From: Flavimobilis soli
Lineage (GTDB): Bacteria; Actinomycetota; Actinomycetes; Actinomycetales; Cellulomonadaceae
Assembly (NCBI RefSeq): GCF_002564025.1
Contig: NZ_PDJH01000001.1
Coordinates: 1,364,001-1,428,000, forward strand
Length of the DNA stretch: 64,000 nt
Direction of reading: 5' to 3'
The position numbers and the translations under genes were made by a program. Shown piece by piece: positions 1-64,000 of this stretch. The notes below the pieces were generated by a model. The model was not told the DNA's origin, made no database searches, and saw nothing but the letters and a program-made list of their open reading frames with translations. Position 1 is the first letter of the stretch. Each line of letters starts with the position of its first letter.

Positions 1-178
1 CGAGGGAGTAGGTCCACACACCATCGACGAGCTGGTTCTCCCAGGCGTGGGCTCCTTGGGCGAGCGGCTCGTGGGCAGGTCCGACCAGGACTGCCTTGAT
101 CCGCGTCGAGCCGAGCTCGATGCCGAGCACCGCGCGACCGTCCCGGAGGAGGGTCGCGCCCTGAGCAGCTTCCGCCAT
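1..178 (-). CDS. FGGY-family carbohydrate kinase, N-terminal fragment
   Basis: Only the first 59 codons are present; the gene runs off the left edge. The translation contains VLGIELGSTRIKAVLVG, the first phosphate-binding block of FGGY sugar kinases (the G-x-D/E-x-G-S/T-T signature, here with Glu), followed by ENQLVDGVWTYSL. That second block resembles kinases found in arabinose and other pentose operons. The ATG at 176-178 (reverse strand) is the only good start. The gene is downstream of, and in the same direction as, the LacI-family gene, with a perfect LacI-type operator between them, so it is probably a target of that repressor. The family is clear; the substrate (ribulose, xylulose or another sugar) cannot be read from this fragment. 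Confidence 0.8.
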   Translation of the reverse strand, partial: MAEAAQGATLLRDGRAVLGIELGSTRIKAVLVGPAHEPLAQGAHAWENQLVDGVWTYSL

Positions 179-292
179 CGTCGGCGTCCTCTCGCGTACC
201 TCCCGGGACGGGTTGCGTCCCGGTGCTCGCACCGCCGTTGGTGCGAGGAGCGTCGGCGTCCGGGACGGGGCCCGGGGTGCGACGCAGGATCA

Positions 293-306
293 TGTTAGCG
301 CTAACA
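293..306. promoter_or_regulatory. LacI-family operator (perfect 14-bp palindrome)
   Basis: TGTTAGCGCTAACA is a perfect palindrome with the central CG expected of LacI/GalR-family operators. It lies between the repressor gene and the FGGY kinase, about 115 bp upstream of the kinase start. Local control by the LacI-family protein encoded next door is the simplest reading. Confidence 0.75.
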
Positions 307-393
307 ATCCGGCGTGAGCAACCCCCTTTGTTCGATCGCGTCCGACTGCCGCGCAGCCGCGCCCTGCCGCGGTTCCCGCCCGCAGGCCCGCCC

Positions 394-1446
394 TCAGGAG
401 CGCGGCGGCGCCGTGCTCGACCGCACCTGAAGCGTCGGCACGAGCGGCGTCACGACCGGCTCCCGACCCGCGAGCATCGTGCGCATCGCGTCGATCGCCA
501 GGCGCCCGAGCGCCTGGAAGTCCTGCCGCACCGTCGTCAGCGGCGGGATGAAGTGCGCCGCACCCGTCGCGTCGTCGAAGCCCGCGACCGACACGTCCTC
601 CGGGACACGGACGCCCGCCTCCCAGAACGCGCGCAGCATCCCGAGCGCCAGCTGGTCGTTCGCCGCGAACACCGCCGTCGGCAGCCCCTCGCGGACCATC
701 CGACGCCCCGCCGAGTACCCGCGCTCCGCCGTCCAGTCGCCCGGCAGCGGGTCCTCCATCGCAAGACCTGCCCGCTCGACAGCGGCCCGCCAGCCCGCGA
801 CGCGCGCCCGCGCGTCGAACCAGTCCTGCGGGCCAGCAAGGTGCACGACCTGCTCGTGACCGAGACCGATGAGGTACTCCGTGACCGCCGTCGCGCCCGC
901 GACCTGGTCCACGCTCACGGAACGGATCATCCCGTGCCCGGGCATGCCCTCACGGATGCCCGTCGACGAGATCATCACGACCGGGACGGGAGCCGCGAGG
1001 CTCACGACCGCCCGGGTCGCGTCGACCTGCGGGGCGATCATGATGATGCCCTCGACGCCCTGACCGAGGAAGTGGTCCACGACCTGCCGCATCGACGACG
1101 GGTCGAAGCGCGTCACGGTCGCGACCGACACGTAGTAGCCCGCCTCGCGCGCCGCGACCTCGATACCGATCGACGTCGACGACGGGCCGTACAGCGCGGA
1201 GCCCGTCGAGACGACGCCGAAGATCCCCGACCTGTTCGTCGCGAGCGCGCGCGCCGCGCTGTTGCGGCGGTAACCGAGCTCGTCGATAGCGTCGAGGACG
1301 CGCGCCCGGGTCTCCGGGCGCACGTTCGGGTGGTCGTTGAGCACGCGGGAGACCGTCTGGTGGGACACACCGGCGCGCTCGGCGACGTCCGCCATCGAGG
1401 GCGCGCGAGACGCACCAGGACGCGCAGCCACCTCGTCCAGCGCCAT
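394..1446 (-). CDS. LacI-family transcriptional repressor
   Basis: A 350-residue protein with the full LacI/GalR plan. The N-terminal helix-turn-helix starts near residue 18 (MADVAERAGVSHQTVSRVLN), the hinge helix follows (RNSAARALATNRSG), and a periplasmic-binding-like sugar domain fills the rest. The length is normal for the family. The ATG at 1444-1446 adds 17 residues before the HTH; Met18 is a possible alternative start. Transcription runs toward the FGGY kinase at the left edge, and a perfect TGTTAGCGCTAACA operator separates the two genes, so the protein probably represses that sugar-kinase operon and is released by a pentose or related sugar. The effector is inferred only from the kinase family. 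Confidence 0.9.
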   Translation of the reverse strand: MALDEVAARPGASRAPSMADVAERAGVSHQTVSRVLNDHPNVRPETRARVLDAIDELGYRRNSAARALATNRSGIFGVVSTGSALYGPSSTSIGIEVAAREAGYYVSVATVTRFDPSSMRQVVDHFLGQGVEGIIMIAPQVDATRAVVSLAAPVPVVMISSTGIREGMPGHGMIRSVSVDQVAGATAVTEYLIGLGHEQVVHLAGPQDWFDARARVAGWRAAVERAGLAMEDPLPGDWTAERGYSAGRRMVREGLPTAVFAANDQLALGMLRAFWEAGVRVPEDVSVAGFDDATGAAHFIPPLTTVRQDFQALGRLAIDAMRTMLAGREPVVTPLVPTLQVRSSTAPPRS

Positions 1447-1515
1447 GTCGTGCTCCCCTGTCGGTCAGCCGCGGCCCCTGGCCGCGCGTGCGACAACTAT
1501 CTCACCGGGCAAGCC

Positions 1516-2181
1516 TCACAGCGGGAACGCGCGGAAGAAGTCCTCGATCTCGTCGGCCGGACCCTCCGCGTGCAGCACGACGGTCCCGTTGACCCACGTC
1601 GCGGCGCCCGACGCCGAGGGGAGCGTGCGGATCGTCGCCTCGCCCTTCGCCTCGCCGCCGATCGTCACGGGCAGCGTCGTCGTCGTCGCGTCCGGGTTGA
1701 GCGCGGCGAACGCGTCCGCGAGGCCCGCGGCGACGGACGCCGCCGCCTCGGCGTCGCGCAGCTGGGTCACGTGCAGCGCGACCTTGCCGCCCGCGCCGTC
1801 GACATACGTCACGCGGTACGTCTCGAGAGCGCCGCGCTGACCCTTCTCCTCCTCGATACCGGCGTACGCCCACTGGAGGACCGTGTCCGGGAGGGCTGCG
1901 GCGAGCGGGGTCGACTCCTCTCGCTCGACGGGCGTCGCCGCCGGGGTCGGGACGGGGTTGGTGATCGTCACGGCGGGCGGCGTCACGGGCGCCGTCGGCT
2001 CCCGCGTCGCGAGGACGGCGGCGGTGACACCGGCGGCCACGAGGACGACCGCGCCGACGATCCCCAGGACGAGCCCGCGGCGCCGCGGGCGCTGCTGGGC
2101 ATGCTCGGGCGTCGCGCCCTGCGCGCTGCTCCTCGCCTCTGCCGGCTCAGGGGCCCCGGTGGGCTCGGTCTGCTCAGTCAT
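1516..2181 (-). CDS. Membrane-anchored hypothetical protein
   Basis: A 221-residue protein of unknown function. An N-terminal 32-residue Glu/Pro/Arg-rich cytoplasmic tail (ending RPRRR) is followed by one membrane helix at about residues 36-58, a Pro/Thr-rich linker, and an extracytoplasmic domain of about 130 residues ending in EDFFRAFPL. The extracytoplasmic part has alternating strand-like segments but no family motif I recognise. It is transcribed divergently from radA with about 100 bp between starts, and lies just upstream of the LacI gene on the same strand. The ATG start follows a purine-rich stretch (GGATCGACGGAAGGACGTGAG on the coding strand, split here by wording only); confidence in the gene is good, but no function can be given. 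Confidence 0.75.
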   Translation of the reverse strand: MTEQTEPTGAPEPAEARSSAQGATPEHAQQRPRRRGLVLGIVGAVVLVAAGVTAAVLATREPTAPVTPPAVTITNPVPTPAATPVEREESTPLAAALPDTVLQWAYAGIEEEKGQRGALETYRVTYVDGAGGKVALHVTQLRDAEAAASVAAGLADAFAALNPDATTTTLPVTIGGEAKGEATIRTLPSASGAATWVNGTVVLHAEGPADEIEDFFRAFPL

Positions 2182-2285
2182 CTCACGTCCTTCCGTCGAT
2201 CCTCCTAACCTACGGCGACCGTGCGCGGCGCGTCCGCACGTCCACGGACGAGGACGTGTCGGTGGGGCCGGATACCGTGTCGCCC

Positions 2286-3713
2286 ATGACGCCTCCCGCC
2301 GCCACCCGCACCTCCGCGCGCCCGTCGCGCCCCGCGTTCGCGTGCAGCGAGTGCGGCTGGACGACGAGCAAGTGGGTCGGCCGGTGCGGCGAGTGCCAGG
2401 AGTGGGGCACGGTCTCGGAGAGCGCGGGGCCGACGGCGGGGCCGCGCACGGCGGCGACGTCGCCTGCGCGCACGCCCGCGCGGCCGATCGACCAGATCCC
2501 CGTCGACGCGGCGCGCGCGGTGCCGACGGGCGTCGCGGAGCTCGACCGCGTCCTCGGAGGGGGTCTCGTGCCGGGAGCGGTCGTGCTGCTCGCGGGCGAG
2601 CCGGGCGTCGGCAAGTCGACCCTGCTGCTCGACGTCGCGTCGATCGCGGCGGCGAGCGGCCGCACCGTCCTGTACGTCACGGGCGAGGAGTCCGCGGGGC
2701 AGGTGCGTCTGCGCGCCGAGCGCATCGGCGCGCTCGACCCGAACCTGCTGCTCGCCGCCGAGACGGACCTGGGCACGGTGCTCGGCCACATCGAGGCGAC
2801 CGACCCGTACCTGCTCGTGCTCGACTCGGTGCAGACGATCGCGTCCGCGCAGGTCGAGGGCGGCCCGGGCGGTGTCGCACAGGTCAAGGAGGTCGCGGGG
2901 GCGATCATCGCGGCCGCGAAGGGCCGCGACATGCCGGTCCTCCTGGTGGGCCACGTGACGAAGGACGGCTCCGTCGCGGGTCCTCGCACGCTCGAGCACC
3001 TCGTCGACGTCGTCTGCCAGTTCGAGGGCGACCGGCACTCGAGCCTGCGCATGGTCCGGGCGGTCAAGAACCGCTACGGCGCGACGGACGAGGTCGGCTG
3101 CTTCGAGCTCACCGAGACGGGCATCGTGGGCCTCGCCGACCCGAGCGGGCTGTTCCTGTCCCACACGGTCGCCGAGACGCCCGGCACGTGCGTGACCGTG
3201 ACCCTCGAGGGGCGCCGCCCGCTGCCCCTCGAGGTGCAGTCGCTCGCCGTCCCGACGACGCTCGCTAACCCGCGCCGCACGACGAACGGGATCGACTCGA
3301 GCCGTGTCGCGATGATCCTCGCGGTCATGCACCGGTTCGCGGGGCTGCGCGCCGAACAGCTCGACATGTACATCTCGACGATCGGCGGCCTGCGCGTCGT
3401 CGAGCCGTCCGCGGACCTCGCGATCGCGCTCGCTGCCGCGAGCGCCGTGAGCCACCGCCCGGTCTCCCGCGGCACCGTCGCGATCGGCGAGGTCGGTCTC
3501 TCGGGAGACCTGCGGCCCGTGTCCGCGCTCGGGCGGCGTCTCGCCGAGGCCGCGCGCCTCGGGCTGCGGCGGGCGATCGTCCCGCAAGCGTCGTTCGACG
3601 CGCTCGACCAGGTACCCGCCGGCATGACGGTCCTGCCCGCCGTGCACGTCGCGCAGGCAGCCGAGCTCGCGCTCGGCCCGGCCGACGAACGCACCGGCGC
3701 GGCGAACCGCTGA
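2286..3713 (+). CDS. radA: DNA repair protein RadA
   Basis: RadA/Sms is a RecA-like ATPase that promotes branch migration of recombination intermediates. From the ATG at 2286 the protein has 475 residues. It has a zinc finger (Cys20, Cys23, Cys34, Cys37), Walker [10 protein letters not shown] at about 104-112, the RadA-specific KNRYG motif, and a C-terminal Lon-protease-like domain ([14 protein letters not shown], then [13 protein letters not shown]). GTG codons at 2256 and 2277 are in frame, but the ATG gives the usual short lead before the zinc finger. disA starts 41 bp after the stop; this radA-disA order is common in Actinobacteria and Firmicutes, where RadA restrains DisA activity. Confidence 0.97.
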
Positions 3714-3754
3714 ACGCTGCCGCTGAGAAGCGCCCGACGGCTAGGATCGGCCTC

Positions 3755-4840
3755 GTGCCTCCGTACTCTGCCCACCTGGACGACCAGCTTCGTGACACCC
3801 TTGCGGCCGTCGCGCCCGGCACCGAGCTCCGGGACGGCCTCGAACGCATCCTGCGTGGGCGTACCGGCGCGCTGATCGTCATGGGCATGGACTCCGTCGT
3901 CGACGAGATCTGCTCCGGCGGCTTCGAGCTCGACGTCGAGTTCTCCGCGACCCGCCTGCGCGAGCTCGCGAAGATGGACGGCGCGATCGTCCTCGACCGG
4001 CACGCCTCGCGCATCGTGCGCGCCGCCGTCCAGCTCCTCCCCGACCCGACGATCTCGACGTCCGAGTCCGGCACGCGTCACCGCACGGCCGAGCGCGTCG
4101 CCAAGCAGACCGGCTTCCCGGTGATCTCGGTGAGCCAGTCGATGCGCATCGTCGCCGTCTACTCGGGCGGCTCCCGCCACGTCATCGAGGACACCGAGGC
4201 GATCCAGTCCCGTGCGAACCAGGCGCTCGCGACGCTCGAGCGCTACCGCGCCCGCCTCGACGAGGTGTCCGGCACGCTCTCAGCGCTCGAGATCGAGGAC
4301 CTGGTGACGGTCCGCGACGTGTGCGCGGTCGTCCAGCGTCTCGAGATGGTCGGACGCATCTCCGAGGAGATCGCCGGCTACGTCATCGAGCTCGGCACCG
4401 ACGGTCGACTGCTCTCCCTGCAGCTCGACGAGCTCATCGGCGGCCTCGGCTCCGACCGGGACGCCGTCATCCGGGACTACGTCGAGCTGTCCCGCAAGGA
4501 CCGCACGTCGGCCGACGTCCTCGCCGAGCTCGGCGAGCTCGACTCAACCCAGCTGCTGGACCTGTCGCAGATCGGGCGGGTGCTCGGCCTGCCGGGTGGG
4601 GGCGAGGCGCTCGACGCCGCAGTCGCCCCGCACGGGTACCGCCTCCTGTCGAAGGTCCCGCGCCTGCCGGGTGCGATCGTCGAGCGGCTCGTCGTGCACT
4701 TCGGCGGCCTGCAGCGCATGCTCGCCGCGACGATCGAGGAGCTCATGAGCGTCGAGGGTGTCGGCGAGCAGCGCGCCCGCGCGATCCGTGAGGGCCTGTC
4801 GCGTCTCGCCGAGTCGAGCATCCTCGAGCGCTACGTCTGA
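3755..4840 (+). CDS. disA: DNA integrity scanning protein DisA, diadenylate cyclase
   Basis: DisA converts two ATP to the second messenger c-di-AMP and scans DNA for branched structures. The 361-residue protein is full length. The N-terminal cyclase domain carries DGA (75-77) and GTRHR (106-110), the paired nucleotide-binding and catalytic motifs. A helical spine follows, then a C-terminal helix-hairpin-helix DNA-binding region ([18 protein letters not shown]). Translation starts at GTG 3755. Its position right after radA fits co-transcription and the known functional link between the two proteins. The 3' side holds a repeat-rich convergent intergenic region. Confidence 0.97.
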
Positions 4841-4972
4841 CGCTCCCCGGAGCCGCACCGCTGCGGTCCTCCCGTCCCGCCACGACGGCGTCCCCGCCCA
4901 CCACGCGGGCCCTCCCCGCCGAGGTCGGGGCCTCATCCTCGCGAAGTAGGGCCGTCCACGCGAAGTAGGGCC

Positions 4973-5253
4973 CTCCCCGCGAGGTAGGGGTTTCCCCGCG
5001 AGGTAGGGGCGTCCACGCGTCGTAGGGCCTTGCACGGCCCTACCTCACGTCCATGGCCCTACCTCGGCGACGGACGCGACCTGCTGCTCGCGCCGCCCGG
5101 CTCGCCCCGCGACGTAGAAGTCCTCCCGCGAGGTAGGGGTTTCCCCGCGAGGTAGGGGCGTCCACGCGTCGTAGGCCCGTGCACGGCCCTACCTCGCGTG
5201 CAAGGGCCTACCTCGGCGACGAGCGCGAGCTGCTGTTCGCGGTGCGCCCGGCC
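4973..5253. repeat. Tandem pair of ~132-bp CGCGAGGTAGGG-type repeats between convergent genes
   Basis: The 414 bp between disA and the next, convergent gene hold no gene. Two near-identical units (about 4973-5104 and 5122-5253) lie 149 bp apart. Each has two direct copies of CCCGCGAGGTAGGGG, then a segment that can fold (GTAGGGCC-loop-GGCCCTAC), then CTACCTCGGCGACG and a GC-rich tail. Looser copies of the core (GAAGTAGGGC) precede them at 4942 and 4961. The right unit ends just before the stop codon of the convergent gene. Related repeats occur at 45.0-45.4 kb and 63.2 kb. Confidence 0.85.
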
Positions 5254-5254
5254 G

Positions 5255-5968
5255 TCACGAGAGGACGATCACGAGCTCCTTGGACTTCTTGCCGAGGATG
5301 CTCGCCGTCGCGCGGTAGGTGCCGGGCTTCGCCTCGACGCCCTTCGTCGGGCACCCAGGCTCTGAGCGCACCCGCTTCCACGTGAGCGACGACGAGTCCG
5401 CCTGACCGGCCGCGAGCAGCAGCATGCGCGGCTCGGGGTCGACGCAGTCGGCGCTGCCCCACACTCGCGCAGGCCCGGAGACGATCACGAGCTCACGCGT
5501 CTTGTCGGTGACGTCGATCAGGCAGGACCGGTCGCTCGTGTTGGTGACCTCGAGCGCAAACTTCACGTTGCGGCCCTTGAACGTCTCGCCGTCGGCGGAC
5601 AGACCGATCGTGACGTCCTCCTTGGCACAGGCGGGGATGTCGCCGGAGCCGGCGGCCGTGGACTCGGCGCCTGCCTCGTCCTTCGTGCCCTCGTTCTTCT
5701 GGTCGCCGTCCTTGTCAGCCGCCTTGTCGTCCTTGGACGTGTCCTTGTCGCCCGACCCCTTGCCGTCCTTGCCGTCAGACCCCTTCGGTTCGTCCGCCCC
5801 GACGGTCGCGGTCGGCTTCGTGGCGGGCTGCTCACCGGCCCCGGCGACCTTGGAGACGAGGGCCGCGACGAGCGCGACCACGACGACCACGACGCCGATC
5901 AGCACGAGGCGGCGCACCCAGTAGACGCGCGGGGGCAGCGGTCCCACGGGCCGGATCACGGAGCTCAC
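5255..5968 (-). CDS. Membrane-anchored hypothetical protein with charged linker
   Basis: A 237-residue protein with a short cytoplasmic N-terminus, one strong membrane helix at about 18-42 (VLIGVVVVVVALVAALV), and a long Lys/Asp/Ser linker (about 55-105) rich in KDG and DKD triplets. An extracytoplasmic domain of about 130 residues follows, with three cysteines in the part CAKEDVTIGL ... SCLIDV ... SADCVDPEPR and a late CPTKG, probably forming disulfides. The pattern suggests a beta-sandwich, but no family is recognised. Translation appears to start at GTG 5966-5968. It faces disA across the repeat region and is divergent from mutY. The linker is low complexity, typical of actinobacterial exported proteins. 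Confidence 0.75.
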   Translation of the reverse strand: MSSVIRPVGPLPPRVYWVRRLVLIGVVVVVVALVAALVSKVAGAGEQPATKPTATVGADEPKGSDGKDGKGSGDKDTSKDDKAADKDGDQKNEGTKDEAGAESTAAGSGDIPACAKEDVTIGLSADGETFKGRNVKFALEVTNTSDRSCLIDVTDKTRELVIVSGPARVWGSADCVDPEPRMLLLAAGQADSSSLTWKRVRSEPGCPTKGVEAKPGTYRATASILGKKSKELVIVLS

Positions 5969-6104
5969 GGCACCTCCTTCACTAGCTCGACGTCGTCGGC
6001 GGTTCTCCCTCCCACGCTACGAACCGCGGGGCCGCCGCGCCGCGAGGCGCGCCGCACGGCGCGCGAGGTGGGCAACGCGCGCCTCGTCGCGCAGAATCGT
6101 CGTC

Positions 6105-6980
6105 GTGCCTCCGTCCCCCGCCCTGCTCCGCGAGCGCGTCTGCACGTGGTTCGCGGACGCGGCCCGTGACCTGCCGTGGCGTGCGCCGGACCGCACGCCT
6201 TGGGGCGTGCTCGTGAGCGAGGTGATGCTCCAGCAGACGCCCGTCGTGCGGGTCGAGCCGGTGTGGCGGGAGTGGATGGACCGGTGGCCGCGTCCGGCGG
6301 ACCTCGCGGCGGCGGCGACGGCGGACGTGCTGCGCGCATGGGGCCGGCTCGGCTACCCGAGGCGGGCGCTGCGGCTGCAGGACTGCGCGCGGGCGATCAC
6401 GGACCTGCACGACGGCGAGGTGCCGCAGGGCTTCGACGAGCTGCTCGCGCTGCCTGGCGTGGGCGCGTACACCGCGGGCGCGGTGACGGCGTTCGCGTTC
6501 GGGCGTCGCGCCGTCGTGCTCGACACGAACGTGCGGCGCGTGCTCGCGCGCGCCCTCGACGGGGACGCGCTGCCGCACCCGCACCAGACGGTCGGCGAGG
6601 TGCGTCGCGCGGAAGCGGTCGTCCCGGGGGACGACGCGGAGGCTGCGGGGTGGGCGGCGGCGTCGATGGAGCTCGGGGCGCTCGTGTGCACGGCTCGCTC
6701 GCCGCGGTGCGGCGAGTGCCCGGTCGCGGACCTGTGCGTGTGGCGTCTCGCGGGCTTCCCGGCGGACGAGCATGCTGCCCGACGTCGTACGCAGGCCTGG
6801 GCGGGGACGGACCGGCAGTGCCGGGGCCGGGTCATGGCGGCGCTGCGTGCCGCGGACGGGCCGGTGCCGCGGGAGGCGATCGGGTGGCCGGACGCAGCGC
6901 AGCTTGACCGGGCCCTCGCTGCTCTCGTCGAGGACCACCTCGCGGAGCAGACGGCCGAGGGTTACGTACTGCCCCGCTGA
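6105..6980 (+). CDS. mutY: A/G-specific adenine glycosylase MutY
   Basis: MutY removes adenine mispaired with 8-oxoguanine in base excision repair. The 291-residue protein has the helix-hairpin-helix Gly/Pro-Asp glycosylase fold: catalytic Glu39 in SEVMLQQT, the hairpin LPGVGAYTAGA (116-126) and catalytic Asp140 in VLDTNVRRV. The iron-sulfur cluster ligands follow as Cys195, Cys202, Cys205 and Cys211, spaced C-x6-C-x2-C-x5-C exactly as in the family. It lacks the long NUDIX-like C-terminal domain of E. coli MutY and ends in a short domain, as actinobacterial MutYs often do. The start is GTG 6105. Nearby radA and disA make this a genome-maintenance neighbourhood. Confidence 0.95.
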   Translation: MPPSPALLRERVCTWFADAARDLPWRAPDRTPWGVLVSEVMLQQTPVVRVEPVWREWMDRWPRPADLAAAATADVLRAWGRLGYPRRALRLQDCARAITDLHDGEVPQGFDELLALPGVGAYTAGAVTAFAFGRRAVVLDTNVRRVLARALDGDALPHPHQTVGEVRRAEAVVPGDDAEAAGWAAASMELGALVCTARSPRCGECPVADLCVWRLAGFPADEHAARRRTQAWAGTDRQCRGRVMAALRAADGPVPREAIGWPDAAQLDRALAALVEDHLAEQTAEGYVLPR

Positions 6981-7108
6981 CCCCGCCGGTCGGTGCGCCG
7001 CACGTCCGCACGTATAGGACGAGGACCGGGCCGCCGGGTCGGAGCGCGGCACGTCCGCACCGCACGCGACGCGACCGTCGCGGGAGTGCGCCCAGGGCGC
7101 CGCCCCCT

Positions 7109-7624
7109 TCAGAGGTGCAGCAGCATCCTCGTGTTGCCGAGGGTGTTGGGCTTCACGCGGGCGAGGTCGAGGAACTCGGCGACGCCGTCGTCGTGCGAGC
7201 GCAGGAGCTCGGCGTACACCTCGGGCGAGACCACGGTGCCCTCGATCTCCTCGAAGCCGTGGCGTGCGAAGAAGTCGACCTCGAAGGTCAGGCAAAAGAC
7301 GCGCCCGAGCCCGAGGGAGCGGGCGCGGTCGAGGAGGGTGTCGAGGATCGCGTGCCCGACACCGGCGCCGACCCAGCCGGGGTCGACGGCGAGGGTGCGG
7401 ATCTCGGCGAGGTCGACCCACATGACGTGCAGGGCGCCGCAGCCGACGACCGCGCCGTGGGGGTCGACGGCGACGACGAGCTCCTGGACGGCCTCGTAGT
7501 AGGCGACCTGCTCCTTGGCGATGAGGATGCGGCGGTTCGCGTAGGGCTCGACCAGGTCGCGGATGGCTCGGACGTCCGTGGGCAGGGCCGGACGGACGGT
7601 GAACTCGCGGGTCGTGTCGGTCAC
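7109..7624 (-). CDS. argA: Amino-acid N-acetyltransferase (ArgA type, GNAT)
   Basis: A 171-residue stand-alone GNAT protein resembling the actinobacterial N-acetylglutamate synthase represented by Mycobacterium tuberculosis Rv2747. It would acetylate glutamate with acetyl-CoA in the first step of arginine synthesis. Seen: IRDLVEPYANRRILI near the N-terminus, WVDLAEIRTLAVDP, the acetyl-CoA loop VGAGVGHAILD at about 86-96, and FCLTFEVDFFARHGFEEI in the C-terminal half. There is no amino-acid-kinase domain, as expected for this class. The start is GTG 7624 (reverse strand). It stands alone, convergent with mutY. Another glutamate or leucine acetyltransferase is possible but less likely. Confidence 0.85.
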   Translation of the reverse strand: MTDTTREFTVRPALPTDVRAIRDLVEPYANRRILIAKEQVAYYEAVQELVVAVDPHGAVVGCGALHVMWVDLAEIRTLAVDPGWVGAGVGHAILDTLLDRARSLGLGRVFCLTFEVDFFARHGFEEIEGTVVSPEVYAELLRSHDDGVAEFLDLARVKPNTLGNTRMLLHL

Positions 7625-7681
7625 GTCGGGAACGCTACTCCTGGGCGCACGTCCGGGCCGGGGAGGGTCAGAACCCGGACG

Positions 7682-8719
7682 TTACGCCCCGCTCACGGCG
7701 CTGCCGCGCAGCTGGGCGGCACGCTCGGCGGCCGCGCGCTCGGCGTCGTCGAGCTCGAAGAGGCGCAGGGCGGTGAGCTCGTCGATGACGAGGTGGGTGA
7801 CTGCTCCGGCGAGGAGGGCGGCGCGCAGCGGGACGACCTTGTTGTCGCCTGCGACAGCGCAGACGCGTCGGGGCACGGCACGCAGCTGGGCTGGTGTGGG
7901 GCCGGTCGCGCGCGCGTTGAGCTCGATGTCGGAGTAGGTGCCGTCGGCGCGGAGGAAGACGGTGCACACGTCGCCGACGACTCCTTCCGCCTCGAGGGTC
8001 TCGACGTCGTCGGGCTCGAGGTAGCCGGCGGAGTAGACGTGGCTCGGCAGCTCGCCCTGCAGGGCGCCGACGGAGAAGAGGGCGATGTCGGCGCGGCGCT
8101 GCACCTCGAGGACGCGCTGCACGCTTCGCTCGCGCCACATGGCGTCGCGCGTCTCGGCGTAGTCGAAGAAGGCGGGGACCGGGAAGTAGTGGACGTGCGC
8201 GCCGAAGGCGCGCCCGAAGCCGGAGATGAGGTCGCCCGCGTAGTCGACGCCCGAGGTGCGGGTGTTGGCGGCGCCGTTGAGCTGCACGACGGCGGAGCCG
8301 CGGGTGGGCTTGGTCGTCAGGTGCCCGGAGATCGCGTTGATGGTCGTGCCCCAGGCGATCGCGAGGACCATCTCGGAGTCGAACCACGACGTGATGAGGC
8401 GCGCGGTCGTGCGGGCGACCTGGTCGAGCCGGTCGACCTGGGCCCCCGAGTCGGGGACGGGGACGACGAACGCCTCGATGTCGTAGTCGTCGCGCAGCCG
8501 CTGGGTCAGGCCGGGGGCGCGGGAGTGCGTGGGGCGCAGCGTGATCTCGACGATGCCGCTGTCGCGGGCGTCTCGGATCATGCGGGAGACGGTCGAGCGG
8601 GACGTCCCGAGGTGCTTCGCGATCGCCTCCATCTTCATGTCCTGGAGGTAGTACATCGACGCCGCGGCGTAGAGGTCACGGTTGTGCCGCGCCGTGCGCT
8701 CGTCTGAACGAATTGCCAC
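7682..8719 (-). CDS. SorC/DeoR-type sugar-binding transcriptional regulator
   Basis: A 345-residue SorC-family regulator. The N-terminal helix-turn-helix is at about 25-55 (DMKMEAIAKHLGTSRSTVSRM), followed by a phosphosugar-binding domain that begins IEAFVVPVPDSG and contains AIAWGTTINAIS and CTVFLRADGT. Translation begins at GTG 8717-8719. It is divergent from glpD, and a perfect palindrome lies between the two genes. Family members bind phosphorylated sugars or polyols, so glycerol 3-phosphate or a related triose phosphate is the likely ligand here and glpD-glpF-glpK the likely target. That assignment rests on position, not on a ligand motif. Confidence 0.88.
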   Translation of the reverse strand: MAIRSDERTARHNRDLYAAASMYYLQDMKMEAIAKHLGTSRSTVSRMIRDARDSGIVEITLRPTHSRAPGLTQRLRDDYDIEAFVVPVPDSGAQVDRLDQVARTTARLITSWFDSEMVLAIAWGTTINAISGHLTTKPTRGSAVVQLNGAANTRTSGVDYAGDLISGFGRAFGAHVHYFPVPAFFDYAETRDAMWRERSVQRVLEVQRRADIALFSVGALQGELPSHVYSAGYLEPDDVETLEAEGVVGDVCTVFLRADGTYSDIELNARATGPTPAQLRAVPRRVCAVAGDNKVVPLRAALLAGAVTHLVIDELTALRLFELDDAERAAAERAAQLRGSAVSGA

Positions 8720-8778
8720 GTAGACACCTCCATCGAGGTCCCGAGGGGTCCTGGCACCCGGGATCTAGGTCCCAGCCT

Positions 8779-8792
8779 TGCACATATGTGCA
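8779..8792. promoter_or_regulatory. Candidate SorC-regulator operator (perfect 14-bp palindrome)
   Basis: TGCACATATGTGCA is a perfect palindrome in the 147-bp gap between the SorC-type regulator and glpD. It is AT-rich in an otherwise GC-rich region and sits 74 bp upstream of the glpD start. A weaker second dyad, GGGATCTAGGTCCC, lies just upstream at about 8760-8773. Both could serve the divergent promoters. Confidence 0.6.
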
Positions 8793-8866
8793 GTCCGGTT
8801 GCGCGGATGTTCTACCGATGTTTGGTTGAGACCGGAACAGCACCACTCTCCGGCGAAAGGCCAGAA

Positions 8867-10621
8867 ATGTCAGTCTCCGGCACGTCCACCCGTCTGACCC
8901 CCAGCACCCGCGAGGCCTCGCTCGAGGCGCTCCGTCAGAGCGCCACCACCCCGCTCGACGTCCTGGTCATCGGCGGCGGCGTGACCGGCGCCGGCATCGC
9001 CCTCGACGCCGTGACCCGCGGCCTGAGCACCGCCATCGTCGAGGCCCAGGACTGGGCCTCCGGCACGTCGAGCCGCTCGTCGAAGCTTGTGCACGGCGGC
9101 CTGCGCTACCTGCAGATGCTCGACTTCCACCTCGTGAAGGAGGCGCTCACCGAGCGCGACCTCCTCATCAACAAGCTGGCCCCGCACCTGGTCAAGCCCG
9201 TGTCGTTCCTCTACCCGCTCGAGCACAAGGTCTGGGAGCGCGCCTACGTCGGTGCCGGCGTCGCCCTCTACGACGGTCTCGCCACCCTCGCCCCGGGCAA
9301 GCGGGCCATGCCGTGGCACCGCCACCTGAGCCGCAAGGGCATGGAGCGTCTCTTCCCCGACCTGCGCCACGACGCCGCCGTCGGCGCGCTGCGGTACTGG
9401 GACGCGAGCGTCGACGACGCCCGCCTCGTCTCGACCCTCGTGCGCACCGCCGCGGGCTACGGCGCCCACGCCGCGAGCCGCACCCAGGTCGTCGAGCTCA
9501 CGAAGAACGCCCGTGGCCGCATCGACGGCGCCGTCCTCCAGGACCTCGAGACCGGCGAGAAGATCACCACGAAGGCGCGCCACGTCATCAACGCGACCGG
9601 CGTCTGGACCGAGGACACCGAGGCGCTCGCCGGAGGCTCCGGCGGCCTGCGCGTCCTCGCGTCGAAGGGCATCCACATCGTCGTCCCCCGGGACCGCATC
9701 CGCGGCAAGGTCGGCCTGATCCTCCAGACCGAGAAGTCCGTCCTCTTCGTGATCCCGTGGTCGCGCTACTGGGTCATCGGCACGACCGACACCCCGTGGG
9801 AGCAGGAGCTCACGCACCCGGTCGCGACCGCCGCTGACATCGACTACGTCCTCGACCACGCGAACGCCGTCCTCGCGGAGCCGCTGACCCGCGACGACAT
9901 CATCGGCACATGGGCGGGCCTGCGCCCGCTCCTGCAGCCGGGCACCAAGGAGGGCACGTCGTCGGCCAAGGTGTCGCGTGAGCACACCGTCGCCTCACCC
10001 GAGCCGGGCCTCACCGTCATCGCGGGCGGCAAGCTCACGACCTACCGGGTCATGGCCGAGGACGCTGTCGACTTCGCGCTCGGCGCGGAGGCGAGCCAGC
10101 TCCCGTCGGTGACGTCCAAGACGCCGCTGCTCGGCGCCGTCGGCCTCGAGGCCCAGCGCAACTGGGCGCGCACCCACGCATCCACGTACGGCTGGTCGAA
10201 CGCGATGCTGGACCATCTCTTCCACCGCTACGGCGCGCTCGTCGCGGACATCGTCGCGCTGTGCGAGGAAGACCCGAGCCTCGCCAAGCCGCTCGAGCAC
10301 GCACCCGCGTACCTCCGCGCCGAGATCTCCTACGCCGCGAGCCACGAGGGTGTCCTCCACCTCGAGGACGTGATGCTCCACCGCACGCGCCTCGTCTACG
10401 AGGAGCGCGACCGTGGCCTGGGTGCCGTCCCCGAGATCGTCGACATCATCGCCCCGATCCTGGGGTGGGACGACGAGCGCAAGGCCGCGGAGATCGCGTC
10501 CTACACCGCGCGCGCCGAGGCCGAGGAGGCTGCCTCCCACGACCTCGACGACGCGACCGCTGAGCAGACCCGCCTCAAGGCGGCTGACATCAGCCCGATG
10601 ACCACGCTCAGCTCTCGCTGA
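8867..10621 (+). CDS. glpD: Glycerol-3-phosphate dehydrogenase, aerobic, FAD-dependent
   Basis: GlpD oxidises glycerol 3-phosphate to dihydroxyacetone phosphate and passes electrons to the quinone pool at the membrane. From ATG 8867 the protein has 584 residues. It has the FAD-binding VLVIGGGVTGAGIALDAVTRG at about 33-53 (quoted in part), the family motif SSRSSKLVHGGLRYLQ, and IIGTWAGLRPLL and GGKLTTYR in the second half. An in-frame ATG at 8786 lies within the palindromic operator and would add 27 non-family residues. ATG 8867 has AAAGG just upstream and begins at the usual place. It heads the glpD-glpF-glpK cluster; a hairpin follows it, so expression of the later genes may be lower or separately driven. 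Confidence 0.96.
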   Translation: MSVSGTSTRLTPSTREASLEALRQSATTPLDVLVIGGGVTGAGIALDAVTRGLSTAIVEAQDWASGTSSRSSKLVHGGLRYLQMLDFHLVKEALTERDLLINKLAPHLVKPVSFLYPLEHKVWERAYVGAGVALYDGLATLAPGKRAMPWHRHLSRKGMERLFPDLRHDAAVGALRYWDASVDDARLVSTLVRTAAGYGAHAASRTQVVELTKNARGRIDGAVLQDLETGEKITTKARHVINATGVWTEDTEALAGGSGGLRVLASKGIHIVVPRDRIRGKVGLILQTEKSVLFVIPWSRYWVIGTTDTPWEQELTHPVATAADIDYVLDHANAVLAEPLTRDDIIGTWAGLRPLLQPGTKEGTSSAKVSREHTVASPEPGLTVIAGGKLTTYRVMAEDAVDFALGAEASQLPSVTSKTPLLGAVGLEAQRNWARTHASTYGWSNAMLDHLFHRYGALVADIVALCEEDPSLAKPLEHAPAYLRAEISYAASHEGVLHLEDVMLHRTRLVYEERDRGLGAVPEIVDIIAPILGWDDERKAAEIASYTARAEAEEAASHDLDDATAEQTRLKAADISPMTTLSSR

Positions 10622-10679
10622 GCGTCCAGGTCGGGGCCGGCGCCCGCCAGCCCCGACCGGCCGCCCTCGGGCGGTCCGG

Positions 10680-10702
10680 CCCGTCCGCGAGGGGCGGACG
10701 GG
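10680..10702 (+). terminator. GC-rich hairpin between glpD and glpF
   Basis: CCCGTCCGC and GCGGACGGG form a 9-bp stem with a 5-nt loop, followed by TTT. A second possible hairpin (GGTCGGGG ... CCCCGACC) lies upstream at about 10629-10658. Either could attenuate read-through from glpD or protect the 3' end. Confidence 0.5.
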
Positions 10703-10739
10703 TTTCCACGACAACGAAGTCAACGAAAGCGGGCACACC

Positions 10740-11471
10740 ATGACACTGACCGACATCTTCGTCTCCGAGGTGATCGGCACTGCGCTCCTGATCCTCCTCG
10801 GAGCCGGAGTCGTAGCCAACGTCGTCCTCCCCAAGAACAAGGGCTTCAACGCGGGATGGGTCGTCATCACCTTCGGATGGGGCCTCGCCGTCTACGCCGG
10901 CGTGTGGGCCGCATGGAAGTCTGGCGCACACCTCAACCCCGCCGTCACGTTCGGCATCATCGCGAACGGCCAGGACAACTACGTCGACGGCGTTCCCGTC
11001 AACCTCACGAGCACCCTCGTCTACCTCGCCGGTGAGATGATCGGCGCCTTCATCGGTGCGGTCCTCGCGTACCTCGCGTACAAGAAGCACTTCGACGACC
11101 CGGACGCCGACTCTGGCTCGAAGCTCGCGGTGTTCTCGACCGGCCCGGCGATCCGTTCCCACGGCTGGAACGTCGTCACGGAGGCCCTCGGCACGTTCGT
11201 GCTCGTGTTCGTCATCCTCCAGTTCGGCAACTCGCCGCACGAGCTCGGCCCGCTCGCCGTCGCGCTCCTCGTGGTCGGTATCGGCATGAGCCTCGGTGGT
11301 CCCACCGGCTACGCCATCAACCCTGCACGTGACCTCGCCCCGCGCATCGCTCACGCCATCCTCCCGATCAAGGGCAAGGGCTCGAGCGACTGGAACTACG
11401 CCTGGGTGCCGGTCGTCGGCCCGATCATCGGCGGCGTTCTCGCCGGCCTCCTGGCCACCGCCGTCGCCTGA
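10740..11471 (+). CDS. glpF: Glycerol uptake facilitator (aquaglyceroporin)
   Basis: A 243-residue MIP channel for passive glycerol entry. It has six predicted membrane helices and both NPA boxes, LNPAVTF (NPA at 66-68) and INPARDLAPR (NPA at 194-196). The Asp after the second NPA is the hallmark of glycerol-conducting members rather than pure water channels. The ATG start is 118 bp after glpD and preceded by GAAAGCGGG. It lies between glpD and glpK, the usual company for the facilitator, since GlpK traps entering glycerol as glycerol 3-phosphate. Confidence 0.96.
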   Translation: MTLTDIFVSEVIGTALLILLGAGVVANVVLPKNKGFNAGWVVITFGWGLAVYAGVWAAWKSGAHLNPAVTFGIIANGQDNYVDGVPVNLTSTLVYLAGEMIGAFIGAVLAYLAYKKHFDDPDADSGSKLAVFSTGPAIRSHGWNVVTEALGTFVLVFVILQFGNSPHELGPLAVALLVVGIGMSLGGPTGYAINPARDLAPRIAHAILPIKGKGSSDWNYAWVPVVGPIIGGVLAGLLATAVA

Positions 11472-11489
11472 CCCAGCCCTACCACGCCT

Positions 11490-11523
11490 GACGGGAGGCC
11501 GCCGTGAGCGGCGGCCTTCCGTC
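11490..11523 (+). terminator. Stem-loop between glpF and glpK
   Basis: GACGGGAGGCCGCCG and CGGCGGCCTTCCGTC flank a TGAG loop and form an almost perfect 15-bp stem, 44 bp before the glpK start. No T-tract follows. It may be a weak terminator or a 3' stabiliser of the glpF message. Confidence 0.5.
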
Positions 11524-11567
11524 GGCACACCTGAACTCCCGCACACCACGCGAAGGAAACCTGGACC

Positions 11568-13085
11568 ATGACGAAGAAGTACGTCCTTGCGATCGACCAG
11601 GGCACGACGAGCTCCCGGGCGATCCTCTTCACCCACGAGGGCACGATCCACTCGGTCGGCCAGCTCGAGCACGACCAGATCTTCCCGCAGGCCGGCTGGG
11701 TCGAGCACAACCCGGAGCAGATCTGGAACAACGTCCGCGAGGCCGTCGGCATCGCGCTGACGCGCGGCAACGCCACCCACGAGGACATCGCCGCCGTCGG
11801 CATCACGAACCAGCGCGAGACCGCGGTCGTGTGGGACAAGACGACCGGCAAGCCCGTCTACAACGCGATCGTCTGGCAGGACACCCGCACCCAGAAGATC
11901 GTCGACGAGCTGGGCGGTGACGACGGGCCCGAGAAGTACAAGGACATCGTCGGCCTCCCCCTCGCGACCTACTTCTCCGGCCCGAAGGTCAAGTGGATCC
12001 TCGACAACGTCGACGGCGCCCGCGAGGCCGCCGAGCGCGGCGACCTGCTGTTCGGCAACACCGACACCTGGGTCCTGTGGAACATGACGGGCGGCCCCGA
12101 GGGCGGCGTGCACGTCACCGACGTCACCAACGCGTCGCGCACGATGCTCATGAACATCGACTCGCTCACCTGGAACGAGGACATCGCGAACGACATGGGC
12201 ATCCCCATGTCGATGCTCCCCGAGATCCGTTCGTCGTCCGAGGTATACGGCCACGGGCGCTCGCGCGGCATGGTCCCCGGCGTGCCGATCGCTGGCATCC
12301 TCGGCGACCAGCAGGCGGCGACGTTCGGCCAGGCGTGCTTCGAGGTCGGTACGGCCAAGAACACGTACGGCACGGGCAACTTCATGCTCCTCAACACCGG
12401 CACGGAGCCGGTGCGCTCCGAGAACGGCCTGCTGACGACGGTCTGCTACAAGATCGGCGACCAGCCAGCGGTGTACGCGCTCGAGGGTTCGATCGCGGTG
12501 ACGGGCTCGCTCGTGCAGTGGCTGCGGGACAACCTCGGCATGTTCGACGACGCCCCGGACATCGAGCACCTCGCTCGCAAGGTGGACGACAACGGTGGTG
12601 CGTACTTCGTGCCGGCGTTCTCGGGCCTGTTCGCGCCGCACTGGCGCTCGGACGCGCGCGGTGCGCTCGTCGGCCTGACGCGGTACGTCAACAAGAACCA
12701 CATCGCGCGTGCGGCTCTGGAGGCCACGGCCTTCCAGACGCGCGAGGTCCTCGACGCGATGAACGCCGACTCGGGTGTCCCGCTCAAGGAGCTCAAGGTC
12801 GACGGCGGCATGGTGTCCAACGAGCTGCTCATGCAGTTCCAGGCGGACATCCTCGACGTCGAGGTCGTGCGTCCGAAGGTCGCGGAGACGACGGCGCTCG
12901 GTGCGGCCTATGCGGCCGGCATCGCCGTCGGGTTCTGGGAGGGCGAGCAGGACGTCCGCGACAACTGGGCCGAGGGCGGCCGCTGGAAGCCGACGATCGA
13001 GCCGGAGGAGCGCGACCGTCAGTACCGCCTCTGGAAGAAGGCCGTCACGAAGACCCTCGACTGGGTCGACGACGACGTGAAGTAG
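11568..13085 (+). CDS. glpK: Glycerol kinase
   Basis: GlpK phosphorylates glycerol to glycerol 3-phosphate. The 505-residue protein is full length and collinear with the FGGY family. The N-terminal phosphate block is [34 protein letters not shown] is present, as are the first FGGY signature region [12 protein letters not shown] and the second block [19 protein letters not shown]. The start is ATG 11568, preceded by GAAGGAAA. The gene completes the glycerol catabolic cluster and ends at a strong inverted repeat. Confidence 0.97.
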
Positions 13086-13099
13086 TCCGCCTTCACCAC

Positions 13100-13142
13100 G
13101 GATCGCCCGTCCGCACACGTCACGTGTGCAGGCGGGCGATCC
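13100..13142 (+). terminator. Terminator-like inverted repeat after glpK
   Basis: GGATCGCCCG (13100-13109) pairs with CGGGCGATCC (13133-13142), and CGCACACGT with ACGTGTG inside it, giving a long imperfect stem. It begins 14 bp after the glpK stop and lies between convergent genes. A loose second copy of the GGGCGATCCG arm follows at about 13195. The rest of the gap to 13274 shows no gene. Confidence 0.7.
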
Positions 13143-13274
13143 GTCTGTCCGGGCGTTTTGGCCGATCGCTCGGATGCACGCGTCACGTGGGGATCCGGGC
13201 GATCCGTCGGCTGGGGCCAGCCGGCCCGGGGCGGAGCCGTCCGGGTCGGGTGGAGCCGGCCGGGGCGGGCGGCT

Positions 13275-14459
13275 TCAGAGGGTGGGCTGGCACTCCCCCG
13301 AGCCAAGGATGGCAAGACCCGCACGGTCCCCCGGGCCCCAGGTCGTCTGCGACGAGTCGTGGGGGTGCATCAGCGCTGTCGTGTCCTCGACGTGGTCGAG
13401 CCCCAGGAGGTGACCGACCTCGTGCCGCAGCACCTGGACGTAGGCAGGCTCGCCCGCGTATCGGGGGTAGGCCAGCATCGTCGTGTCGATCGCGACGGCG
13501 CCCGTGACGTACCCGGCTTTGCCGCCCACCTCGAGCGCGGACGCCCCGCCCAGTCCCGCGGTGCGGCCTGCCAGCTCCGGGATCTCGCTCTCGTCGGCGA
13601 ACCCGACGATCACGGGCGCCCACTGCCCGCCGTAGCGGTCGGGCTGGTACGCCTCGCGCTCGAAGCTCACGCGCTCGGTGGTCGGGCCGTCGAGCACGAA
13701 CGTGAGCCCCGACAGCTCGCTCGCCTCGGCGAGCACGTGGCTCACCCAGTCGACGAAGTCGTCAGGAGCCTGGGCGGTGTCGACGACGACGTGGATCGGG
13801 CGGCAGGGCGACCAGGTCACCGGCGTGTCGTGGTGCGTGTCGAGGAAGGCGTAGGAGCCCTCGAGGCCCGCCGTGCTGACGGCGGGAAGCAGGCGCTCCG
13901 GCTGCTCCTCGAACCCGGGGGGCGGGCCCTGCTGAGACGTCACGCGCGGCATCGCCGCGTGGTCCGAGAGCGCGACGGCGAGCGATGGGTCGACCTTTCC
14001 CGTCCCCCAGCGGTCGTAGCTGACGATGAGCGCGACGACGACGATCACGATCGTGATGAAGCCGGTGAGCGGGTTGCTGTCCTTCCGTGCACGCACGGGC
14101 ACCGGCGCCCGCCAGGCCTCCGGCGGGGCCTGCCGCGCGCGCACCCGACCCGCCTTACGGTCGTACCGCGTGAACGCCCGGGCCAGGTCCTCGTCCTGCC
14201 GCAGCTGCCGCTCCATCGCGGCCCAGGTCGCGTCGACGTCCTGAGGAGTCCACGACGTCGCGCCAGGCGTGCTGCTCGCGGGGACGCCCGGGTTCGCGGT
14301 CGGCTCGGGCTCCGGTGACCACGACAGCGTCTCGTCGCCCCCGGCGGCGTCGTCGCCCCCGGCGGCGTCGTCGCGCCGCGGGTCCCCGGGGGGAGTCGCG
14401 GGGTCGCCGGGCGCAGTCACCCCCTCATCGTTGCCTATCGGGCGAGACACGTCACCCAC
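13275..14459 (-). CDS. Membrane-anchored matrixin-like zinc metalloprotease
   Basis: A 394-residue protein. The N-terminal 130 residues are cytoplasmic and low complexity, with a tandem DDAAGG repeat near residue 32. One membrane helix (FITIVIVVVALIVSY) lies at about 136-150, and an extracytoplasmic domain of about 240 residues follows. That domain ends with HEVGHLLGLDH, the HExxHxxGxxH zinc-binding site of the matrixin/astacin-like clan, and a later ALMHP Met-turn. CRPIHVVVDT at the start of the domain fits the first strand. The likely role is proteolysis at the cell surface; no substrate is suggested by the neighbours, which are glpK (convergent) and a peptidase gene (divergent). Confidence 0.85.
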   Translation of the reverse strand: MGDVSRPIGNDEGVTAPGDPATPPGDPRRDDAAGGDDAAGGDETLSWSPEPEPTANPGVPASSTPGATSWTPQDVDATWAAMERQLRQDEDLARAFTRYDRKAGRVRARQAPPEAWRAPVPVRARKDSNPLTGFITIVIVVVALIVSYDRWGTGKVDPSLAVALSDHAAMPRVTSQQGPPPGFEEQPERLLPAVSTAGLEGSYAFLDTHHDTPVTWSPCRPIHVVVDTAQAPDDFVDWVSHVLAEASELSGLTFVLDGPTTERVSFEREAYQPDRYGGQWAPVIVGFADESEIPELAGRTAGLGGASALEVGGKAGYVTGAVAIDTTMLAYPRYAGEPAYVQVLRHEVGHLLGLDHVEDTTALMHPHDSSQTTWGPGDRAGLAILGSGECQPTL

Positions 14460-14590
14460 GTCGTTCGTCCCGCCGCTTCCACATCCGCTCCTCTGCCCGG
14501 TGTCCCCGCGACAGCGGCGAGTGGCGAGTGGCGAGTGGCGCCAGCCGTGACCATCGCATCTCGTCAGGGTGCGGGTGGGAGCATGGGCTC

Positions 14591-15901
14591 ATGAGCCTTC
14601 ACCGCCTGCCCGGTATCCGTGCCGTCGACCACGTCGTGACGGTCCCGCTCGTCCACGGCGACGAGTCCGACACGCGCACGATCACGGTGCTCGCGCGCGA
14701 GCTCGTCTCGGCGACCCGCGCGGGCGACGACCTGCCTCTCCTCCTCTTCTTGCAGGGCGGACCCGGCGGCAGGTCTCCGCGCCCGCTCGGGAGCGACGGC
14801 TGGTGGGCTGCGGCGCTCGACCGGTTCCGTGTCGTGCTGCTCGACCAGCGCGGGACGGGGCGTTCGACACCAGTCACCGCGGCAACCATGGCGGCGCTCG
14901 CAGACGGCGCGGGCTCGGACCCGGCTGCCCAGGCCGCGGCGCAGGCGGAGTACCTCGCGCACTTCCGCGCGGACGCGATCGTCGCCGACGCCGAGGCCGT
15001 GCGTCGGCAGGTCTACGGCGGGCGCCGGTGGACGACGCTCGGCCAGTCGTACGGCGGCTTCCTCACGCTCACCTACCTGTCCCGGCACCCCGAGGCGCTC
15101 GACGCGTGCCTCGTGACGGGTGGCCTCGCGAGCATCCACCCGGACGCGACGGCCCTCTACACGAACACGTGGGCGCGGACGCTGGTGAAGAACGAGGCGA
15201 TGCGCCGCCGCCACGCGGGCGACGCGGAGATCCTCGCGCGCGTCGCCGACGTGCTCGACGCAGGCGAGACGCGCCTGCCGAACGGCGACGTCGTCTCCGT
15301 GCGCCGCCTGCAGTCGCTCGGCATGGACCTCGGCATGAAGGCCGGTGCGGACCGCATCCACTGGCTGCTCGACGACGCGTTCCTGCCCGACGGCGCGCCC
15401 GGTTCGGACGAGCGCCTCTCCGACACCTTCCTCGCCGGGCTCGAAGCCGCGACGGGCTTCCGCACGAACCCGCTCTACGCGGTGCTGCACGAGTCCATCT
15501 ACGCGAGCGGCGACGCCGTCACGCCGTGGGCGGCCTCCGCGACGATGCCGCCCGAGTTCTCACCCGACGCACGGCCGCTCCAGCTCACGGGCGAGATGAT
15601 CCTGCCCTGGATGTTCGAGGAGATCTCCGAGCTGCGGCCGTTCCGTGCGGCGACCGAGGCGCTCCACGCGCGCTCGTCGTGGCCCGAGCTGTACGACCGC
15701 GAGCGCCTCGCCTCGAACGACGTGCCTGTCGTCGCGGCGGTCTACCACGACGACATGTTCGTCCCGGCGGACCTGTCGCTCGCGACGGCGACCGAGGTCG
15801 GCAACGTGCGCACGTGGATCACGAACGAGCACGAGCACGACGGTCTGCGCGTGGGCAACGCGCTGCCGCACCTGCTCGGCATGCTCGACGAGGGGCTGTA
15901 G
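14591..15901 (+). CDS. pip: Proline iminopeptidase-like alpha/beta hydrolase (S33)
   Basis: A 436-residue serine hydrolase of the prolyl aminopeptidase family, which releases N-terminal proline from peptides. Seen: the oxyanion segment FLQGGPGGRSP at about 53-63, LLDQRGTGRSTP, and the nucleophile elbow GQSYGGF with Ser153. A long cap domain is followed by the C-terminal PVVAAVYHDDMFV and HEHDGLRVGNALPHL, which supply the acid and His. The ATG at 14591 follows GGTGCGGGTGGGAG. Its last 133 bp occur again at 17502-17634 in diverged form (see the copy entry), which shows that DNA was inserted immediately downstream. Confidence 0.9.
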   Translation: MSLHRLPGIRAVDHVVTVPLVHGDESDTRTITVLARELVSATRAGDDLPLLLFLQGGPGGRSPRPLGSDGWWAAALDRFRVVLLDQRGTGRSTPVTAATMAALADGAGSDPAAQAAAQAEYLAHFRADAIVADAEAVRRQVYGGRRWTTLGQSYGGFLTLTYLSRHPEALDACLVTGGLASIHPDATALYTNTWARTLVKNEAMRRRHAGDAEILARVADVLDAGETRLPNGDVVSVRRLQSLGMDLGMKAGADRIHWLLDDAFLPDGAPGSDERLSDTFLAGLEAATGFRTNPLYAVLHESIYASGDAVTPWAASATMPPEFSPDARPLQLTGEMILPWMFEEISELRPFRAATEALHARSSWPELYDRERLASNDVPVVAAVYHDDMFVPADLSLATATEVGNVRTWITNEHEHDGLRVGNALPHLLGMLDEGL

Positions 15902-15907
15902 CGCCGC

Positions 15908-15965
15908 GCCGTCAGGCCGGGGCGTGCCGCTCGAGGAAGCGGTACACCTCGCCGTCGTCGACGCC
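15908..15965 (-). pseudogene. Second copy of the 3' end of the ramB-like gene
   Basis: These 58 bp match 18423-18480, the 3' end of the RamB-like gene, at 57 of 58 positions and in the same orientation. They encode the final [17 protein letters not shown] and stop. Similarity stops abruptly at 15965, and the upstream frame then meets TGA. The fragment sits 6 bp after the pip stop, where the intact ramB-like gene would lie if nothing had been inserted. The 234 bp from 15966 to 16199 hold no other feature I can support beyond a possible promoter for the next gene. Confidence 0.85.
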
Positions 15966-16199
15966 AGAGCCTCAGGGGGTACCTGGACGGCTCCCGGGAT
16001 CGCCGGCCGCGCCATCGTGGAGCATCGGCGGGGTTGCACGCTCTCGAGTCGCCATTCACGCCGCAGGCACGTTGCCGAAGACACTTCTCCAAGGATCCGA
16101 GGACAGAGGGTAGAAGTTCCTCAAGTCCGACGCTAGGTTGATTCCGTGCGCTCCGCAGGGGGAGCGAGCCGACCCTACGAGGGGCGACTTGAGAGAGAG

Positions 16200-17186
16200 A
16201 TGACAACCTCTACCCGCACGACAATCACCTTCGCCACAGCTGCGGCGATTCTCATAAGTTCCACTGGCATCGCACAGGCCCACGACCCAAACGCCGCCGC
16301 CAATGAAGTCGCCCAGAGCATCGCTACTGTAGCGCCCGAGGTTGGCACATTGATCGATCCGACAGAATTGGGCGATAAGTTCCGCGCGTCCAGCACTCAC
16401 ACCCGCATCACAATCCCCACTGAGGGCGACGGCCAGATCGAGGTCGCATCTGCAGACCCATCAGTTCCTGAGATTGCCGTTGAGCTCCCAGATCTCGTAC
16501 GATCAAGTTCCGGCAGCCAGGCTGACGACGGAACTGTGGTTCTTGAAAGTGACGACAACGCCTCGATCGCCGTGCAGGGGATCGCTGACGGATCGTTCCG
16601 ACTTCTTTCAGTGCTGGAGGGGCGAAGCGCAGAAGAACGGTACACATACCGTTTCGTGGGGGCCGATCTCCAATCGCAAGAGGACGGCTCTGTGCTGGTT
16701 CTCGGACATGGTGCGACGATTGGAGCAATCGAGGCGCCTTGGGCGCGCGACGCTGACGGACGAGAGGTTCCGACTCGGTACGAAGTGAGCGGTGACAATC
16801 TGGTCCAGGTCATAGATCACAGGTCCGGCGATTTCACCTACCCGATCACAGCAGACCCTTACGCATCGATCGGAATTGGCGTCTACATTCATTTCACTCG
16901 TGCAGAGACCAAGACCCTTGCCAACTCGGTCGGCGGAGCATCTGGCATTGGCGCGTTCTGCACGGCATGGGCCATCAAGCTGGCGAAGACTCCCGCGAGT
17001 GCAGCTGCGGGTGCGGTCCTCTCAGGGGCATGCCTTGTTGGCGGGCTTCGATTGGTATACCACGCCGGCAAGGCGGAGAACTCTAGCCCCAAGAAGTGCC
17101 TCTATCTGCGATACATCGGCGTCGGCACGACGGTCGTGCCCCAGTACCTCCACGTCGGCGAGTACCGGGACTCACGATGCAAATGA
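16200..17186 (+). CDS. Secreted protein, possible bacteriocin-type precursor
   Basis: A 328-residue exported protein of unknown function with base composition clearly poorer in GC than its neighbours. Residues 1-27 are a signal peptide ending AQA. The middle (28-220) is an acidic, strand-rich region ending in DFTYPITADP (211-220), a block I associate with a family of actinobacterial exported proteins. The last 108 residues are different: FTRAETK, then glycine- and alanine-rich amphipathic segments (GGASGIGAFC, SAAAGAVLSGACLVGG), then AENSSPKKCLYLRY, with four cysteines in total. A long leader followed by a small Cys-containing, Gly-zipper tail suggests a membrane-active peptide released by cleavage; this is inference. 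ATG 16200 follows GAGAGAGAG. It overlaps the next gene by ATGA. Confidence 0.75.
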   Translation: MTTSTRTTITFATAAAILISSTGIAQAHDPNAAANEVAQSIATVAPEVGTLIDPTELGDKFRASSTHTRITIPTEGDGQIEVASADPSVPEIAVELPDLVRSSSGSQADDGTVVLESDDNASIAVQGIADGSFRLLSVLEGRSAEERYTYRFVGADLQSQEDGSVLVLGHGATIGAIEAPWARDADGREVPTRYEVSGDNLVQVIDHRSGDFTYPITADPYASIGIGVYIHFTRAETKTLANSVGGASGIGAFCTAWAIKLAKTPASAAAGAVLSGACLVGGLRLVYHAGKAENSSPKKCLYLRYIGVGTTVVPQYLHVGEYRDSRCK

Positions 17187-17386
17187 GCGCCAAGACTCTG
17201 ACGATCTGCTGGTGGGCGGCCATGGTGACATGCGGCGCGATGGTTGTTGCCACCTTCCTCACCGTGGGATCCCCCGCGAACGGGTACTTCACGGCGGGCG
17301 CTCTCATATCGATGCTCATATCGGTCTTCTTTAGTGGAAGGCCGCGGGGGCAGCGAGGTCCCACTCGGAACAAGGGGTCGGACTGA
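17183..17386 (+). CDS. Small two-helix membrane protein, possible immunity partner
   Basis: A 67-residue protein with two membrane helices (about 5-26, LTICWWAAMVTCGAMVVATFL, quoted to its last residue by position only beyond 20, and about 32-50, YFTAGALISMLISVFF) and a basic C-terminal tail (GRPRGQRGPTRNKG). Its ATG overlaps the stop of the secreted-protein gene in an ATGA arrangement, so the two are translationally coupled. A second in-frame ATG at 17177 would add two residues. Small membrane proteins coded directly after a secreted toxin precursor are often immunity proteins; that role is inferred from position and topology only. It shares the low GC of the upstream gene. Confidence 0.65.
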   Translation: MSAKTLTICWWAAMVTCGAMVVATFLTVGSPANGYFTAGALISMLISVFFSGRPRGQRGPTRNKGSD

Positions 17387-17416
17387 CAGCAGCAGAGTCC
17401 TCACCACTACATGCCC

Positions 17417-17459
17417 CACTCGGGCGATTCACCATTGCTGGCGCTGGATCGCCCGGGTG
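17417..17459 (+). terminator. Terminator-like hairpin after the secreted/small-membrane gene pair
   Basis: CACTCGGGCGAT (17417-17428) pairs with ATCGCCCGGGTG (17448-17459) around a 19-nt loop, with one T-G pair. It lies 31 bp after the stop of the small membrane protein and closes the inserted two-gene unit. Confidence 0.6.
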
Positions 17460-17486
17460 TGAGCATGCCCTCGTGAGTGGGCCGCG

Positions 17487-17633
17487 GCGACGATGCCGCC
17501 AGACCTGTCGCTCGCGACAGCCGTCGAGGTCGGCAACGTGCGCACGTGGATCACCAACGAGCACGAGCACGACGGCCTGCGCGTGGGCGATGCGCTCCAG
17601 CACCTGCTCGGCATGCTCGACGAAGGGCTCTAG
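17487..17633 (+). pseudogene. Partial second copy of the pip 3' end
   Basis: Positions 17502-17634 match 15770-15902, the end of the pip gene, with 12 differences in 133 bp by my count. The copy still encodes DLSLATAVEVGNVRTWITNE through the stop. Just upstream, GCGACGATGCCGCC (17487-17500) matches pip about 217 bp earlier than expected (near 15540), so the copy also carries an internal deletion. No start codon or complete domain remains. Its divergence argues against a very recent duplication and for DNA imported from a related pip locus. Confidence 0.85.
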
Positions 17634-18319
17634 CTCGGCACGTGCGTCCCGAGCTCCTCAGCCGGGCGCGACGCCCGGCCCCAGAGGCGCACCGCCAGCC
17701 CGATGACGATGATCGCGAACCCCAGCGCGAGATGCCCCGTCGAGAGGTTGGCGACGGGTGACGACGCCCGATCGAGGTCGGCCATGACGGCGTCCAGCGC
17801 AGAGCCGGCGTCCGTGCCGAGCACCCGGGCCGCGACGTCGGGCAGGACGCTGCTCGTGATCAGCGCAGCCGCGACGGTCGCTGCGACCTGCCACGCACCG
17901 ACGATGATGAGCGTGCGCGCCGCGACCCGGCGGACGCAACGTCCGCGGGCGATGAGAACGAGCGCGGTCGATGCCGCAACGAGCAGCGCGGCAGGCCACG
18001 CGCGCTCGAGCACATCCGCGGTTGCGTGGAGCCGCGACTCCGTGTCGGTGAGTGCCACGTACGACATGCTCACGGTCTCGACGCCGGCGCCGATCGACTC
18101 GAGCCAGCCCCGGACCGGGAACGTCAGCGAGGCGTCGCCGGACGCATGGTCGGCCAGGCTGGTGAGGATCTGGAACGTGAGGAGGGCGAGCGCAGCCGCC
18201 GCGGTGACGAAGGCGACGCCCATCAGTGCCGCAGGGCGCGCGGGCGATCCGGTCCCGCGGCGTGACGCCGCGCTCTCGTCGATGTCCACGTCTGTGATGC
18301 CGCTTGCCTGATGCCTCAT
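17630..18319 (-). CDS. Four-helix membrane protein of unknown function
   Basis: A 229-residue integral membrane protein with four predicted helices, at about 33-55 (ALMGVAFVTAAAALALLTF), 105-122 (AALLVAASTALVLIA), 133-155 and 197-216 (GHLALGFAIIVIGLAVRLWG), with an extracytoplasmic loop of about 50 residues after the first. The arrangement resembles small DUF2975-like proteins, but I cannot confirm the family. The ATG is at 18317-18319. Its stop shares the CTAG with the end of the pip fragment, so it belongs to the same block of DNA that separates pip from the ramB-like gene. Its GC content is high, unlike the secreted-protein pair. Confidence 0.7.
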   Translation of the reverse strand: MRHQASGITDVDIDESAASRRGTGSPARPAALMGVAFVTAAAALALLTFQILTSLADHASGDASLTFPVRGWLESIGAGVETVSMSYVALTDTESRLHATADVLERAWPAALLVAASTALVLIARGRCVRRVAARTLIIVGAWQVAATVAAALITSSVLPDVAARVLGTDAGSALDAVMADLDRASSPVANLSTGHLALGFAIIVIGLAVRLWGRASRPAEELGTHVPS

Positions 18320-18426
18320 CCGTACCCCCTGGGAACGGGGTGCGTCCGCGCTCGTCGCGGTGCCCCCGTGACACGTCACGCTAGCGGGGCGCCGCTCGCG
18401 AAGACAAGGAAGGTTGTGCGGAGCCG

Positions 18427-19854
18427 TCAGGCCGGGGCGTGCCGCTCGAGGAAGCGATACACCTCGCCGTCGTCGACGCCCGGGAACGTGCCCCGGGGCA
18501 GGGCAGCGAGGACGTGGCTGTGCATCTTCGCGCTCGGCCACGCGGCGTCGCCCCAGCGCTGTGCGAGCCGCTCGGGCGGGCGCTGGCAGCACGCCGCGTC
18601 CGGGCAGGTGGAGGTCATGCGGCGCGTCGTCTCGCGGCCGCGGAACCACTTCACGTCGCTGAACGGCACGCCGACGCTGATCGAGAACTCGCCGCTCTCG
18701 GCGGTGCCGGTCTGCGTCGAGCACCAGTAGGTGCCGTTGGGCTTGTCCGTGTACTGGTAGTACTCGCTCGCCCTGTCGCGGGACGCGAACGCCTGCCGTG
18801 CCGCCCACCTGCGGCAGACCGTCTGACCCTCGATCGCGCCCGTGACGTCGGCCGGGAAGCGCACGCCGTCGTTCTCGTAGCCGCGCATGAGCGTCCCGTC
18901 GCCGTCGACGCGGCAGTAGTGCAGGTGGATGCCGAGGTGCGCGGTCGCGAGGTTGGTGAACCGCTGCGCCGCGGCGTCGTGCGCGATGCCGAACGCGTCG
19001 CGGAAGTCCGCGACGGCGAGGTCCTTCTCCTTCTTGCGCACGGTGAGCCACTCGACGGCGGTCGAGCGCGGGGCGAGGCACGCGGCGGCGAAGTAGTTGA
19101 TCTCGAGCCGCTGCCTCAGGAAGTCCGCGTACGACGCGGGACGCTCGTGGCCGAGGACGCGGTGCGCGATCGCCTGCAGCGCGAGGGACCGCAGGCCGTG
19201 ACCACCCGGGATCGAGGCGGGCGGCAGGTAGATCCGCCCGTTCGCGAGGTCGGTGACGGTGCGGGTCGACGACGGCAGGTCGTCCGTGTGCAGGATCTGG
19301 AAGCCGAGCTGCTCGGCGAGGACCGCGACGACGCGGTGCGTGAGCGGGCCTGACGTGTACCCGGCCTTGCGGACGAGCGGCTCGGCGAGCTCCTCGATCT
19401 CCGGGAGGTAGTTGTCGACCTCGCGCATCTCGAGGCGCAGCGCGGTGCTCGCGCGGCGCGCTTCCTCGGGCGTCGCGACGGCCTCGGCGTCGCGACGGGC
19501 GAGCTCGCGGTGCAGGCCGACCAGCGTCTCGAGGACCGGCAGCGGGAGCTTCTGGCTCGACTTCACCTCGGGGAGGCCGAGCCGGCCGAACGTCGTCGAC
19601 CGCTGGGCGCGGTCGAGCTCGATCTCGAGCGCGGCACGGTGCGACGGCGGCTCGGTCGACAAGAGCGCCGGCACGTCCACGCCGAGGGCGGCGGCGAGGG
19701 TACCGAGCGCGCTGATGCGCGGCTCGCGCTTTCCGTTCTCGATGAGGGAGAGCTGCGACGGCGCGAGGCCGGTCGCGGCGGAGAGGTCGTCGAGCGTGAG
19801 ACCGGCCTCGGTCCGGAAGTGCCTGATGCGGCGGCCGAGCGTGATGAGGTCCAT
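18427..19854 (-). CDS. ramB: RamB/ScfR-family transcriptional regulator
   Basis: A 475-residue regulator of the short-chain fatty-acid (ScfR/RamB) class. Residues 1-65 form an XRE-type helix-turn-helix ([20 protein letters not shown], then [17 protein letters not shown]). The middle holds an IrrE-like DUF955 domain ([20 protein letters not shown]), and the C-terminal third is Cys-rich ([29 protein letters not shown]), as in DUF2083 domains. In Corynebacterium RamB controls acetate and glyoxylate metabolism, and its ancestor class senses acyl-CoA. Here it is divergent from pckG, which fits control of C2/C3 carbon flow. The start is ATG 19852-19854; a longer frame upstream lacks family residues. 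Confidence 0.88.
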
Positions 19855-19870
19855 TCGTTGACGATAACGA

Positions 19871-19886
19871 AAGATCCGCCGATCTT
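19871..19886. promoter_or_regulatory. Inverted repeat between ramB-like gene and pckG
   Basis: AAGATC-CGCC-GATCTT is a perfect 6-4-6 dyad 17 bp upstream of the regulator start and 93 bp upstream of pckG. It is a candidate operator for the RamB-like protein (autoregulation and/or pckG control). It does not resemble the corynebacterial RamB box, so the pairing is tentative. Confidence 0.45.
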
Positions 19887-19979
19887 CACAGGCTCGCGCC
19901 CATGAATCGCGTTCGGAAGGCGGCGAAGGTGGAAGCAGGACGGGCTGCCGACGCCCGCCGGACACGACAGGAGCCACCG

Positions 19980-21965
19980 ATGAGCGTCATCGACCGTCCC
20001 CGCCTCGACCTGCCGCACGCGCCGGGCACGCTGCCCTCCCCGCGCGACGCGCTCGGCCGCCCGCTCACCGCGGGCGAGTGGGTCGACGCCGTCGCCGCGT
20101 TCCTCGAGCCTGACCAGGTCGTGTGGTGCGACGGCTCCGCCGAGGAGCGCACCGCGCTCCTCGAGCACCTCGTCGAGGCGGGCACGCTCCTCCCCCTCGC
20201 CCCTGACAAGCGCCCCGGCAGCTACCTCGCCCGCTCCGACCCGTCCGACGTCGCACGCGTCGAGTCGCGCACCTTCATCTGCTCCGAGCGCGAGGAGGAC
20301 GCCGGTCCCACGAACAACTGGTGCGCACCCGACGAGATGCGCCGTGAGCTGCACACCGTCGCCGCAGGCGCGATGAGGGGCCGCACGATGTTCGTCGTGC
20401 CGTTCTCGATGGGACCGGTCGGCGGACCCATCTCCCAGCTCGGCATCCAGCTCACGGACTCGCCCTACGTCGTCGTGTCGATGGGCATCATGACGCGCGT
20501 CGGCGCGCAGGTCACCGCCCTCATCGACGCAGGTGCGCCGTTCGTCCCCGCCGTCCACACCGTCGGCACGCCGCTGCGTCCGCTCGTCGACGAGCCGGGC
20601 CTCGCGGACCTCTTCCCCGTCCAGCGGGACAGCTCCCGCCCACGCCGCACGACGGCGTCGGGCATCCCCGCGCCGCACCCGGACGACGTGCCGTGGCCGT
20701 GCAACGACACGAAGTACATCGTGCACCTGCCCGAGACGCGCGAGATCTGGTCGTACGGCTCCGGCTACGGCGGCAACGCCCTGCTCGGCAAGAAGTGCTT
20801 CGCGCTGCGCATCGCGTCCGTCATGGCGCGCGACGACGGCTGGCTCGCCGAGCACATGCTGCTCATCCGGGCGACGTCGCCCGAGGGCCGCGCCTACCAC
20901 CTCGCCGCCGCGTTCCCGTCGGCGTGCGGCAAGACGAACCTCGCGATGCTCCAGCCGACGATCCCCGGCTGGAAGGTCGAGACGGTCGGTGACGACATCG
21001 CCTGGCTGCGCCCCGGACCCGACGGGACGCTGCGCGCGATCAACCCCGAGGCGGGCTTCTTCGGTGTCGCGCCCGGCACCGGCTGGTCGACCAACCCGAC
21101 CGCGATGCGCACGATCGCTCGGGACACGATCTTCACGAACGTCGCCCTGACCGACGACGGCGACGTGTGGTGGGAGGGCATGACCGACGAGCCGCCCGCG
21201 CACCTGACGGACTGGCGCGGCGAGGACTGGACCCCCGGCTGCGGGCGCCCGGCCGCGCACCCGAACGCGCGGTTCACGGTCGCGGCCGCGCAGTGCCCGT
21301 CGATGGCGGACACCTGGGAGGACCCGGCCGGCGTCCCGGTCGACGCGATCGTCTTCGGCGGGCGCCGCGCGACCAACGTGCCGCTCGTCGCCGAGGCGTA
21401 CTCGTGGGAGCACGGCGTCTTCCTCGGCGCGACCATCTCCTCCGAACAGACTGCCGCCGCCGAGGGCACGGTCGGTGAGCTGCGCCGCGACCCGTTCGCG
21501 ATGCTGCCGTTCTGCGGCTACGACATGGCCGGGCACTGGGCGCACTGGCTGCGCGTCGGCGCGAGCCTCGACCCGTCGAAGCGGCCGCTCGTCTTCCAGG
21601 TCAACTGGTTCCGCAAGAGCGCGGACGGGCGCTTCCTGTGGCCGGGATTCGGGGAGAACTCGCGTGTGATCGAGTGGGTCGCGCGGCGCACCGACTCCCG
21701 CCGCAGCCCCGACGCCCCGGGCACCGTGCGCGGCACCGTCGGGCTCCTGCCGCGGCTCGACGACCTGAACCTCGACGGCCTGGACGTCTCCGAGCAGGAC
21801 CTCACGGAGCTGTTCTCGGTCGACCCGAACGCCGGCCTCGTCGAGGCCGCCTCGACCGAGGAGCTGTTCGACCGCTTCGACGGCCGCGTCCCTGCCGAGC
21901 TGCGCGGCGAGCTCGAGTCCTTGCGCGAGAGGTTCGTCGCCGACATCCGCGGGGACGTGGACTGA
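19980..21965 (+). CDS. pckG: Phosphoenolpyruvate carboxykinase (GTP)
   Basis: PckG interconverts oxaloacetate and phosphoenolpyruvate with GTP/GDP, the entry step of gluconeogenesis from acetate or amino acids. From ATG 19980 (AGGAG 7 bp upstream) the protein has 661 residues, slightly longer than most GTP-type enzymes. Motifs include [29 protein letters not shown] (the R- and lid-region block), the kinase loop [10 protein letters not shown] at 311-320, GDDIAWL, and [11 protein letters not shown]. The extra length is at the C-terminus, where about 40 residues ([17 protein letters not shown] onward) follow the core. It is divergent from the RamB-like regulator. Confidence 0.97.
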
Positions 21966-22105
21966 CACCCCCGCCCTGCTCAGCGGCGCCGTCGGCATCC
22001 GGAACGCATGCCGACGGCGTCGCCGGGCCCGTTTTCGCCCCTGGCAGGTCCACGGACCGCTTGTTAGCCTCGCCGCACCGACCAACGACGATCGGAAGGA
22101 ACCCT

Positions 22106-23446
22106 GTGGGCCCCGGTGCGAGGACTGGCGATCACGCGACGCTGCGTCGCGTCGTCGCGGAGTCGTGGCGGCGCTCGCGCGGCTTCGCGCTCGACCCAGA
22201 CGCCGTGCCCGGCGTCGTCGATGTCGCGGACGACGAGCTGCGCGCCTACCGCGCGGAGCACCCGCTCGTCGCGGCTCGCCCGATCATCGACCGGCTGCTC
22301 GTCCAGCACGCGGCGGACGCCGGCCTCATCGTGGCGATCGGCGACCAGTCGGGCAGGCTGCTGTGGGTCGACGGCGACCGCAGGCTGCGTCGCCGCGCGG
22401 AGGCGATCGCGTTCCAGGAGGGTGCGGACTGGTCCGAGCGTGCGGCGGGGACGAGCGCGCCGGGGACGGCTCTCGCGCTCGGGCGCGCGGTGCAGATCCG
22501 CGGCGAGGAGCACTTCGCGCGGATGGTGCACCCGTGGTCGTGCTCGGCGGTGCCGCTACGCGACAGGGCGACCGGTGCCTTGCTCGGCGTCCTCGACGTG
22601 ACCGGCGGCGAGGAGGCGGTCGCACCCGTGACGCTGCCGCTGCTCGAGGCGACCGCTGCGGCGGTCGAGGCGGAGCTCGCGCTCGTCGCGCGGGGTCGCG
22701 CGTCGATCCCCTCGCTCGTGCCGGCGGCGCCACGGCTGCACGTGGCCGGACCGGCGTCGACGCGCCGGACACCGCAGGCGGCGCCGCCCGTGCTCTCGAT
22801 CCTCGGCCGGGACGACGGCGTGCTGCGCTCGTCGTCGGGTGAGGTGGTCCTGTCGCAGCGGCACGCGGAGATCCTCACGGTCCTCGCGGACCGGCCCGAG
22901 GGCTTGTCCGCGACCGAGCTCGCGGACGCGGTCTACGGCCGCGACGACGCCGTCGTGACCCTGCGTGCGGAGATGGTGCGCCTGCGGCGCGCTCTGCGGA
23001 ACGTGGCCCCGCAGCTCGGGCCGCTCGCGCGGCCCTACCGGCTCGGTGGGCGTCTCGACGTCGACGCGCACCAGGTCCTGGCGTTCCTCGAGCGTGGGGC
23101 GCACCGCATCGCGCTCGCCGCGTACACGGGGCCGGTCCTGCCTGCGTCGGAGGCGCCGGGCCCGGCGCACCTGCGCGACGTCGTGCGGTCACAGCTGCGC
23201 GAGTCTCTGCTCGCGGGCGCGAGCGTCGACACGCTCCTCGCGTTCGCGCGCACGAGCGACGGCGCCGACGACGTCGAGGTGTGGCTCGAGTGCTTGCGGC
23301 TCCTGCCGCCGCGGTCACCGCGGCGGGCTGCGGTCGTCGCGAGGCTCGAAGAGCTCGACGCAGCGCTCACGACACCGGCGCGTCGAGACGAGCCGAGGCA
23401 AGCCCGGCAGACGGGCGCCGGTCAGCCCAGGCGCTTGCGCGGATAG
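22106..23446 (+). CDS. GAF-domain transcriptional regulator (AcoR-like N-terminus)
   Basis: A 446-residue regulator. Residues 1-60 carry the VVAESWRRSRGFALDPD block seen at the N-terminus of AcoR-type activators. A GAF sensor domain spans about 70-190 (GADWSERAAGTSAPGTALAL, then HPWSCSAVPLRD). There is no sigma-54 AAA+ domain; instead residues 220-330 look like a winged helix (LSQRHAEILTVLADRPEGLS ... TLRAEMVRLRRAL). This layout is typical of actinobacterial GAF regulators found beside acetaldehyde dehydrogenase genes, and an aldehyde dehydrogenase lies 0.85 kb downstream. The GTG start at 22106 is chosen because GGAAGGA precedes it by 5 bp. Confidence 0.82.
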   Translation: MGPGARTGDHATLRRVVAESWRRSRGFALDPDAVPGVVDVADDELRAYRAEHPLVAARPIIDRLLVQHAADAGLIVAIGDQSGRLLWVDGDRRLRRRAEAIAFQEGADWSERAAGTSAPGTALALGRAVQIRGEEHFARMVHPWSCSAVPLRDRATGALLGVLDVTGGEEAVAPVTLPLLEATAAAVEAELALVARGRASIPSLVPAAPRLHVAGPASTRRTPQAAPPVLSILGRDDGVLRSSSGEVVLSQRHAEILTVLADRPEGLSATELADAVYGRDDAVVTLRAEMVRLRRALRNVAPQLGPLARPYRLGGRLDVDAHQVLAFLERGAHRIALAAYTGPVLPASEAPGPAHLRDVVRSQLRESLLAGASVDTLLAFARTSDGADDVEVWLECLRLLPPRSPRRAAVVARLEELDAALTTPARRDEPRQARQTGAGQPRRLRG

Positions 23447-23637
23447 CTGCGCGAGGTGACGTGCCGAGGCTCGCCCATGGCGACCTCGAGGACGCTCGCT
23501 GCGTTGAAGAGTGCCGCGTCGGCCGCGATACGCGACCGGCTCAGCGCCGCTGACCGGCGGCGGGAAACGGGACGCCCGGCCCCGTCGGCGCGCCGCGCGA
23601 GCGCCTGCTGAAAGGGCACGACGTTGCCCTGGTTCAT
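23422..23637 (-). CDS. Small basic hypothetical protein
   Basis: A possible 71-residue protein beginning MNQGNVVPFQQALARRADGA and ending SRSYPRKRLG, rich in Arg and Ser, with no recognised domain. GGGGATCC lies upstream of the ATG on this strand. It overlaps the 3' end of the GAF-regulator gene by 25 bp on the opposite strand. The 244 bp between it and the DUF6458 gene are relatively AT-rich and may hold two divergent promoters; that gap is otherwise empty. Without homologues the reading frame remains uncertain. Confidence 0.4.
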   Translation of the reverse strand: MNQGNVVPFQQALARRADGAGRPVSRRRSAALSRSRIAADAALFNAASVLEVAMGEPRHVTSRSYPRKRLG

Positions 23638-23881
23638 GATGGATCCCCGATTTCCTTGCATCCCCGATGAGCGCTGACGCGTCGACGCGTCGGCTCCGGA
23701 TCTCACAGTAGACGTTTCTGGTGTTCTCGGCAGGGGGAAACGTCCCACCAAGGCCGGGTGAACTGCGTAGTGTCGCGATATGCACCACCCCGCCAGGGTG
23801 GAATCACCTATCTCGGGATGCGGGCTGCCCCGACCCCGCTGAGACTCGAAGGGACAGTCAGTCCCACGGAACGGAGCAGTC

Positions 23882-24130
23882 ATGGGTATCGGCGGAGGCA
23901 TCTTCCTCATCGCGGTCGGCGCGGTCCTGGCGTTCGGGCTCAGCCCCGACGCGTGGGAAGTCTTCAACATCAACACCATCGGCTACATCCTCATGGCGGT
24001 CGGCGCGCTCGCCCTGATCCTCGCGTTCGCGATGCAGTCGCAGCGCCGTAACACGAGCCACACGGCGTACGTCGAGAAGCACGACGTCGACCACCAGGTC
24101 CCGCCGACGAACAACCCGCCCACGGCCTGA
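23882..24130 (+). CDS. DUF6458-family small membrane protein
   Basis: An 82-residue protein with two membrane helices (about 4-20, GGGIFLIAVGAVLAFGL, and 33-52, IGYILMAVGALALILAFAMQ) and a polar C-terminal tail. The N-terminus MGIGGGIFLIAVGAVLAF and the turn NINTIGYILMAVGALAL are characteristic of the DUF6458 proteins common in Actinobacteria, whose role is unknown. ATG 23882 follows a GGAGCAG stretch. It stands alone, with a strong hairpin terminator directly after. Confidence 0.85.
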   Translation: MGIGGGIFLIAVGAVLAFGLSPDAWEVFNINTIGYILMAVGALALILAFAMQSQRRNTSHTAYVEKHDVDHQVPPTNNPPTA

Positions 24131-24141
24131 CCGAGCACGCA

Positions 24142-24185
24142 GCAGCGAGGCGGCGTCGACCTTCGGGTCGGCGCCGCCTCGCTGC
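24142..24185 (+). terminator. Intrinsic terminator after DUF6458 gene
   Basis: A 20-bp GC-rich stem (left arm begins GCAGCGAGGCGGCG, right arm ends CGCCGCCTCGCTGC) closes a TTCG tetraloop at about 24162. It starts 11 bp after the stop. One mismatch lies near the loop. Confidence 0.85.
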
Positions 24186-24191
24186 GCAAGA

Positions 24192-24237
24192 GACCTAGGT
24201 CCTGCGATGCAACGTCGCGCAACCTTCGTCGACCTAG
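24192..24237. promoter_or_regulatory. Palindrome and half-site upstream of aldehyde dehydrogenase
   Basis: GACCTAGGTC (24192-24201) is a perfect 10-bp palindrome, and an additional GACCTAG half-site lies at 24231-24237. Between them TGCAACGTCGCGCAAC contains a GCAAC direct repeat. The cluster is 60-105 bp upstream of the dehydrogenase start and is a plausible target of the nearby GAF-domain regulator. Confidence 0.4.
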
Positions 24238-24295
24238 CGTCGGTGACGAGCCTCCGCACGAGGCGCTCACAGACAACGACGTCGAAGGAGCCACC

Positions 24296-25819
24296 ATGAC
24301 CGTGTACGCCGCCCCCGGGACCCCTGACAGCCTGGTCACGTTCAAGTCCCGCTACGAGCACTGGATCGGCGGTGAGTGGGTACGGCCCGTGCAGGGCCAG
24401 TACTTCGAGGACATCTCCCCCGTCACCGGCAAGCCGTTCGCCGAGGTCGCGCGCGGCACCGCCGAGGACATCGAGGCCGCGCTCGACGCAGCGCACAAGG
24501 CGGCGCCCGCCTGGGGCCGCACGAGCGCGACCGAGCGCGCCGCCATCCTCAACAAGATCGCCGACGTCATCGACGCCAACCGCGAGATGCTCGCCGTCGC
24601 CGAGACCTGGGACAACGGGAAGGCCATCCGCGAACCCCTCAACGCGGACCTGCCGCTCGCCGCCGACCACTTCCGCTACTTCGCCTCGGTCATCCGCGCC
24701 CAGGAGGGCGAGTTCACCGAGCTCGACGGCGACACCGTCGCCTACCACTACGCCGAGCCGCTCGGCGTCGTCGGGCAGATCATCCCCTGGAACTTCCCGC
24801 TGCTCATGGCGACGTGGAAGCTCGCGCCCGCCCTCGCGGCGGGCAACGCCGTCGTGCTCAAGCCTGCTGAGCAGACGCCCGTGTCGATCCTCGTGCTCAT
24901 CGAGCTCATCGGCGACATCCTGCCGCCGGGCGTCGTGAACATCGTCAACGGCTTCGGTCTCGAGGCCGGCAAGCCGCTCGCGTCCTCCAAGCGCATCCGC
25001 AAGATCGCCTTCACCGGCGAGACGACGACCGGCCGGCTCATCCTCCAGTACGCGTCCGCGAACCTCATCCCGTCGACCGTCGAGCTGGGCGGCAAGAGCC
25101 CCAACCTGTTCTTCGAGGACGTCGCCGCGCAGAACGACTCGTACTACGACAAGGCGCAGGAAGGGTTCGTGCTCTTCGCGTTCAACCAGGGCGAGGTGTG
25201 CACCTGCCCCAGCCGCTCGCTCATCCAGAAGAGCATCTACGACACGTTCCTGTCGGACGCGATCGACCGCACCAAGCGCGTCGTGCAGGGCAACCCGCTC
25301 GACACCGACACGCAGGTCGGCGCGCAGGCGTCCAACGACCAGCTCGAGAAGATCCTGTCCTACATCGACATCGGCAAGCAGGAGGGCGCCAAGCTGCTCC
25401 TCGGTGGTGAGCGCGTCGACCTCGGCGGTGACCTGACGGACGGCTACTACGTCGCACCGACGATCTTCGAGGGACAGAACAAGATGCGTGTCTTCCAGGA
25501 GGAGATCTTCGGGCCCGTCGTCGCGGTGACGAGCTTCGAGGACTTCGACGACGCGATCTCCCTCGCGAACGACACCCTCTACGGCCTCGGTGCCGGCGTG
25601 TGGTCGCGCAACGGCAACACCGCCTACCGCGCCGGTCGGGCCATCCAGGCGGGACGGGTCTGGGTGAACAACTACCACGCTTACCCCGCGGGGGCGGCGT
25701 TCGGCGGCTACAAGAGCTCGGGCATCGGCCGCGAGAACTCGAAGCTCGCGTTGAGCCACTACCAGCAGACCAAGAACCTGCTGGTGAGCTACTCCGACAC
25801 CGCGCTCGGCTTCTTCTAG
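24296..25819 (+). CDS. NAD-dependent aldehyde dehydrogenase (ExaC/AldB type)
   Basis: A 507-residue aldehyde dehydrogenase, probably oxidising acetaldehyde to acetate. The order is standard: [20 protein letters not shown] at the N-terminus, the NAD-binding [34 protein letters not shown] with the general-base Glu, and the nucleophile region [14 protein letters not shown]. Two cysteines lie one residue apart; the first aligns with the catalytic position of the ExaC/AldB group. The C-terminus [20 protein letters not shown] also matches that group. ATG 24296 follows AAGGAG. The DUF779 gene comes 11 bp later, a known pairing for this group. Confidence 0.94.
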
Positions 25820-25830
25820 ACCGGCCCGCC

Positions 25831-26268
25831 ATGCCGATCGACGCGCAGGTCGTCATCCCCGGGGAGACGCGGTCGCGGGTCGCCCTCACCGACGAGGCGC
25901 TCGCCCTCCTGCGGATGCTCTGGGACAAGCACGGACCGCTGATGTTCCACCAGTCGGGAGGCTGCTGCGACGGCAGCTCGCCCATGTGCTACCCGGCGGG
26001 CGACTTCCTGACGTCGGACGCTGACGTCCTCCTCGGCACCTTCGACATCGCCGAGGAGGGCGCGGCGCGGCAGGCCGTCGACTTCTGGATGTCTGCCGAG
26101 CAGTTCGAGTACTGGAGCCACACCCACCTCACGGTCGACGCCGTCCCCGGGCGCGGCGCCGGGTTCTCCGTCGAGGCGCCCGAGGGCAAGCGGTTCCTCA
26201 TCAGGTCCCGCCTCATGGACGTGACGGCTGCGGCTCCCGACGTGCGAGGCGCGCCTGGCCAGACCTAG
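25831..26268 (+). CDS. DUF779-family protein, aldehyde dehydrogenase partner
   Basis: A 145-residue protein of the DUF779 family. It has MFHQSGGCCDGSSPMCYPAG at about 33-52, whose conserved cysteines suggest metal or redox chemistry, and WSHTHLTVDAVPGRGAGFSVE in the second half. DUF779 genes are regularly found directly after ExaC/AldB-type aldehyde dehydrogenases, as here, but their biochemical role is unsettled. The ATG at 25831 gives a complete domain; there is no strong ribosome-binding site, so translation may be coupled to the dehydrogenase 11 bp upstream. Confidence 0.88.
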   Translation: MPIDAQVVIPGETRSRVALTDEALALLRMLWDKHGPLMFHQSGGCCDGSSPMCYPAGDFLTSDADVLLGTFDIAEEGAARQAVDFWMSAEQFEYWSHTHLTVDAVPGRGAGFSVEAPEGKRFLIRSRLMDVTAAAPDVRGAPGQT

Positions 26269-26276
26269 TCTCAGTC

Positions 26277-27227
26277 ATGGAGACCAGCCGCCCGGACGAC
26301 GCCGCCCCTCGTCTTTGCGTCCTCGCAGCGGAACCGCTGCTCACCGTGACGATCGAGGCGAGCGGGCACGAGGTCGACGTCCCCGACGTGCACGTGCACG
26401 CGGGCGGCCAAGGCTTGTGGATCTCGCGCATGGCGGCGTCGCTCGGCGCGACGGTGACCGTGTGCGGGCCTTTCGGCGGGGAGACGGGCTCGGTCCTCGC
26501 TCACCTCGCCAAGCAGGAGAGCTTCGACGTGCGCACCACCACGAGCCCCTCGAACGGCGCCTACGTCCACGACCGGCGTGACGGCGAGCGCCGCGAGATC
26601 GCCCGCATGCCGTCCCCGCTGCTCGACCGCCACTGCCTCGACGACCTGTACGGCACGGTCCTCGTCGCCTCGCTCGACGCTGACGTGTGCGTCCTCACCG
26701 GGACCGAGGAGAGCAGCAACGTCCCGCCGTCGTTCTTCGGGCGGCTCGCCCACGACCTGCGCGCGGCGGGTCGGATCGTCGTCGCCGACCTGTCCCGCGG
26801 GCAGGCGAAGGCCGTCATGGACGTCGAGGGTGTCGTCCTCAAGATCAGCCACGAAGAGATGGTCGAGGGCGGCTTCGCTGACGATGACACCCTGGATTCC
26901 CTGCGCTCCGCCGCCGAGGACCTCATCGCGGGCGGGCTGGGCGGCGTCGTGCTGTCCCGGGCTCACGACCCCGCCCTCGTCGTCACCGCGAAGACCGTCG
27001 CGACCGTGACCACGCCGCCGATCACGACCGTCGACCATCGCGGTGCCGGCGACTCGATGACCGCCGGGATCGCCGTCGGGCTCGGCCGCGGGGAGACCCT
27101 CGCGTCGGCCGCTCGGCTCGGCGCGGCCGCAGGCGCGCTCAACGTCACCCGCCGTGGGCTCGGCACAGGCCGCCGCGAGCAGATCGAGCGGTACGCCCAG
27201 CAGGTGCGGGTCGACCTGCTCGACTGA
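26277..27227 (+). CDS. PfkB-family carbohydrate kinase (phosphofructokinase-like)
   Basis: A 316-residue sugar kinase of the PfkB/ribokinase fold, closest in outline to 1-phosphofructokinase-type members. It has the N-terminal substrate region HVHAGGQGLWISRMAASLGA at about 39-58 and the catalytic motif DHRGAGDSMTAGIAVGL at about 248-264, with the base Asp in GAGD. It begins 8 bp after the DUF779 stop, so it is probably co-transcribed with the aldehyde dehydrogenase. The link between a hexose-phosphate kinase and aldehyde oxidation is not obvious. The substrate cannot be read from the sequence. Confidence 0.85.
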   Translation: METSRPDDAAPRLCVLAAEPLLTVTIEASGHEVDVPDVHVHAGGQGLWISRMAASLGATVTVCGPFGGETGSVLAHLAKQESFDVRTTTSPSNGAYVHDRRDGERREIARMPSPLLDRHCLDDLYGTVLVASLDADVCVLTGTEESSNVPPSFFGRLAHDLRAAGRIVVADLSRGQAKAVMDVEGVVLKISHEEMVEGGFADDDTLDSLRSAAEDLIAGGLGGVVLSRAHDPALVVTAKTVATVTTPPITTVDHRGAGDSMTAGIAVGLGRGETLASAARLGAAAGALNVTRRGLGTGRREQIERYAQQVRVDLLD

Positions 27228-27293
27228 CCCGCCCGGGTGCGGCGTGCCCGCGAGCGCGGCAGGGTGGAAGGACGACGACGCGAGGAGGCTGGC

Positions 27294-28154
27294 GTGCGCG
27301 CCCTCATCACGAACGACGACGGGATCGACTCCCCGGGCCTGACCGTGCTCGCGGAGCGCGCGGCCGCCGAGGGGTACGAGGTCGTCGTCGCCGCGCCGCG
27401 CCGCGAGTCGTCAGGCGCGAGCGCGGCCCTCATGGGCACGGAGGACGACGGCCGCCTCATCGTCGAGCGCCGCTCCCCTCCGGGACTGTCCGACGACGTC
27501 CCCTCCTTCGGCGTCCGCGCCACCCCCGCGCTCATCACGCTCGTCGCCGCCCACGGCGGCTTCGGCCCGCCACCCGACCTCGTGCTGTCCGGCATCAACC
27601 GCGGCGCCAACACGGGGCACGCGACGCTGCACTCCGGCACGGTCGGCGCTGCCCTGTCCGCGTCGACGCACGGGATGCTCGCGATGGCGGTGTCGCTCAA
27701 CTCGTCCGACCCGACGCACTGGGGCACGGCGGGCTACGTCGTCGAGCACGCGCTGCGCTGGCTCCTCGAGAACCCCGACCCGACGCGGGTCCTCAACGTC
27801 AACGTGCCCGACCGCCCGGTCGACCAGGTGCTCGGCATCCGCCAGGCGCCGCTCGCGAGCTTCGGCATGGTGCACGCCCGCATCAAGGAGGCTGCCCACG
27901 GCCACCTCACGCTCACCTACACGGGCACCGACATGTCGAAGGAGCCGCAGAGCGACGCGGGTCTCGTCGCGCGCGGCTGGGCGACGCTCTCGCTGTTGCG
28001 GGCCCCGGTCGCGGACGACGACGTCGAGCTGTTCCGCATCGAGCACGAAGGTGCGCGGGTGCGCCGGCCGGGCCCCCGCGGCGAGCGCGTCGACACGATC
28101 GACGCGGGAGTCATGACCGGCCAGGACCTGCCCGTCGACCGCGGCGAGGGCTGA
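27294..28154 (+). CDS. surE: 5'/3'-nucleotidase SurE
   Basis: SurE removes phosphate from nucleoside 5'- and 3'-monophosphates. The 286-residue protein opens with RALITNDDGIDSPGL, whose Asp pair binds the metal, and continues with APRRESSGASAAL and LSGINRGANTGHATLHSGTV, the active-site Ser/Asn blocks of the family. The C-terminus is longer than in E. coli SurE. GTG 27294 is chosen because GAGGAGG lies 5 bp upstream and the family starts here. It lies downstream of the PfkB gene with a 66-bp gap. The 114 bp after it, toward convergent trpS, show no clear feature. Confidence 0.92.
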   Translation: MRALITNDDGIDSPGLTVLAERAAAEGYEVVVAAPRRESSGASAALMGTEDDGRLIVERRSPPGLSDDVPSFGVRATPALITLVAAHGGFGPPPDLVLSGINRGANTGHATLHSGTVGAALSASTHGMLAMAVSLNSSDPTHWGTAGYVVEHALRWLLENPDPTRVLNVNVPDRPVDQVLGIRQAPLASFGMVHARIKEAAHGHLTLTYTGTDMSKEPQSDAGLVARGWATLSLLRAPVADDDVELFRIEHEGARVRRPGPRGERVDTIDAGVMTGQDLPVDRGEG

Positions 28155-28268
28155 CCGCGACCGGCCAGGAAGGTCCTGCGTAGGACCGCGACCACGCCAC
28201 GACAGCCGAGACGACCACCAGGGCCTCGTCCGGGCCCCGGCGGTCGACAGGTCGAGCGGTCGCGCAGG

Positions 28269-29336
28269 TCAGTAGGTCGTGCCCATGAGACGGCGGACGT
28301 CGGCGAGGGTCGCGTCGGCGAGCTCGTTCGCGCGCTCGTTGCCACGGGCGAGCATCTCGAGCACGTCGTCGCCGTGCGCCGCGAGCTCGGCGCGGCGTTC
28401 GCGGATCGGGCGCAGGTACTCGACGAGCGCCTCGGTGACCTCGCGCTTGAGCGTGCCCGCGCCGCCGTCGCCGATGCGCGCGGCCGCGACCTCAGGTGCC
28501 TCGCCCGTCGTGAGGGACAGCAGCCCGAGCAGGTTCGCGACCTCCGGGCGGCCCTCCGGGTCGTACGTGATCGTGCGCTCGGCGTCGGTCTTCGCGCGCT
28601 TGACCCACTTCGCGGTCTCGTCAGCGGTCGCCGAGAGCATGAGCGTGTTGCCGCGCGACTTGCTCATCTTCGTGCCGTCGGTCCCGAGGATCGTCGGCGT
28701 CGGCGCGAGCAGCGCCTCGGGCTCGCGGAAGTACTGCTCGCCGCCAGCGAAGCGCTGGTTGAAGCGGCGCGCGATCGTGCGCGTCATCTCGAGGTGCGGC
28801 AGCTGGTCCTGGCCGACGGGGACGAGGTTGCCGTGGCAGAACAGGATGTCCGCAGCCTGGTGCACGGGGTACGTGAGCATGAGGCCGCTCATCGCGCGCC
28901 CGCCCGTCGCGGCCGTCTCAGCCTTGACCGTGGGGTTCCGCTCGAGCTCGGAGACCGACACGAGCGACAGGAACGGCAGCATGAGCTGGTTGAGCGCGGG
29001 CACCGCGGAGTGCGTGAAGATCGTCGTCTTCTCGGGGTCGATGCCGCTCGCGAGGTAGTCGAGCATGATCTCACGGACCGTCCCGCGCAGGTCGCCCATG
29101 ACGTCGCGGTCGGTGATGACCTGGTAGTCCGCGAGGATCAGGATCGTCTCGACGCCCGCCGTCTGGAGGCGCACGCGGTTGGCGATCGTCCCGAAGTAGT
29201 GGCCGATGTGCAGCGACCCGGTAGGACGCTCACCCGTGAGCACGCGGAACTGCGAGGGGTCCTTGGCGATCTGCTCCTCGACCTGGGCGCTGCGCGCGCG
29301 TGCGGCCTCGAGGGTCGAGATGGGTGCTTCACTCAT
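28269..29336 (-). CDS. trpS: Tryptophan--tRNA ligase
   Basis: TrpS charges tRNA-Trp with tryptophan. The 355-residue protein is full length, with the class I signatures GSLHIGHYFG (HIGH) near residue 40 and GTKMSKSRGN (KMSKS) near residue 222. LMLTYPVHQAADILF and VPVGQDQLPHLEMTR are typical of bacterial TrpS. The start is ATG 29334-29336. It is monocistronic. The 161 bp between it and gcvP upstream hold no gene; no T-box leader is visible in that stretch. Confidence 0.97.
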   Translation of the reverse strand: MSEAPISTLEAARARSAQVEEQIAKDPSQFRVLTGERPTGSLHIGHYFGTIANRVRLQTAGVETILILADYQVITDRDVMGDLRGTVREIMLDYLASGIDPEKTTIFTHSAVPALNQLMLPFLSLVSVSELERNPTVKAETAATGGRAMSGLMLTYPVHQAADILFCHGNLVPVGQDQLPHLEMTRTIARRFNQRFAGGEQYFREPEALLAPTPTILGTDGTKMSKSRGNTLMLSATADETAKWVKRAKTDAERTITYDPEGRPEVANLLGLLSLTTGEAPEVAAARIGDGGAGTLKREVTEALVEYLRPIRERRAELAAHGDDVLEMLARGNERANELADATLADVRRLMGTTY

Positions 29337-29497
29337 GTGCGGGCTCCTGGGATCGGGCGCCGCCCCCGCGGCCGAGGCGCGGACCCGGCTGCGGCGAGCA
29401 GCTCGGGGACACGGACGGTCACGGCTGCGTAGGCAGCCACCACCATGCGTGCGTCTTCATGCGTCCCAGGCTACCGCGTCCGCCGCAGGACCCGGGC

Positions 29498-32380
<2,883 letters not shown>

Positions 32381-32393
32381 CGCGGGCGCCGCC

Positions 32394-32771
32394 TCAGGCG
32401 CCGACGAGCGACGCGTACGCGGCGGCGTCGAGCAGCGTGTCGATCGTCGCCGGGTCGTCGGGCGCGACGACGTAGAGCCAGGCAGTGTACGGGTCGGCGT
32501 TGACGAGCGCCGGGTCGTCGACGACCGCGGTGTTGACCTCGACGATCTCGCCGTCGATCGGGGCGAACAGCTCGGAAACAGACTTGGTCGACTCGATCTC
32601 CCCCGCCACGTGACCGGCGACGACCCGCGTGCCCGGCTCAGGCAGCTCGACGAAGACGATGTCGCCGAGCTCGGTCGCGGCGTGCGCCGTGACCCCCACG
32701 CGCACCTGCCCGTCGACGACGGCGACCCACTCGTGCTCGGCCGTGTACCTCAGGTCTGCGGGGATGGTCAT
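32394..32771 (-). CDS. gcvH: Glycine cleavage system H protein
   Basis: GcvH is the lipoylated shuttle of the glycine cleavage system. The 125-residue protein has [20 protein letters not shown] at the N-terminus, [12 protein letters not shown], and the lipoylation site in [20 protein letters not shown], with the modified Lys at about 62. ATG 32769-32771 shares one base with the TGA of gcvT, and AAGGAATCC precedes it inside the gcvT end. Spacing to gcvP is 13 bp, so the three genes form one operon. Confidence 0.97.
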
Positions 32772-33877
32772 CAGGATTCCTTCCGGGAGTAGAACGGGAG
32801 CGTGCTGACGGTGACGGGGACGCGCGTGCCGCGCACGTCTGCCTCGAGCGGGAGACCCGGGTCGGTGAGAGCCGGGTCGACGAACGCGAGCGCGACGGGG
32901 TGGCCGAGCGTCGGCGAGAGCGCACCGGACGTGACCTCGCCGACGATCGTGTCGCCGTCGAGCAGGGGGGTGCCTGCGCGCGGGGCGCGGCGCCCCTCGC
33001 CGACGAGGCCGACGAGCTGGCGGGCGCCGGCCGGCGGGCCTGTGAGGACCGCCTCGCGGCCGACGAACTCGCCCTTGCGGGCGACCGGGACCGACCGGGA
33101 GAGGCCGACCTGCGCGGGGTGCACCGTCGCGGTGAGCTCGTTGCCGTAGAGCGGCATGCCCGCCTCGAGGCGAAGGGTGTCGCGTGCGGCGAGCCCGGCC
33201 GGCACTGCCCCCAGGTCGGCGCCTGCCGCGAGCACGGCGTCCCACAGCGCGGGGGCCGCCGACGCCTCGAGGTAGAGCTCGAAGCCGTCCTCACCTGTGT
33301 ACCCCGTCCGCGCGACGAGGCCGTCAGACCCGGCGAACCGCATGGGCAGCGCGCGGTAGTAGCGCAGCGTGTCGAGGCCGTCGACCTCGAGGTCCGCGGT
33401 CCGCTCGAGGATCTCGCGCGAGCGCGGGCCCTGGACGGCGACGAGCGCGAGCTCGTCGGTGACGTCGTCGACCTCGCAGTCCGCGCCGTGGCACCGCGCC
33501 CTGAGCTCCTCGCGGACGAGCTCGCGGTTGGCCGCGTTCGCGACGACGAGGAAGCGGTCGGGCGCCGTGCGGTAGACGATCAGGTCGTCGAGGATCCCGC
33601 CGTCCGGGGCGAGCAGCAGGCTGTACCGCGCCTGCCCGTCGACGAGCGGGGAGAACAGCCCTGCGAGCGCGTGGTCCATCGCCGCCGCGGCGTGCGGGCC
33701 CGTCACGAGGATCTCCGCCATGTGGCTGAGGTCGAACACTCCTGCTGCCTCGCGCACCGCCTTGTGCTCCGCGAGCTCCGACGTGAACCGCAGCGGCATC
33801 CGCCAGCCTGCGAAGTCGGTGAAGCGGGCGCCGGCTGCCTCCAGCCGGTCGTCGAGAGGGCTCAGGACCAGGCTCAT
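32771..33877 (-). CDS. gcvT: Aminomethyltransferase, glycine cleavage T protein
   Basis: GcvT transfers the methylene carbon from the H protein to tetrahydrofolate and releases ammonia. The 368-residue protein has [37 protein letters not shown], and [20 protein letters not shown], all folate-site blocks. The C-terminal barrel domain begins near [16 protein letters not shown]. The ATG at 33875-33877 follows GGAGGAG on this strand. It is the first gene of gcvT-gcvH-gcvP. The leader (33878-34045) shows no convincing glycine riboswitch. Confidence 0.97.
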
Positions 33878-34045
33878 CGCGCTCCTCCGCGCCGCTGCCG
33901 TACGGGCCCCGCGCGGGTTGGGGACCCGCAGGTGACAGGACGATCCGGGACGCAGCGCACCTCTCCGGCGAGCGTAGCAAAGGGGTGTTTCGGGCACGTT
34001 GCACCCGTGGGCGCCGTCGGGCGCGCGACGCGGGAGGATGAGGGC

Positions 34046-35734
34046 GTGCACATCGTGGTCGAGCAGGCGGGGACGCCCGACGGCGCCCCGGTCGTCCTGA
34101 CGACGGTGACCGCCGACGGCGAGGTCGTCGCGCGGCGGGACGTCGCCGCTCGCGACCTGCCCGACGTCGTGCGCACGGAAGCCGCGGACGTGCGGTGGAC
34201 GTGGACGGACACGTCGCTCGTCCTGCCTCCCCTGCTCGCCGCAGGCGTCCACGTCGCGCGCAGCCACGACCTGCGCCTGTGCCACCGCATCCTGCGCGAA
34301 GCGCTCGTGACGGCGTCGAGCAGGCTCGCGCACCGGCCGCGCGACGGGTGGGACGAGCCTGCGCCGCTCGCGCCGCCCGCGCGTCAGGACGCGCTCTTCG
34401 ACGCGGCCGACCTCGGACCCGCCGTCGCACCGCTCGACCCGGTCGCCGAGCTGCGCGACCAGCTCGACGCCGTCGACTCCGCAGGCGACCGCGCGGGACG
34501 GCTGCGGCTGCTGCTCGCGGCGGAGTCCGCGGGCGCCCTCGCCGCCGCCGAGATGACGTACGCGGGGCTGCCCTGGCGGCCCGACGTCCACGACGCCCTC
34601 CTCGCCGACCTGCTCGGCCCGCGCCCGCCCGAGGGCTTCCGCCCCGCCCGGCTCGAGGCGCTCGCCGAGGTGCTGCGCCGCGAGCTCGACGACCCGTCGC
34701 TCAACCCTGACTCCCCCGTCGACGTGCTGCGCTCCCTGCGCCGTGCGGGCCTGCCCGCGACCTCGACGCGCTCGTGGGAGCTGAAGCAGATCGACCACCC
34801 CGCGGTCGCGCCGCTGCTCGAGTACAAGAAGCTCGCGCGGCTGTGGACCGCGAACGGGTGGCACTGGCTCGACTCGTGGGTCCGCGACGGCCGGTTCCGT
34901 CCCGTCTACGTCGTCGGCGGGGTCGTCACGGGGCGGTGGGCGTCCGACGGTGGCGGCGCCCTGCAGCTCCCCCGCCAGGTGCGCGACGCGGTGCGACCCG
35001 ACCCGGGCTGGCGGTTCGTCGTCGCCGACGCCGCACAGCTCGAGCCGCGCATCCTCGCCGCCGTGTCCGGCGACGAGGCGATGGCCGTCGCCGGGCGCGC
35101 CGCCGACATGTACGAGGGGATCGTCGCGACGGGCGCCGTCGAGACCCGCACGCACGCGAAGTACGGGATGCTCGGCGCGATGTACGGCGGGACGCAGGGC
35201 GTGTCCGGGCAGGTGCTGCCTCAGCTGCGTCGCGCGTTCCCGGCGGCGATCGGGCTCGTCGAGCGCGCCGCCGAGGTCGGCGAGCGCGGCGGCCAGGTCA
35301 CGACCTGGCTCGGCCGCACGTCCCCGCGGCCCGACGGCGCAGGCGCGGCGCCGCTCCGGGAGGGCGAGGAGCGCGAGCGTCCCGCCGACGCGGGCTCCGA
35401 GGCCGCGCGGGCCCGCGCGTTCGGACGCTTCACGCGCAACTTCGTCGTGCAGGGCACCGCGGCCGAGTGGGCGCTGTGCTGGCTCGCGCTGCTGCGCGAG
35501 CGCCTGCACGCCCTGCGGCCGGGCGCGCCGCTCGTCGAGCGGCCGCACCTCGTGTTCTTCCTGCACGACGAGGTCATCGTGCACGCACCCGCGGAGCTGG
35601 CCGACGACGTCGCGCACGCCCTGCGCGAGTGCGCCGCCGAGGCGGGGCGCCTGCTCTTCCCCGCGTCGCCCGACGACGTCGAGTTCGCGCTCTCGGTCGC
35701 CGTCGTCGACTCGTACGCCGACGCGAAGGACTGA
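34046..35734 (+). CDS. Bifunctional 3'-5' exonuclease/DNA polymerase
   Basis: A 562-residue family A polymerase of the short actinobacterial type that lacks a 5' nuclease domain. The N-terminal half is a diverged 3'-5' exonuclease-like domain. The C-terminal half has the polymerase motifs: motif A VVADAAQLEPRILA, with Gln-Leu-Glu in place of Gln-Ile-Glu; motif B HAKYGMLGAMYGG (Lys and Tyr conserved); and motif C FFLHDEVIVHAP (HDE). GTG 34046 follows GGGAGG by 8 bp. It is divergent from gcvT. A supplementary repair polymerase is the usual suggestion for this group; replication is carried by other enzymes. Confidence 0.88.
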   Translation: MHIVVEQAGTPDGAPVVLTTVTADGEVVARRDVAARDLPDVVRTEAADVRWTWTDTSLVLPPLLAAGVHVARSHDLRLCHRILREALVTASSRLAHRPRDGWDEPAPLAPPARQDALFDAADLGPAVAPLDPVAELRDQLDAVDSAGDRAGRLRLLLAAESAGALAAAEMTYAGLPWRPDVHDALLADLLGPRPPEGFRPARLEALAEVLRRELDDPSLNPDSPVDVLRSLRRAGLPATSTRSWELKQIDHPAVAPLLEYKKLARLWTANGWHWLDSWVRDGRFRPVYVVGGVVTGRWASDGGGALQLPRQVRDAVRPDPGWRFVVADAAQLEPRILAAVSGDEAMAVAGRAADMYEGIVATGAVETRTHAKYGMLGAMYGGTQGVSGQVLPQLRRAFPAAIGLVERAAEVGERGGQVTTWLGRTSPRPDGAGAAPLREGEERERPADAGSEAARARAFGRFTRNFVVQGTAAEWALCWLALLRERLHALRPGAPLVERPHLVFFLHDEVIVHAPAELADDVAHALRECAAEAGRLLFPASPDDVEFALSVAVVDSYADAKD

Positions 35735-35793
35735 GCGCTCGGGGCGGGGCACTGTTATCTTCCTCGGGACCGCACCGATCCTGGGAGCCTCGC

Positions 35794-37188
35794 ATGCACG
35801 CCCGTCGCCTCGTTCGCCCTGTCGGCGGGTTCGCCGCCCTCGCTCTCGTGCTCGCCGCCTGCACGTCGTCGGCCACCCCCGAGCCCGAGGTGACGTCGAC
35901 ACCTGGTGCCCCCGTCGAGATCGACCTGAGCGGGCAGTTCCCGGACGCGATCGCCGAGGGTGTCGTCACGCCGCTGAGCCTCGACGTCGACGCCGGCACG
36001 GGCACCGTCCAGGAGGACGGCACGGTCCTCGTCACCGGCACGAGCGACGGCGAGACCGACGACTCGATCGGCCTCCTCGACCTGGCGACGGGCGACGTGG
36101 ACTGGCTCGTCGAGGAGAAGCTGCCCGACAGCGCGACGATCATCGCCGGCCAGCTCACCCCTGACGTCCTCACCTGGTCCGTCGAGGTCGAGGCCGACGA
36201 CGCGGACGAGCTCACGAGCACCCTCGAGGACCTGGGCGGCTACGTGTTCGCGCTCGACCGCGAGAGCGGGGAGCGCACCGTCCTCGCCGACGCCTCGGGC
36301 GACGGGGGCACACCGCCCGGCACGTACACGCCTGCCGTCGCCGTCCAGGAGGGCGTCGCGTACTGGGAGGGTCTCGGCGACGACGAGCTGCCGACGATCT
36401 ACTCCCGCCCGCTCGACGGCTCGGGCAAGCCGACCGTCGTCGCGACCGACGCCTGGGGCGTCGCGATCGACCGTTGCATCTCCGACAAGCCGTCGTTCTA
36501 CACGTTCGTCGAGGACGACGTGACGCTCAACGTCCTCGAGGCCGACGGCACGGTCGGCGCGCCCGTCGCGACACCGGCTCCCACCGCGGAGGGGCGCATC
36601 GTCGAGCTCCAGTGCGGCACCGCCTTCGTCCAGAGCCCCTACTCGGACGACGGCGGCGTCGGCCCCGACGACCTCGACCTCGGCGACGAGGAGCTCGGTG
36701 AGCAGGGCTTCGGTGAGGAGGGCTTCGAGGACGAGGCCTTCGGCGAGGACGACGAGATCGTTCTCGAGGACGGTGACGTCGTGCTCGACGAGGGGGACAT
36801 CGTCCTGGACGACGAGCCGGCCGAGGGTGAGGGCGCCGCCGACGGCGAGAACCTCGCGACCGAGGGCGACGTCGCGACCGGTGACGGTTCGGGGGACCTC
36901 ATCGAGCTCGTGGACGGCGAGACCGTCGTGCGCTTCCGCACGAACGGCGTCGGCACCATCTCTGCCGTCGCGCTCGACGAGACGTGGCTCGCGATCGGTG
37001 TCGCGCTCGACGACGACGACACCGAGTCCCGCCAGCTGCTGTTCCACCGTGCGTCGGGCAAGGTCTTCGAGCTCCCGAAGACGACCATGACGATGATCGA
37101 CCTGCACAGCGGCTACGTCACGTTCGGCTCCGAGCCGTCCGACGAGAGCGACGCGATCACGCTCGTCGGGAAGCTCACCGCTCCCTGA
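35794..37188 (+). CDS. Lipoprotein with acidic low-complexity insert
   Basis: A 464-residue exported lipoprotein with signal sequence and lipobox LVLAAC (Cys at about 25) followed by a Ser/Thr/Pro linker. The body has repeated strand-loop units (TVLVTGTSDGETDDSIGLLD, WSVEVEADD, AYWEGLGDDE), suggesting a beta-propeller-like fold. Residues about 285-350 form a strongly acidic repeat tract (EELGEQGFGEEGFEDEAFGE ... LEDGDVVLDEGDIVLDD) that interrupts the domain between AFVQSPYSDDG and VVRFRTNGVG. No family is recognised. A TTATCT promoter-like element lies at 35755. It is convergent with the GntR gene. Confidence 0.78.
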   Translation: MHARRLVRPVGGFAALALVLAACTSSATPEPEVTSTPGAPVEIDLSGQFPDAIAEGVVTPLSLDVDAGTGTVQEDGTVLVTGTSDGETDDSIGLLDLATGDVDWLVEEKLPDSATIIAGQLTPDVLTWSVEVEADDADELTSTLEDLGGYVFALDRESGERTVLADASGDGGTPPGTYTPAVAVQEGVAYWEGLGDDELPTIYSRPLDGSGKPTVVATDAWGVAIDRCISDKPSFYTFVEDDVTLNVLEADGTVGAPVATPAPTAEGRIVELQCGTAFVQSPYSDDGGVGPDDLDLGDEELGEQGFGEEGFEDEAFGEDDEIVLEDGDVVLDEGDIVLDDEPAEGEGAADGENLATEGDVATGDGSGDLIELVDGETVVRFRTNGVGTISAVALDETWLAIGVALDDDDTESRQLLFHRASGKVFELPKTTMTMIDLHSGYVTFGSEPSDESDAITLVGKLTAP

Positions 37189-37215
37189 CGGTCGGGCCGT
37201 CGGGCCCGGGCCTGC

Positions 37216-37899
37216 TCAGGGCAGCGAGCGTTCGACCTCGAGCAGGTGCGCCTGCATGAGCGTTCGCGCCTCGTCCTGACGGCCGTCCTCGATCGCCGCG
37301 AGGATCTGGCTGTGCCACTCGTGCGCGCGGGCATCCGCGTCGGGCAGCGTCGTCGCACGCCACCTGCGGTGCGACGTCGTGCGGCCCGCGAGGGCGTCGA
37401 CGAGCGCGGCGAGCACGGGGTTGCCGGCCCAGCCGGCGAGAGCGGCGTGGAAGGCGACGTCGGCCTCGAGGAACGCCTCGTGCCCCTCGTCCTGCGGGTC
37501 GCCGAGCGCCGCAGCGGCACGGTCGAGGGCCGCGCGGGCGGCCTCCCGGTGCGTCGCGTCGTCCGGACGGCGCGCGGCGGCTGCGGCCGCCTCGGCCTCG
37601 AGCATGCGGCGCACGGCGTGCGTGTGCCGCGCCTGGCCGGAGCCCTGCAGCTCGACGAGCAGCCCGACCGGGCGCAGCAGGAGGCTCGGCGCGAGGCTCG
37701 TGACGTACGTGCCGTCCCCCTGCCGGGACTCGAGGATGCCGAGCACCGCGAGCGCGCGCACACCCTCGCGGAGCGACCCGCGCGACACCTCGAGACGCTC
37801 AGCGAGCTCCGCCTCGACGGGGAGGCGGTCGCCGGGGGCGAGCTCGCCGTCGAGGATCATCTGCGTGACGGCGTCGACGACGCGATCGGTGCGGGACAT
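37216..37899 (-). CDS. FadR-subfamily GntR transcriptional regulator
   Basis: A 227-residue regulator. The N-terminal winged helix has ILDGELAPGDRLPVEAELAE and RLEVSRGSLREGVRALAVLG (about 17-56). The C-terminal all-helical FCD domain spans 90-220 (RRMLEAEAAAAAARR, EADVAFHAALAGWAGNPVL, HEWHSQILAAIEDGR), with the His and Asp residues that bind metal and carboxylate ligands. FadR/FCD members usually sense organic or sugar acids. The gene precedes the sugar-acid island and lies 94 bp downstream of the fuconate dehydratase-like gene on the same strand, so regulation of that enzyme by a sugar acid is likely. The start is ATG 37897-37899. Confidence 0.87.
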   Translation of the reverse strand: MSRTDRVVDAVTQMILDGELAPGDRLPVEAELAERLEVSRGSLREGVRALAVLGILESRQGDGTYVTSLAPSLLLRPVGLLVELQGSGQARHTHAVRRMLEAEAAAAAARRPDDATHREAARAALDRAAAALGDPQDEGHEAFLEADVAFHAALAGWAGNPVLAALVDALAGRTTSHRRWRATTLPDADARAHEWHSQILAAIEDGRQDEARTLMQAHLLEVERSLP

Positions 37900-37993
37900 G
37901 GGGCGAGTATCCACGCTGGGGCTCCTCGGTGGGCCCGGCGGCGCGCGGCAAGGGGCGCACGCCGCCGGGGGTCGGTGACGGTCGGTCGGCTGG

Positions 37994-39379
37994 TCAGTCG
38001 GCCAGACGCTCGGCGACCGTCGCGGCCGCCGTGCCGGCCGCGACCGCGGCACGGGCCGCGTCCTCGTGCCGCTCGCGCCAGTAGGCGCCGTCCGGGAACC
38101 GGTAGTCCGCGATGGACCCGGGGAACATCTCGGTCGAGTAGCCAGGCTTGCTCGGTAGGCGGTAGCGGGCGTCGCGCACGACGACCGGGTCGGTGAAGTG
38201 CTCGTGCAGGTGGTCGACGAACTCGGTCACGCGGCCCTCCATCGAGCCGGAGATCGCGACGTAGTCGAGCATCGACGCGTGCTGGACCATCTCGCACAGC
38301 CCGACGCCGCCCGCGTGCGGGCACACGGGCTTGCCGAACTTCGCCGCGAGCAGCATGACGGCGACGATCTCGTTCATCGAGGCGAGGCGGCCGGCGTCGA
38401 GCTGGACGAAGTCGATCGCGTCGGCCTGGAAGAGCTGCTTGAACATGACGCGGTTGTGGCAGTGCTCGCCCGTCGCGACCCCGACCGGCGCGACGCCGCG
38501 CTTGACGGCGGCGTGCCCGAGGATGTCGTCGGGGCTCGTGGGCTCCTCGATCCAGAGCAGGTCGAAGTCCTTCATCGCGTTCACCCAGTCGATCGCCTCC
38601 TCGACGTCCCACACCTGGTTGGCGTCGATCATGAGGGCGCGGTCGGGGCCGATCACCTCGCGGGCGATGCGGGCGCGCCGGATGTCGTGCTCGAGGTCGA
38701 GGCCGCACTTGAGCTTGATGTGCTGGTAGCCCTCGGCGACGGCCTCCTCGCACAGGCGGCGCATCTTCTCGTCGGAGTAGCCGAGCCAGCCGGCCGACGT
38801 CGTGTAGCAGGGGTAGCCGACCTCCTCGAGGTGGGCGATGCGCTCGGCCTTGCCTGCTTCCTGGGCGCGCAGGAGGGCGATCGCCTCGTCGCGGGTGAGC
38901 GCGTCGGACAGGTAGCGCAGGTCGGCGATGTCGACGAGCTCCTCGGGTGTCATGTCGGCGAGCAGGCGCCAGACGGGCTTGCCGGCGAGGCGCCCGGCGA
39001 GGTCCCAGACGGCGTTCATGACGGCGGAGAGCGACAGGTGGACGACGCCCTTCTCGGGGCCGAGCCAGCGCATCTGCGCGTCGGAGGTCAGGTAGCGGTA
39101 GGTGCCGCCGAGGTCGGCAGCGATCTCGGCGACGTCGCGCCCGACGAGGTGCTGGGCCTGCTGGCGGGCGGCTGCGGCGACGATGTCGTTGCCACGACCG
39201 GTGGTGAACGTGAGGCCGTGGCCCGCGAGGGGCGCGCCTGACGCGTCGACGCCGTCGGTGCGCAGGACGACGTAGGCGGCGGAGTAGTCGCCGTCCTTGT
39301 TCATGGCGTCCGAGCCGTCTGCGGTGAGCGAGGTCGGGAAGCGCACGTCCTCGATCTCGATGCTGGTGATGCGTGCCAT
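37994..39379 (-). CDS. L-fuconate dehydratase-like enolase-superfamily enzyme
   Basis: A 461-residue member of the mandelate racemase subgroup matching L-fuconate dehydratases in length and motifs. The N-terminal capping domain has [20 protein letters not shown]. In the barrel, [13 protein letters not shown] carries the catalytic KxK. Metal ligands lie in [23 protein letters not shown] and [12 protein letters not shown], and [13 protein letters not shown] supplies the His. L-fuconate would be dehydrated to 2-keto-3-deoxy-L-fuconate. The SDR, alcohol dehydrogenase and hydroxyacid dehydrogenases in the island could act downstream, but a specific fucose lactonase and aldolase are not seen here. 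A related acid sugar is possible. Confidence 0.85.
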
Positions 39380-39427
39380 GGGAGGCCTCTCGTCGTTGAG
39401 GGGGCGGTGTGGGCAACACGCTAGCAG

Positions 39428-39438
39428 TCATCTGATGA
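39428..39438. promoter_or_regulatory. Candidate GntR/FadR operator between divergent genes
   Basis: TCATCTGATGA is a perfect dyad (5-1-5), 49 bp upstream of the fuconate dehydratase-like gene. An inverted second copy of the half, TCAGATGA, lies at 39495-39502, 85 bp upstream of the divergent hydroxyacid dehydrogenase gene. Both are AT-rich against the local background. The FadR-type regulator at 37216-37899 is the natural candidate to bind them. Confidence 0.6.
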
Positions 39439-39586
39439 ATTTGGCTAGAGGCTCCGCTAGTAGCGCTCCGCTGGCTCCCGCCGGGCCAGATAGGTCAGAT
39501 GATTCGATGCCCTACGCTGGAACCGTTCCGCTGCCCGGAGCGCCCGTTCCGCTCGCGGGGAGGGCGCGGCCCCACGAAGGAGTGCC

Positions 39587-40642
39587 ATGGACCAGCCGCA
39601 CCGCCCCTACGTCGTCGGGCTCACCTCCGACAACGTCGCGCCCGACGGCACGACCGTCTTCGGGGACATCGGCCTCGAGCGGCTCGAGGCCGCCGGCCTC
39701 ACGTGGCGCACGATGCGCCCTATCGAGGGCCACGCCCCGACACCCGAGGACCTCGACGGCTTCGACGCGATCCTGTCGTTCGGCCACTGGCCGTTCTCCC
39801 GCGAGCTCGTCGCCGCGTGCCCGCGGCTCAAGCACGTCGCCCGCTTCGGCGCCGGCTACGACGGCATCGACCCCGACGACCTCGCCGCCGAGGGCGTCGT
39901 GCTGACCAACGCGCCCGACGGCGTCCGGCGCCCCCTCGCCCTGTCCGCGCTCACGCTCGTGCTCGCGCTGAGCCACGAGCTCGTCGCGAACCGACGGCTC
40001 GCGACGAGCGGCCGCTGGGAGGACCGCGGGCGGCACATCGGTCCGGGCATGGCGGGCCGGACGGTCGGCATCGTCGGTTTCGGGAGCGTGGGCCAGGACC
40101 TCGCCGAGCTCCTCGCGCCGCTCGGGGCGCGCGTCGCGACCGTCGACCGCGTCAGCGCGCGTGAGCCCGCCGCGCGGCTCGGCGTCGACCTCCTGCCGCT
40201 CGACCGCCTCGCCGCGGAGTCCGACTACGTCGTGCTGACGGCGTCGCTCAACCCCGGGTCGTACCACCTCGTCGACGCGACGTTCCTCGACCGCATGCGC
40301 CCGACGTCGTACCTCGTCAACGTGGGCCGCGGGCCGCTCGTCGACCAGGCGGCACTCACCGCCGCGCTCGAGGCCGGGCAGATCGCGGGCGCCGCGCTCG
40401 ACGTCCTCGAGCAGGAGCCCCCGGCCCCGGACGACCCGCTGCTGTCGATGCCGCAGGTGATCGTCACGCCGCACGCGCTGTGCTGGACCGAGGACTTCGT
40501 CCGGGGCGTGACGGACTCGGCGTTCGAGTCGTTGATCGACGTCGCCCACGGGCGCCGCCCCCGCAACCTGCTCAACCCCGCCGCCTACGACGCCGACCGC
40601 GGCGTCGGCACGTTCACCCCGCTGACGGAGGACGCCCGATGA
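39587..40642 (+). CDS. D-2-hydroxyacid dehydrogenase (phosphoglycerate dehydrogenase-like)
   Basis: A 351-residue NAD-dependent D-isomer-specific 2-hydroxyacid dehydrogenase. The substrate domain has HVARFGAGYDGIDPDDLAAE. The Rossmann motif is GRTVGIVGFGSVGQDLAELL, and NVGRGPLVDQAALTAALEAG contains the conserved Arg region. The family Glu-His pair lies in LDVLEQEPPAP and VIVTPHALCW. ATG 39587 follows GAAGGAG. Its TGA overlaps the ATG of the IclR gene (ATGA), so the two are one unit. The exact 2-hydroxy acid is unknown; serine synthesis is unlikely given the location in a sugar-acid island. Confidence 0.87.
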   Translation: MDQPHRPYVVGLTSDNVAPDGTTVFGDIGLERLEAAGLTWRTMRPIEGHAPTPEDLDGFDAILSFGHWPFSRELVAACPRLKHVARFGAGYDGIDPDDLAAEGVVLTNAPDGVRRPLALSALTLVLALSHELVANRRLATSGRWEDRGRHIGPGMAGRTVGIVGFGSVGQDLAELLAPLGARVATVDRVSAREPAARLGVDLLPLDRLAAESDYVVLTASLNPGSYHLVDATFLDRMRPTSYLVNVGRGPLVDQAALTAALEAGQIAGAALDVLEQEPPAPDDPLLSMPQVIVTPHALCWTEDFVRGVTDSAFESLIDVAHGRRPRNLLNPAAYDADRGVGTFTPLTEDAR

Positions 40643-41415
40643 CCGCTCCCGGGACCCAGCCCGCGTCGTCGCCCGTCGAGGCGATCGACCGCGCCCTCCT
40701 CGTCCTCGAGGCGCTCGCCCGCGCGGGAGCGCAGGGCGCGCAGCTCGCGGACCTCGCGAACGAGCTCGGGCTCAACAAGACGACCGTGCACCGCTCCCTC
40801 GCGGCGCTGCGGTTCCGCGACTTCGCGAGCCAGGACCCGGTCACGGGGGCCTACCTGCTGGGCGCGGCCGCCGTCGCGCTCGGGGACCGGCTCCTCGCGG
40901 AGGACAACCTCCCGGCGCTCCTGCACCCCGCGCTGCTCGCACTGTCGGGGGCGAGCGGGGAGCTCGTGCACCTGGGCGTCCTGAGCGGGAAGCACATCGT
41001 GTACCTCGACAAGGTCGAGCCCGAGCGCTCGGTGCGCGTCTACTCCGCCGTGGGGCGCCGCAACCCTGCCGCGACGACCGCGCTCGGCCGAGCCCTGCTC
41101 GCGGCGCGCGGGACGGACCGCGCGTCGCTGCGCGGCTACACCGCGGACCTCGCGGACGACGGCGTCGAGGAGAGGGCGTGGCGCGCGCTCGAGGCGGCCC
41201 GCGAGAGGGGGTACGCGGTCGAGGAGCGGGAGAACGAGCCCGACATCTCGTGCGTCGCGGTCGCGCTCGTGCGCGGCGCGCACCCCGTCGCGGCCGTGAG
41301 CATCACGGCGCCGGCGGAGCGGATGTCACCTGAGCGGGTCGCGGAGCTGCACGGCCTCATGCGGTCGACGCTGCCCGGTCGGCTGCCGGGCGGGCTCACG
41401 CTCGCCACGGCGTAG
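40639..41415 (+). CDS. IclR-family transcriptional regulator
   Basis: A 258-residue IclR regulator. The winged helix is at about 10-75 (AIDRALLVLEALARAG, LADLANELGLNKTTVHRSL). The effector domain runs from ASGELVHLGVLSGKHIVYLD to the C-terminus, with DISCVAVALVRGAHPVAAVS near the ligand pocket. It overlaps the preceding dehydrogenase gene by ATGA and lies 202 bp upstream of the KDPG aldolase gene. A good dyad stands between them, which makes eda-kdgK the probable target. IclR proteins of this type in uronate loci usually respond to 2-keto-3-deoxygluconate; that is inference here. Confidence 0.88.
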   Translation: MTAPGTQPASSPVEAIDRALLVLEALARAGAQGAQLADLANELGLNKTTVHRSLAALRFRDFASQDPVTGAYLLGAAAVALGDRLLAEDNLPALLHPALLALSGASGELVHLGVLSGKHIVYLDKVEPERSVRVYSAVGRRNPAATTALGRALLAARGTDRASLRGYTADLADDGVEERAWRALEAARERGYAVEERENEPDISCVAVALVRGAHPVAAVSITAPAERMSPERVAELHGLMRSTLPGRLPGGLTLATA

Positions 41416-41552
41416 CGGAGGCCGGCGCCGTCCGGGTGGGCCGCGTCGCCGCGGCGGTCAGGGCGCACCCGGCGCCCGGACAGCCGCGCACCCTGCACGG
41501 TTGTGCGGGCGAGCACGGCCGTGCGATGCTAGTTCCGTTCAGCGATACCAGT

Positions 41553-41569
41553 GTTTCGGGTAGCGAAAC
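41553..41569. promoter_or_regulatory. Candidate IclR operator upstream of eda-kdgK
   Basis: GTTTCG-GGTAG-CGAAAC is a perfect 6-5-6 inverted repeat, 48 bp upstream of the aldolase ATG, in a short AT-richer stretch that also holds GATACC at 41544. It is suited to an IclR-family dimer, and an IclR gene lies immediately upstream. The remaining part of the 202-bp gap shows nothing else. Confidence 0.6.
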
Positions 41570-41617
41570 GAGCCGCAACGAGGCGGCCCGCACCGAGACC
41601 GACAGGACGGACCCGTC

Positions 41618-42256
41618 ATGAGCCCTCAGCCGCAGCACACCCTCGACCAGCTCGCCGCCGCGCGCCTCGTCCCCGTCGTCGTGCTCGATGACGCCGCGCA
41701 CGCCGACCCGCTCGCCGCGGCCCTCGCCGCCGGCGGCCTCCCCGTCGCCGAGGTCACCTTCCGCACCGCCGCCGCCGCCGACTCCATCCGCGCGATGGCC
41801 GCGCGCGGCGACATGGTCCTCGGCGCAGGCACCGTCCTCACCGTCGACCAGGTCGACCTCGCCGTCGCCGCGGGCGCGAGCTACGTCGTCTCCCCCGGCC
41901 TCTCCCGCGCCGTCGTCGAGCGTTGCCAGGAGCACGGCATCCTCGTCCTGCCCGGAGCCGTCACCGCGACCGAGATCCAGGCGGCCCTCGAGCTCGGCCT
42001 GACCACCGTGAAGTTCTTCCCCGCCGGCACCTCCGGCGGCGCCCCCGCGATCAAGGCGCTCGCCGCGCCCTTCGGCGGCGTCTCCTTCGTCCCCACCGGC
42101 GGCGTCGGCCCCGCCAACCTCCACGAGTACCTCGCGATCCCCGCTGTCGCCGCCGTCGGCGGCTCCTGGATGGTCCCCAAGGACCGGGTGAACGCCGGAG
42201 ACTTCGACGAGATCACGCGGCTGACCGCCGAGGCCGTCGCCCTCGCCGCCCGCTGA
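41618..42256 (+). CDS. eda: KDPG aldolase (2-dehydro-3-deoxy-phosphogluconate aldolase)
   Basis: A 212-residue class I aldolase that splits 2-keto-3-deoxy-6-phosphogluconate into pyruvate and glyceraldehyde 3-phosphate. The order of motifs is typical: LVPVVVLDD, GGLPVAEVTFRT (catalytic Glu), GAGTVLTVDQVDLAVAAGA, VVSPGL, and the Schiff-base lysine in TTVKFFPAGTSGG, then FVPTGGVGPANLHEYL. ATG 41618 begins just before MSPQPQ. It is followed 48 bp later by the 2-keto-3-deoxygluconate kinase gene and shares its terminator, so the two form the lower branch of uronate breakdown. A 6-phospho-galactonate analogue could also be a substrate. Confidence 0.93.
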   Translation: MSPQPQHTLDQLAAARLVPVVVLDDAAHADPLAAALAAGGLPVAEVTFRTAAAADSIRAMAARGDMVLGAGTVLTVDQVDLAVAAGASYVVSPGLSRAVVERCQEHGILVLPGAVTATEIQAALELGLTTVKFFPAGTSGGAPAIKALAAPFGGVSFVPTGGVGPANLHEYLAIPAVAAVGGSWMVPKDRVNAGDFDEITRLTAEAVALAAR

Positions 42257-42304
42257 GCCCCCCCTCCCCCGAGCCACCGCCCCACACCCCTGGAGAAGAC
42301 GACG

Positions 42305-43429
42305 ATGTCCCAGATCCCCGCCGAGGTCGCCGCCCTGAACCTGCGCCCCGCCTCCGAGTGCCGCTACGACGCCGTCTCCCTCGGCGAGGTCATGCTCCGC
42401 CTCGACCCGGGCGAGGGCCGCATCCGCACCGCCCGCTCCTTCCGCGCCTGGGAGGGCGGCGGCGAGTACAACGTCACCCGCGGCCTGCGTCGTGCCTTCG
42501 GCCTGCGCGGCGCCGTCGTCACGGCGCTCGCCGACAACGAGATCGGGCGCCTCGTCGAGGACTTCATCCTCCAGGGCGGGCTCGACACCGAGTTCGTCCG
42601 GTGGGTGCCCTACGACGGGATCGGTCGCGGCGTGCGCAACGGCCTCAACTTCACCGAGCGCGGCTTCGGCGTGCGCGGCGCCGTCGGCGTCTCCGACCGC
42701 GGCAACACCGCCGCCTCCCAGCTCCGCGCCGAGGACGTCGACTGGGACAAGCTCTTCGGCGACCACGGCGTGCGCTGGCTGCACACCGGAGGCATCTACG
42801 CCGCGCTCTCCGAGACGTCCGCCGAGACCGTCATCGCCGCCGTCACCGCCGCGAAGAAGCACGGCACCGTCGTCTCCTACGACCTGAACTACCGCCCCAG
42901 CCTGTGGAAGGCGATCGGGGGGCAGGCCAAGGCGCAGGAGGTCAACCGAGAGATCGCCCAGCACATCGACGTCATGATCGGCAACGAGGAGGACTTCACC
43001 GCCTCGCTCGGCTTCGAGGTCGAGGGCGTCGACGAGAACCTGTCGTCGCTCGAGGTCGACAAGTTCGCCGCCATGATCGAGCAGGCCGCCGCGGCCTTCC
43101 CGAACTTCAAGGTCATCGGCACCACCATGCGGACCGTGCACACCGCCTCGATCAACGACTGGGGTGCGATCGCCTGGTCACGCGCGACCGGCGTCGTGCA
43201 GGCCACCCACCGCGAGCGCCTCGAGATCCTCGACCGCGTCGGCGGCGGCGACTCGTTCGCGTCCGGCCTCATCTACGGGCTGCTCGACGGGCAGCCGCTG
43301 CAGACCGCCGTCGAGTACGGCGCCGCGCACGGAGCCCTCGCGATGACCACCCCGGGCGACACGACGATGGTCACCAAGGCCGAGGTCCTCAAGCTCGCCG
43401 GCGGCGGCGGGGCGCGCGTCGACCGTTGA
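42305..43429 (+). CDS. kdgK: 2-keto-3-deoxygluconate kinase (PfkB family)
   Basis: A 374-residue PfkB/ribokinase-fold sugar-acid kinase that would phosphorylate 2-keto-3-deoxygluconate for the aldolase coded upstream. Seen: SLGEVMLRLDPGEGRIRTAR at the N-terminus, FRAWEGGGEYNVTRGLRRAF (substrate and glycine motif), VSYDLNYRPSLWK, IGNEEDFTASLGFE, and the catalytic ILDRVGGGDSFASGLIYGLL with the base Asp. The protein is longer than average for the fold by an N-terminal extension of about 25 residues. ATG 42305 follows GGAGAAG. A strong terminator lies 5 bp after the stop. Confidence 0.9.
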   Translation: MSQIPAEVAALNLRPASECRYDAVSLGEVMLRLDPGEGRIRTARSFRAWEGGGEYNVTRGLRRAFGLRGAVVTALADNEIGRLVEDFILQGGLDTEFVRWVPYDGIGRGVRNGLNFTERGFGVRGAVGVSDRGNTAASQLRAEDVDWDKLFGDHGVRWLHTGGIYAALSETSAETVIAAVTAAKKHGTVVSYDLNYRPSLWKAIGGQAKAQEVNREIAQHIDVMIGNEEDFTASLGFEVEGVDENLSSLEVDKFAAMIEQAAAAFPNFKVIGTTMRTVHTASINDWGAIAWSRATGVVQATHRERLEILDRVGGGDSFASGLIYGLLDGQPLQTAVEYGAAHGALAMTTPGDTTMVTKAEVLKLAGGGGARVDR

Positions 43430-43434
43430 TCTTC

Positions 43435-43481
43435 ACCCCGGTCGACGCGTCTGACCTGCGCAGACGCGTCGACCACGGGGT
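43435..43481 (+). terminator. Strong intrinsic terminator after kdgK
   Basis: The arms beginning ACCCCGGTCGACGCGTCTG and ending CAGACGCGTCGACCACGGGGT pair over about 19 bp with one extra base, separated by a 7-nt loop near 43454-43460. It begins 5 bp after the kdgK stop. Confidence 0.85.
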
Positions 43482-43597
43482 TCGCTGAACTTCTTCCGTC
43501 CCAGGTGCATCCGCGAGGGCACTCCCGCCAGAAGCAGTGGGTGTCAATCACACCCGACGGGTCGACCACGACTCGGCCTCGCACCTCAGGAGCAGTC

Positions 43598-44200
43598 ATG
43601 CGAACCACCAAGCGCGCAGCATTCCTCGCGACCGGCGCAGCCGCAGCCCTGGTCACCCTCGGCGCCCTCCCCGCCCAGGCCGCCGACGGCGACGCCACCC
43701 TGTCCGTCCTGCACGGCGTCCCGGACCTCACGGTCGACGTCTGGGTCGACGGCGAGCTCACCCTCGACGACTTCAAGCCCGGCGACCTCGCCGGCCCGCT
43801 CGAGCTCCCGGCCGGCACCTACTCCGTCGCGATCACCGCCGCGGACGCGACCGACGCGAGCGACGCAGCGATCGGCCCCGTCGACCTCACGCTCGACAGC
43901 GGCAAGAGCTACACCGCGGCCGCGCACCTCGACGCCGACGGCAACCCGACCGCGTCGCTCTTCACGAACGACACCTCCAAGACCGAGGCCGGCGAGGGCC
44001 GCCTCACCGTCCGCCACGTCGCCGCCGCACCGGCCGTCGACGTCCTCGCGGGTGGCGACGCCGTCATCTCCGACCTCGCGGCCGAGAGCGACCAGGGCGT
44101 CAGCCCGCTCGCGATCGGCGGCGGCCTGCTCCTCCTCGCCGCCGGTGGCGCCGCGCTCGCGCGTCGCTCCTCCGCCGCGACCGCCCGCGCCCAGCGCTGA
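43598..44200 (+). CDS. Exported DUF4397-domain protein with C-terminal anchor, shortened
   Basis: A 200-residue exported protein. The signal peptide at 1-28 ends LPAQAA. A DUF4397 region (LSVLHGVPDLTVDVWVDGEL, PAGTYSVAITAADATDASDA, GPVDLTLDSGKSYTAAAHLD) follows, then the start of a second repeat (GRLTVRHVAAAPAVDVLAGG). That second part stops at VISDL and joins directly to SPLAIGGGLLLLAAGGAALA RRSS, a membrane anchor with basic tail. DUF4397 proteins of this kind are normally longer, so an in-frame loss inside the second repeat is likely. ATG 43598 follows CAGGAG. It precedes a broken sortase gene; such pairs are known in Micrococcales. Confidence 0.8.
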   Translation: MRTTKRAAFLATGAAAALVTLGALPAQAADGDATLSVLHGVPDLTVDVWVDGELTLDDFKPGDLAGPLELPAGTYSVAITAADATDASDAAIGPVDLTLDSGKSYTAAAHLDADGNPTASLFTNDTSKTEAGEGRLTVRHVAAAPAVDVLAGGDAVISDLAAESDQGVSPLAIGGGLLLLAAGGAALARRSSAATARAQR

Positions 44201-44214
44201 CGGGACGGTCGACC

Positions 44215-44682
44215 GTGCACCCGACCGGACGAGCTCTCCTCTCGCTCCCGGCCCACGGTGCACCCCGGCCGGCGTCCCGCCCGCTCCTCGGAGCGGCGCG
44301 GGGCGCCGGACCCGCGGGGGCCCGGGGCCGCACGCCCCGGGCTGCCGCAGCTCTCGTCGTCGCGGCGGGGCTCGCGCTCGCCGCATGCTCGGACGGCACG
44401 ACGCCGGACGCCGGTCCCACCCAGGTGCCCACCGCCGTCGCCACGACGGCTCCCGCGACGCCTGCGCCATCGCGCGCTCCCGCCGTGCCGGACATCCCGG
44501 TGGCCTCGGCGACCGGCGTCCCCGACGCCCCCGCTCCCGCTCCGCAGTCCCTGAAGATCAAGGACCTCGACATCTCGATGGCCGTCGACGCCGTCGGCGT
44601 CGAGCCCGACGGGACCATGACCATCCCCGAGGACGGCGACCGGGCCGGCTGGTACCGGTACGGCCCCGCCCCCGCGGACGGT
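44215..44682 (+). pseudogene. 5' part of a class F sortase gene, truncated
   Basis: From GTG 44215 the reading frame encodes an N-terminal basic and hydrophobic anchor (VVAAGLALAACSDGTTPDAG), a Pro/Thr/Ala-rich linker, and then LKIKDLDISMAVDAVGVEPD and GWYRYGPAPAD. The latter is the start of the class F sortase catalytic domain. The catalytic His, Cys and Arg all lie beyond this point in intact sortases and are absent. At about 44674-44683 the similarity ends and anti-sigma-factor sequence begins in another frame. The frame stays open to 44928 but encodes Arg-rich nonsense. The fragment cannot have transpeptidase activity. Confidence 0.85.
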
Positions 44683-44968
44683 CGAGGCGAAGGTCAAGGA
44701 GGTCGACGGGCACCGCCAGGTCGTGATCGACCTCGACGCGCCGACGAGCGCGGACGGCTACCGCGAGGTGTGGCTCATCGCGTCCGACCTGTCGGGCCTC
44801 GTGAGCCTCGGCGTGCTCCAGGGGCAGGAGGGCCGCTTCGACATCCCGGCAGGCCTCGACCTCGAGAAGTTCTCGCTCGTCGACGTCTCGGAGGAGCACT
44901 TCGACGGCGACCCGGCGCACTCGGGTGACTCGATCGTCCGCGGCCCACTGCAGCCCAACCAGGCCTGA
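44681..44968 (+). pseudogene. 3' part of an RskA-type anti-sigma factor gene
   Basis: In the frame starting at 44681 the translation reads VEAKVKEVDGHRQVVIDLDA, then GYREVWLIASDLSGLVSLGV, then VDVSEEHFDGDPAHSGDSIV and RGPL near the stop. This is the conserved C-terminal domain of the anti-sigma-K factor RskA. The N-terminal zinc-binding anti-sigma domain and the membrane helix are missing, and no sigma factor gene is present. It is joined directly to the sortase fragment. A GTG at 44723 could start an 81-residue remnant. This looks like the right border of a deletion. Confidence 0.85.
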
Positions 44969-45101
44969 GCCCGGCGCACTCGCGGCGCTCCACGCTTGCT
45001 TGCCCAGGTAGGCCCTTGTTCTCGACGTAGGGCTCGCCACCCGACGTAGGGCCGTGCACGGCCCTACCTCGCACGCATCCCCCTACCTCGCGGGGAACGG
45101 C
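44969..45101. repeat. GTAGGGC-type repeats including a perfect 22-bp palindrome
   Basis: Left part of a 524-bp gene-free gap between the rskA remnant and the convergent phosphatase gene. AGGTAGGCCC (45007), CGTAGGGC (45026) and a perfect 22-bp palindrome at 45046-45067 (core AGGGCCGTGCACGGCCCT) are followed by CCTACCTCGC and CCCTACCTCGCGGGG. This is the same family as the repeats at 5.0 and 63.2 kb. Confidence 0.8.
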
Positions 45102-45288
45102 CGGCGCGGAACGGCCAGCACCCCGTGCTCGCGGCGGGCGGTCGGCACGGAACGGCCAGCACCCCGTGCTCGCGGCGGGCGGTCGGGACGGAACGGTCGT
45201 CACCCCGTGCTCGCGGCGGGCGGTCGGGACGGAACGGTCGTCACCCCGTGCTGGCGGCGGGCGGCCCGCACGGAACGGTCGGCCCCGC
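45102..45288. repeat. Minisatellite: 41-bp unit, four full copies and a partial fifth
   Basis: Units at 45102-45142, 45143-45183, 45184-45224 and 45225-45265, plus a partial copy at 45266-45288. The unit runs CGGxACGGAACGG, CCAGCACCCC or TCGTCACCCC, then GTGCTCGCGGCGGGCGG. Copies 1-2 and copies 3-4 form two sequence subtypes. There is no spacer between units and no coding sense is apparent. Confidence 0.92.
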
Positions 45289-45307
45289 ACGGATGACGCC
45301 GATGTAG

Positions 45308-45406
45308 CCCTTCCCACGCGAGGTAGGGCCGTCCACGCCGAACAGGGCCTTGCAAGGCCCTACCTCAGATGCACGCCCCTACCTCGCGGGGAACGGGCCT
45401 ACCTCG
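45308..45406. repeat. CGCGAGGTAGGG repeats, right part of the intergenic block
   Basis: CACGCGAGGTAGGGCCGTCCACG (45316 onward, given here only by its parts CGCGAGGTAGGG and CCGTCCACG) is followed by a hairpin AGGGCCTTGCAAGGCCCT at 45344-45361 and by three CTACCTC units at 45361, 45379 and 45400. The GTCCACGC word is shared with the 5-kb locus. The remaining 86 bp to the phosphatase stop show no feature. Confidence 0.8.
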
Positions 45407-45492
45407 GGTTCGCCGCGGGGTGGCGCTGCCAGGTGCGGAGGTTGCGGGGCCGAGGCGCGGGCGGGTGCCCCCCGCCGGCGCCGCGGCGTGCG

Positions 45493-46104
45493 TCAGGCCG
45501 GGAGCGGGACGTTGTACGAGTCGAGCGCTGCCGCGCCGTCGCCAGCGAGGTCGACCGTCGTGACGGTCGCGTTGCGCAGGTTCGGGAAGACCTGCCGGTA
45601 GGTCTCGGGGTCGATCCCGAGCAGGGCGCACAGCACGAGCCGCAGCAGCGTGGAGTGCGCGACGACGAGCACCCGTCCGTCGGGCTGCTCCGCGCAGATC
45701 TCGCGGAAGGCCGCGGCGGCACGGGCGATCGCGTCGTAGCCGCGCTCTCCGCCGGGCAGCGGCACGGACGCGGGCGAGCGCAGGAACGCGTCGACCGCGT
45801 CGGGGAAGACGACGCCCATCTCGCTGCGCGTGAGCCCTTCGCCCTTGCCGAACGCGACCTCGACGAGTCGCGCGTCGGTACGCAGCTCGAGTCCCGCGGC
45901 CTCGGCTGCGGGCGCGGCGGTGTCGACGGCGCGCTGCAGCGTCGACGACCACACGGCGTCGAGCCGGGCCGTCGCCGCCCACCGGGCGAGGGCTTGCGCC
46001 TGCTCGTGCCCGACGTCGGTCAGCGGCACGTCCGACGAGCCCGCATAGCGGTTGCCCTCGTGCCACACGGTCTGGCCGTGCCGCACGAGCAGGAGGGTCG
46101 TCAT
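45493..46104 (-). CDS. Histidine phosphatase (phosphoglycerate mutase-like)
   Basis: A 203-residue branch of the histidine phosphatase superfamily. The catalytic motif LLLVRHGQTVWHEGNRYAGS opens the protein (His at residue 9), DAVWSSTLQRAVDTAAPAAE supplies the second Arg, and VLVVAHSTLLRLVLCALLG holds the second His. Family members include phosphoglycerate mutases and phosphatases for sugar or cofactor phosphates, and the sequence does not settle which. The ATG at 46102-46104 shares one base with the TGA of trmL (TGATG), so they are translationally coupled. Confidence 0.88.
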   Translation of the reverse strand: MTTLLLVRHGQTVWHEGNRYAGSSDVPLTDVGHEQAQALARWAATARLDAVWSSTLQRAVDTAAPAAEAAGLELRTDARLVEVAFGKGEGLTRSEMGVVFPDAVDAFLRSPASVPLPGGERGYDAIARAAAAFREICAEQPDGRVLVVAHSTLLRLVLCALLGIDPETYRQVFPNLRNATVTTVDLAGDGAAALDSYNVPLPA

Positions 46105-46577
46105 CACTCGCCCCCGGGGAAGCCGGCCTGGCGCCACGCCTCGTAGATCGCGATGGACGCCGAGCTCGTGAGGTTGAGCGAGCGACGCTGCGGGAGCATC
46201 GGGATGCGCAGCTGCGCGCTGATCGCGGGGTGCGCGAGCACCTCGTCGGGCAGCCCGGTGGGCTCGGGGCCGAAGAGGAGGACGTCGTCGTCCCGGTACT
46301 CGACATCCGTGAAGCGCTGCGTCGCGTGCGTCGTGAAGGCGAGGACCCGCGCGTCGCCCCACGCGGCGACGGCCGCGTCGAGGTCCGGGTGGACGACGAC
46401 GTTCGCGAGGTCGTGGTAGTCGAGCCCGGCGCGGCGCAGCTTGGGCTCCGAGAGGTCGAAGCCGAGCGGCTCGATCAGGTGGAGCGGCGCTCCGGTCACC
46501 GCGGACAGGCGGATCGCGTTGCCGGTGTTCTGCGGGATGCGGGGCTCGAAGAAGGCGATGACAGGCACGCCTTCCAT
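46104..46577 (-). CDS. trmL: tRNA (cytidine(34)-2'-O)-methyltransferase TrmL
   Basis: A 157-residue minimal SPOUT methyltransferase that modifies the wobble base of tRNA-Leu. The family blocks are FFEPRIPQNTGNAIRLSAVT (N-terminal), LIEPLGFDLSEPKLRRAGLD, LLFGPEPTGLPDEVL (SAM-binding knot), and IPMLPQRRSLNLTSSASIAI near the C-terminus. The ATG at 46575-46577 gives two or three residues before the usual start. It is the first gene of a two-gene unit with the histidine phosphatase, and is divergent from the GtrA gene. Confidence 0.93.
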   Translation of the reverse strand: MEGVPVIAFFEPRIPQNTGNAIRLSAVTGAPLHLIEPLGFDLSEPKLRRAGLDYHDLANVVVHPDLDAAVAAWGDARVLAFTTHATQRFTDVEYRDDDVLLFGPEPTGLPDEVLAHPAISAQLRIPMLPQRRSLNLTSSASIAIYEAWRQAGFPGGE

Positions 46578-46622
46578 GGTCCCACGGTGTGACGCAACCG
46601 GTCCCCGAGGGCGGGTTCCCGT

Positions 46623-47141
46623 GTGATAGAAAATCATGTGACGTCTGCCCTCGCCTCCTCGGTCATCGAGCCTTCCGAGACCCCCGCGACGGCAGTCCTC
46701 CTCCCCTCCCGCGGCGCCGCGATCCTCGCGCGGCTGGCCGAGGTCGGCCGCTTCGGCGCGGTCGGGACGATCGCCTTCTTCGTGGACCTCGGCGTCTACA
46801 ACCTCCTGCGCTTCGGGCCCGGCGGCTCCCCGCACGTGTCCGCCCTGTGGGCGAAGGTCATCGCCGTCGTGCTCGCGACGGCCGTCTCGTGGCTCGGGTC
46901 GCGGCACTGGACGTTCGCGGACCGCCGCACCGACCAGCCGGCGCGCGAGGCGTTCAGCTTCCTCGTCGTCAACGGCCTCGGCATGGCGATCTCCCTGCTG
47001 TGCCTCGTCGTGACGACCGACGTCCTCGGGCTGACGTCCCCGCTCGCGGAGAACGTCGCGGCGAACGTCGTCGGGCTCGCGCTCGCGAACGTGTTCCGCT
47101 ACTTCGCGTACCGGCACCTCGTCTTCGCGGCGCCGCGCTGA
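46623..47141 (+). CDS. GtrA-family membrane protein
   Basis: A 172-residue protein with four membrane helices in the GtrA arrangement: VGRFGAVGTIAFFVDLGVYN (about 42-61), VSALWAKVIAVVLATAVSWL, a basic loop GSRHWTFADRR, then FLVVNGLGMAISLLCLVVTT and NVVGLALANVFRYFAYRHLV. GtrA proteins are thought to help flip polyprenyl-linked sugars for cell-wall or envelope glycans. GTG 46623 and GTG 46638 are both possible starts; neither has a clear ribosome-binding site. It is likely a single gene, with a 34-bp gap to the aldo/keto reductase gene. Confidence 0.88.
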   Translation: MIENHVTSALASSVIEPSETPATAVLLPSRGAAILARLAEVGRFGAVGTIAFFVDLGVYNLLRFGPGGSPHVSALWAKVIAVVLATAVSWLGSRHWTFADRRTDQPAREAFSFLVVNGLGMAISLLCLVVTTDVLGLTSPLAENVAANVVGLALANVFRYFAYRHLVFAAPR

Positions 47142-47175
47142 CGGCGACGGCCCGCAGGGGCCGTAGCCTGGGCGG

Positions 47176-48261
47176 ATGACGACGCTGTCCTACACGCCAG
47201 ACCCCTCGCGCTACGCGAACGCCACCTTCCGCCGCTGCGGCCGCTCCGGGCTCGACCTGCCCGCGCTGTCGCTCGGGCTGTGGCACAACTTCGGTGACAC
47301 CAAGCCGTTCGACGAGCAGCGCGCGATCCTGCGCCGCGCGTTCGACCTCGGCATCACGCACTTCGACCTCGCGAACAACTACGGCCCGCCGTACGGCTCC
47401 GCCGAGGAGAACTTCGGCCGGCACCTCACAGCCGACCTGCGCCCGTTCCGCGACGAGATCGTCATCTCCTCGAAGGCCGGCTACGACATGTGGCCCGGCC
47501 CGTACGGCGACGGCGGCAGCCGCAAGTACCTGCTGTCCTCGCTCGACCAGTCGCTCAAGCGCATGGGACTCGACTACGTCGACATCTTCTACTCGCACCG
47601 CCCCGACCCGTCGGTGCCGATCGAGGAGACGATGGGCGCCCTGCACACGGCCGTGACGAGCGGACGCGCGCTGTACGCGGGCATCTCGAGCTACACGCCC
47701 GCGCAGACCCGCGAGGCGCAGCGCGTCCTCGCTGACCTGGGCACGCCCCTGCTCATCCACCAGCCGAGCTACTCGATGTTCAACCGGCACGTCGAGCTGC
47801 CCGACGCCGGTTCCACGGCCGACGCGGACGCCGTCGCCTCGGGTGCGGTGTTCGCGCCCGAGCCGACGGGCGAGTCGCTGCTCGACACGGTCGGCGACCT
47901 CGGCCTCGGGATGATCGTCTTCTCGCCGCTGCACCAGGGCCTGCTGACCGACCGCTACCTCTCGGGCGAGGTGCCCGCGGGCTCGCGTGCGTCCGTCGGG
48001 CACTTCCTCAAGCCTGAGCGCATCTCGCCGACGTACCTCGAGCGGGCGCGGGCGCTCGCCGAGATCGCGGCGGGGCGCGGTCAGAGCCTCGCGCAGCTCG
48101 CGCTGAGCTGGGTGCTGCGCGACGAGCGCGTGACGTCCGCGCTGATCGGCGCGAGCAGCGTCGCACAGCTCGAGGACAACGTCGCGGCGCTCGAGGCGCC
48201 GCCGCTGACCGCGGACGAGCTCGCGGCGATCGAGCCGCTCGCGGTGCACGGCACGGTCTGA
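47176..48261 (+). CDS. Aldo/keto reductase (L-glyceraldehyde 3-phosphate reductase type)
   Basis: A 361-residue NADPH-dependent aldo/keto reductase of the YghZ/MgrA group, which reduces L-glyceraldehyde 3-phosphate or methylglyoxal-like aldehydes. It opens with YANATFRRCGRSGLDLPALS and LGLWHNFGD, then FDLGITHFDLANNYGPPYGS (catalytic Asp and Tyr), the Lys block VISSKAGYDMWPGPYGDGGS and YVDIFYSHRPDPS (His). The C-terminal LAQLALSWVLRDERVTSALI and GASSVAQLEDNV bind the cofactor. ATG 47176 lies 34 bp after the GtrA gene. A perfect palindromic terminator follows. Confidence 0.93.
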   Translation: MTTLSYTPDPSRYANATFRRCGRSGLDLPALSLGLWHNFGDTKPFDEQRAILRRAFDLGITHFDLANNYGPPYGSAEENFGRHLTADLRPFRDEIVISSKAGYDMWPGPYGDGGSRKYLLSSLDQSLKRMGLDYVDIFYSHRPDPSVPIEETMGALHTAVTSGRALYAGISSYTPAQTREAQRVLADLGTPLLIHQPSYSMFNRHVELPDAGSTADADAVASGAVFAPEPTGESLLDTVGDLGLGMIVFSPLHQGLLTDRYLSGEVPAGSRASVGHFLKPERISPTYLERARALAEIAAGRGQSLAQLALSWVLRDERVTSALIGASSVAQLEDNVAALEAPPLTADELAAIEPLAVHGTV

Positions 48262-48272
48262 ACCGACCCGCA

Positions 48273-48320
48273 GACGAGAAGAGGCCCTGCACACCGCGGT
48301 GTGCAGGGCCTCTTCTCGTC
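48273..48320. terminator. Perfect 48-bp palindrome, bidirectional terminator
   Basis: The two 24-bp arms (left begins GACGAGAAGAGGCCCTGC, right ends GCAGGGCCTCTTCTCGTC) are exact complements with no loop bases. It lies 11 bp after the aldo/keto reductase stop and 3 bp beyond the stop of the convergent SDR gene, so it can end both transcripts, including the nine-gene sugar-acid operon. Confidence 0.9.
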
Positions 48321-48323
48321 GTG

Positions 48324-49088
48324 CTAGCGGGCCATCCAGCCGCCGTCGACGGCGATGACCTGGCCGTGCACGTACTGCGCGGCGGGGCTCGCGAGGAAGA
48401 CGACGACGCCGCCCATGTCCTCGGGCGTGCCCCACCGTCCGGCGGGGATGCGCACGGAGAGCTGCTCGAGGCGGACCGGGTCGGCGAGGAGCGCCTCGTT
48501 CATGTCGGTCGCCATGTAGCCAGGGGCGACCGCGTTGACGTTGACGCCCTTGCCCGACCACTCGTTGCACAGCGCCTTCGTCAGCTGGCCGACCGCGCCC
48601 TTCGACGCCGCGTAGGCGGCGACGTTGAGGCCGCCCTGGAAGGTGAGCAGGGAGGCCGTGTTGATGATCTTCCCGTCGCCGCGCTCGAGCATGGGCCGGC
48701 CGAAGAGCTGGCAGAGCTGGAAGACGGCGCGCAGGTTGACGTCGATGACGGCGTCCCACGCGTCGAGCGGGAAGTCTGCCGCCGGGTAGCGGTCCTGCGT
48801 GCCGGCGTTGTTGACGAGGATGTCGACAGTGTGCGCGGCGAGCACCTCGGCGGCGACCGCGTCGATCGACGCGGGGTCTGCGAGGTCGACGCGGAAGAAC
48901 GAGACGGTGCGGCCGCGCTCGGCCGCGTACGCCTCGAGCTCGGTGGGGACCCCGCCGCGGGCGAGGACGACGACGTCGGCCCCCGCGTCGAGGAGCGCCT
49001 TCGACATGCCGAGGCCCAGGCCGCGGCCGCCGCCGGTCACGACGGCGGTGCGTCCCGTGAGGTCGAAGGCGGGGTTGGGGGTGCTCAT
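48324..49088 (-). CDS. SDR oxidoreductase, KduD-like
   Basis: A 254-residue short-chain dehydrogenase: the cofactor motif TGGGRGLGLGM at about 18-28, NNAGTQ, catalytic Ser in INTASLLTFQGGLN, and the YxxxK pair in AAYAASKGAVGQL, then VNVNAVAPGYMATDMNEALL. It resembles 2-deoxy-D-gluconate 3-dehydrogenases and gluconate 5-dehydrogenases. It is the last gene of the large operon and overlaps the alcohol dehydrogenase gene by ATGA. A second SDR of the same type lies 2 kb upstream. The duplicate probably serves a different epimer or step. Confidence 0.87.
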   Translation of the reverse strand: MSTPNPAFDLTGRTAVVTGGGRGLGLGMSKALLDAGADVVVLARGGVPTELEAYAAERGRTVSFFRVDLADPASIDAVAAEVLAAHTVDILVNNAGTQDRYPAADFPLDAWDAVIDVNLRAVFQLCQLFGRPMLERGDGKIINTASLLTFQGGLNVAAYAASKGAVGQLTKALCNEWSGKGVNVNAVAPGYMATDMNEALLADPVRLEQLSVRIPAGRWGTPEDMGGVVVFLASPAAQYVHGQVIAVDGGWMAR

Positions 49089-50119
49089 GCGTCGGCTCCG
49101 TCCGTCAGGGGGGTCACGAGGACCTTGAGGGCGTCGGCGCCCGTGGTCGCGGCGTCGAACGCCTCGTTGACCTGGTCGAGCGGATAGGCGCGCGTCGGGA
49201 AGCGCTCGAGCCCGAGCTCGCCGGACGCTATGAGCTCGATCGCGCGGACGACGTCGGCCGTCGTGTAGACGCGCACGCCCTGGAGGGACTGCTCCTTGAA
49301 GCAGACGGCCTGCAGGTCGAGCGGCGTCGGCTGCTTGTAGACGCCGACGATGACGATTCGGCCGAGGACGCGCGTCGCGGCGGTGAGCTCCGCGGCGACG
49401 GACGGGTGCGCGGCGGAGTCGAACGTCGTGTCCGCGCCCTCGCCGCCCGTGAGCTGCGCGAGGTGCTCGGTCATCGTCGTGCCCTCGGGGACGACGTCGA
49501 AGCCCATGCCGGCGGCGACCTCGCGGCGCCACGCGCTCGGCTCGGTCACGACGACGCGGCCCGCGCCCTCGTGGCGCGCGACGAGCGCCGTGAGCAGGCC
49601 GATCGGCCCGGCGCCGAACACGGCGACCGTATCGCCGCGCTCCATCCCGGACAGGTCGACGGCGTGCACGGCGACGGCGAGCGGCTCCGCGAGCGCGGCC
49701 GTGCGCGGGTCGACGCTCGCGGGGACCGCGTGCAGGACGCGCGGCGGGAGCGCGACGTAGGGAGCCATGCCGCCGGGCGCGTCGATGCCGTAGAGGCCGA
49801 GGGCGTTGCAGACGTGCGCGCTGCCGGTCGTGCAGGCGCGGCACTCGCCGCACGAGATGAGCGGCTCGACCACGACGAGCTGACCGACGTCGAGCCCGCT
49901 GTCGCCTGGCTGCTCGATCCAGCCGGACATCTCGTGACCGGGGACGAGCCCGTGCTGCGCGCGCGGGTGCTTGCCGTGGTAGATCGACAGGTCGGTCCCG
50001 CAGATGCCGTTGTACGCGACGCGGACGAGCGCCCAGCCGTCGGGGACCTCGGGGAGCGGGAGATCCTGGACCTCTGCCGTGTCCGTGGCGGTCCAGACTG
50101 CTGCCTTCATGGTGGTCAT
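49085..50119 (-). CDS. Zinc-dependent alcohol dehydrogenase (sorbitol/threonine dehydrogenase-like)
   Basis: A 344-residue medium-chain dehydrogenase. The catalytic zinc region is GICGTDLSIYHGKHP and GHEMSGWI, and the structural zinc cysteines are in ISCGECRACTTGSAHVCN. The Rossmann motif VAVFGAGPIGLLTALVA is near 165-181, and the C-terminal YPLDQVNEAFDAATTG is typical. Members oxidise polyols, L-threonine or sugar-acid alcohols, for example L-gulonate or L-idonate in uronate pathways. It overlaps both neighbours by ATGA, so it is tightly coupled within the operon. The substrate is inferred only from context. Confidence 0.88.
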   Translation of the reverse strand: MTTMKAAVWTATDTAEVQDLPLPEVPDGWALVRVAYNGICGTDLSIYHGKHPRAQHGLVPGHEMSGWIEQPGDSGLDVGQLVVVEPLISCGECRACTTGSAHVCNALGLYGIDAPGGMAPYVALPPRVLHAVPASVDPRTAALAEPLAVAVHAVDLSGMERGDTVAVFGAGPIGLLTALVARHEGAGRVVVTEPSAWRREVAAGMGFDVVPEGTTMTEHLAQLTGGEGADTTFDSAAHPSVAAELTAATRVLGRIVIVGVYKQPTPLDLQAVCFKEQSLQGVRVYTTADVVRAIELIASGELGLERFPTRAYPLDQVNEAFDAATTGADALKVLVTPLTDGADA

Positions 50120-51129
50120 CGCTGCGCTCCTTCGCGTGCAGGGGCGCACGTGGCGTTGCGCCCGGGTGCCCCGAGGACCTCGGGGTTGACGATGTTGCGC
50201 GGCGCACGGTCCGAGCAGACGTCGACGACGTTCTCGATCGTGCGGCGCTTGAGCTCGTCGTACGACTCCTCGGTGTACCAGGCGAGGTGCGGCGTGAGGA
50301 CGACGTTGTCGAACGTGGTGAGCGGGTGGTCGGCGGGCAGCGGCTCGGTCTCGTGGCAGTCGATGCCGGCGCCGCCGAGCGCGCCGGCGCGCAGCGCGTC
50401 GACGAGGGCGTCCGTGTCGATCACGCCGCCGCGGGCGGTGTTGACGACGATCGCGTCGTCGCGCATCCGCGCGAGCTCGGCAGCGCCGATCATGCCGCGC
50501 GTCTCGTCGGTCAGCGGCGTGTGGACCGACAGCACCTGCGAGCGCTCGAGCAGCTCGTCGAGGCTCACGTGCGTCACGCCGCGGAACTCGGTCGCGCCGT
50601 CGGGCGCCGCGGCGTCGTACCCGATGACCTCGTAGCCGAGGCCGGCCGCCTTGCGGGCGGTCGCCGTGCCGATGAGGCCGAGGCCGAGCACGCCGAAGAC
50701 GCGGGCGCGCGTCTGGTAGAGCGGGCGGACGGCAGGCAGGTCGAACGCTCCGGCGCGCAGGCCGCGGTCGAGCCGCGGGATGCCGCGCGCGACGGCGAGC
50801 GTGAGCCCGATCGCATGGTCGGAGACGGACTCGGTCCCGTAGTCGGGCACGTTGCACACCGCGATGCCGCGCTCGGTCGCCGCGGGGATGTCGACCGAGT
50901 CGACTCCGACCCCGTACCGCCCGACGACCCGCAGCCGCGGCAGCCGGTCCATGAGCTCACCCGTGATGCGCGCGTACTGGACGAGGATCCCGTCGGCGTC
51001 GGCGCACGCCTCGACGATCGCGTCGTCGTCGAACGCCTGGCGGACCGTCAAGGTCGCACCTGCGGCGTCGGCGACGGCCTGCTCGGGCGCGAACGAGTCG
51101 TGGTCGCACTCGGTGGTGGTGATCTGCAC
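50116..51129 (-). CDS. D-2-hydroxyacid dehydrogenase (CtBP-like)
   Basis: A 337-residue D-isomer-specific 2-hydroxyacid dehydrogenase close in outline to bacterial C-terminal-binding-protein-type enzymes. Seen: VVGRYGVGVDSVDIPAATER, NVPDYGTESVSDHAIGLTLA, FGVLGLGLIGTATARKAAGL (Rossmann), VNTARGGVIDTDALVDALRA (Arg), and GIDCHETEPLPADHP with TPHLAWYTEESY (Glu and His). It begins 44 bp after the KduD-like gene and overlaps the alcohol dehydrogenase gene by ATGA. A role in reducing or oxidising a keto acid from the sugar-acid pathway is likely, but the substrate is unknown. Confidence 0.87.
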   Translation of the reverse strand: MQITTTECDHDSFAPEQAVADAAGATLTVRQAFDDDAIVEACADADGILVQYARITGELMDRLPRLRVVGRYGVGVDSVDIPAATERGIAVCNVPDYGTESVSDHAIGLTLAVARGIPRLDRGLRAGAFDLPAVRPLYQTRARVFGVLGLGLIGTATARKAAGLGYEVIGYDAAAPDGATEFRGVTHVSLDELLERSQVLSVHTPLTDETRGMIGAAELARMRDDAIVVNTARGGVIDTDALVDALRAGALGGAGIDCHETEPLPADHPLTTFDNVVLTPHLAWYTEESYDELKRRTIENVVDVCSDRAPRNIVNPEVLGAPGRNATCAPAREGAQR

Positions 51130-51173
51130 GGTGTCTCCCGGTGCGTCGGTGCTGGGGCGGGCGGGTGCGGCGG

Positions 51174-51959
51174 TCAGCGGGCGAGCCAGCCGCCGTCGAC
51201 GGGGACGATCGCCCCGTTGACGTACGACGCCGCGCGCGACGCGAGGAACAGGACGGCCCCCGCGATGTCGTCGGGCTCCGCCCAGCGACCGGCCGGGATG
51301 CGGGCGAGGATCTCCTCAGAGCGGCCCGCGTCGTCGCGCAGCTGCTGCGTGTTCGCGGTCGCGACGTACCCGGGGGCGACGGCGTTGACGTTGAGGCCCT
51401 TGCTCGCCCACTCGTTCGCGAGCGCCTTCGTCAGGCCCGCGATCGCAGACTTCGACGACGTGTACCCGGGGACGTTGATGCCGCCCTGGAACGAGAGCAT
51501 CGACGCGGTGTTGATGATCTTGCCGCTGCCGCGCTCGATCATCGCGCGGCCGACCTCGCGGGAGAGCACCCATGCCGAGCGCAGGTTGACGTCGACGACG
51601 TGGTCGAAGTCCTCGTCCGGGTGCTCGGCGGCGGGAGCACGGCGGATCGTGCCGCCGTTGTTCACGAGGATGTCCACGGGCAGCCCGGCGAGCTGGTCTG
51701 CGAGCGCCGCGACGGCGCCGCGGTCGGAGAAGTCGGCGGCGAGGGGCGTGAACTCACGCCCCGCCGCCTCGACGGCGGTGCGGACCTCGGAGTCGCCGAG
51801 CGGCATCGAGTGGGAGATGCCGACGACGTCGGCACCTGCCCTCGCGAGGGTCGTCGCGATCGCGAGCCCGATCCCCTGGCTCGCGCCGGTCACGACGGCG
51901 AGCTGCCCCTCCAGGGAGAAGAGGTCGGTGAGGTAGGCGGGGACGGTGCTGGTGCTCAT
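51174..51959 (-). CDS. kduD: 2-deoxy-D-gluconate 3-dehydrogenase KduD
   Basis: A 261-residue short-chain dehydrogenase that fits KduD, which reduces 2,5-diketo-3-deoxygluconate to 2-keto-3-deoxygluconate. Motifs: VVTGASQGIGLAIATTLARA, NNGGTIRRAPAAEHP (NNGG in place of NNAG, with the IRR block typical of KduD), INTASMLSFQGGINVPGYTS SK with Ser and YxxxK, and GLNVNAVAPGYVATANTQQL. The kduI gene lies 0.85 kb upstream in the same operon, which supports the assignment. An IclR gene separates them. Confidence 0.9.
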   Translation of the reverse strand: MSTSTVPAYLTDLFSLEGQLAVVTGASQGIGLAIATTLARAGADVVGISHSMPLGDSEVRTAVEAAGREFTPLAADFSDRGAVAALADQLAGLPVDILVNNGGTIRRAPAAEHPDEDFDHVVDVNLRSAWVLSREVGRAMIERGSGKIINTASMLSFQGGINVPGYTSSKSAIAGLTKALANEWASKGLNVNAVAPGYVATANTQQLRDDAGRSEEILARIPAGRWAEPDDIAGAVLFLASRAASYVNGAIVPVDGGWLAR

Positions 51960-52016
51960 GGGGGTATCTCTCGTTCGGGCGGTGCGCCACGGCGGGGGCC
52001 GCGGCAGCCGGACGGT

Positions 52017-52787
52017 TCAGCGGGGGCGGTAGCCGAGCGCGGCGGAGATGGCGTCGGCGGCCGCGACGGCCCTGGGCGCCATCGCCTCCATCTGCGCCTC
52101 GTCGTGCTCGACGGCGATCGAGGAGATCGACAGGCCGTACTTGACGCGGCCTGTGTGGTCGCGGATCGGGGCGGCGACGCACACGACGCCGGGCACGTTC
52201 TCCTCGCGGTCGCGGGCGTAGCCCTTGGCCCTGACGTCCGCGATCTCGGCCTTGAGACCGTCGAGCGTCGTGATCGTGCGGTCGGTGCGGCGCACGAGGC
52301 CGGCGCGCGCGACGAACCGCTCGACCTCCTCGTCCGTCCAGTCCGCCAGCACGGCCTTGCCGATGCCGGACGAGTGCATCGGGATCGCGTGCCCGACCCG
52401 CGAGGGCATCTGGTAGGGCTTGTCCGAGTCGGTGCGCACCAGGTAGACGATCTCGTCGCTCGCCGCGACGCCGACGTGCACAGTGCAGTGCACGTCCGCG
52501 ACGAGCGCCTCGACGTGCGGGCGCGCGATCGAGGAGATGTCGATGTTCTCGAGGGCGCGGCCCGCGAGCGTGAGGATCTTCGGGCCGGGCTGGAAGCGCC
52601 CCTCCCGGTCGACCAGGATGAACTGGTGGTCCTGCAAGGTCGCGAGGATGCGGTGCGCTGTCGCCTTGGCCAGACCGGTCGCCTCGACGATGTCGGTGAA
52701 GCGGTCGTGGCGCAGCGCGGCCTCGAGGACGAGAAGGGTCTTCTCGCTCGCGTTCGCGCTCGCGGGGCGCGCCGTCGTCTCGGTCAT
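52017..52787 (-). CDS. IclR-family transcriptional regulator of the kduI-TRAP operon
   Basis: A 256-residue IclR protein. The DNA-binding part is LLVLEAALRHDRFTDIVEAT with GLAKATAHRILATLQDHQFI (about 20-60). The effector domain carries HVGVAASDEIVYLVRTDSDK, HAIPMHSSGIGKAVLADWTD, and VPGVVCVAAPIRDHTGRVKY. The gene lies inside the operon, between kduI and kduD, so it is probably autoregulated and controls the TRAP transporter promoter. A GGAAC dyad near that promoter is the best operator candidate. Its position within the operon rather than beside the promoter is somewhat unusual. Confidence 0.88.
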   Translation of the reverse strand: MTETTARPASANASEKTLLVLEAALRHDRFTDIVEATGLAKATAHRILATLQDHQFILVDREGRFQPGPKILTLAGRALENIDISSIARPHVEALVADVHCTVHVGVAASDEIVYLVRTDSDKPYQMPSRVGHAIPMHSSGIGKAVLADWTDEEVERFVARAGLVRRTDRTITTLDGLKAEIADVRAKGYARDREENVPGVVCVAAPIRDHTGRVKYGLSISSIAVEHDEAQMEAMAPRAVAAADAISAALGYRPR

Positions 52788-52811
52788 GTCGTCGTCCTGT
52801 CTTCTCGCTGA

Positions 52812-53642
52812 TCAGCGCATGTCGGCGACGGCGAAGCCGTCCATGTCGTCGAAGGACTGATTCTCGCCCGCCATGCCCCACACGAAGGAGTACGACGCCG
52901 TCCCGACGCCGGAGTGGACGGACCAGCTCGGGGCGATGATCGCCTCGCGGTTCGCGACGACGAGGTGGCGTGTCTCGGTCGGCTCGCCGAGGAGGTGGAT
53001 GACGCGCGCGTCCTCGGGGAGGTCGAAGTAGAGGTAGGCCTCCATGCGACGGTCGTGCGTGTGCGCCGGCATGGTGTTCCACATGCTGCCGGGGTGCAGC
53101 GTGGTGACGCCCATGACGATCTGGCAGGACTTCACGCCGTTCTCGTGGATGTACTGGTTGAGCGTGCGACGGTTGGACGTGAGCTGGTCGCCGAGCTCGC
53201 GGACGTTGCCCTGGCCGGCCTCGACGAGCGTCGTCGGGTAGGCCGTGTGGGCGGGCGCGCTCATGACGTAGAACGCGGCGGGGTCGGCGCCGTCCTCGGA
53301 CGCGAAGGTCACGCCCTGGACGCCGCGGCCGACGTAGAGGCACGAGCCCTTCGTGAGGGTGTACGTCGCGCCGTCGGCCGTGACCGTGCCGGTCCCGCCG
53401 ACGTTGATGACGCCGGCCTCGCGGTGCTCGAGGAAGAACTCCGAGCGAATCTCGGGGAACGTCGGCAGGTCGAGCGGCCTGCTGACAGGGGTGACGCCGA
53501 GCAGCACGACGCGGTCGTGGTGCGTGTAGACGGCACCGACCTCGTCGGGTCGGAAGAGGTCCTGCACGAGGTAGCGGCGTCGCAGCTCTGCGGTGTCCAT
53601 GCCGGGGACGTGCTCGGGGCTGGTGGCGTAACGCTGTTCCAT
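52812..53642 (-). CDS. kduI: 5-dehydro-4-deoxy-D-glucuronate isomerase KduI
   Basis: KduI isomerises 5-keto-4-deoxyuronate, formed from unsaturated uronates of pectin or glycosaminoglycan breakdown, to 2,5-diketo-3-deoxygluconate. The 276-residue protein has family length and blocks: FRPDEVGAVYTHHDRVVLLG, FFLEHREAGVINVGGTGTVT, KGSCLYVGRGVQGVTF, and the zinc-site segment WNTMPAHTHDRRMEAYLYFD, then PSWSVHSGVGTASYSFVWGM. The ATG at 53640-53642 follows AAGGAAC. Its presence with kduD, kdgK and eda completes a textbook route, though eda-kdgK lies in a separate operon. Confidence 0.95.
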   Translation of the reverse strand: MEQRYATSPEHVPGMDTAELRRRYLVQDLFRPDEVGAVYTHHDRVVLLGVTPVSRPLDLPTFPEIRSEFFLEHREAGVINVGGTGTVTADGATYTLTKGSCLYVGRGVQGVTFASEDGADPAAFYVMSAPAHTAYPTTLVEAGQGNVRELGDQLTSNRRTLNQYIHENGVKSCQIVMGVTTLHPGSMWNTMPAHTHDRRMEAYLYFDLPEDARVIHLLGEPTETRHLVVANREAIIAPSWSVHSGVGTASYSFVWGMAGENQSFDDMDGFAVADMR

Positions 53643-53669
53643 GACTGTTCCTTCTGCGCCTGTGAGCGA

Positions 53670-54977
53670 CTAGATCAGGCCGGTGAGGCGGGGCAGCCAG
53701 AGCGAGAGCTCGGGCACGAACACGACGAGGAAGAGGACGGCGATCAGCACGAGGAAGAACGGCATCAGCCGGGCGATGACCGCCTCGAGCCGTGCTCCGG
53801 CGACCTGCGCCCCGACGAAGAGCACGGGGGCTGACGGCGGCGAGATCACCGCGATCGACAGGTTGAAGACCATCATGATGCCGAAGTGCACCGGGTGGAT
53901 CCCGAAGTCGATCGCGATCGGCAGGAAGATCGGCGTGAAGATGAGGATCGCCGGGGTCGGGTCGAGCGGGATGCCGATGATGAGCAGCAGGACCATCATG
54001 ATCAGCAGCACGACGACCTTGGAGTCGGTCCAGCCGAAGAGGGACTCTGCCATGAGCTGCGGGATCTTGGTGAAGCTCATGACCCAGCTCATGATCGACG
54101 AGACGCCGATGAGGAAGATGACGACGGAGCTCGTGCGGCACGCGGTGTACAGGATGTGCGGCAGGTCGGAGACCTTGATCGCCCGGTAGAGGAACGACAG
54201 CAGCAGGGCGTAGACGACGGCGACCGCGGAGCCCTCGGTCGGCGTGAACTTCCCGGCGACGATGCCGCCGATGACGATGACGACGAGCGTGAGCGACGGG
54301 AGCGCCTGGAGGAACGTCTTGACGACGACGGGGAACGGCGTCCAGGACGTCGCGTTGAGCTCGGGGCGCTTGCGGGCGTACCACCACACGACGACGGCGC
54401 ACGACAGGGCCCAGAGGATGCCCGGGATGTAGCCGGCCATGAACAGCGCACCGATCGACGTGCCGCCCGAGGCGAGCGCGAAGACGATGAGCGTGTTGCT
54501 CGGGGGGATGAGCATGCCTGCGGGGGCGGACGCGACGTTCGCGGCGGCAGAGAAGGCCTTGTCGTAGCCCTCCTTCTTCTGCATCGGCGACATGGTCGTG
54601 CCGACAGCGGCCGCGGCGGCGACCGCGGAGCCAGAGATCGCCCCGAAGAGCATGTTCGCCATGACGTTCGTCTGCGTGAGGGGGCCGGGCGTCTTGCCGA
54701 CCATGACCTTCGCGAGGTTGATGAGCCTGGCGGCGATGCCGCCGTTGTTCATGATCTGACCGGCCAGGACGAAGAACGGGATGGCGAGCAGGGGGAAGGA
54801 GTCGACGCCCTTGAACATGCGCTGGGCCGACGTGAGGATCCCGTTGTCCCAGCCGAGGACGAGGACCATGCAGACCGCCGACGGGAGGGCGATCGAGATG
54901 GAGACCGGCGCGCCGATCGCCAGGAGGAGGGCCATGCCGCCCAGGAGCACGAACCCGATCGTTGCTGCGTCGGTCAC
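53670..54977 (-). CDS. dctM: TRAP transporter large permease DctM
   Basis: A 435-residue integral membrane protein with 12 or more helices, the sodium-driven large subunit of a TRAP transporter. It has PVSISIALPSAVCMVL near the N-terminus, PFFVLAGQIMNNGGIAARLI, GAISGSAVAAAAAVGTTMSP, SAPAGMLIPPSNTLIVFALA and IPLDPTPAILIFTPIFLPIA. These are all DctM signatures, including the reentrant-loop Pro-Pro-Ser segment. The start is GTG 54975-54977, overlapping the dctQ stop by GTGA. With dctP and dctQ it should import an acidic sugar, in keeping with kduI and kduD downstream. Confidence 0.95.
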   Translation of the reverse strand: MTDAATIGFVLLGGMALLLAIGAPVSISIALPSAVCMVLVLGWDNGILTSAQRMFKGVDSFPLLAIPFFVLAGQIMNNGGIAARLINLAKVMVGKTPGPLTQTNVMANMLFGAISGSAVAAAAAVGTTMSPMQKKEGYDKAFSAAANVASAPAGMLIPPSNTLIVFALASGGTSIGALFMAGYIPGILWALSCAVVVWWYARKRPELNATSWTPFPVVVKTFLQALPSLTLVVIVIGGIVAGKFTPTEGSAVAVVYALLLSFLYRAIKVSDLPHILYTACRTSSVVIFLIGVSSIMSWVMSFTKIPQLMAESLFGWTDSKVVVLLIMMVLLLIIGIPLDPTPAILIFTPIFLPIAIDFGIHPVHFGIMMVFNLSIAVISPPSAPVLFVGAQVAGARLEAVIARLMPFFLVLIAVLFLVVFVPELSLWLPRLTGLI

Positions 54978-55486
54978 AGTTCCACCTCGTCCTCGGGTGC
55001 GATCTCCTCGACCCCGGTGTAGCTCGGCGAGAGCGTACGGACCAGGTGGAAGAGGAGGTAGAGGGTGAGCAGCGCGCCGGAGACGGGCACCGCCAGGTAC
55101 AGGACGCCTGCGTTGAGCGGCAGGACGGGGTTCTTCTGGTCCCACGTGAGCATCGCGTTGTCCCAGCCGCCCCAGACCATGACGATCGTGGCGAAGGACA
55201 GGGTGCACAGGTAGGCGAGGACCTCGACCCAGCGCTGCCAGAAGACGGGCACCTTCCGGACGAGGAAGTCGATGCAGACGTCGGCCTTCTCCCCGGTCGC
55301 GATAGAGATGCCGATGAGGCTGAGCCAGATGAAGACGTAGCGGGCTGCCTCCTCGGTCCAGACGCTCGGGTTGTTGAGCACGAGGCGGGTGATGACCTGC
55401 CAGCTCACGAGGATCACCAGCAGCGCGAACAGGCTCACGCAGATCGTCTTGAGGACGACGTCGAGGTATCTCTTGACTCTCGTCAT
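54974..55486 (-). CDS. dctQ: TRAP transporter small permease DctQ
   Basis: A 170-residue membrane protein with four helices, the DctQ subunit. The diagnostic block is VLVSWQVITRLVLNNPSVWT followed by EEAARYVFIWLSLIGISIAT, with the conserved WTEE...R pattern. The C-terminal LTLYLLFHLVRTL closes the last helix. The start at 55484-55486 is 73 bp after dctP, and its stop overlaps the dctM start (GTGA). DctQ and DctM form the membrane complex that receives substrate from DctP. Confidence 0.93.
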   Translation of the reverse strand: MTRVKRYLDVVLKTICVSLFALLVILVSWQVITRLVLNNPSVWTEEAARYVFIWLSLIGISIATGEKADVCIDFLVRKVPVFWQRWVEVLAYLCTLSFATIVMVWGGWDNAMLTWDQKNPVLPLNAGVLYLAVPVSGALLTLYLLFHLVRTLSPSYTGVEEIAPEDEVEL

Positions 55487-55559
55487 GGGGTGGGTGCTTC
55501 CTTCCGGCGGCCCGTGCCGCCGCCGGGGGACGGCGGCACGGGCCTTTCAGCGGGTCCGG

Positions 55560-56573
55560 TCAGCGCGCGGCTTCGATCTTGTCGTAGATCGCCTTGGTCA
55601 CGTCCGTCGTCAGGCGCTCCTCGTGGAGGGGCAGGACGGCGGTGCGGAAGGCCTCGACGTCGGCGTCGTTGAACTTGGCGCCGGCAGCCTCTGCCTTGGC
55701 CTTCGCAGCCTCGACGCCCTCCTGGAAGAGGGAGAGCTCGGTGTCGACCGACGCGGCGACGGCGTCGGTCAGGACCTTGCGGGACTCCTCGTCCATGTCG
55801 GCGAGGACCTTGGGGTTGATGATGAGCGTGTCGGGCATCATCAGGTGCTTCGTGTAGGAGTAGAAGCCCGCGATCTCGGCGTGCGCGAGGTCGGAGTAGA
55901 TGAGCTCGTTGTTCTCGGCACCGTCGAGCACGCCCGACTGGATGGCGGTGTAGACCTCGCCCTGGGCCATCGGGGTGCCGACGCCGCCCATGAGCTCCAT
56001 CATCCGGACGTTGGTGTCGGATCCGATGACGCGGATCTTCTGCCCCTTGAGGTCGGCCGGCGTCGTGACGGGGCCCTTGGTCGTGTACACGTTGCGGATG
56101 CCGCCGTGGTACGAGGCGAGGACGTGGATGTTCTTGTCGTCCATCGACGAGTAGAGGTCGCCGACGATCTCCGGGTCGTTGAGGACCTTCATCTGGTGCT
56201 CGGCCGACTCGTACAGGTAGGGCAGGTTGACGACGGCGAAGTCGGGGTTGAAGTTCTCGAGGAGCGAGCCACCGACGATGGCCATCTCGACGGAACCGGA
56301 CTGGACCATCTCGATGGTCTCGGCCTGGGCGCCGAGGAGCTCGTCCGGGAACAGCTCGAGGGCGTACTTGCCGCCCGTCTGCTCCTTGAGCTTCTCGCCG
56401 ATCTCGGCGATCGCCTTGGCCTGCGGGTGTGCGGAGTTCTGGTTGAACGCGACCTTGAAGGTCTTCGTCGAGCCGGAGTCGGACGACGAGTCGTCCGAGC
56501 TGGAGCAAGCGGTGAGGCCGAGGGTCGCGATGCCTGCGGCAGCGATCAGCGAGACGACTTTGTTCCGTCGCAT
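55560..56573 (-). CDS. dctP: TRAP transporter solute-binding lipoprotein DctP
   Basis: A 337-residue extracytoplasmic binding protein with lipobox LTAC (Cys at about 22) and a Ser/Asp linker. The body has HPQAKAIAEIGEKLKEQTGG, QAETIEMVQSGSVEMAIVGG, TTPADLKGQKIRVIGSDTNV (ligand Arg) and YTAIQSGVLDGAENNELIYS. The DctP-type Arg and Asn/Glu positions seen fit binding of a carboxylate such as a uronate. The first gene of the operon, it is preceded by AACGAGGAG on this strand. Its promoter region, shared with the divergent DUF4862 gene, holds a GGAAC dyad. Confidence 0.93.
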   Translation of the reverse strand: MRRNKVVSLIAAAGIATLGLTACSSSDDSSSDSGSTKTFKVAFNQNSAHPQAKAIAEIGEKLKEQTGGKYALELFPDELLGAQAETIEMVQSGSVEMAIVGGSLLENFNPDFAVVNLPYLYESAEHQMKVLNDPEIVGDLYSSMDDKNIHVLASYHGGIRNVYTTKGPVTTPADLKGQKIRVIGSDTNVRMMELMGGVGTPMAQGEVYTAIQSGVLDGAENNELIYSDLAHAEIAGFYSYTKHLMMPDTLIINPKVLADMDEESRKVLTDAVAASVDTELSLFQEGVEAAKAKAEAAGAKFNDADVEAFRTAVLPLHEERLTTDVTKAIYDKIEAAR

Positions 56574-56713
56574 GGGGGTTTCTCCTCGTTCGGCTCATCG
56601 GGGGGAGATGAGCGGGTGTGATGCCCGGGGGAGGCTGTGCGGGAGCGGGGGCTCCGATGTCCGTACTTCGTCGTGCGGAAGATCGACGTCGGTGTCGATC
56701 TGTTTCTTTCGGT

Positions 56714-56738
56714 GGAACTCAGTTCCGGGGGGTGGAAC
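56714..56738. promoter_or_regulatory. Candidate IclR operator upstream of dctP
   Basis: GGAACT-C-AGTTCC (56714-56726) is a perfect dyad. The word GGTGGAAC occurs both at 56711 and 56731, giving a third half-site. It stands 141 bp upstream of dctP and about 135 bp upstream of the divergent gene. The rest of the 299-bp gap shows AT-rich promoter-like stretches (GTAAAGAC) but no gene. Confidence 0.6.
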
Positions 56739-56872
56739 AAGTAAAGACAGACGGATCACGCCGCGTCAACACGTCACCTCCATCGAGATCAGTTCGAGAC
56801 CTGAGATCGTTGAAGCGGTGAGGACATCCGATCTCTCGGGCCCACCGCGTGACCTGCGACGATGGAGGAACC

Positions 56873-57892
56873 TTGCCGACCGACCCGCCCATGCCTGCAC
56901 TGACCCTCGGTGCGTACGCGATCGCTCCGCCCCCTGAGACGGACGGCGGGCGCGCCGAGCGCGAGCTCTACGACGCGCTCGGTGACGTCCCGTTCGACGC
57001 GTACGAGCTGCCGCTCGTCGCCGAGGGCCTGCCCGGCCTCGAGCTCGACTGGGTCCGTGCCCGGGTGCCGGAGGACCGTGACCTCGTGGTCACGGCGATC
57101 CCCCGCACGATGGTGCGTCTCGGCCGCGACGCGTCGTACGGGCTCGCGTCGAGCGACGAGGACGGTCGCCAGGCGGCGCTCGCGGACCTCGCGGTCGTGC
57201 GCGACTTCGCGTTGCGGCTCGCCGACGCGTCGGGTCGGCGCCGCGTGCTTGCGATCGAGGTGCACTCTGCACCGGGGCCCGACGGGATGAACGGGCGCGG
57301 TGGTGCACCCGGTTCGTCGGAGGCGTTCGCGCGGTCGCTCGTGGAGATCGCTTCCTGGGGCTTGGGCGCGCGGGTCGTCGTCGAGCATTGCGACCGGCTC
57401 GTCGAGGGGCAGGTGCCGGAGAAGGGCTTCTTCCCGGTGGTCGACGAGATCGCGGCGGCGCGCCGCGCGGACGAACTGGGCGCGATGCCGCTCGACGACG
57501 GGTCGGCGGCGCTCGGGCTGTCGCTCAACTGGGGCCGGTCGGCACTGGAGGACCGCAGCGGTCAGGCGCCGGTCGAGCATGCGCGCGCGGCCGCGGAGGC
57601 GGGGCTGCTGCGCGGCGTCATCCTGTCGGGCGCGACGCCTGAGGCAACCGCGTGGGGCGCGCCGTGGTCGGACGGGCACATCCCGCCCCGCGGTGAGGCT
57701 CCGGCGCTCGCCGGGTCGACGGCGTCGGCGCTCGACCTCGACGCGGCGCGCGCGACGTTCGCCGCGGCCGGGGACGGGCTGGACTACGTCGGCGCGAAGG
57801 TGTCGGTGCGCCCGCTCGACGCGAGCGTCGCCGAACGGGTCGCCCTGGCCGAGGCGTCGCTCGACCTCGTGCGCCGCGCGTTCGCCGGCTGA
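56873..57892 (+). CDS. DUF4862-family protein, TIM-barrel-like
   Basis: A protein of about 339 residues matching DUF4862, an actinobacterial family of unknown function with xylose-isomerase-like barrel features. Seen: LTLGAYAIAPPPETDGG, DAYELPLVAEGLPGLELDWV, HSAPGPDGMNGRGGAPGSSE, ARVVVEHCDRLVEGQVPEKG and LGLSLNWGRSALEDR. The His, Glu and Asn placements look like a metal-dependent sugar isomerase or epimerase site. TTG 56873 is chosen because GGAGGAA is 4 bp upstream; the ATG at 56891 is an alternative. It is divergent from dctP and close to an operator-like dyad, so co-regulation with the sugar-acid operon is probable. Confidence 0.75.
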   Translation: MPTDPPMPALTLGAYAIAPPPETDGGRAERELYDALGDVPFDAYELPLVAEGLPGLELDWVRARVPEDRDLVVTAIPRTMVRLGRDASYGLASSDEDGRQAALADLAVVRDFALRLADASGRRRVLAIEVHSAPGPDGMNGRGGAPGSSEAFARSLVEIASWGLGARVVVEHCDRLVEGQVPEKGFFPVVDEIAAARRADELGAMPLDDGSAALGLSLNWGRSALEDRSGQAPVEHARAAAEAGLLRGVILSGATPEATAWGAPWSDGHIPPRGEAPALAGSTASALDLDAARATFAAAGDGLDYVGAKVSVRPLDASVAERVALAEASLDLVRRAFAG

Positions 57893-58061
57893 GCGGCGCA
57901 CGTTCTCCGGCTGAGCGGCGCCGTCCTGCGACCGCCGCCCGGTTGCTGGCCGAGCACCGCGCCTTCGTCCTGAGCGCCGCCCGTTCGGCTACCACCGCCC
58001 GCTCGGCAACCGTCGCCCGGCTGCTGAGCGACGCCCCTCCTGCGACCGCTGGGCCGCCCCG

Positions 58062-58844
58062 TCAGCCGGCTGCCGTGCCCGCGAGCTCAGGAGCCGGGTC
58101 GCGCAGGCGCTGCGCGAGCCACCGGAGCGACTCGCCGACGGCCTGGCGTCGATCCGCGTCGGCGTAGCTGTCGAGCATGGAGACCCCGACGGCGCACGGT
58201 CGCGCCCCTCGCGCGCCCGGCACCGCGACGGCGATGCCGACGACGTGGTCGAAGGTCCGTCCGTCGTCGACACCGTAGCCGCGCTCACGGGTGCGTTCGA
58301 GCTCTTCCTCGAGGATCCGCTCGACGACCGACCCGCCCGACGCCTCGGCGACGGCACGGACCGCGGCGGCCCGTCCGGCGTCGTCGAGCGAGGCGAGCAT
58401 GACCTGCCCGACGGCGGTCGTCGTCGCGGGGAGGCGGTCGCCGACGGAGGCGGAGACACGCAGCGGCGCGGTCCCCTCGTGCCGTGCGACGTACAGCACG
58501 GCGGGGACGCGCCGCCCTGCCGTGATCATCTCGTCGAGGACGGCGAGCTGGACCACCTCCTCGCGAAGGACAGGGTCGCGCCGACAGGCGGCGGCGAACT
58601 CGCGCGCGGGCTCGAACTGGCGGACGTACGCCCCGCCGAGCGCGACGGTGGCCCGGCCGAGACGCATGCCGCCGTCGACCTTCTCGACGTAGCCGGCCGC
58701 CTCGAGCTCCGCGCACAGCGCGGAGGTCGACGACTTGGGCGCGTCGAGCGCGCGGGACAGCTCGCTCAGCGTGCGCGGCTCGCCGGGCTGGGCGGCGAGG
58801 AGCTCGAGCAGCGCGACCGCGCGCGCGACGGCAGGGACGCTCAC
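58062..58844 (-). CDS. IclR-family transcriptional regulator
   Basis: A 260-residue IclR protein with the winged helix at about 5-62 (VARAVALLELLAAQPGEPRT, LSRALDAPKSSTSALCAELE) and the effector domain from RVPAVLYVARHEGTAPLRVS to HVVGIAVAVPGARG. The GTG start at 58842-58844 overlaps the end of the hydroxyacid dehydrogenase gene upstream by GTGA, so the two form an operon driven from the 59.89-kb palindrome. The 169-bp gap on its 3' side is gene-free and holds weak GC-rich repeats, including two copies of CCGGCTGAGCGGCGC at the end of the DUF4862 gene. Confidence 0.87.
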   Translation of the reverse strand: MSVPAVARAVALLELLAAQPGEPRTLSELSRALDAPKSSTSALCAELEAAGYVEKVDGGMRLGRATVALGGAYVRQFEPAREFAAACRRDPVLREEVVQLAVLDEMITAGRRVPAVLYVARHEGTAPLRVSASVGDRLPATTTAVGQVMLASLDDAGRAAAVRAVAEASGGSVVERILEEELERTRERGYGVDDGRTFDHVVGIAVAVPGARGARPCAVGVSMLDSYADADRRQAVGESLRWLAQRLRDPAPELAGTAAG

Positions 58845-59890
58845 GCGAGGTCCTCCGGTCGGACTCGGTTGCGCAGCGGCTCGCCTGCGAGCAGTCGCCG
58901 CGCGTTGTCCGCGGCGAGCCGCGCGATGCGCGCGTCCTCGGCGTCGGTCAGGGCGGCCGTGTGGGGACTGAGCAACACCCGGGGGTGCGTCCACAGCGGG
59001 CTCGACCGGTCGAGCGGCTCGTGCGCGACGACGTCGAGGGCCGCGAAGCCGACCTGACCTGATCCGAGCGCCCGGGCGAGCGCCTCCTCGTCGATCACGG
59101 TCCCGCGGCCGACGTTGACGACCGTGACTCCCGGGCGCGCGGCGCCGAGCACCGCGTCGTCGACGAGGCCGTTCGTCCCCGGGGCGCCCGGCAGGGTGAC
59201 GACGATCGCGTCGACCTGCCCCACGGCGTCGGGCAGCTCGTCGAGCCCGACGACGCGCGAGACTCCCGGGACGTCGACCTCGGATCGGTTCGCGCCGACC
59301 ACCGTCGCCCCCACGGCGCTGAAGAGTCGAACGCAGTCGCGTCCGATGCTCCCGAGCCCGACGACGAGGATCGTCTGCTCGTGCACCTGCCCCATCGCCC
59401 AACGCGGCGCCCACTCGCCTGCCCGCTGGTGCTCCTGCAGCTTCGGAAGGTCCTTCGCGCCCGCAAGCACGCCGAGCAGCGCGAACTCGGCGAGCGTCCC
59501 GCCGTGCACCCCGGCCGAGGTCGTGAACGCGATCCGGTCGAGCGTCCCCTCGGGCAGTCCTGCGGCCGCGACCTGGGCCGCGCCGCCTGCCGCCATCGTC
59601 TGGACCCAGCGCAGCCGCGGGTTCGCCGCGACGGTCCGGGCAAGCGCTGCCGGCGACACGTCCGGGATGCCGTAGAGCGCCTCGGCGGAGTCGACGAGCG
59701 CGTCGAAGGCTGCCTGCTGCTCAGGCGTCCTGCGGAACGCCGGGTCGCCGTCGTGGTCCCCCGGGTGTCGCATGGGAGGGAGCAGCGAGTGGTCCCGCAC
59801 GAGATCGAGGCCCGGCACGTCGCGCTCGAGCTGGACGCACAGGTCCTCCGGCAGCGGGGTGGCCAGGACCATGCGGAGCGCGTTCGACAT
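58841..59890 (-). CDS. D-2-hydroxyacid dehydrogenase
   Basis: A 349-residue NAD-binding 2-hydroxyacid dehydrogenase, the third in this island. Motifs: QTMAAGGAAQVAAAGLPEGT in the substrate domain, ILVVGLGSIGRDCVRLFSAV (Rossmann), VVNVGRGTVIDEEALARALG (Arg) and LDVVAHEPLDRSSPLW with LLSPHTAALTDAE (Glu and His). It is most like the phosphoglycerate-dehydrogenase-like hydroxypyruvate or glyoxylate reductase group. Its ATG lies inside a perfect 16-bp palindrome. It is followed by an overlapping IclR gene and is divergent from a hydroxyisobutyrate dehydrogenase-like gene. The specific acid is unknown. Confidence 0.86.
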   Translation of the reverse strand: MSNALRMVLATPLPEDLCVQLERDVPGLDLVRDHSLLPPMRHPGDHDGDPAFRRTPEQQAAFDALVDSAEALYGIPDVSPAALARTVAANPRLRWVQTMAAGGAAQVAAAGLPEGTLDRIAFTTSAGVHGGTLAEFALLGVLAGAKDLPKLQEHQRAGEWAPRWAMGQVHEQTILVVGLGSIGRDCVRLFSAVGATVVGANRSEVDVPGVSRVVGLDELPDAVGQVDAIVVTLPGAPGTNGLVDDAVLGAARPGVTVVNVGRGTVIDEEALARALGSGQVGFAALDVVAHEPLDRSSPLWTHPRVLLSPHTAALTDAEDARIARLAADNARRLLAGEPLRNRVRPEDLA

Positions 59891-59897
59891 GTCGAAC
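59882..59897. promoter_or_regulatory. Perfect 16-bp palindrome over the start codon, IclR operator candidate
   Basis: GTTCGACATGTCGAAC is an exact palindrome that includes the ATG of the hydroxyacid dehydrogenase gene and lies 40 bp upstream of the divergent gene. Binding there would block both. The IclR gene in the same operon is the likely source of the protein. A chance palindrome of this length is improbable, but function is inferred. Confidence 0.65.
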
Positions 59898-59936
59898 AGT
59901 ATTCACCATGCCGGACGGACGCGCTAGGGTGGCCGC

Positions 59937-60845
59937 ATGAACACGCGCGGACACGTCGGCTTCATCGGCCTCGGCACGATGGGCGCCCCCATGGCCGGCC
60001 ACCTGCTCGACGCGCTGGGGCCCGGGCGGCTGCACATCACTGCCCGCAGGCCCGCTGCCGCCGAGCCGCTCGTCGCGCGCGGGGCCGTCTGGCACGGGTC
60101 GGCTCGCGAGCTCGCGGCGGCCTGCGACACCGTCGTCCTCATGGTCCCCGACCTCCCCCAGGTCCGGGACCTCCTCGAGGGCGCGGAGGGCCTGCTCGCC
60201 GGCGCGGGCGACGACCTGCTCGTCGTCGTCAGCTCGACGTCGTCCCCGCAGGGCGTGCGCGAGCTCGACTCGGAGCTGCGCGACCGGACGGGGGGCGCGG
60301 TCCGCGTCGTCGACGCCCCGGTATCCGGCGGCGAGGAGGGGGCGCGCGCCGGCACGCTCGCGATCATGGTCGGCGGCCCTGACGACGACGCCGCGCGGGC
60401 GTGCGCGGCGCTCGCTCCGTGCGGACGGCCGGAGCACCTCGGCCCGCTCGGCGCGGGCCAGGTCGCCAAGGCCTGCAACCAGATGATCGTCGCCGCGACC
60501 GTCGCCGCGCTCGGCGAGGCGAGCGTGCTCGCGGAGCGTGCGGGGCTCGACGTCGGGCGCCTGCTCGCGCTGCTCGGCACGGGGTACGCCGGGTCGCGCA
60601 TCCTCGACGTCAAGGCGCGGCGCTTCGCGGAGCACGACCACTCGCCGTCCGGCGCCGCGAGGTTCATGGTCAAGGACCTCACGTTCGCGACCGAGGAGGC
60701 GGTGCGTACCGGCACCGGCACCCCGCAGCTCGACACCCTGCGGACGCTCTTCACCGACCTGACCGACGCAGGCCTGGGCGACCAGGACACCGCCGTCGTC
60801 CAGGCCTGGGTCGAACGACTCGAACGGCCCGACAGCGGCAGGTGA
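59937..60845 (+). CDS. NAD(P)-dependent beta-hydroxyacid dehydrogenase (GarR/3-hydroxyisobutyrate type)
   Basis: A 302-residue member of the 3-hydroxyisobutyrate dehydrogenase family. The cofactor motif is VGFIGLGTMGAPMAGHLLDA at about 7-26. VDAPVSGGEEGARAGTLAIM is the substrate-binding signature, and the catalytic Lys lies in GAGQVAKACNQMIVAATVAA. The family includes tartronate semialdehyde reductase (GarR), which acts in glucarate and galactarate use, and the island context favours that type of role. The ATG at 59937 is 46 bp from the divergent hydroxyacid dehydrogenase, across the 16-bp palindrome. The 172-bp gap to nhaA shows no gene. Confidence 0.88.
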   Translation: MNTRGHVGFIGLGTMGAPMAGHLLDALGPGRLHITARRPAAAEPLVARGAVWHGSARELAAACDTVVLMVPDLPQVRDLLEGAEGLLAGAGDDLLVVVSSTSSPQGVRELDSELRDRTGGAVRVVDAPVSGGEEGARAGTLAIMVGGPDDDAARACAALAPCGRPEHLGPLGAGQVAKACNQMIVAATVAALGEASVLAERAGLDVGRLLALLGTGYAGSRILDVKARRFAEHDHSPSGAARFMVKDLTFATEEAVRTGTGTPQLDTLRTLFTDLTDAGLGDQDTAVVQAWVERLERPDSGR

Positions 60846-61017
60846 TCTGCGTCACTCCACTGCCCCCGCGTGACACGAGCTGTCGAGTGCGCGTGCGCGC
60901 ACGCGTAGCACGCCCCGCCCCTCCGCCACCAGAGCGCGGAGGCCGCGAGCGCGGCGGTCCGGCGCTGTCGGCGGCGTTATCGTTCCCGTGGACCGTGCCC
61001 GACGACGAGGACCCCAC

Positions 61018-62292
61018 ATGACTGACAAGAACCCGATCCTCGGATCGCTCACCCCGGGTTCCCGGCGGAACTTCCTCGACACGCTGCGCGCCGAGAACAC
61101 GGGCGCGATCCTCCTGCTCGCCGGCGCCGTCGTCGCGCTCCTCTGGGCAAACTCGCCGTGGGGCGACAGCTACCGGGACCTCTCCGCGTCCCGGGTCGGC
61201 CCCTCGGGCCTGCACCTCGACCTCACGCTCGCGCAGTGGGCGACCGACGGGCTCCTCGCGATCTTCTTCTTCGTCGTCGGCGTCGAGCTCAAGCGCGAGA
61301 TCGTCGACGGCCAGCTGCGCCGCCCGTCGACCGCGATCGTGCCGATCGTCGCCGCCGTCGGCGGCATGGCCGTCCCGGCCCTCCTCTACGCGGCCGTCAA
61401 CGTGGTCGGCGACGGCGCCATGCACGGCTGGGCCGTCCCGGTCGCGACCGACATCGCATTCGCCGTCGCCGTCCTCGCGATCGCCGGCAAGGGCCTGCCC
61501 ACCGCACTGCGGGCCTTCCTGCTCACGCTCGCCGTCGTCGACGACCTGCTCGGCATCATCGTCATCGCGGCGTTCTACACCGCCTCCCTCGACTTCGTCA
61601 TGATGGGCGGCGCCGCCCTCGTGATCGCCGCCTTCGGGGTGCTCGTCCGCAAGCGCGGCGGCGCCTCGCCGTGGCTGCTCGTCCCCCTCGCCGTCCTCGC
61701 GTGGGCACTCATGCACGCGTCGGGCATCCACGCGACGATCGCCGGCGTGCTGCTCGGCTTCACGGTGCCCGCGCTCGCCCGCGAGGGCGAGAACCACAGC
61801 CTCGCCGAGCACTACGAGCACCGCTGGCGCCCGATCTCCGCAGGCTTCGCGGTCCCCGTGTTCGCGCTCTTCGCCGCTGGCGTCACCATGACGCCCGACG
61901 CCCTGCGCGACGCGCTCGGCAACCCCGTCGCGATCGGCGTCGTCCTCGGCCTCGTCGTCGGCAAGCCGCTCGGCATCACCGCCGCCACCTGGCTCCTCGT
62001 GCGGCTCACGCGCGCGACCCTCGACCCTGCTCTGCGCTGGCTGGACGTCGTGGCCGTCGCGTGCGTCGGCGGCATCGGCTTCACCGTCGCCCTGCTCATC
62101 GGCGAGCTCTCCTTCCCGCCCGGCTCCGCCGACAGCGAGGCGGGCAAGGCCGCGATCCTCGTCGGCTCGCTGCTGTCCGCCCTGCTCGGCGGCCTGCTCC
62201 TCGCCTGGCGCTCGCGCGTCCACCGCACCGCCCCCGTCCGCACCGACGACGTGCAGGTACGCCCCCAGGAGGAACCGCCGCACAACGGCTAG
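61018..62292 (+). CDS. nhaA: Na+/H+ antiporter NhaA
   Basis: A 424-residue electrogenic antiporter that exchanges sodium for protons at the cytoplasmic membrane. It begins GSLTPGSRRNFLDTLRAENT with GAILLLAGAVVALLWANSPW. ATDGLLAIFFFVVGVELKRE is the NhaA signature, WAVPVATDIAFAVAVLAIAG and LTLAVVDDLLGIIVIAAFYT carry the transport Asp residues (the VVDD pair), and a Lys equivalent lies late in the protein. Twelve helices are predicted. The ATG at 61018 precedes MTDKNP; an in-frame GTG at 60988 is possible. A TTATCG element lies 40 bp upstream. Confidence 0.96.
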   Translation: MTDKNPILGSLTPGSRRNFLDTLRAENTGAILLLAGAVVALLWANSPWGDSYRDLSASRVGPSGLHLDLTLAQWATDGLLAIFFFVVGVELKREIVDGQLRRPSTAIVPIVAAVGGMAVPALLYAAVNVVGDGAMHGWAVPVATDIAFAVAVLAIAGKGLPTALRAFLLTLAVVDDLLGIIVIAAFYTASLDFVMMGGAALVIAAFGVLVRKRGGASPWLLVPLAVLAWALMHASGIHATIAGVLLGFTVPALAREGENHSLAEHYEHRWRPISAGFAVPVFALFAAGVTMTPDALRDALGNPVAIGVVLGLVVGKPLGITAATWLLVRLTRATLDPALRWLDVVAVACVGGIGFTVALLIGELSFPPGSADSEAGKAAILVGSLLSALLGGLLLAWRSRVHRTAPVRTDDVQVRPQEEPPHNG

Positions 62293-62345
62293 GATCGTCC
62301 AGGCCGAGCGGGAGCACCGAGGCGAGGACAGAGGCGACGAGCGAC

Positions 62346-63173
62346 GTGAGCGACCACAGCTACGGGGTCATCGAGGCAGGCTCAGGCCACCTCGGTCACG
62401 TCACGTGGGCAGCTTTCGGCCCCACCGACTCCCCGCTCCCCCCGGCCGTGCTGGTCCACGGCCTGGGCGACTCCGCCGCCTGCTGGCCCGGCGTCGTCGA
62501 GCACCTCGCCGAGAGCCGGCTCGTCATCGTCTCCGACCTGCGCGGCCATGGAGACTCCCCGCTCCCGGACGGTCCCGTCACGGTGCGCGCCCTCGCCGAC
62601 GACCTCGCCGTCGTCGTCCACCGCGTGGCCCAGCGACCGGCGGCCCTGATCGGCCACTCGCTCGGCGGGCTCGTCGCGCAGGACCTCGCCCTGCGCGGTC
62701 CCGCGCTCGTCTCGGCCCTCGTGCTCGAAGACCCTGCCTGGACGGCGAGCGACACCACCTTCCCCGACGTCGCGCGCACCTTGCGCGAGCTGAACACCAC
62801 ACCGTACGCACGGCTCCTCGCGTCCGTCACCCGCGACCACCCGACGTGGCCCGCTGCCGAGGCCGCGCCGTGGGCGGCGTCGAAGCGCCAGCTCGACCCG
62901 CGCTTCCTCGACCGCGCGGCCGGCTTCTCGCAGGACTGGCTGTCACCGCTGGCGCGGCTCGCGCCCGACGGCGAGTTCACGACGACGGTCCTGCTCGGGC
63001 AGGAGGAGCTCGGCGGGATCATCCCCGCAGAGATGGCCGAGCGGGCCGAAGAGCTGCTCGACGGCAAGGGTGAGGTGCTCGTCCTCGCTGCGGGCCACGA
63101 CGTCCGACGTGAGCAGCGCGCGACCTACCTGCACCTCCTCGACGAGGCGCTCGTCCCCCGCACCGCGGGCTGA
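62346..63173 (+). CDS. Alpha/beta hydrolase
   Basis: A 275-residue alpha/beta-fold hydrolase of unknown substrate. VLVHGLGDSAACW is the oxyanion segment, DLRGHGDSPLPDG follows, the nucleophile elbow is IGHSLGGLVAQDLAL (Ser at about 103), and GHDVRREQ near the C-terminus supplies the His. The acid is probably in the LLGQEELGGI region. GTG 62346 lies 54 bp after nhaA; there is no clear ribosome-binding site. Candidates range from lactonases to peptidases or esterases. The convergent downstream gap contains the third locus of the GAGGTAGG repeat. Confidence 0.8.
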   Translation: MSDHSYGVIEAGSGHLGHVTWAAFGPTDSPLPPAVLVHGLGDSAACWPGVVEHLAESRLVIVSDLRGHGDSPLPDGPVTVRALADDLAVVVHRVAQRPAALIGHSLGGLVAQDLALRGPALVSALVLEDPAWTASDTTFPDVARTLRELNTTPYARLLASVTRDHPTWPAAEAAPWAASKRQLDPRFLDRAAGFSQDWLSPLARLAPDGEFTTTVLLGQEELGGIIPAEMAERAEELLDGKGEVLVLAAGHDVRREQRATYLHLLDEALVPRTAG

Positions 63174-63210
63174 ACGGACCGCCAGGCCGTCACGCCAGCG
63201 GCGACACACC

Positions 63211-63286
63211 CCGAGGTAGGCCCTCCCACGCGAGACAGGGCTCTGGATCGCCCTACGTCGCGGGCGACGCCCTACCTCGCGCGAGG
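63211..63286. repeat. Third locus of the CGCGAGGTAGGG repeat family
   Basis: CCCGAGGTAGGCCCTCCCACGCGAG (given by parts) at 63210-63234 is followed by a stem AGGGC-loop-GCCCT (63237-63255) and CCCTACCTCGCGCGAGG at 63270-63286. Downstream, GC-rich low-complexity DNA includes two tandem copies of GCGTTGCGCGCACGGC at 63357-63388 and words such as CGGCGCCCC repeated from 63298 on. No gene lies between 63174 and 63430. Confidence 0.75.
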
Positions 63287-63430
63287 CGCCCACCACGCCC
63301 CCGGCGCCCCGCGCGCTCGGCGCCCCACCTCGCACCCGGCGCCCCACGCGCTCGGCGCGTTGCGCGCACGGCGCGTTGCGCGCACGGCGCTCGCCTCGGC
63401 CGAGGGCGATCGGGGATGCGGCAGCGCTCG

Positions 63431-64000
63431 TCAGTCTGGGGAGGGCGCGTTCGACGACTCCGGCTCGAGCAGGAGGATCGCGTCATGGTGCGTGCGCAGG
63501 GCCGTCGACGGGACGGCGGGGCCGACGGGCGCGGAGAGCGTCGCGGCGATCGCCGCGGCCTTGCGACGCTCCGGCACGTTGACGATGATCTTCTCGCCCG
63601 CGAGCAGCCCGGGCACGGTCACGGAGATCGCCCGGGCGGGCACGTCGTCGATGACGGCAAAGTGCCCCTCGCCGACCTCCTGCTGCCGAGACGCCTCCGC
63701 GAGCGCGACGACGCGCACCCAGCGCGGGTCCTCGAACCATGCGGCGTGCGGCTCGTTGAGGCCGATGTGCGCGTTCTCCCCGATGCCGAGGAGGACGATG
63801 TCGATCGGGTCCTCGCGCAGGAGCGCCTCGTAGCGCTCGGCCTCGGCGAGCGGCGACTCCGCGTCGCCGTCCAGGCGGTGGACGATCCCCGGCTGGAACG
63901 GCTCGACCAGGTGCTCCTGGATCCACGTGCCATAGGTCGCGGGGTGGTCGAGCGGCAGCCCGACGTACTCGGCGATCTGGAACAGCGTGACGGCCGCCCA
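63431..64000 (-). CDS. Glucosamine-6-phosphate deaminase-like protein, 5' end outside window
   Basis: At least 189 residues of a NagB/6-phosphogluconolactonase-fold protein; the start lies beyond the right edge. The diagnostic segment is IVLLGIGENAHIGLNEPHAA at about 63753-63812, with the catalytic His of GENAHIGLNEP as in NagB. LGIGENAHIGLNEP has Asn-Ala where NagB proper has Asp-Gly-His, so the protein may belong to a side branch acting on another amino sugar phosphate. The C-terminal ISVTVPGLLAGEKIIVNVPE is also family-like. It is convergent with the hydrolase gene. Confidence 0.8.
   Translation of the reverse strand, partial: WAAVTLFQIAEYVGLPLDHPATYGTWIQEHLVEPFQPGIVHRLDGDAESPLAEAERYEALLREDPIDIVLLGIGENAHIGLNEPHAAWFEDPRWVRVVALAEASRQQEVGEGHFAVIDDVPARAISVTVPGLLAGEKIIVNVPERRKAAAIAATLSAPVGPAVPSTALRTHHDAILLLEPESSNAPSPD

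Follow-up and report, generated by a model that had tools for sequence, protein, structure and literature searches.

A candidate bacteriocin–immunity gene pair between duplicated gene ends in the pip–ramB interval of Flavimobilis soli

Introduction

Within the 64-kb stretch of the Flavimobilis soli chromosome analyzed here, hereafter the window, a low-GC pair of genes, X1 and X2, lies between the convergent genes pip and ramB, accompanied by second copies of the 3′ ends of both. It is in our judgment an even call that a horizontally acquired bacteriocin-like gene and its immunity partner entered this interval along with neighboring sequence from a related donor. Such an import with donor flanks fits the locus best, because the long copies differ from each other about as much as sister species do, or more. 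The event is not unique, as X1-type genes of some other genomes are likewise found between duplicated gene ends. The window belongs to a single-contig genome of 2.887 Mb, and its genus is represented by six genomes in the set searched.

The pip–ramB interval and its empty counterpart

The left flanking gene, pip (14591–15901, plus strand), encodes an alpha/beta hydrolase of proline iminopeptidase-like character (Pfam Abhydrolase_1, E 2.6e-18; the match to the NCBIfam prolyl aminopeptidase family lies far below cut-off), and its protein is 95% identical to that of Sanguibacter hominis. The right flanking gene, a ramB-like regulator (18427–19854, minus strand), carries an XRE helix-turn-helix and scores 45.5 bits against NCBIfam RamB, far under the cut-off of 700. 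From left to right, pip, whose native 3′ end is designated P (15764–15902, plus strand), is directly followed by R′ (15908–15965, minus strand), the left of the two ramB 3′-end copies. Next come X1 (16200–17186, plus strand); X2 (17177–17386, plus strand), which overlaps the end of X1; a scrap resembling the pip start region (17449–17477, plus strand); P′ (17496–17634, plus strand), the 3′-end remnant of a second pip; and Y (17630–18319, minus strand), an apparent membrane protein gene. The order closes with the intact ramB, the tip of which, R (18423–18480, minus strand), is the right copy of a 58-bp repeat.

X1, X2, the pip remnant, and Y are all that was seen in the insert. A previous interpretation made from the letters of the window, the sequence-only reading, had reported neither transposase nor integrase, and this holds: X1, X2, and Y match no integrase, transposase, relaxase, or replication family in Pfam, NCBIfam, or PHROGs. 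A site-specific integrative element is not supported, as none of the three genes has an integrase-type match.

Both duplicated gene ends described in that reading are real. The ramB 3′ end at 15908–15965 recurs at 18423–18480 with 57 of 58 positions equal (98.3%, E 2.3e-21), precisely as reported. The pip 3′ end recurs just before Y, where the copy originally placed at 17502–17634 with some 91% identity spans 139 nt in our comparison (15764–15902 versus 17496–17634; 89.9%, E 5.8e-48). These E-values reject a chance origin. Across the window, E ≤ 1e-3 is reached by seven pairs of direct repeats that are 40 nt or longer and separated by less than 8 kb; the pip-end and ramB-end repeats are two of these pairs.

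The idea that pip and ramB were once direct convergent neighbors is borne out by S. hominis, the nearest relative compared (genome G001, taken as strain ATCC BAA-789; locus L003), in which the two genes are adjacent and each gene end is present in single copy. Window positions 14572–15965 align without a break to S. hominis 7982–9375, with R′ following pip exactly as it does there, and positions 18423–21000 align to 9318–11895, at 94% identity each. The two alignments overlap in S. hominis by exactly 58 bp, the repeat that is single there, and the left junction of the insert falls at 15965/15966. The S. hominis arrangement is the empty site.

A comparison of close relatives, which had been suggested as a check, returned adjacent genes in S. 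hominis, and it returned other content elsewhere. The outcome named in that reading as refuting it, a lack of any strain with the two genes side by side, was not observed. In Flavimobilis rhizosphaerae (as we take genome G003 to be; locus L004), pip and ramB are separated by about 750 bp that hold what looks like a small membrane gene, and G004 has two apparent membrane genes, the pip-adjacent one being a homologue of Y at 32–34% identity. Among 78 loci besides those of S. hominis and F. rhizosphaerae, four (L005 and L006 in Isoptericola, L013 and L014 in Promicromonospora) have ramB 0.1–2.7 kb past pip, with differing content in between. Given this varied content, the interval is variable. 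No close pip was found in G002 or G005, so that their interval is uninformative here; loci L154–L156, from G004, G005, and G002, did not enter the analysis.

Sliding-window GC and third-position GC (GC3) were the other suggested check, and they show that the low GC is real and confined to X1–X2. The GC of 16000–17199 is 0.604; when the 64 kb are scanned in 628 overlapping segments of 1.2 kb, one has so low a value (minimum 0.603). GC3 is 0.64 for X1, 0.77 for X2, and 0.89 for Y, compared with 0.92–0.97 for a metalloprotease-like gene, pip, ramB, and pckG. The AT-rich part is therefore X1–X2 alone, about 16.0–17.4 kb, and the lower GC that had been ascribed to the DNA between the copies does not extend to Y, whose GC is host-like. 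By GC3, X1–X2 look foreign, an interpretation that these values support.

Membership of Y in the AT-rich cargo is not supported, given its GC3 and the homologue that G004 has between pip and ramB. Y was found in two of 150 genomes, those of F. soli and G004 (one of the 149 others), and has no match in S. hominis. It is plausibly part of the older content of the interval, for which one distant homologue is thin evidence. It probably arrived with donor flanking DNA, considering its host-like GC and the homologue that one sister genome carries at the corresponding place.

The proposal that a cassette was imported with a related pip end is favored by the foreign GC3 of X1–X2 and by the absence of the insert DNA from 58 other genomes searched, where nothing beyond the copied pip end and some short matches was found. 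The proposal also needs amending, in that the pip copy is probably what is left of a complete gene. The 29-nt segment at 17449–17477, to the left of P′, matches the S. hominis pip start region at 25 of 29 positions. Against the pip start region, none of about 5,000 random window segments scores as high (draws near both sites were skipped); against the whole of pip the match is not significant, 585 of 2,000 random draws reaching its score. On the strength of the match lying at the expected place, the second pip (pip′) is read here as probably an internally deleted whole gene.

The two sets of copies differ in their divergence. P is 97.8% identical to the S. hominis pip end, and P′ matches each of them at about 90%. 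The 12 changes private to P′ are distributed 2/2/8 over the three codon positions (binomial p 0.019 for third-position bias), a pattern to be expected if the gene remained functional elsewhere during its divergence. The two ramB-end copies are 98.3 and 96.6% identical to their S. hominis counterpart and differ from each other no more than either does from it, and the ramB 3′ end beside R is 97–98% like that of S. hominis over 300 bp.

A candidate bacteriocin precursor and its candidate immunity protein

X1 is annotated here as a secreted protein and candidate bacteriocin precursor. Its N-part, common to the family, runs to residue 220 (YPITADP), and its variable C-part comprises residues 221–328, that is, 108 amino acids, cationic and with four cysteines. 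X2, a small membrane protein of 69 amino acids, is the candidate immunity protein. X1-type proteins occur patchily, in 41 of the 221 genomes of the family. Among the 57 X1-type matches listed, 42 were examined (40 plus the window and G003), the other 15 being weak, partial, broken, or at contig ends. The family has a common N-part ending in YPxxADP and a variable C-part.

A small membrane-protein frame lies directly downstream of X1 in 35 of 41 loci (L207, with too little DNA, was left out of this count). Such a frame was defined as 45–220 amino acids with a membrane segment predicted by our own hydropathy rule, starting −28 to +86 nt from the X1 stop. The same definition finds a frame at 217 of 4,815 random positions and at 17 of 428 sites that follow some other long open frame (4–5% in the two controls); these control frames include spurious frames of GC-rich DNA. 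In the 35 paired loci, the six without such a frame being set aside, the C-parts span 72–118 amino acids with a net charge of +2 to +13 and two, four, or six cysteines. Median similarity is 0.23 for the N-part and 0.06 for the C-part. The similarity of the small membrane proteins tracks that of the C-parts after correction for the N-part, with a partial r of 0.62 for the 35 pairs and of 0.43 and 0.29 in less redundant sets of 27 and 24 pairs; none of 2,000 permutations reached the observed value in any of the three sets.

X1–X2 are most likely a bacteriocin precursor and a membrane immunity protein, a function suggested by the variable, cationic, cysteine-containing C-parts, the co-varying small membrane neighbors, and the patchy distribution. 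We regard it as somewhat unlikely that the pair is neither toxin nor immunity protein and instead comprises, say, a secreted protein of the cell wall or a secreted sensor, partnered by a membrane protein. Such a role would agree with the want of any family or structure match: neither protein reaches the cut-off of a Pfam or NCBIfam family, and X1 finds nothing above cut-offs in PADLOC or PHROGs and no relative among solved structures at E ≤ 1. In the structural model of X1, whose mean pLDDT of 80 conceals far lower values in parts of the C-part, the N-part is rich in beta structure and the C-part is helical, ending in two strands; Foldseek returned no PDB match to it at E ≤ 0.001. The features that suggest a bacteriocin, including the presence in only 41 of 221 genomes, are toxin/immunity-like and speak against this alternative.

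Closticin 574-type bacteriocins are made as a long precursor from which the mature peptide derives C-terminally. X1 may resemble them in pairing a long precursor with a short C-terminal active part, which is a guess for X1, and the proposed likeness is one of layout alone. A further parallel is offered by the polymorphic toxin systems, described as having a conserved N-part, a variable C-part, and a neighboring cognate immunity gene (PMC3482391). X1–X2 share the conserved N-part, the variable C-part, and a neighbor that co-varies with the C-part; they differ in that the C-parts are short, cationic, and cysteine-containing, not mainly enzymatic domains, and in that whole gene pairs make up the inserts.

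Duplicated gene ends around other X1 genes

With a bracketing repeat defined as a direct repeat of at least 40 nt and at least 78% identity within 1.5 kb on each side of X1, five of the 42 X1 loci are bracketed: the window, G003, G094, G093, and G092. The remaining 37 (32 of the 37 loci with enough flank) have no such repeat, and the scar is consequently either not obligatory or has been lost. Repeats around X1 at L194 and L201 lie more than 1.5 kb away and were left out of the count. Among random 1-kb intervals, 49 of 13,000 in 65 other loci are bracketed, and none of 3,440 in the same regions. The statistic covers the 37 of 42 loci that have at least 1.5 kb on both sides; with the window excluded, four of 36 are bracketed, for a binomial p of about 1e-5 at the higher control rate.

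In G003, X1–X2 lie between two copies of the end of acs (acetate-CoA ligase), 144 nt long and 94.4% alike. The repeat includes hairpin-like sequence downstream of acs and is followed by a putA-like gene. The same stretch occurs once in G004, in whole, and once in G001, as 86 bp of it; the two copies are 93.1–93.8% identical to G004. In G094, X1–X2 lie between 219-nt gene-end copies that are 89.0% alike, with a single copy in each of G096 and G073, to which the two copies are 87.7–90.9% identical. The G094 insert also holds a part copy of the left-hand gene.

G093 (67 nt) and G092 (84 nt) are weaker cases in which no clean empty site was found. In G082 two copies of the G092 repeat stand next to that flanking gene, around different cargo; G049 and G102 contain the repeat too, perhaps at other sites. 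It may be a dispersed repeat, which makes for a weak case. The genes for a small secreted protein and an ABC transporter beside the repeat in G082 looked like a lactococcin 972 locus, an identification that was dropped after NCBIfam gave no match for the peptide or permease and only a sub-cut-off match to TIGR03608 for the ATPase.

The geometry of these loci bears on a further explanation, insertion with a long target duplication, arising from a staggered break or from duplication in tandem, in which X1–X2 would have been joined into the break and the local gene end copied at insertion. We consider it unlikely. It would account for the exact geometry in G003 and G094, where one empty-site stretch of 144 or 219 nt stands at both insert ends, and for the 57 of 58 matching positions of the 58-bp copies in the window; the presence of Ku in all six genomes of the genus would allow end joining. 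Copies so made would start identical, yet they differ by 5.6% in G003, 11.0% in G094, and 10.1% at the window pip end, which is about the distance to the sister genomes or more. Moreover, the right copy in the window holds Y and the left does not, and the changes in P′ are biased toward third positions.

A proposed import with donor flanks

These same observations, the divergence of the copies, the third-position bias of P′, and the confinement of Y to the right copy, favor a right-hand copy of donor origin. The pip–ramB junction without Y is common to the left copy and S. hominis. P′ and Y look donor-derived, and no donor tract is visible in ramB, which would place the crossover in or near the 58-bp repeat or else point to a different event. 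The near identity of R′ and R, at 57 of 58, does not favor a donor copy. Two further results speak against the import: a donor with the order X1–X2–pip′–Y–ramB was not found in the genomes searched, and close X1 DNA occurs in none of the 58 other genomes compared.

From this arrangement we infer a homology-driven entry, as the sequence-only reading had supposed. The incoming DNA would have carried X1–X2–pip′–Y–ramB′, the imported donor flank consisting of the second pip, Y, and the ramB end. On the right, it would have recombined by homology with the resident ramB. Its left end would have been attached nonhomologously within the terminal 58 bp of the resident ramB, so that the import came to lie behind the resident pip and ramB tip, and the redundant second pip would later have lost its middle. 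ComEC-type genes are present in all six genomes of the genus and also in ten of 14 controls; being so widespread, their presence says little.

A single-crossover, Campbell-type integration would achieve much of this in one step. A circle carrying X1–X2–pip′–Y and the ramB end, entering through the 58-bp ramB end, would explain the repeat, the native-looking ramB, and the order pip–R′–X1–X2–pip′–Y–R all at once. It is nonetheless quite improbable in our estimation: a circle is required, 58 bp is short for homologous recombination, and X1, X2, and Y are without a replication, relaxase, or integrase family match.

It is conceivable, and in our view very improbable, that the insert predates the split from S. 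hominis, which would then have lost it by recombination between the 58-bp repeats. Recombination of R′ with R would yield precisely the gene order seen in S. hominis, and P′ is more diverged than the window is from S. hominis, both in keeping with an ancestral insert. Such a history would still need a pip–ramB junction without Y before the insertion, and the same account applied to G003 and G094 would need losses in their sisters too.

Comparison with known systems and significance

The closest published pattern is insertion with a long target duplication, described in Helicobacter pylori for genes of restriction-modification (Nobusato et al., 2000, Gene 259:99, as presented in PMC1643837 and PMC3154945). 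The likeness lies in a gene set between long direct repeats, with the target single in a relative and with no transposase. The repeated target is 58 nt of R in the window (about 202 nt of P plus R if Y is skipped), 144 nt in G003, and 219 nt in G094, the bracketing copies being 89–98% alike overall; it is single-copy in S. hominis for the window, in G004 and G001 (86 bp) for G003, and in G096 and G073 for G094. Unlike the H. pylori pattern so presented, the cargo here is bacteriocin-like, the host is actinobacterial, the long copies have diverged as far as sister genomes or more, and the right copy in the window has the extra gene Y.

Homology-facilitated illegitimate recombination, proposed for the successive addition of type VI secretion system (T6SS) effector–immunity pairs in Vibrio cholerae (PMC5361080), offers a counterpart for the import with donor flanks. 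In that account, a toxin–immunity pair is likewise placed beside resident genes through one-sided homology, leaving displaced resident pieces behind. In V. cholerae the anchoring region precedes the module, and what remains are earlier immunity genes and an effector 3′ end; in the window the pieces are housekeeping gene ends and there is no T6SS cluster. One-sided homology together with a nonhomologous join would produce the gene order seen here, provided that the left-hand join lay 58 bp into ramB. The present locus combines two known patterns, the long target repeats and the toxin–immunity pair, in a family unnamed by Pfam or NCBIfam. A literature query on the mechanism returned no paper, and none on the X1 family stood among the titles and abstract openings listed.

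We advance tentatively, and at somewhat short of an even chance, the broader view that X1–X2 represent a recombinase-less family of two-gene bacteriocin–immunity cassettes, widespread in actinobacteria, that spreads via recombination at housekeeping-gene ends, leaves duplicated xenologous ends behind, and may pile up at one site. If this is right, diverged second copies of neighboring gene ends around a toxin–immunity pair would provide a searchable signature, one that would show how chromosomes can acquire small antibacterial gene pairs with no mobile-element enzymes involved. It would also bring to light candidate bacteriocins, each with a matching immunity gene, that form a family lacking annotation and present in 41 of the 221 genomes of the bacterial family searched.

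Other differences and repeats in the window

To the left of pip, the metalloprotease-like gene at 13264-14440 is 74.5% identical to its counterpart in Sanguibacter hominis, the nearest relative compared, against 91-94% in the adjoining stretches, a low identity that reflects either fast evolution or replacement. Farther along, at about 28127-28269, the S. hominis stretch (L153, 9010 to 13282) is longer by about 4.3 kb, which is another insertion or deletion difference between the two genomes. Self-comparison of the window also revealed closely spaced short direct repeats, 80-85% identical, at 4908-5252 and 45023-45396.

Repeats at related loci in other genomes

Between pip and the membrane gene, two sister genomes carry short inverted-repeat-like sequences of the GAGATAGCGC and GAGATAGGGG types, at about 9317-9390 in the Flavimobilis rhizosphaerae locus (L004) and about 6870-6950 in the other (L095). 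Within the G094 insert carrying X1, the candidate bacteriocin precursor gene, a partial copy of the left-hand gene, which we take to be nucleotidyltransferase-like, adjoins the repeated gene end (L182, 4420-4731 in the X1 orientation), and gene and copy have VPVKDARxGKTRLSAVL in common. In G082 (L275, contig C298), a 145-bp repeat occurs in two copies with about 2.6 kb between them, including an Rhs-like fragment, as judged by eye; genes for a small secreted protein and an ABC transporter lie beside these repeats, and the gene found next to X1 in G092 is close by.

Contig ends of the F. soli genome

The start of the F. soli contig (G000:C1, near 1-23000) apparently recurs at its end (2863000-2886687). 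Ku matches of equal score were found at 4958-5497 and 2868377-2868916, and hydrolase matches at 3826 and 2867245 have a spacing identical to that of the Ku pair. The doubled ends are perhaps an untrimmed circular overlap.
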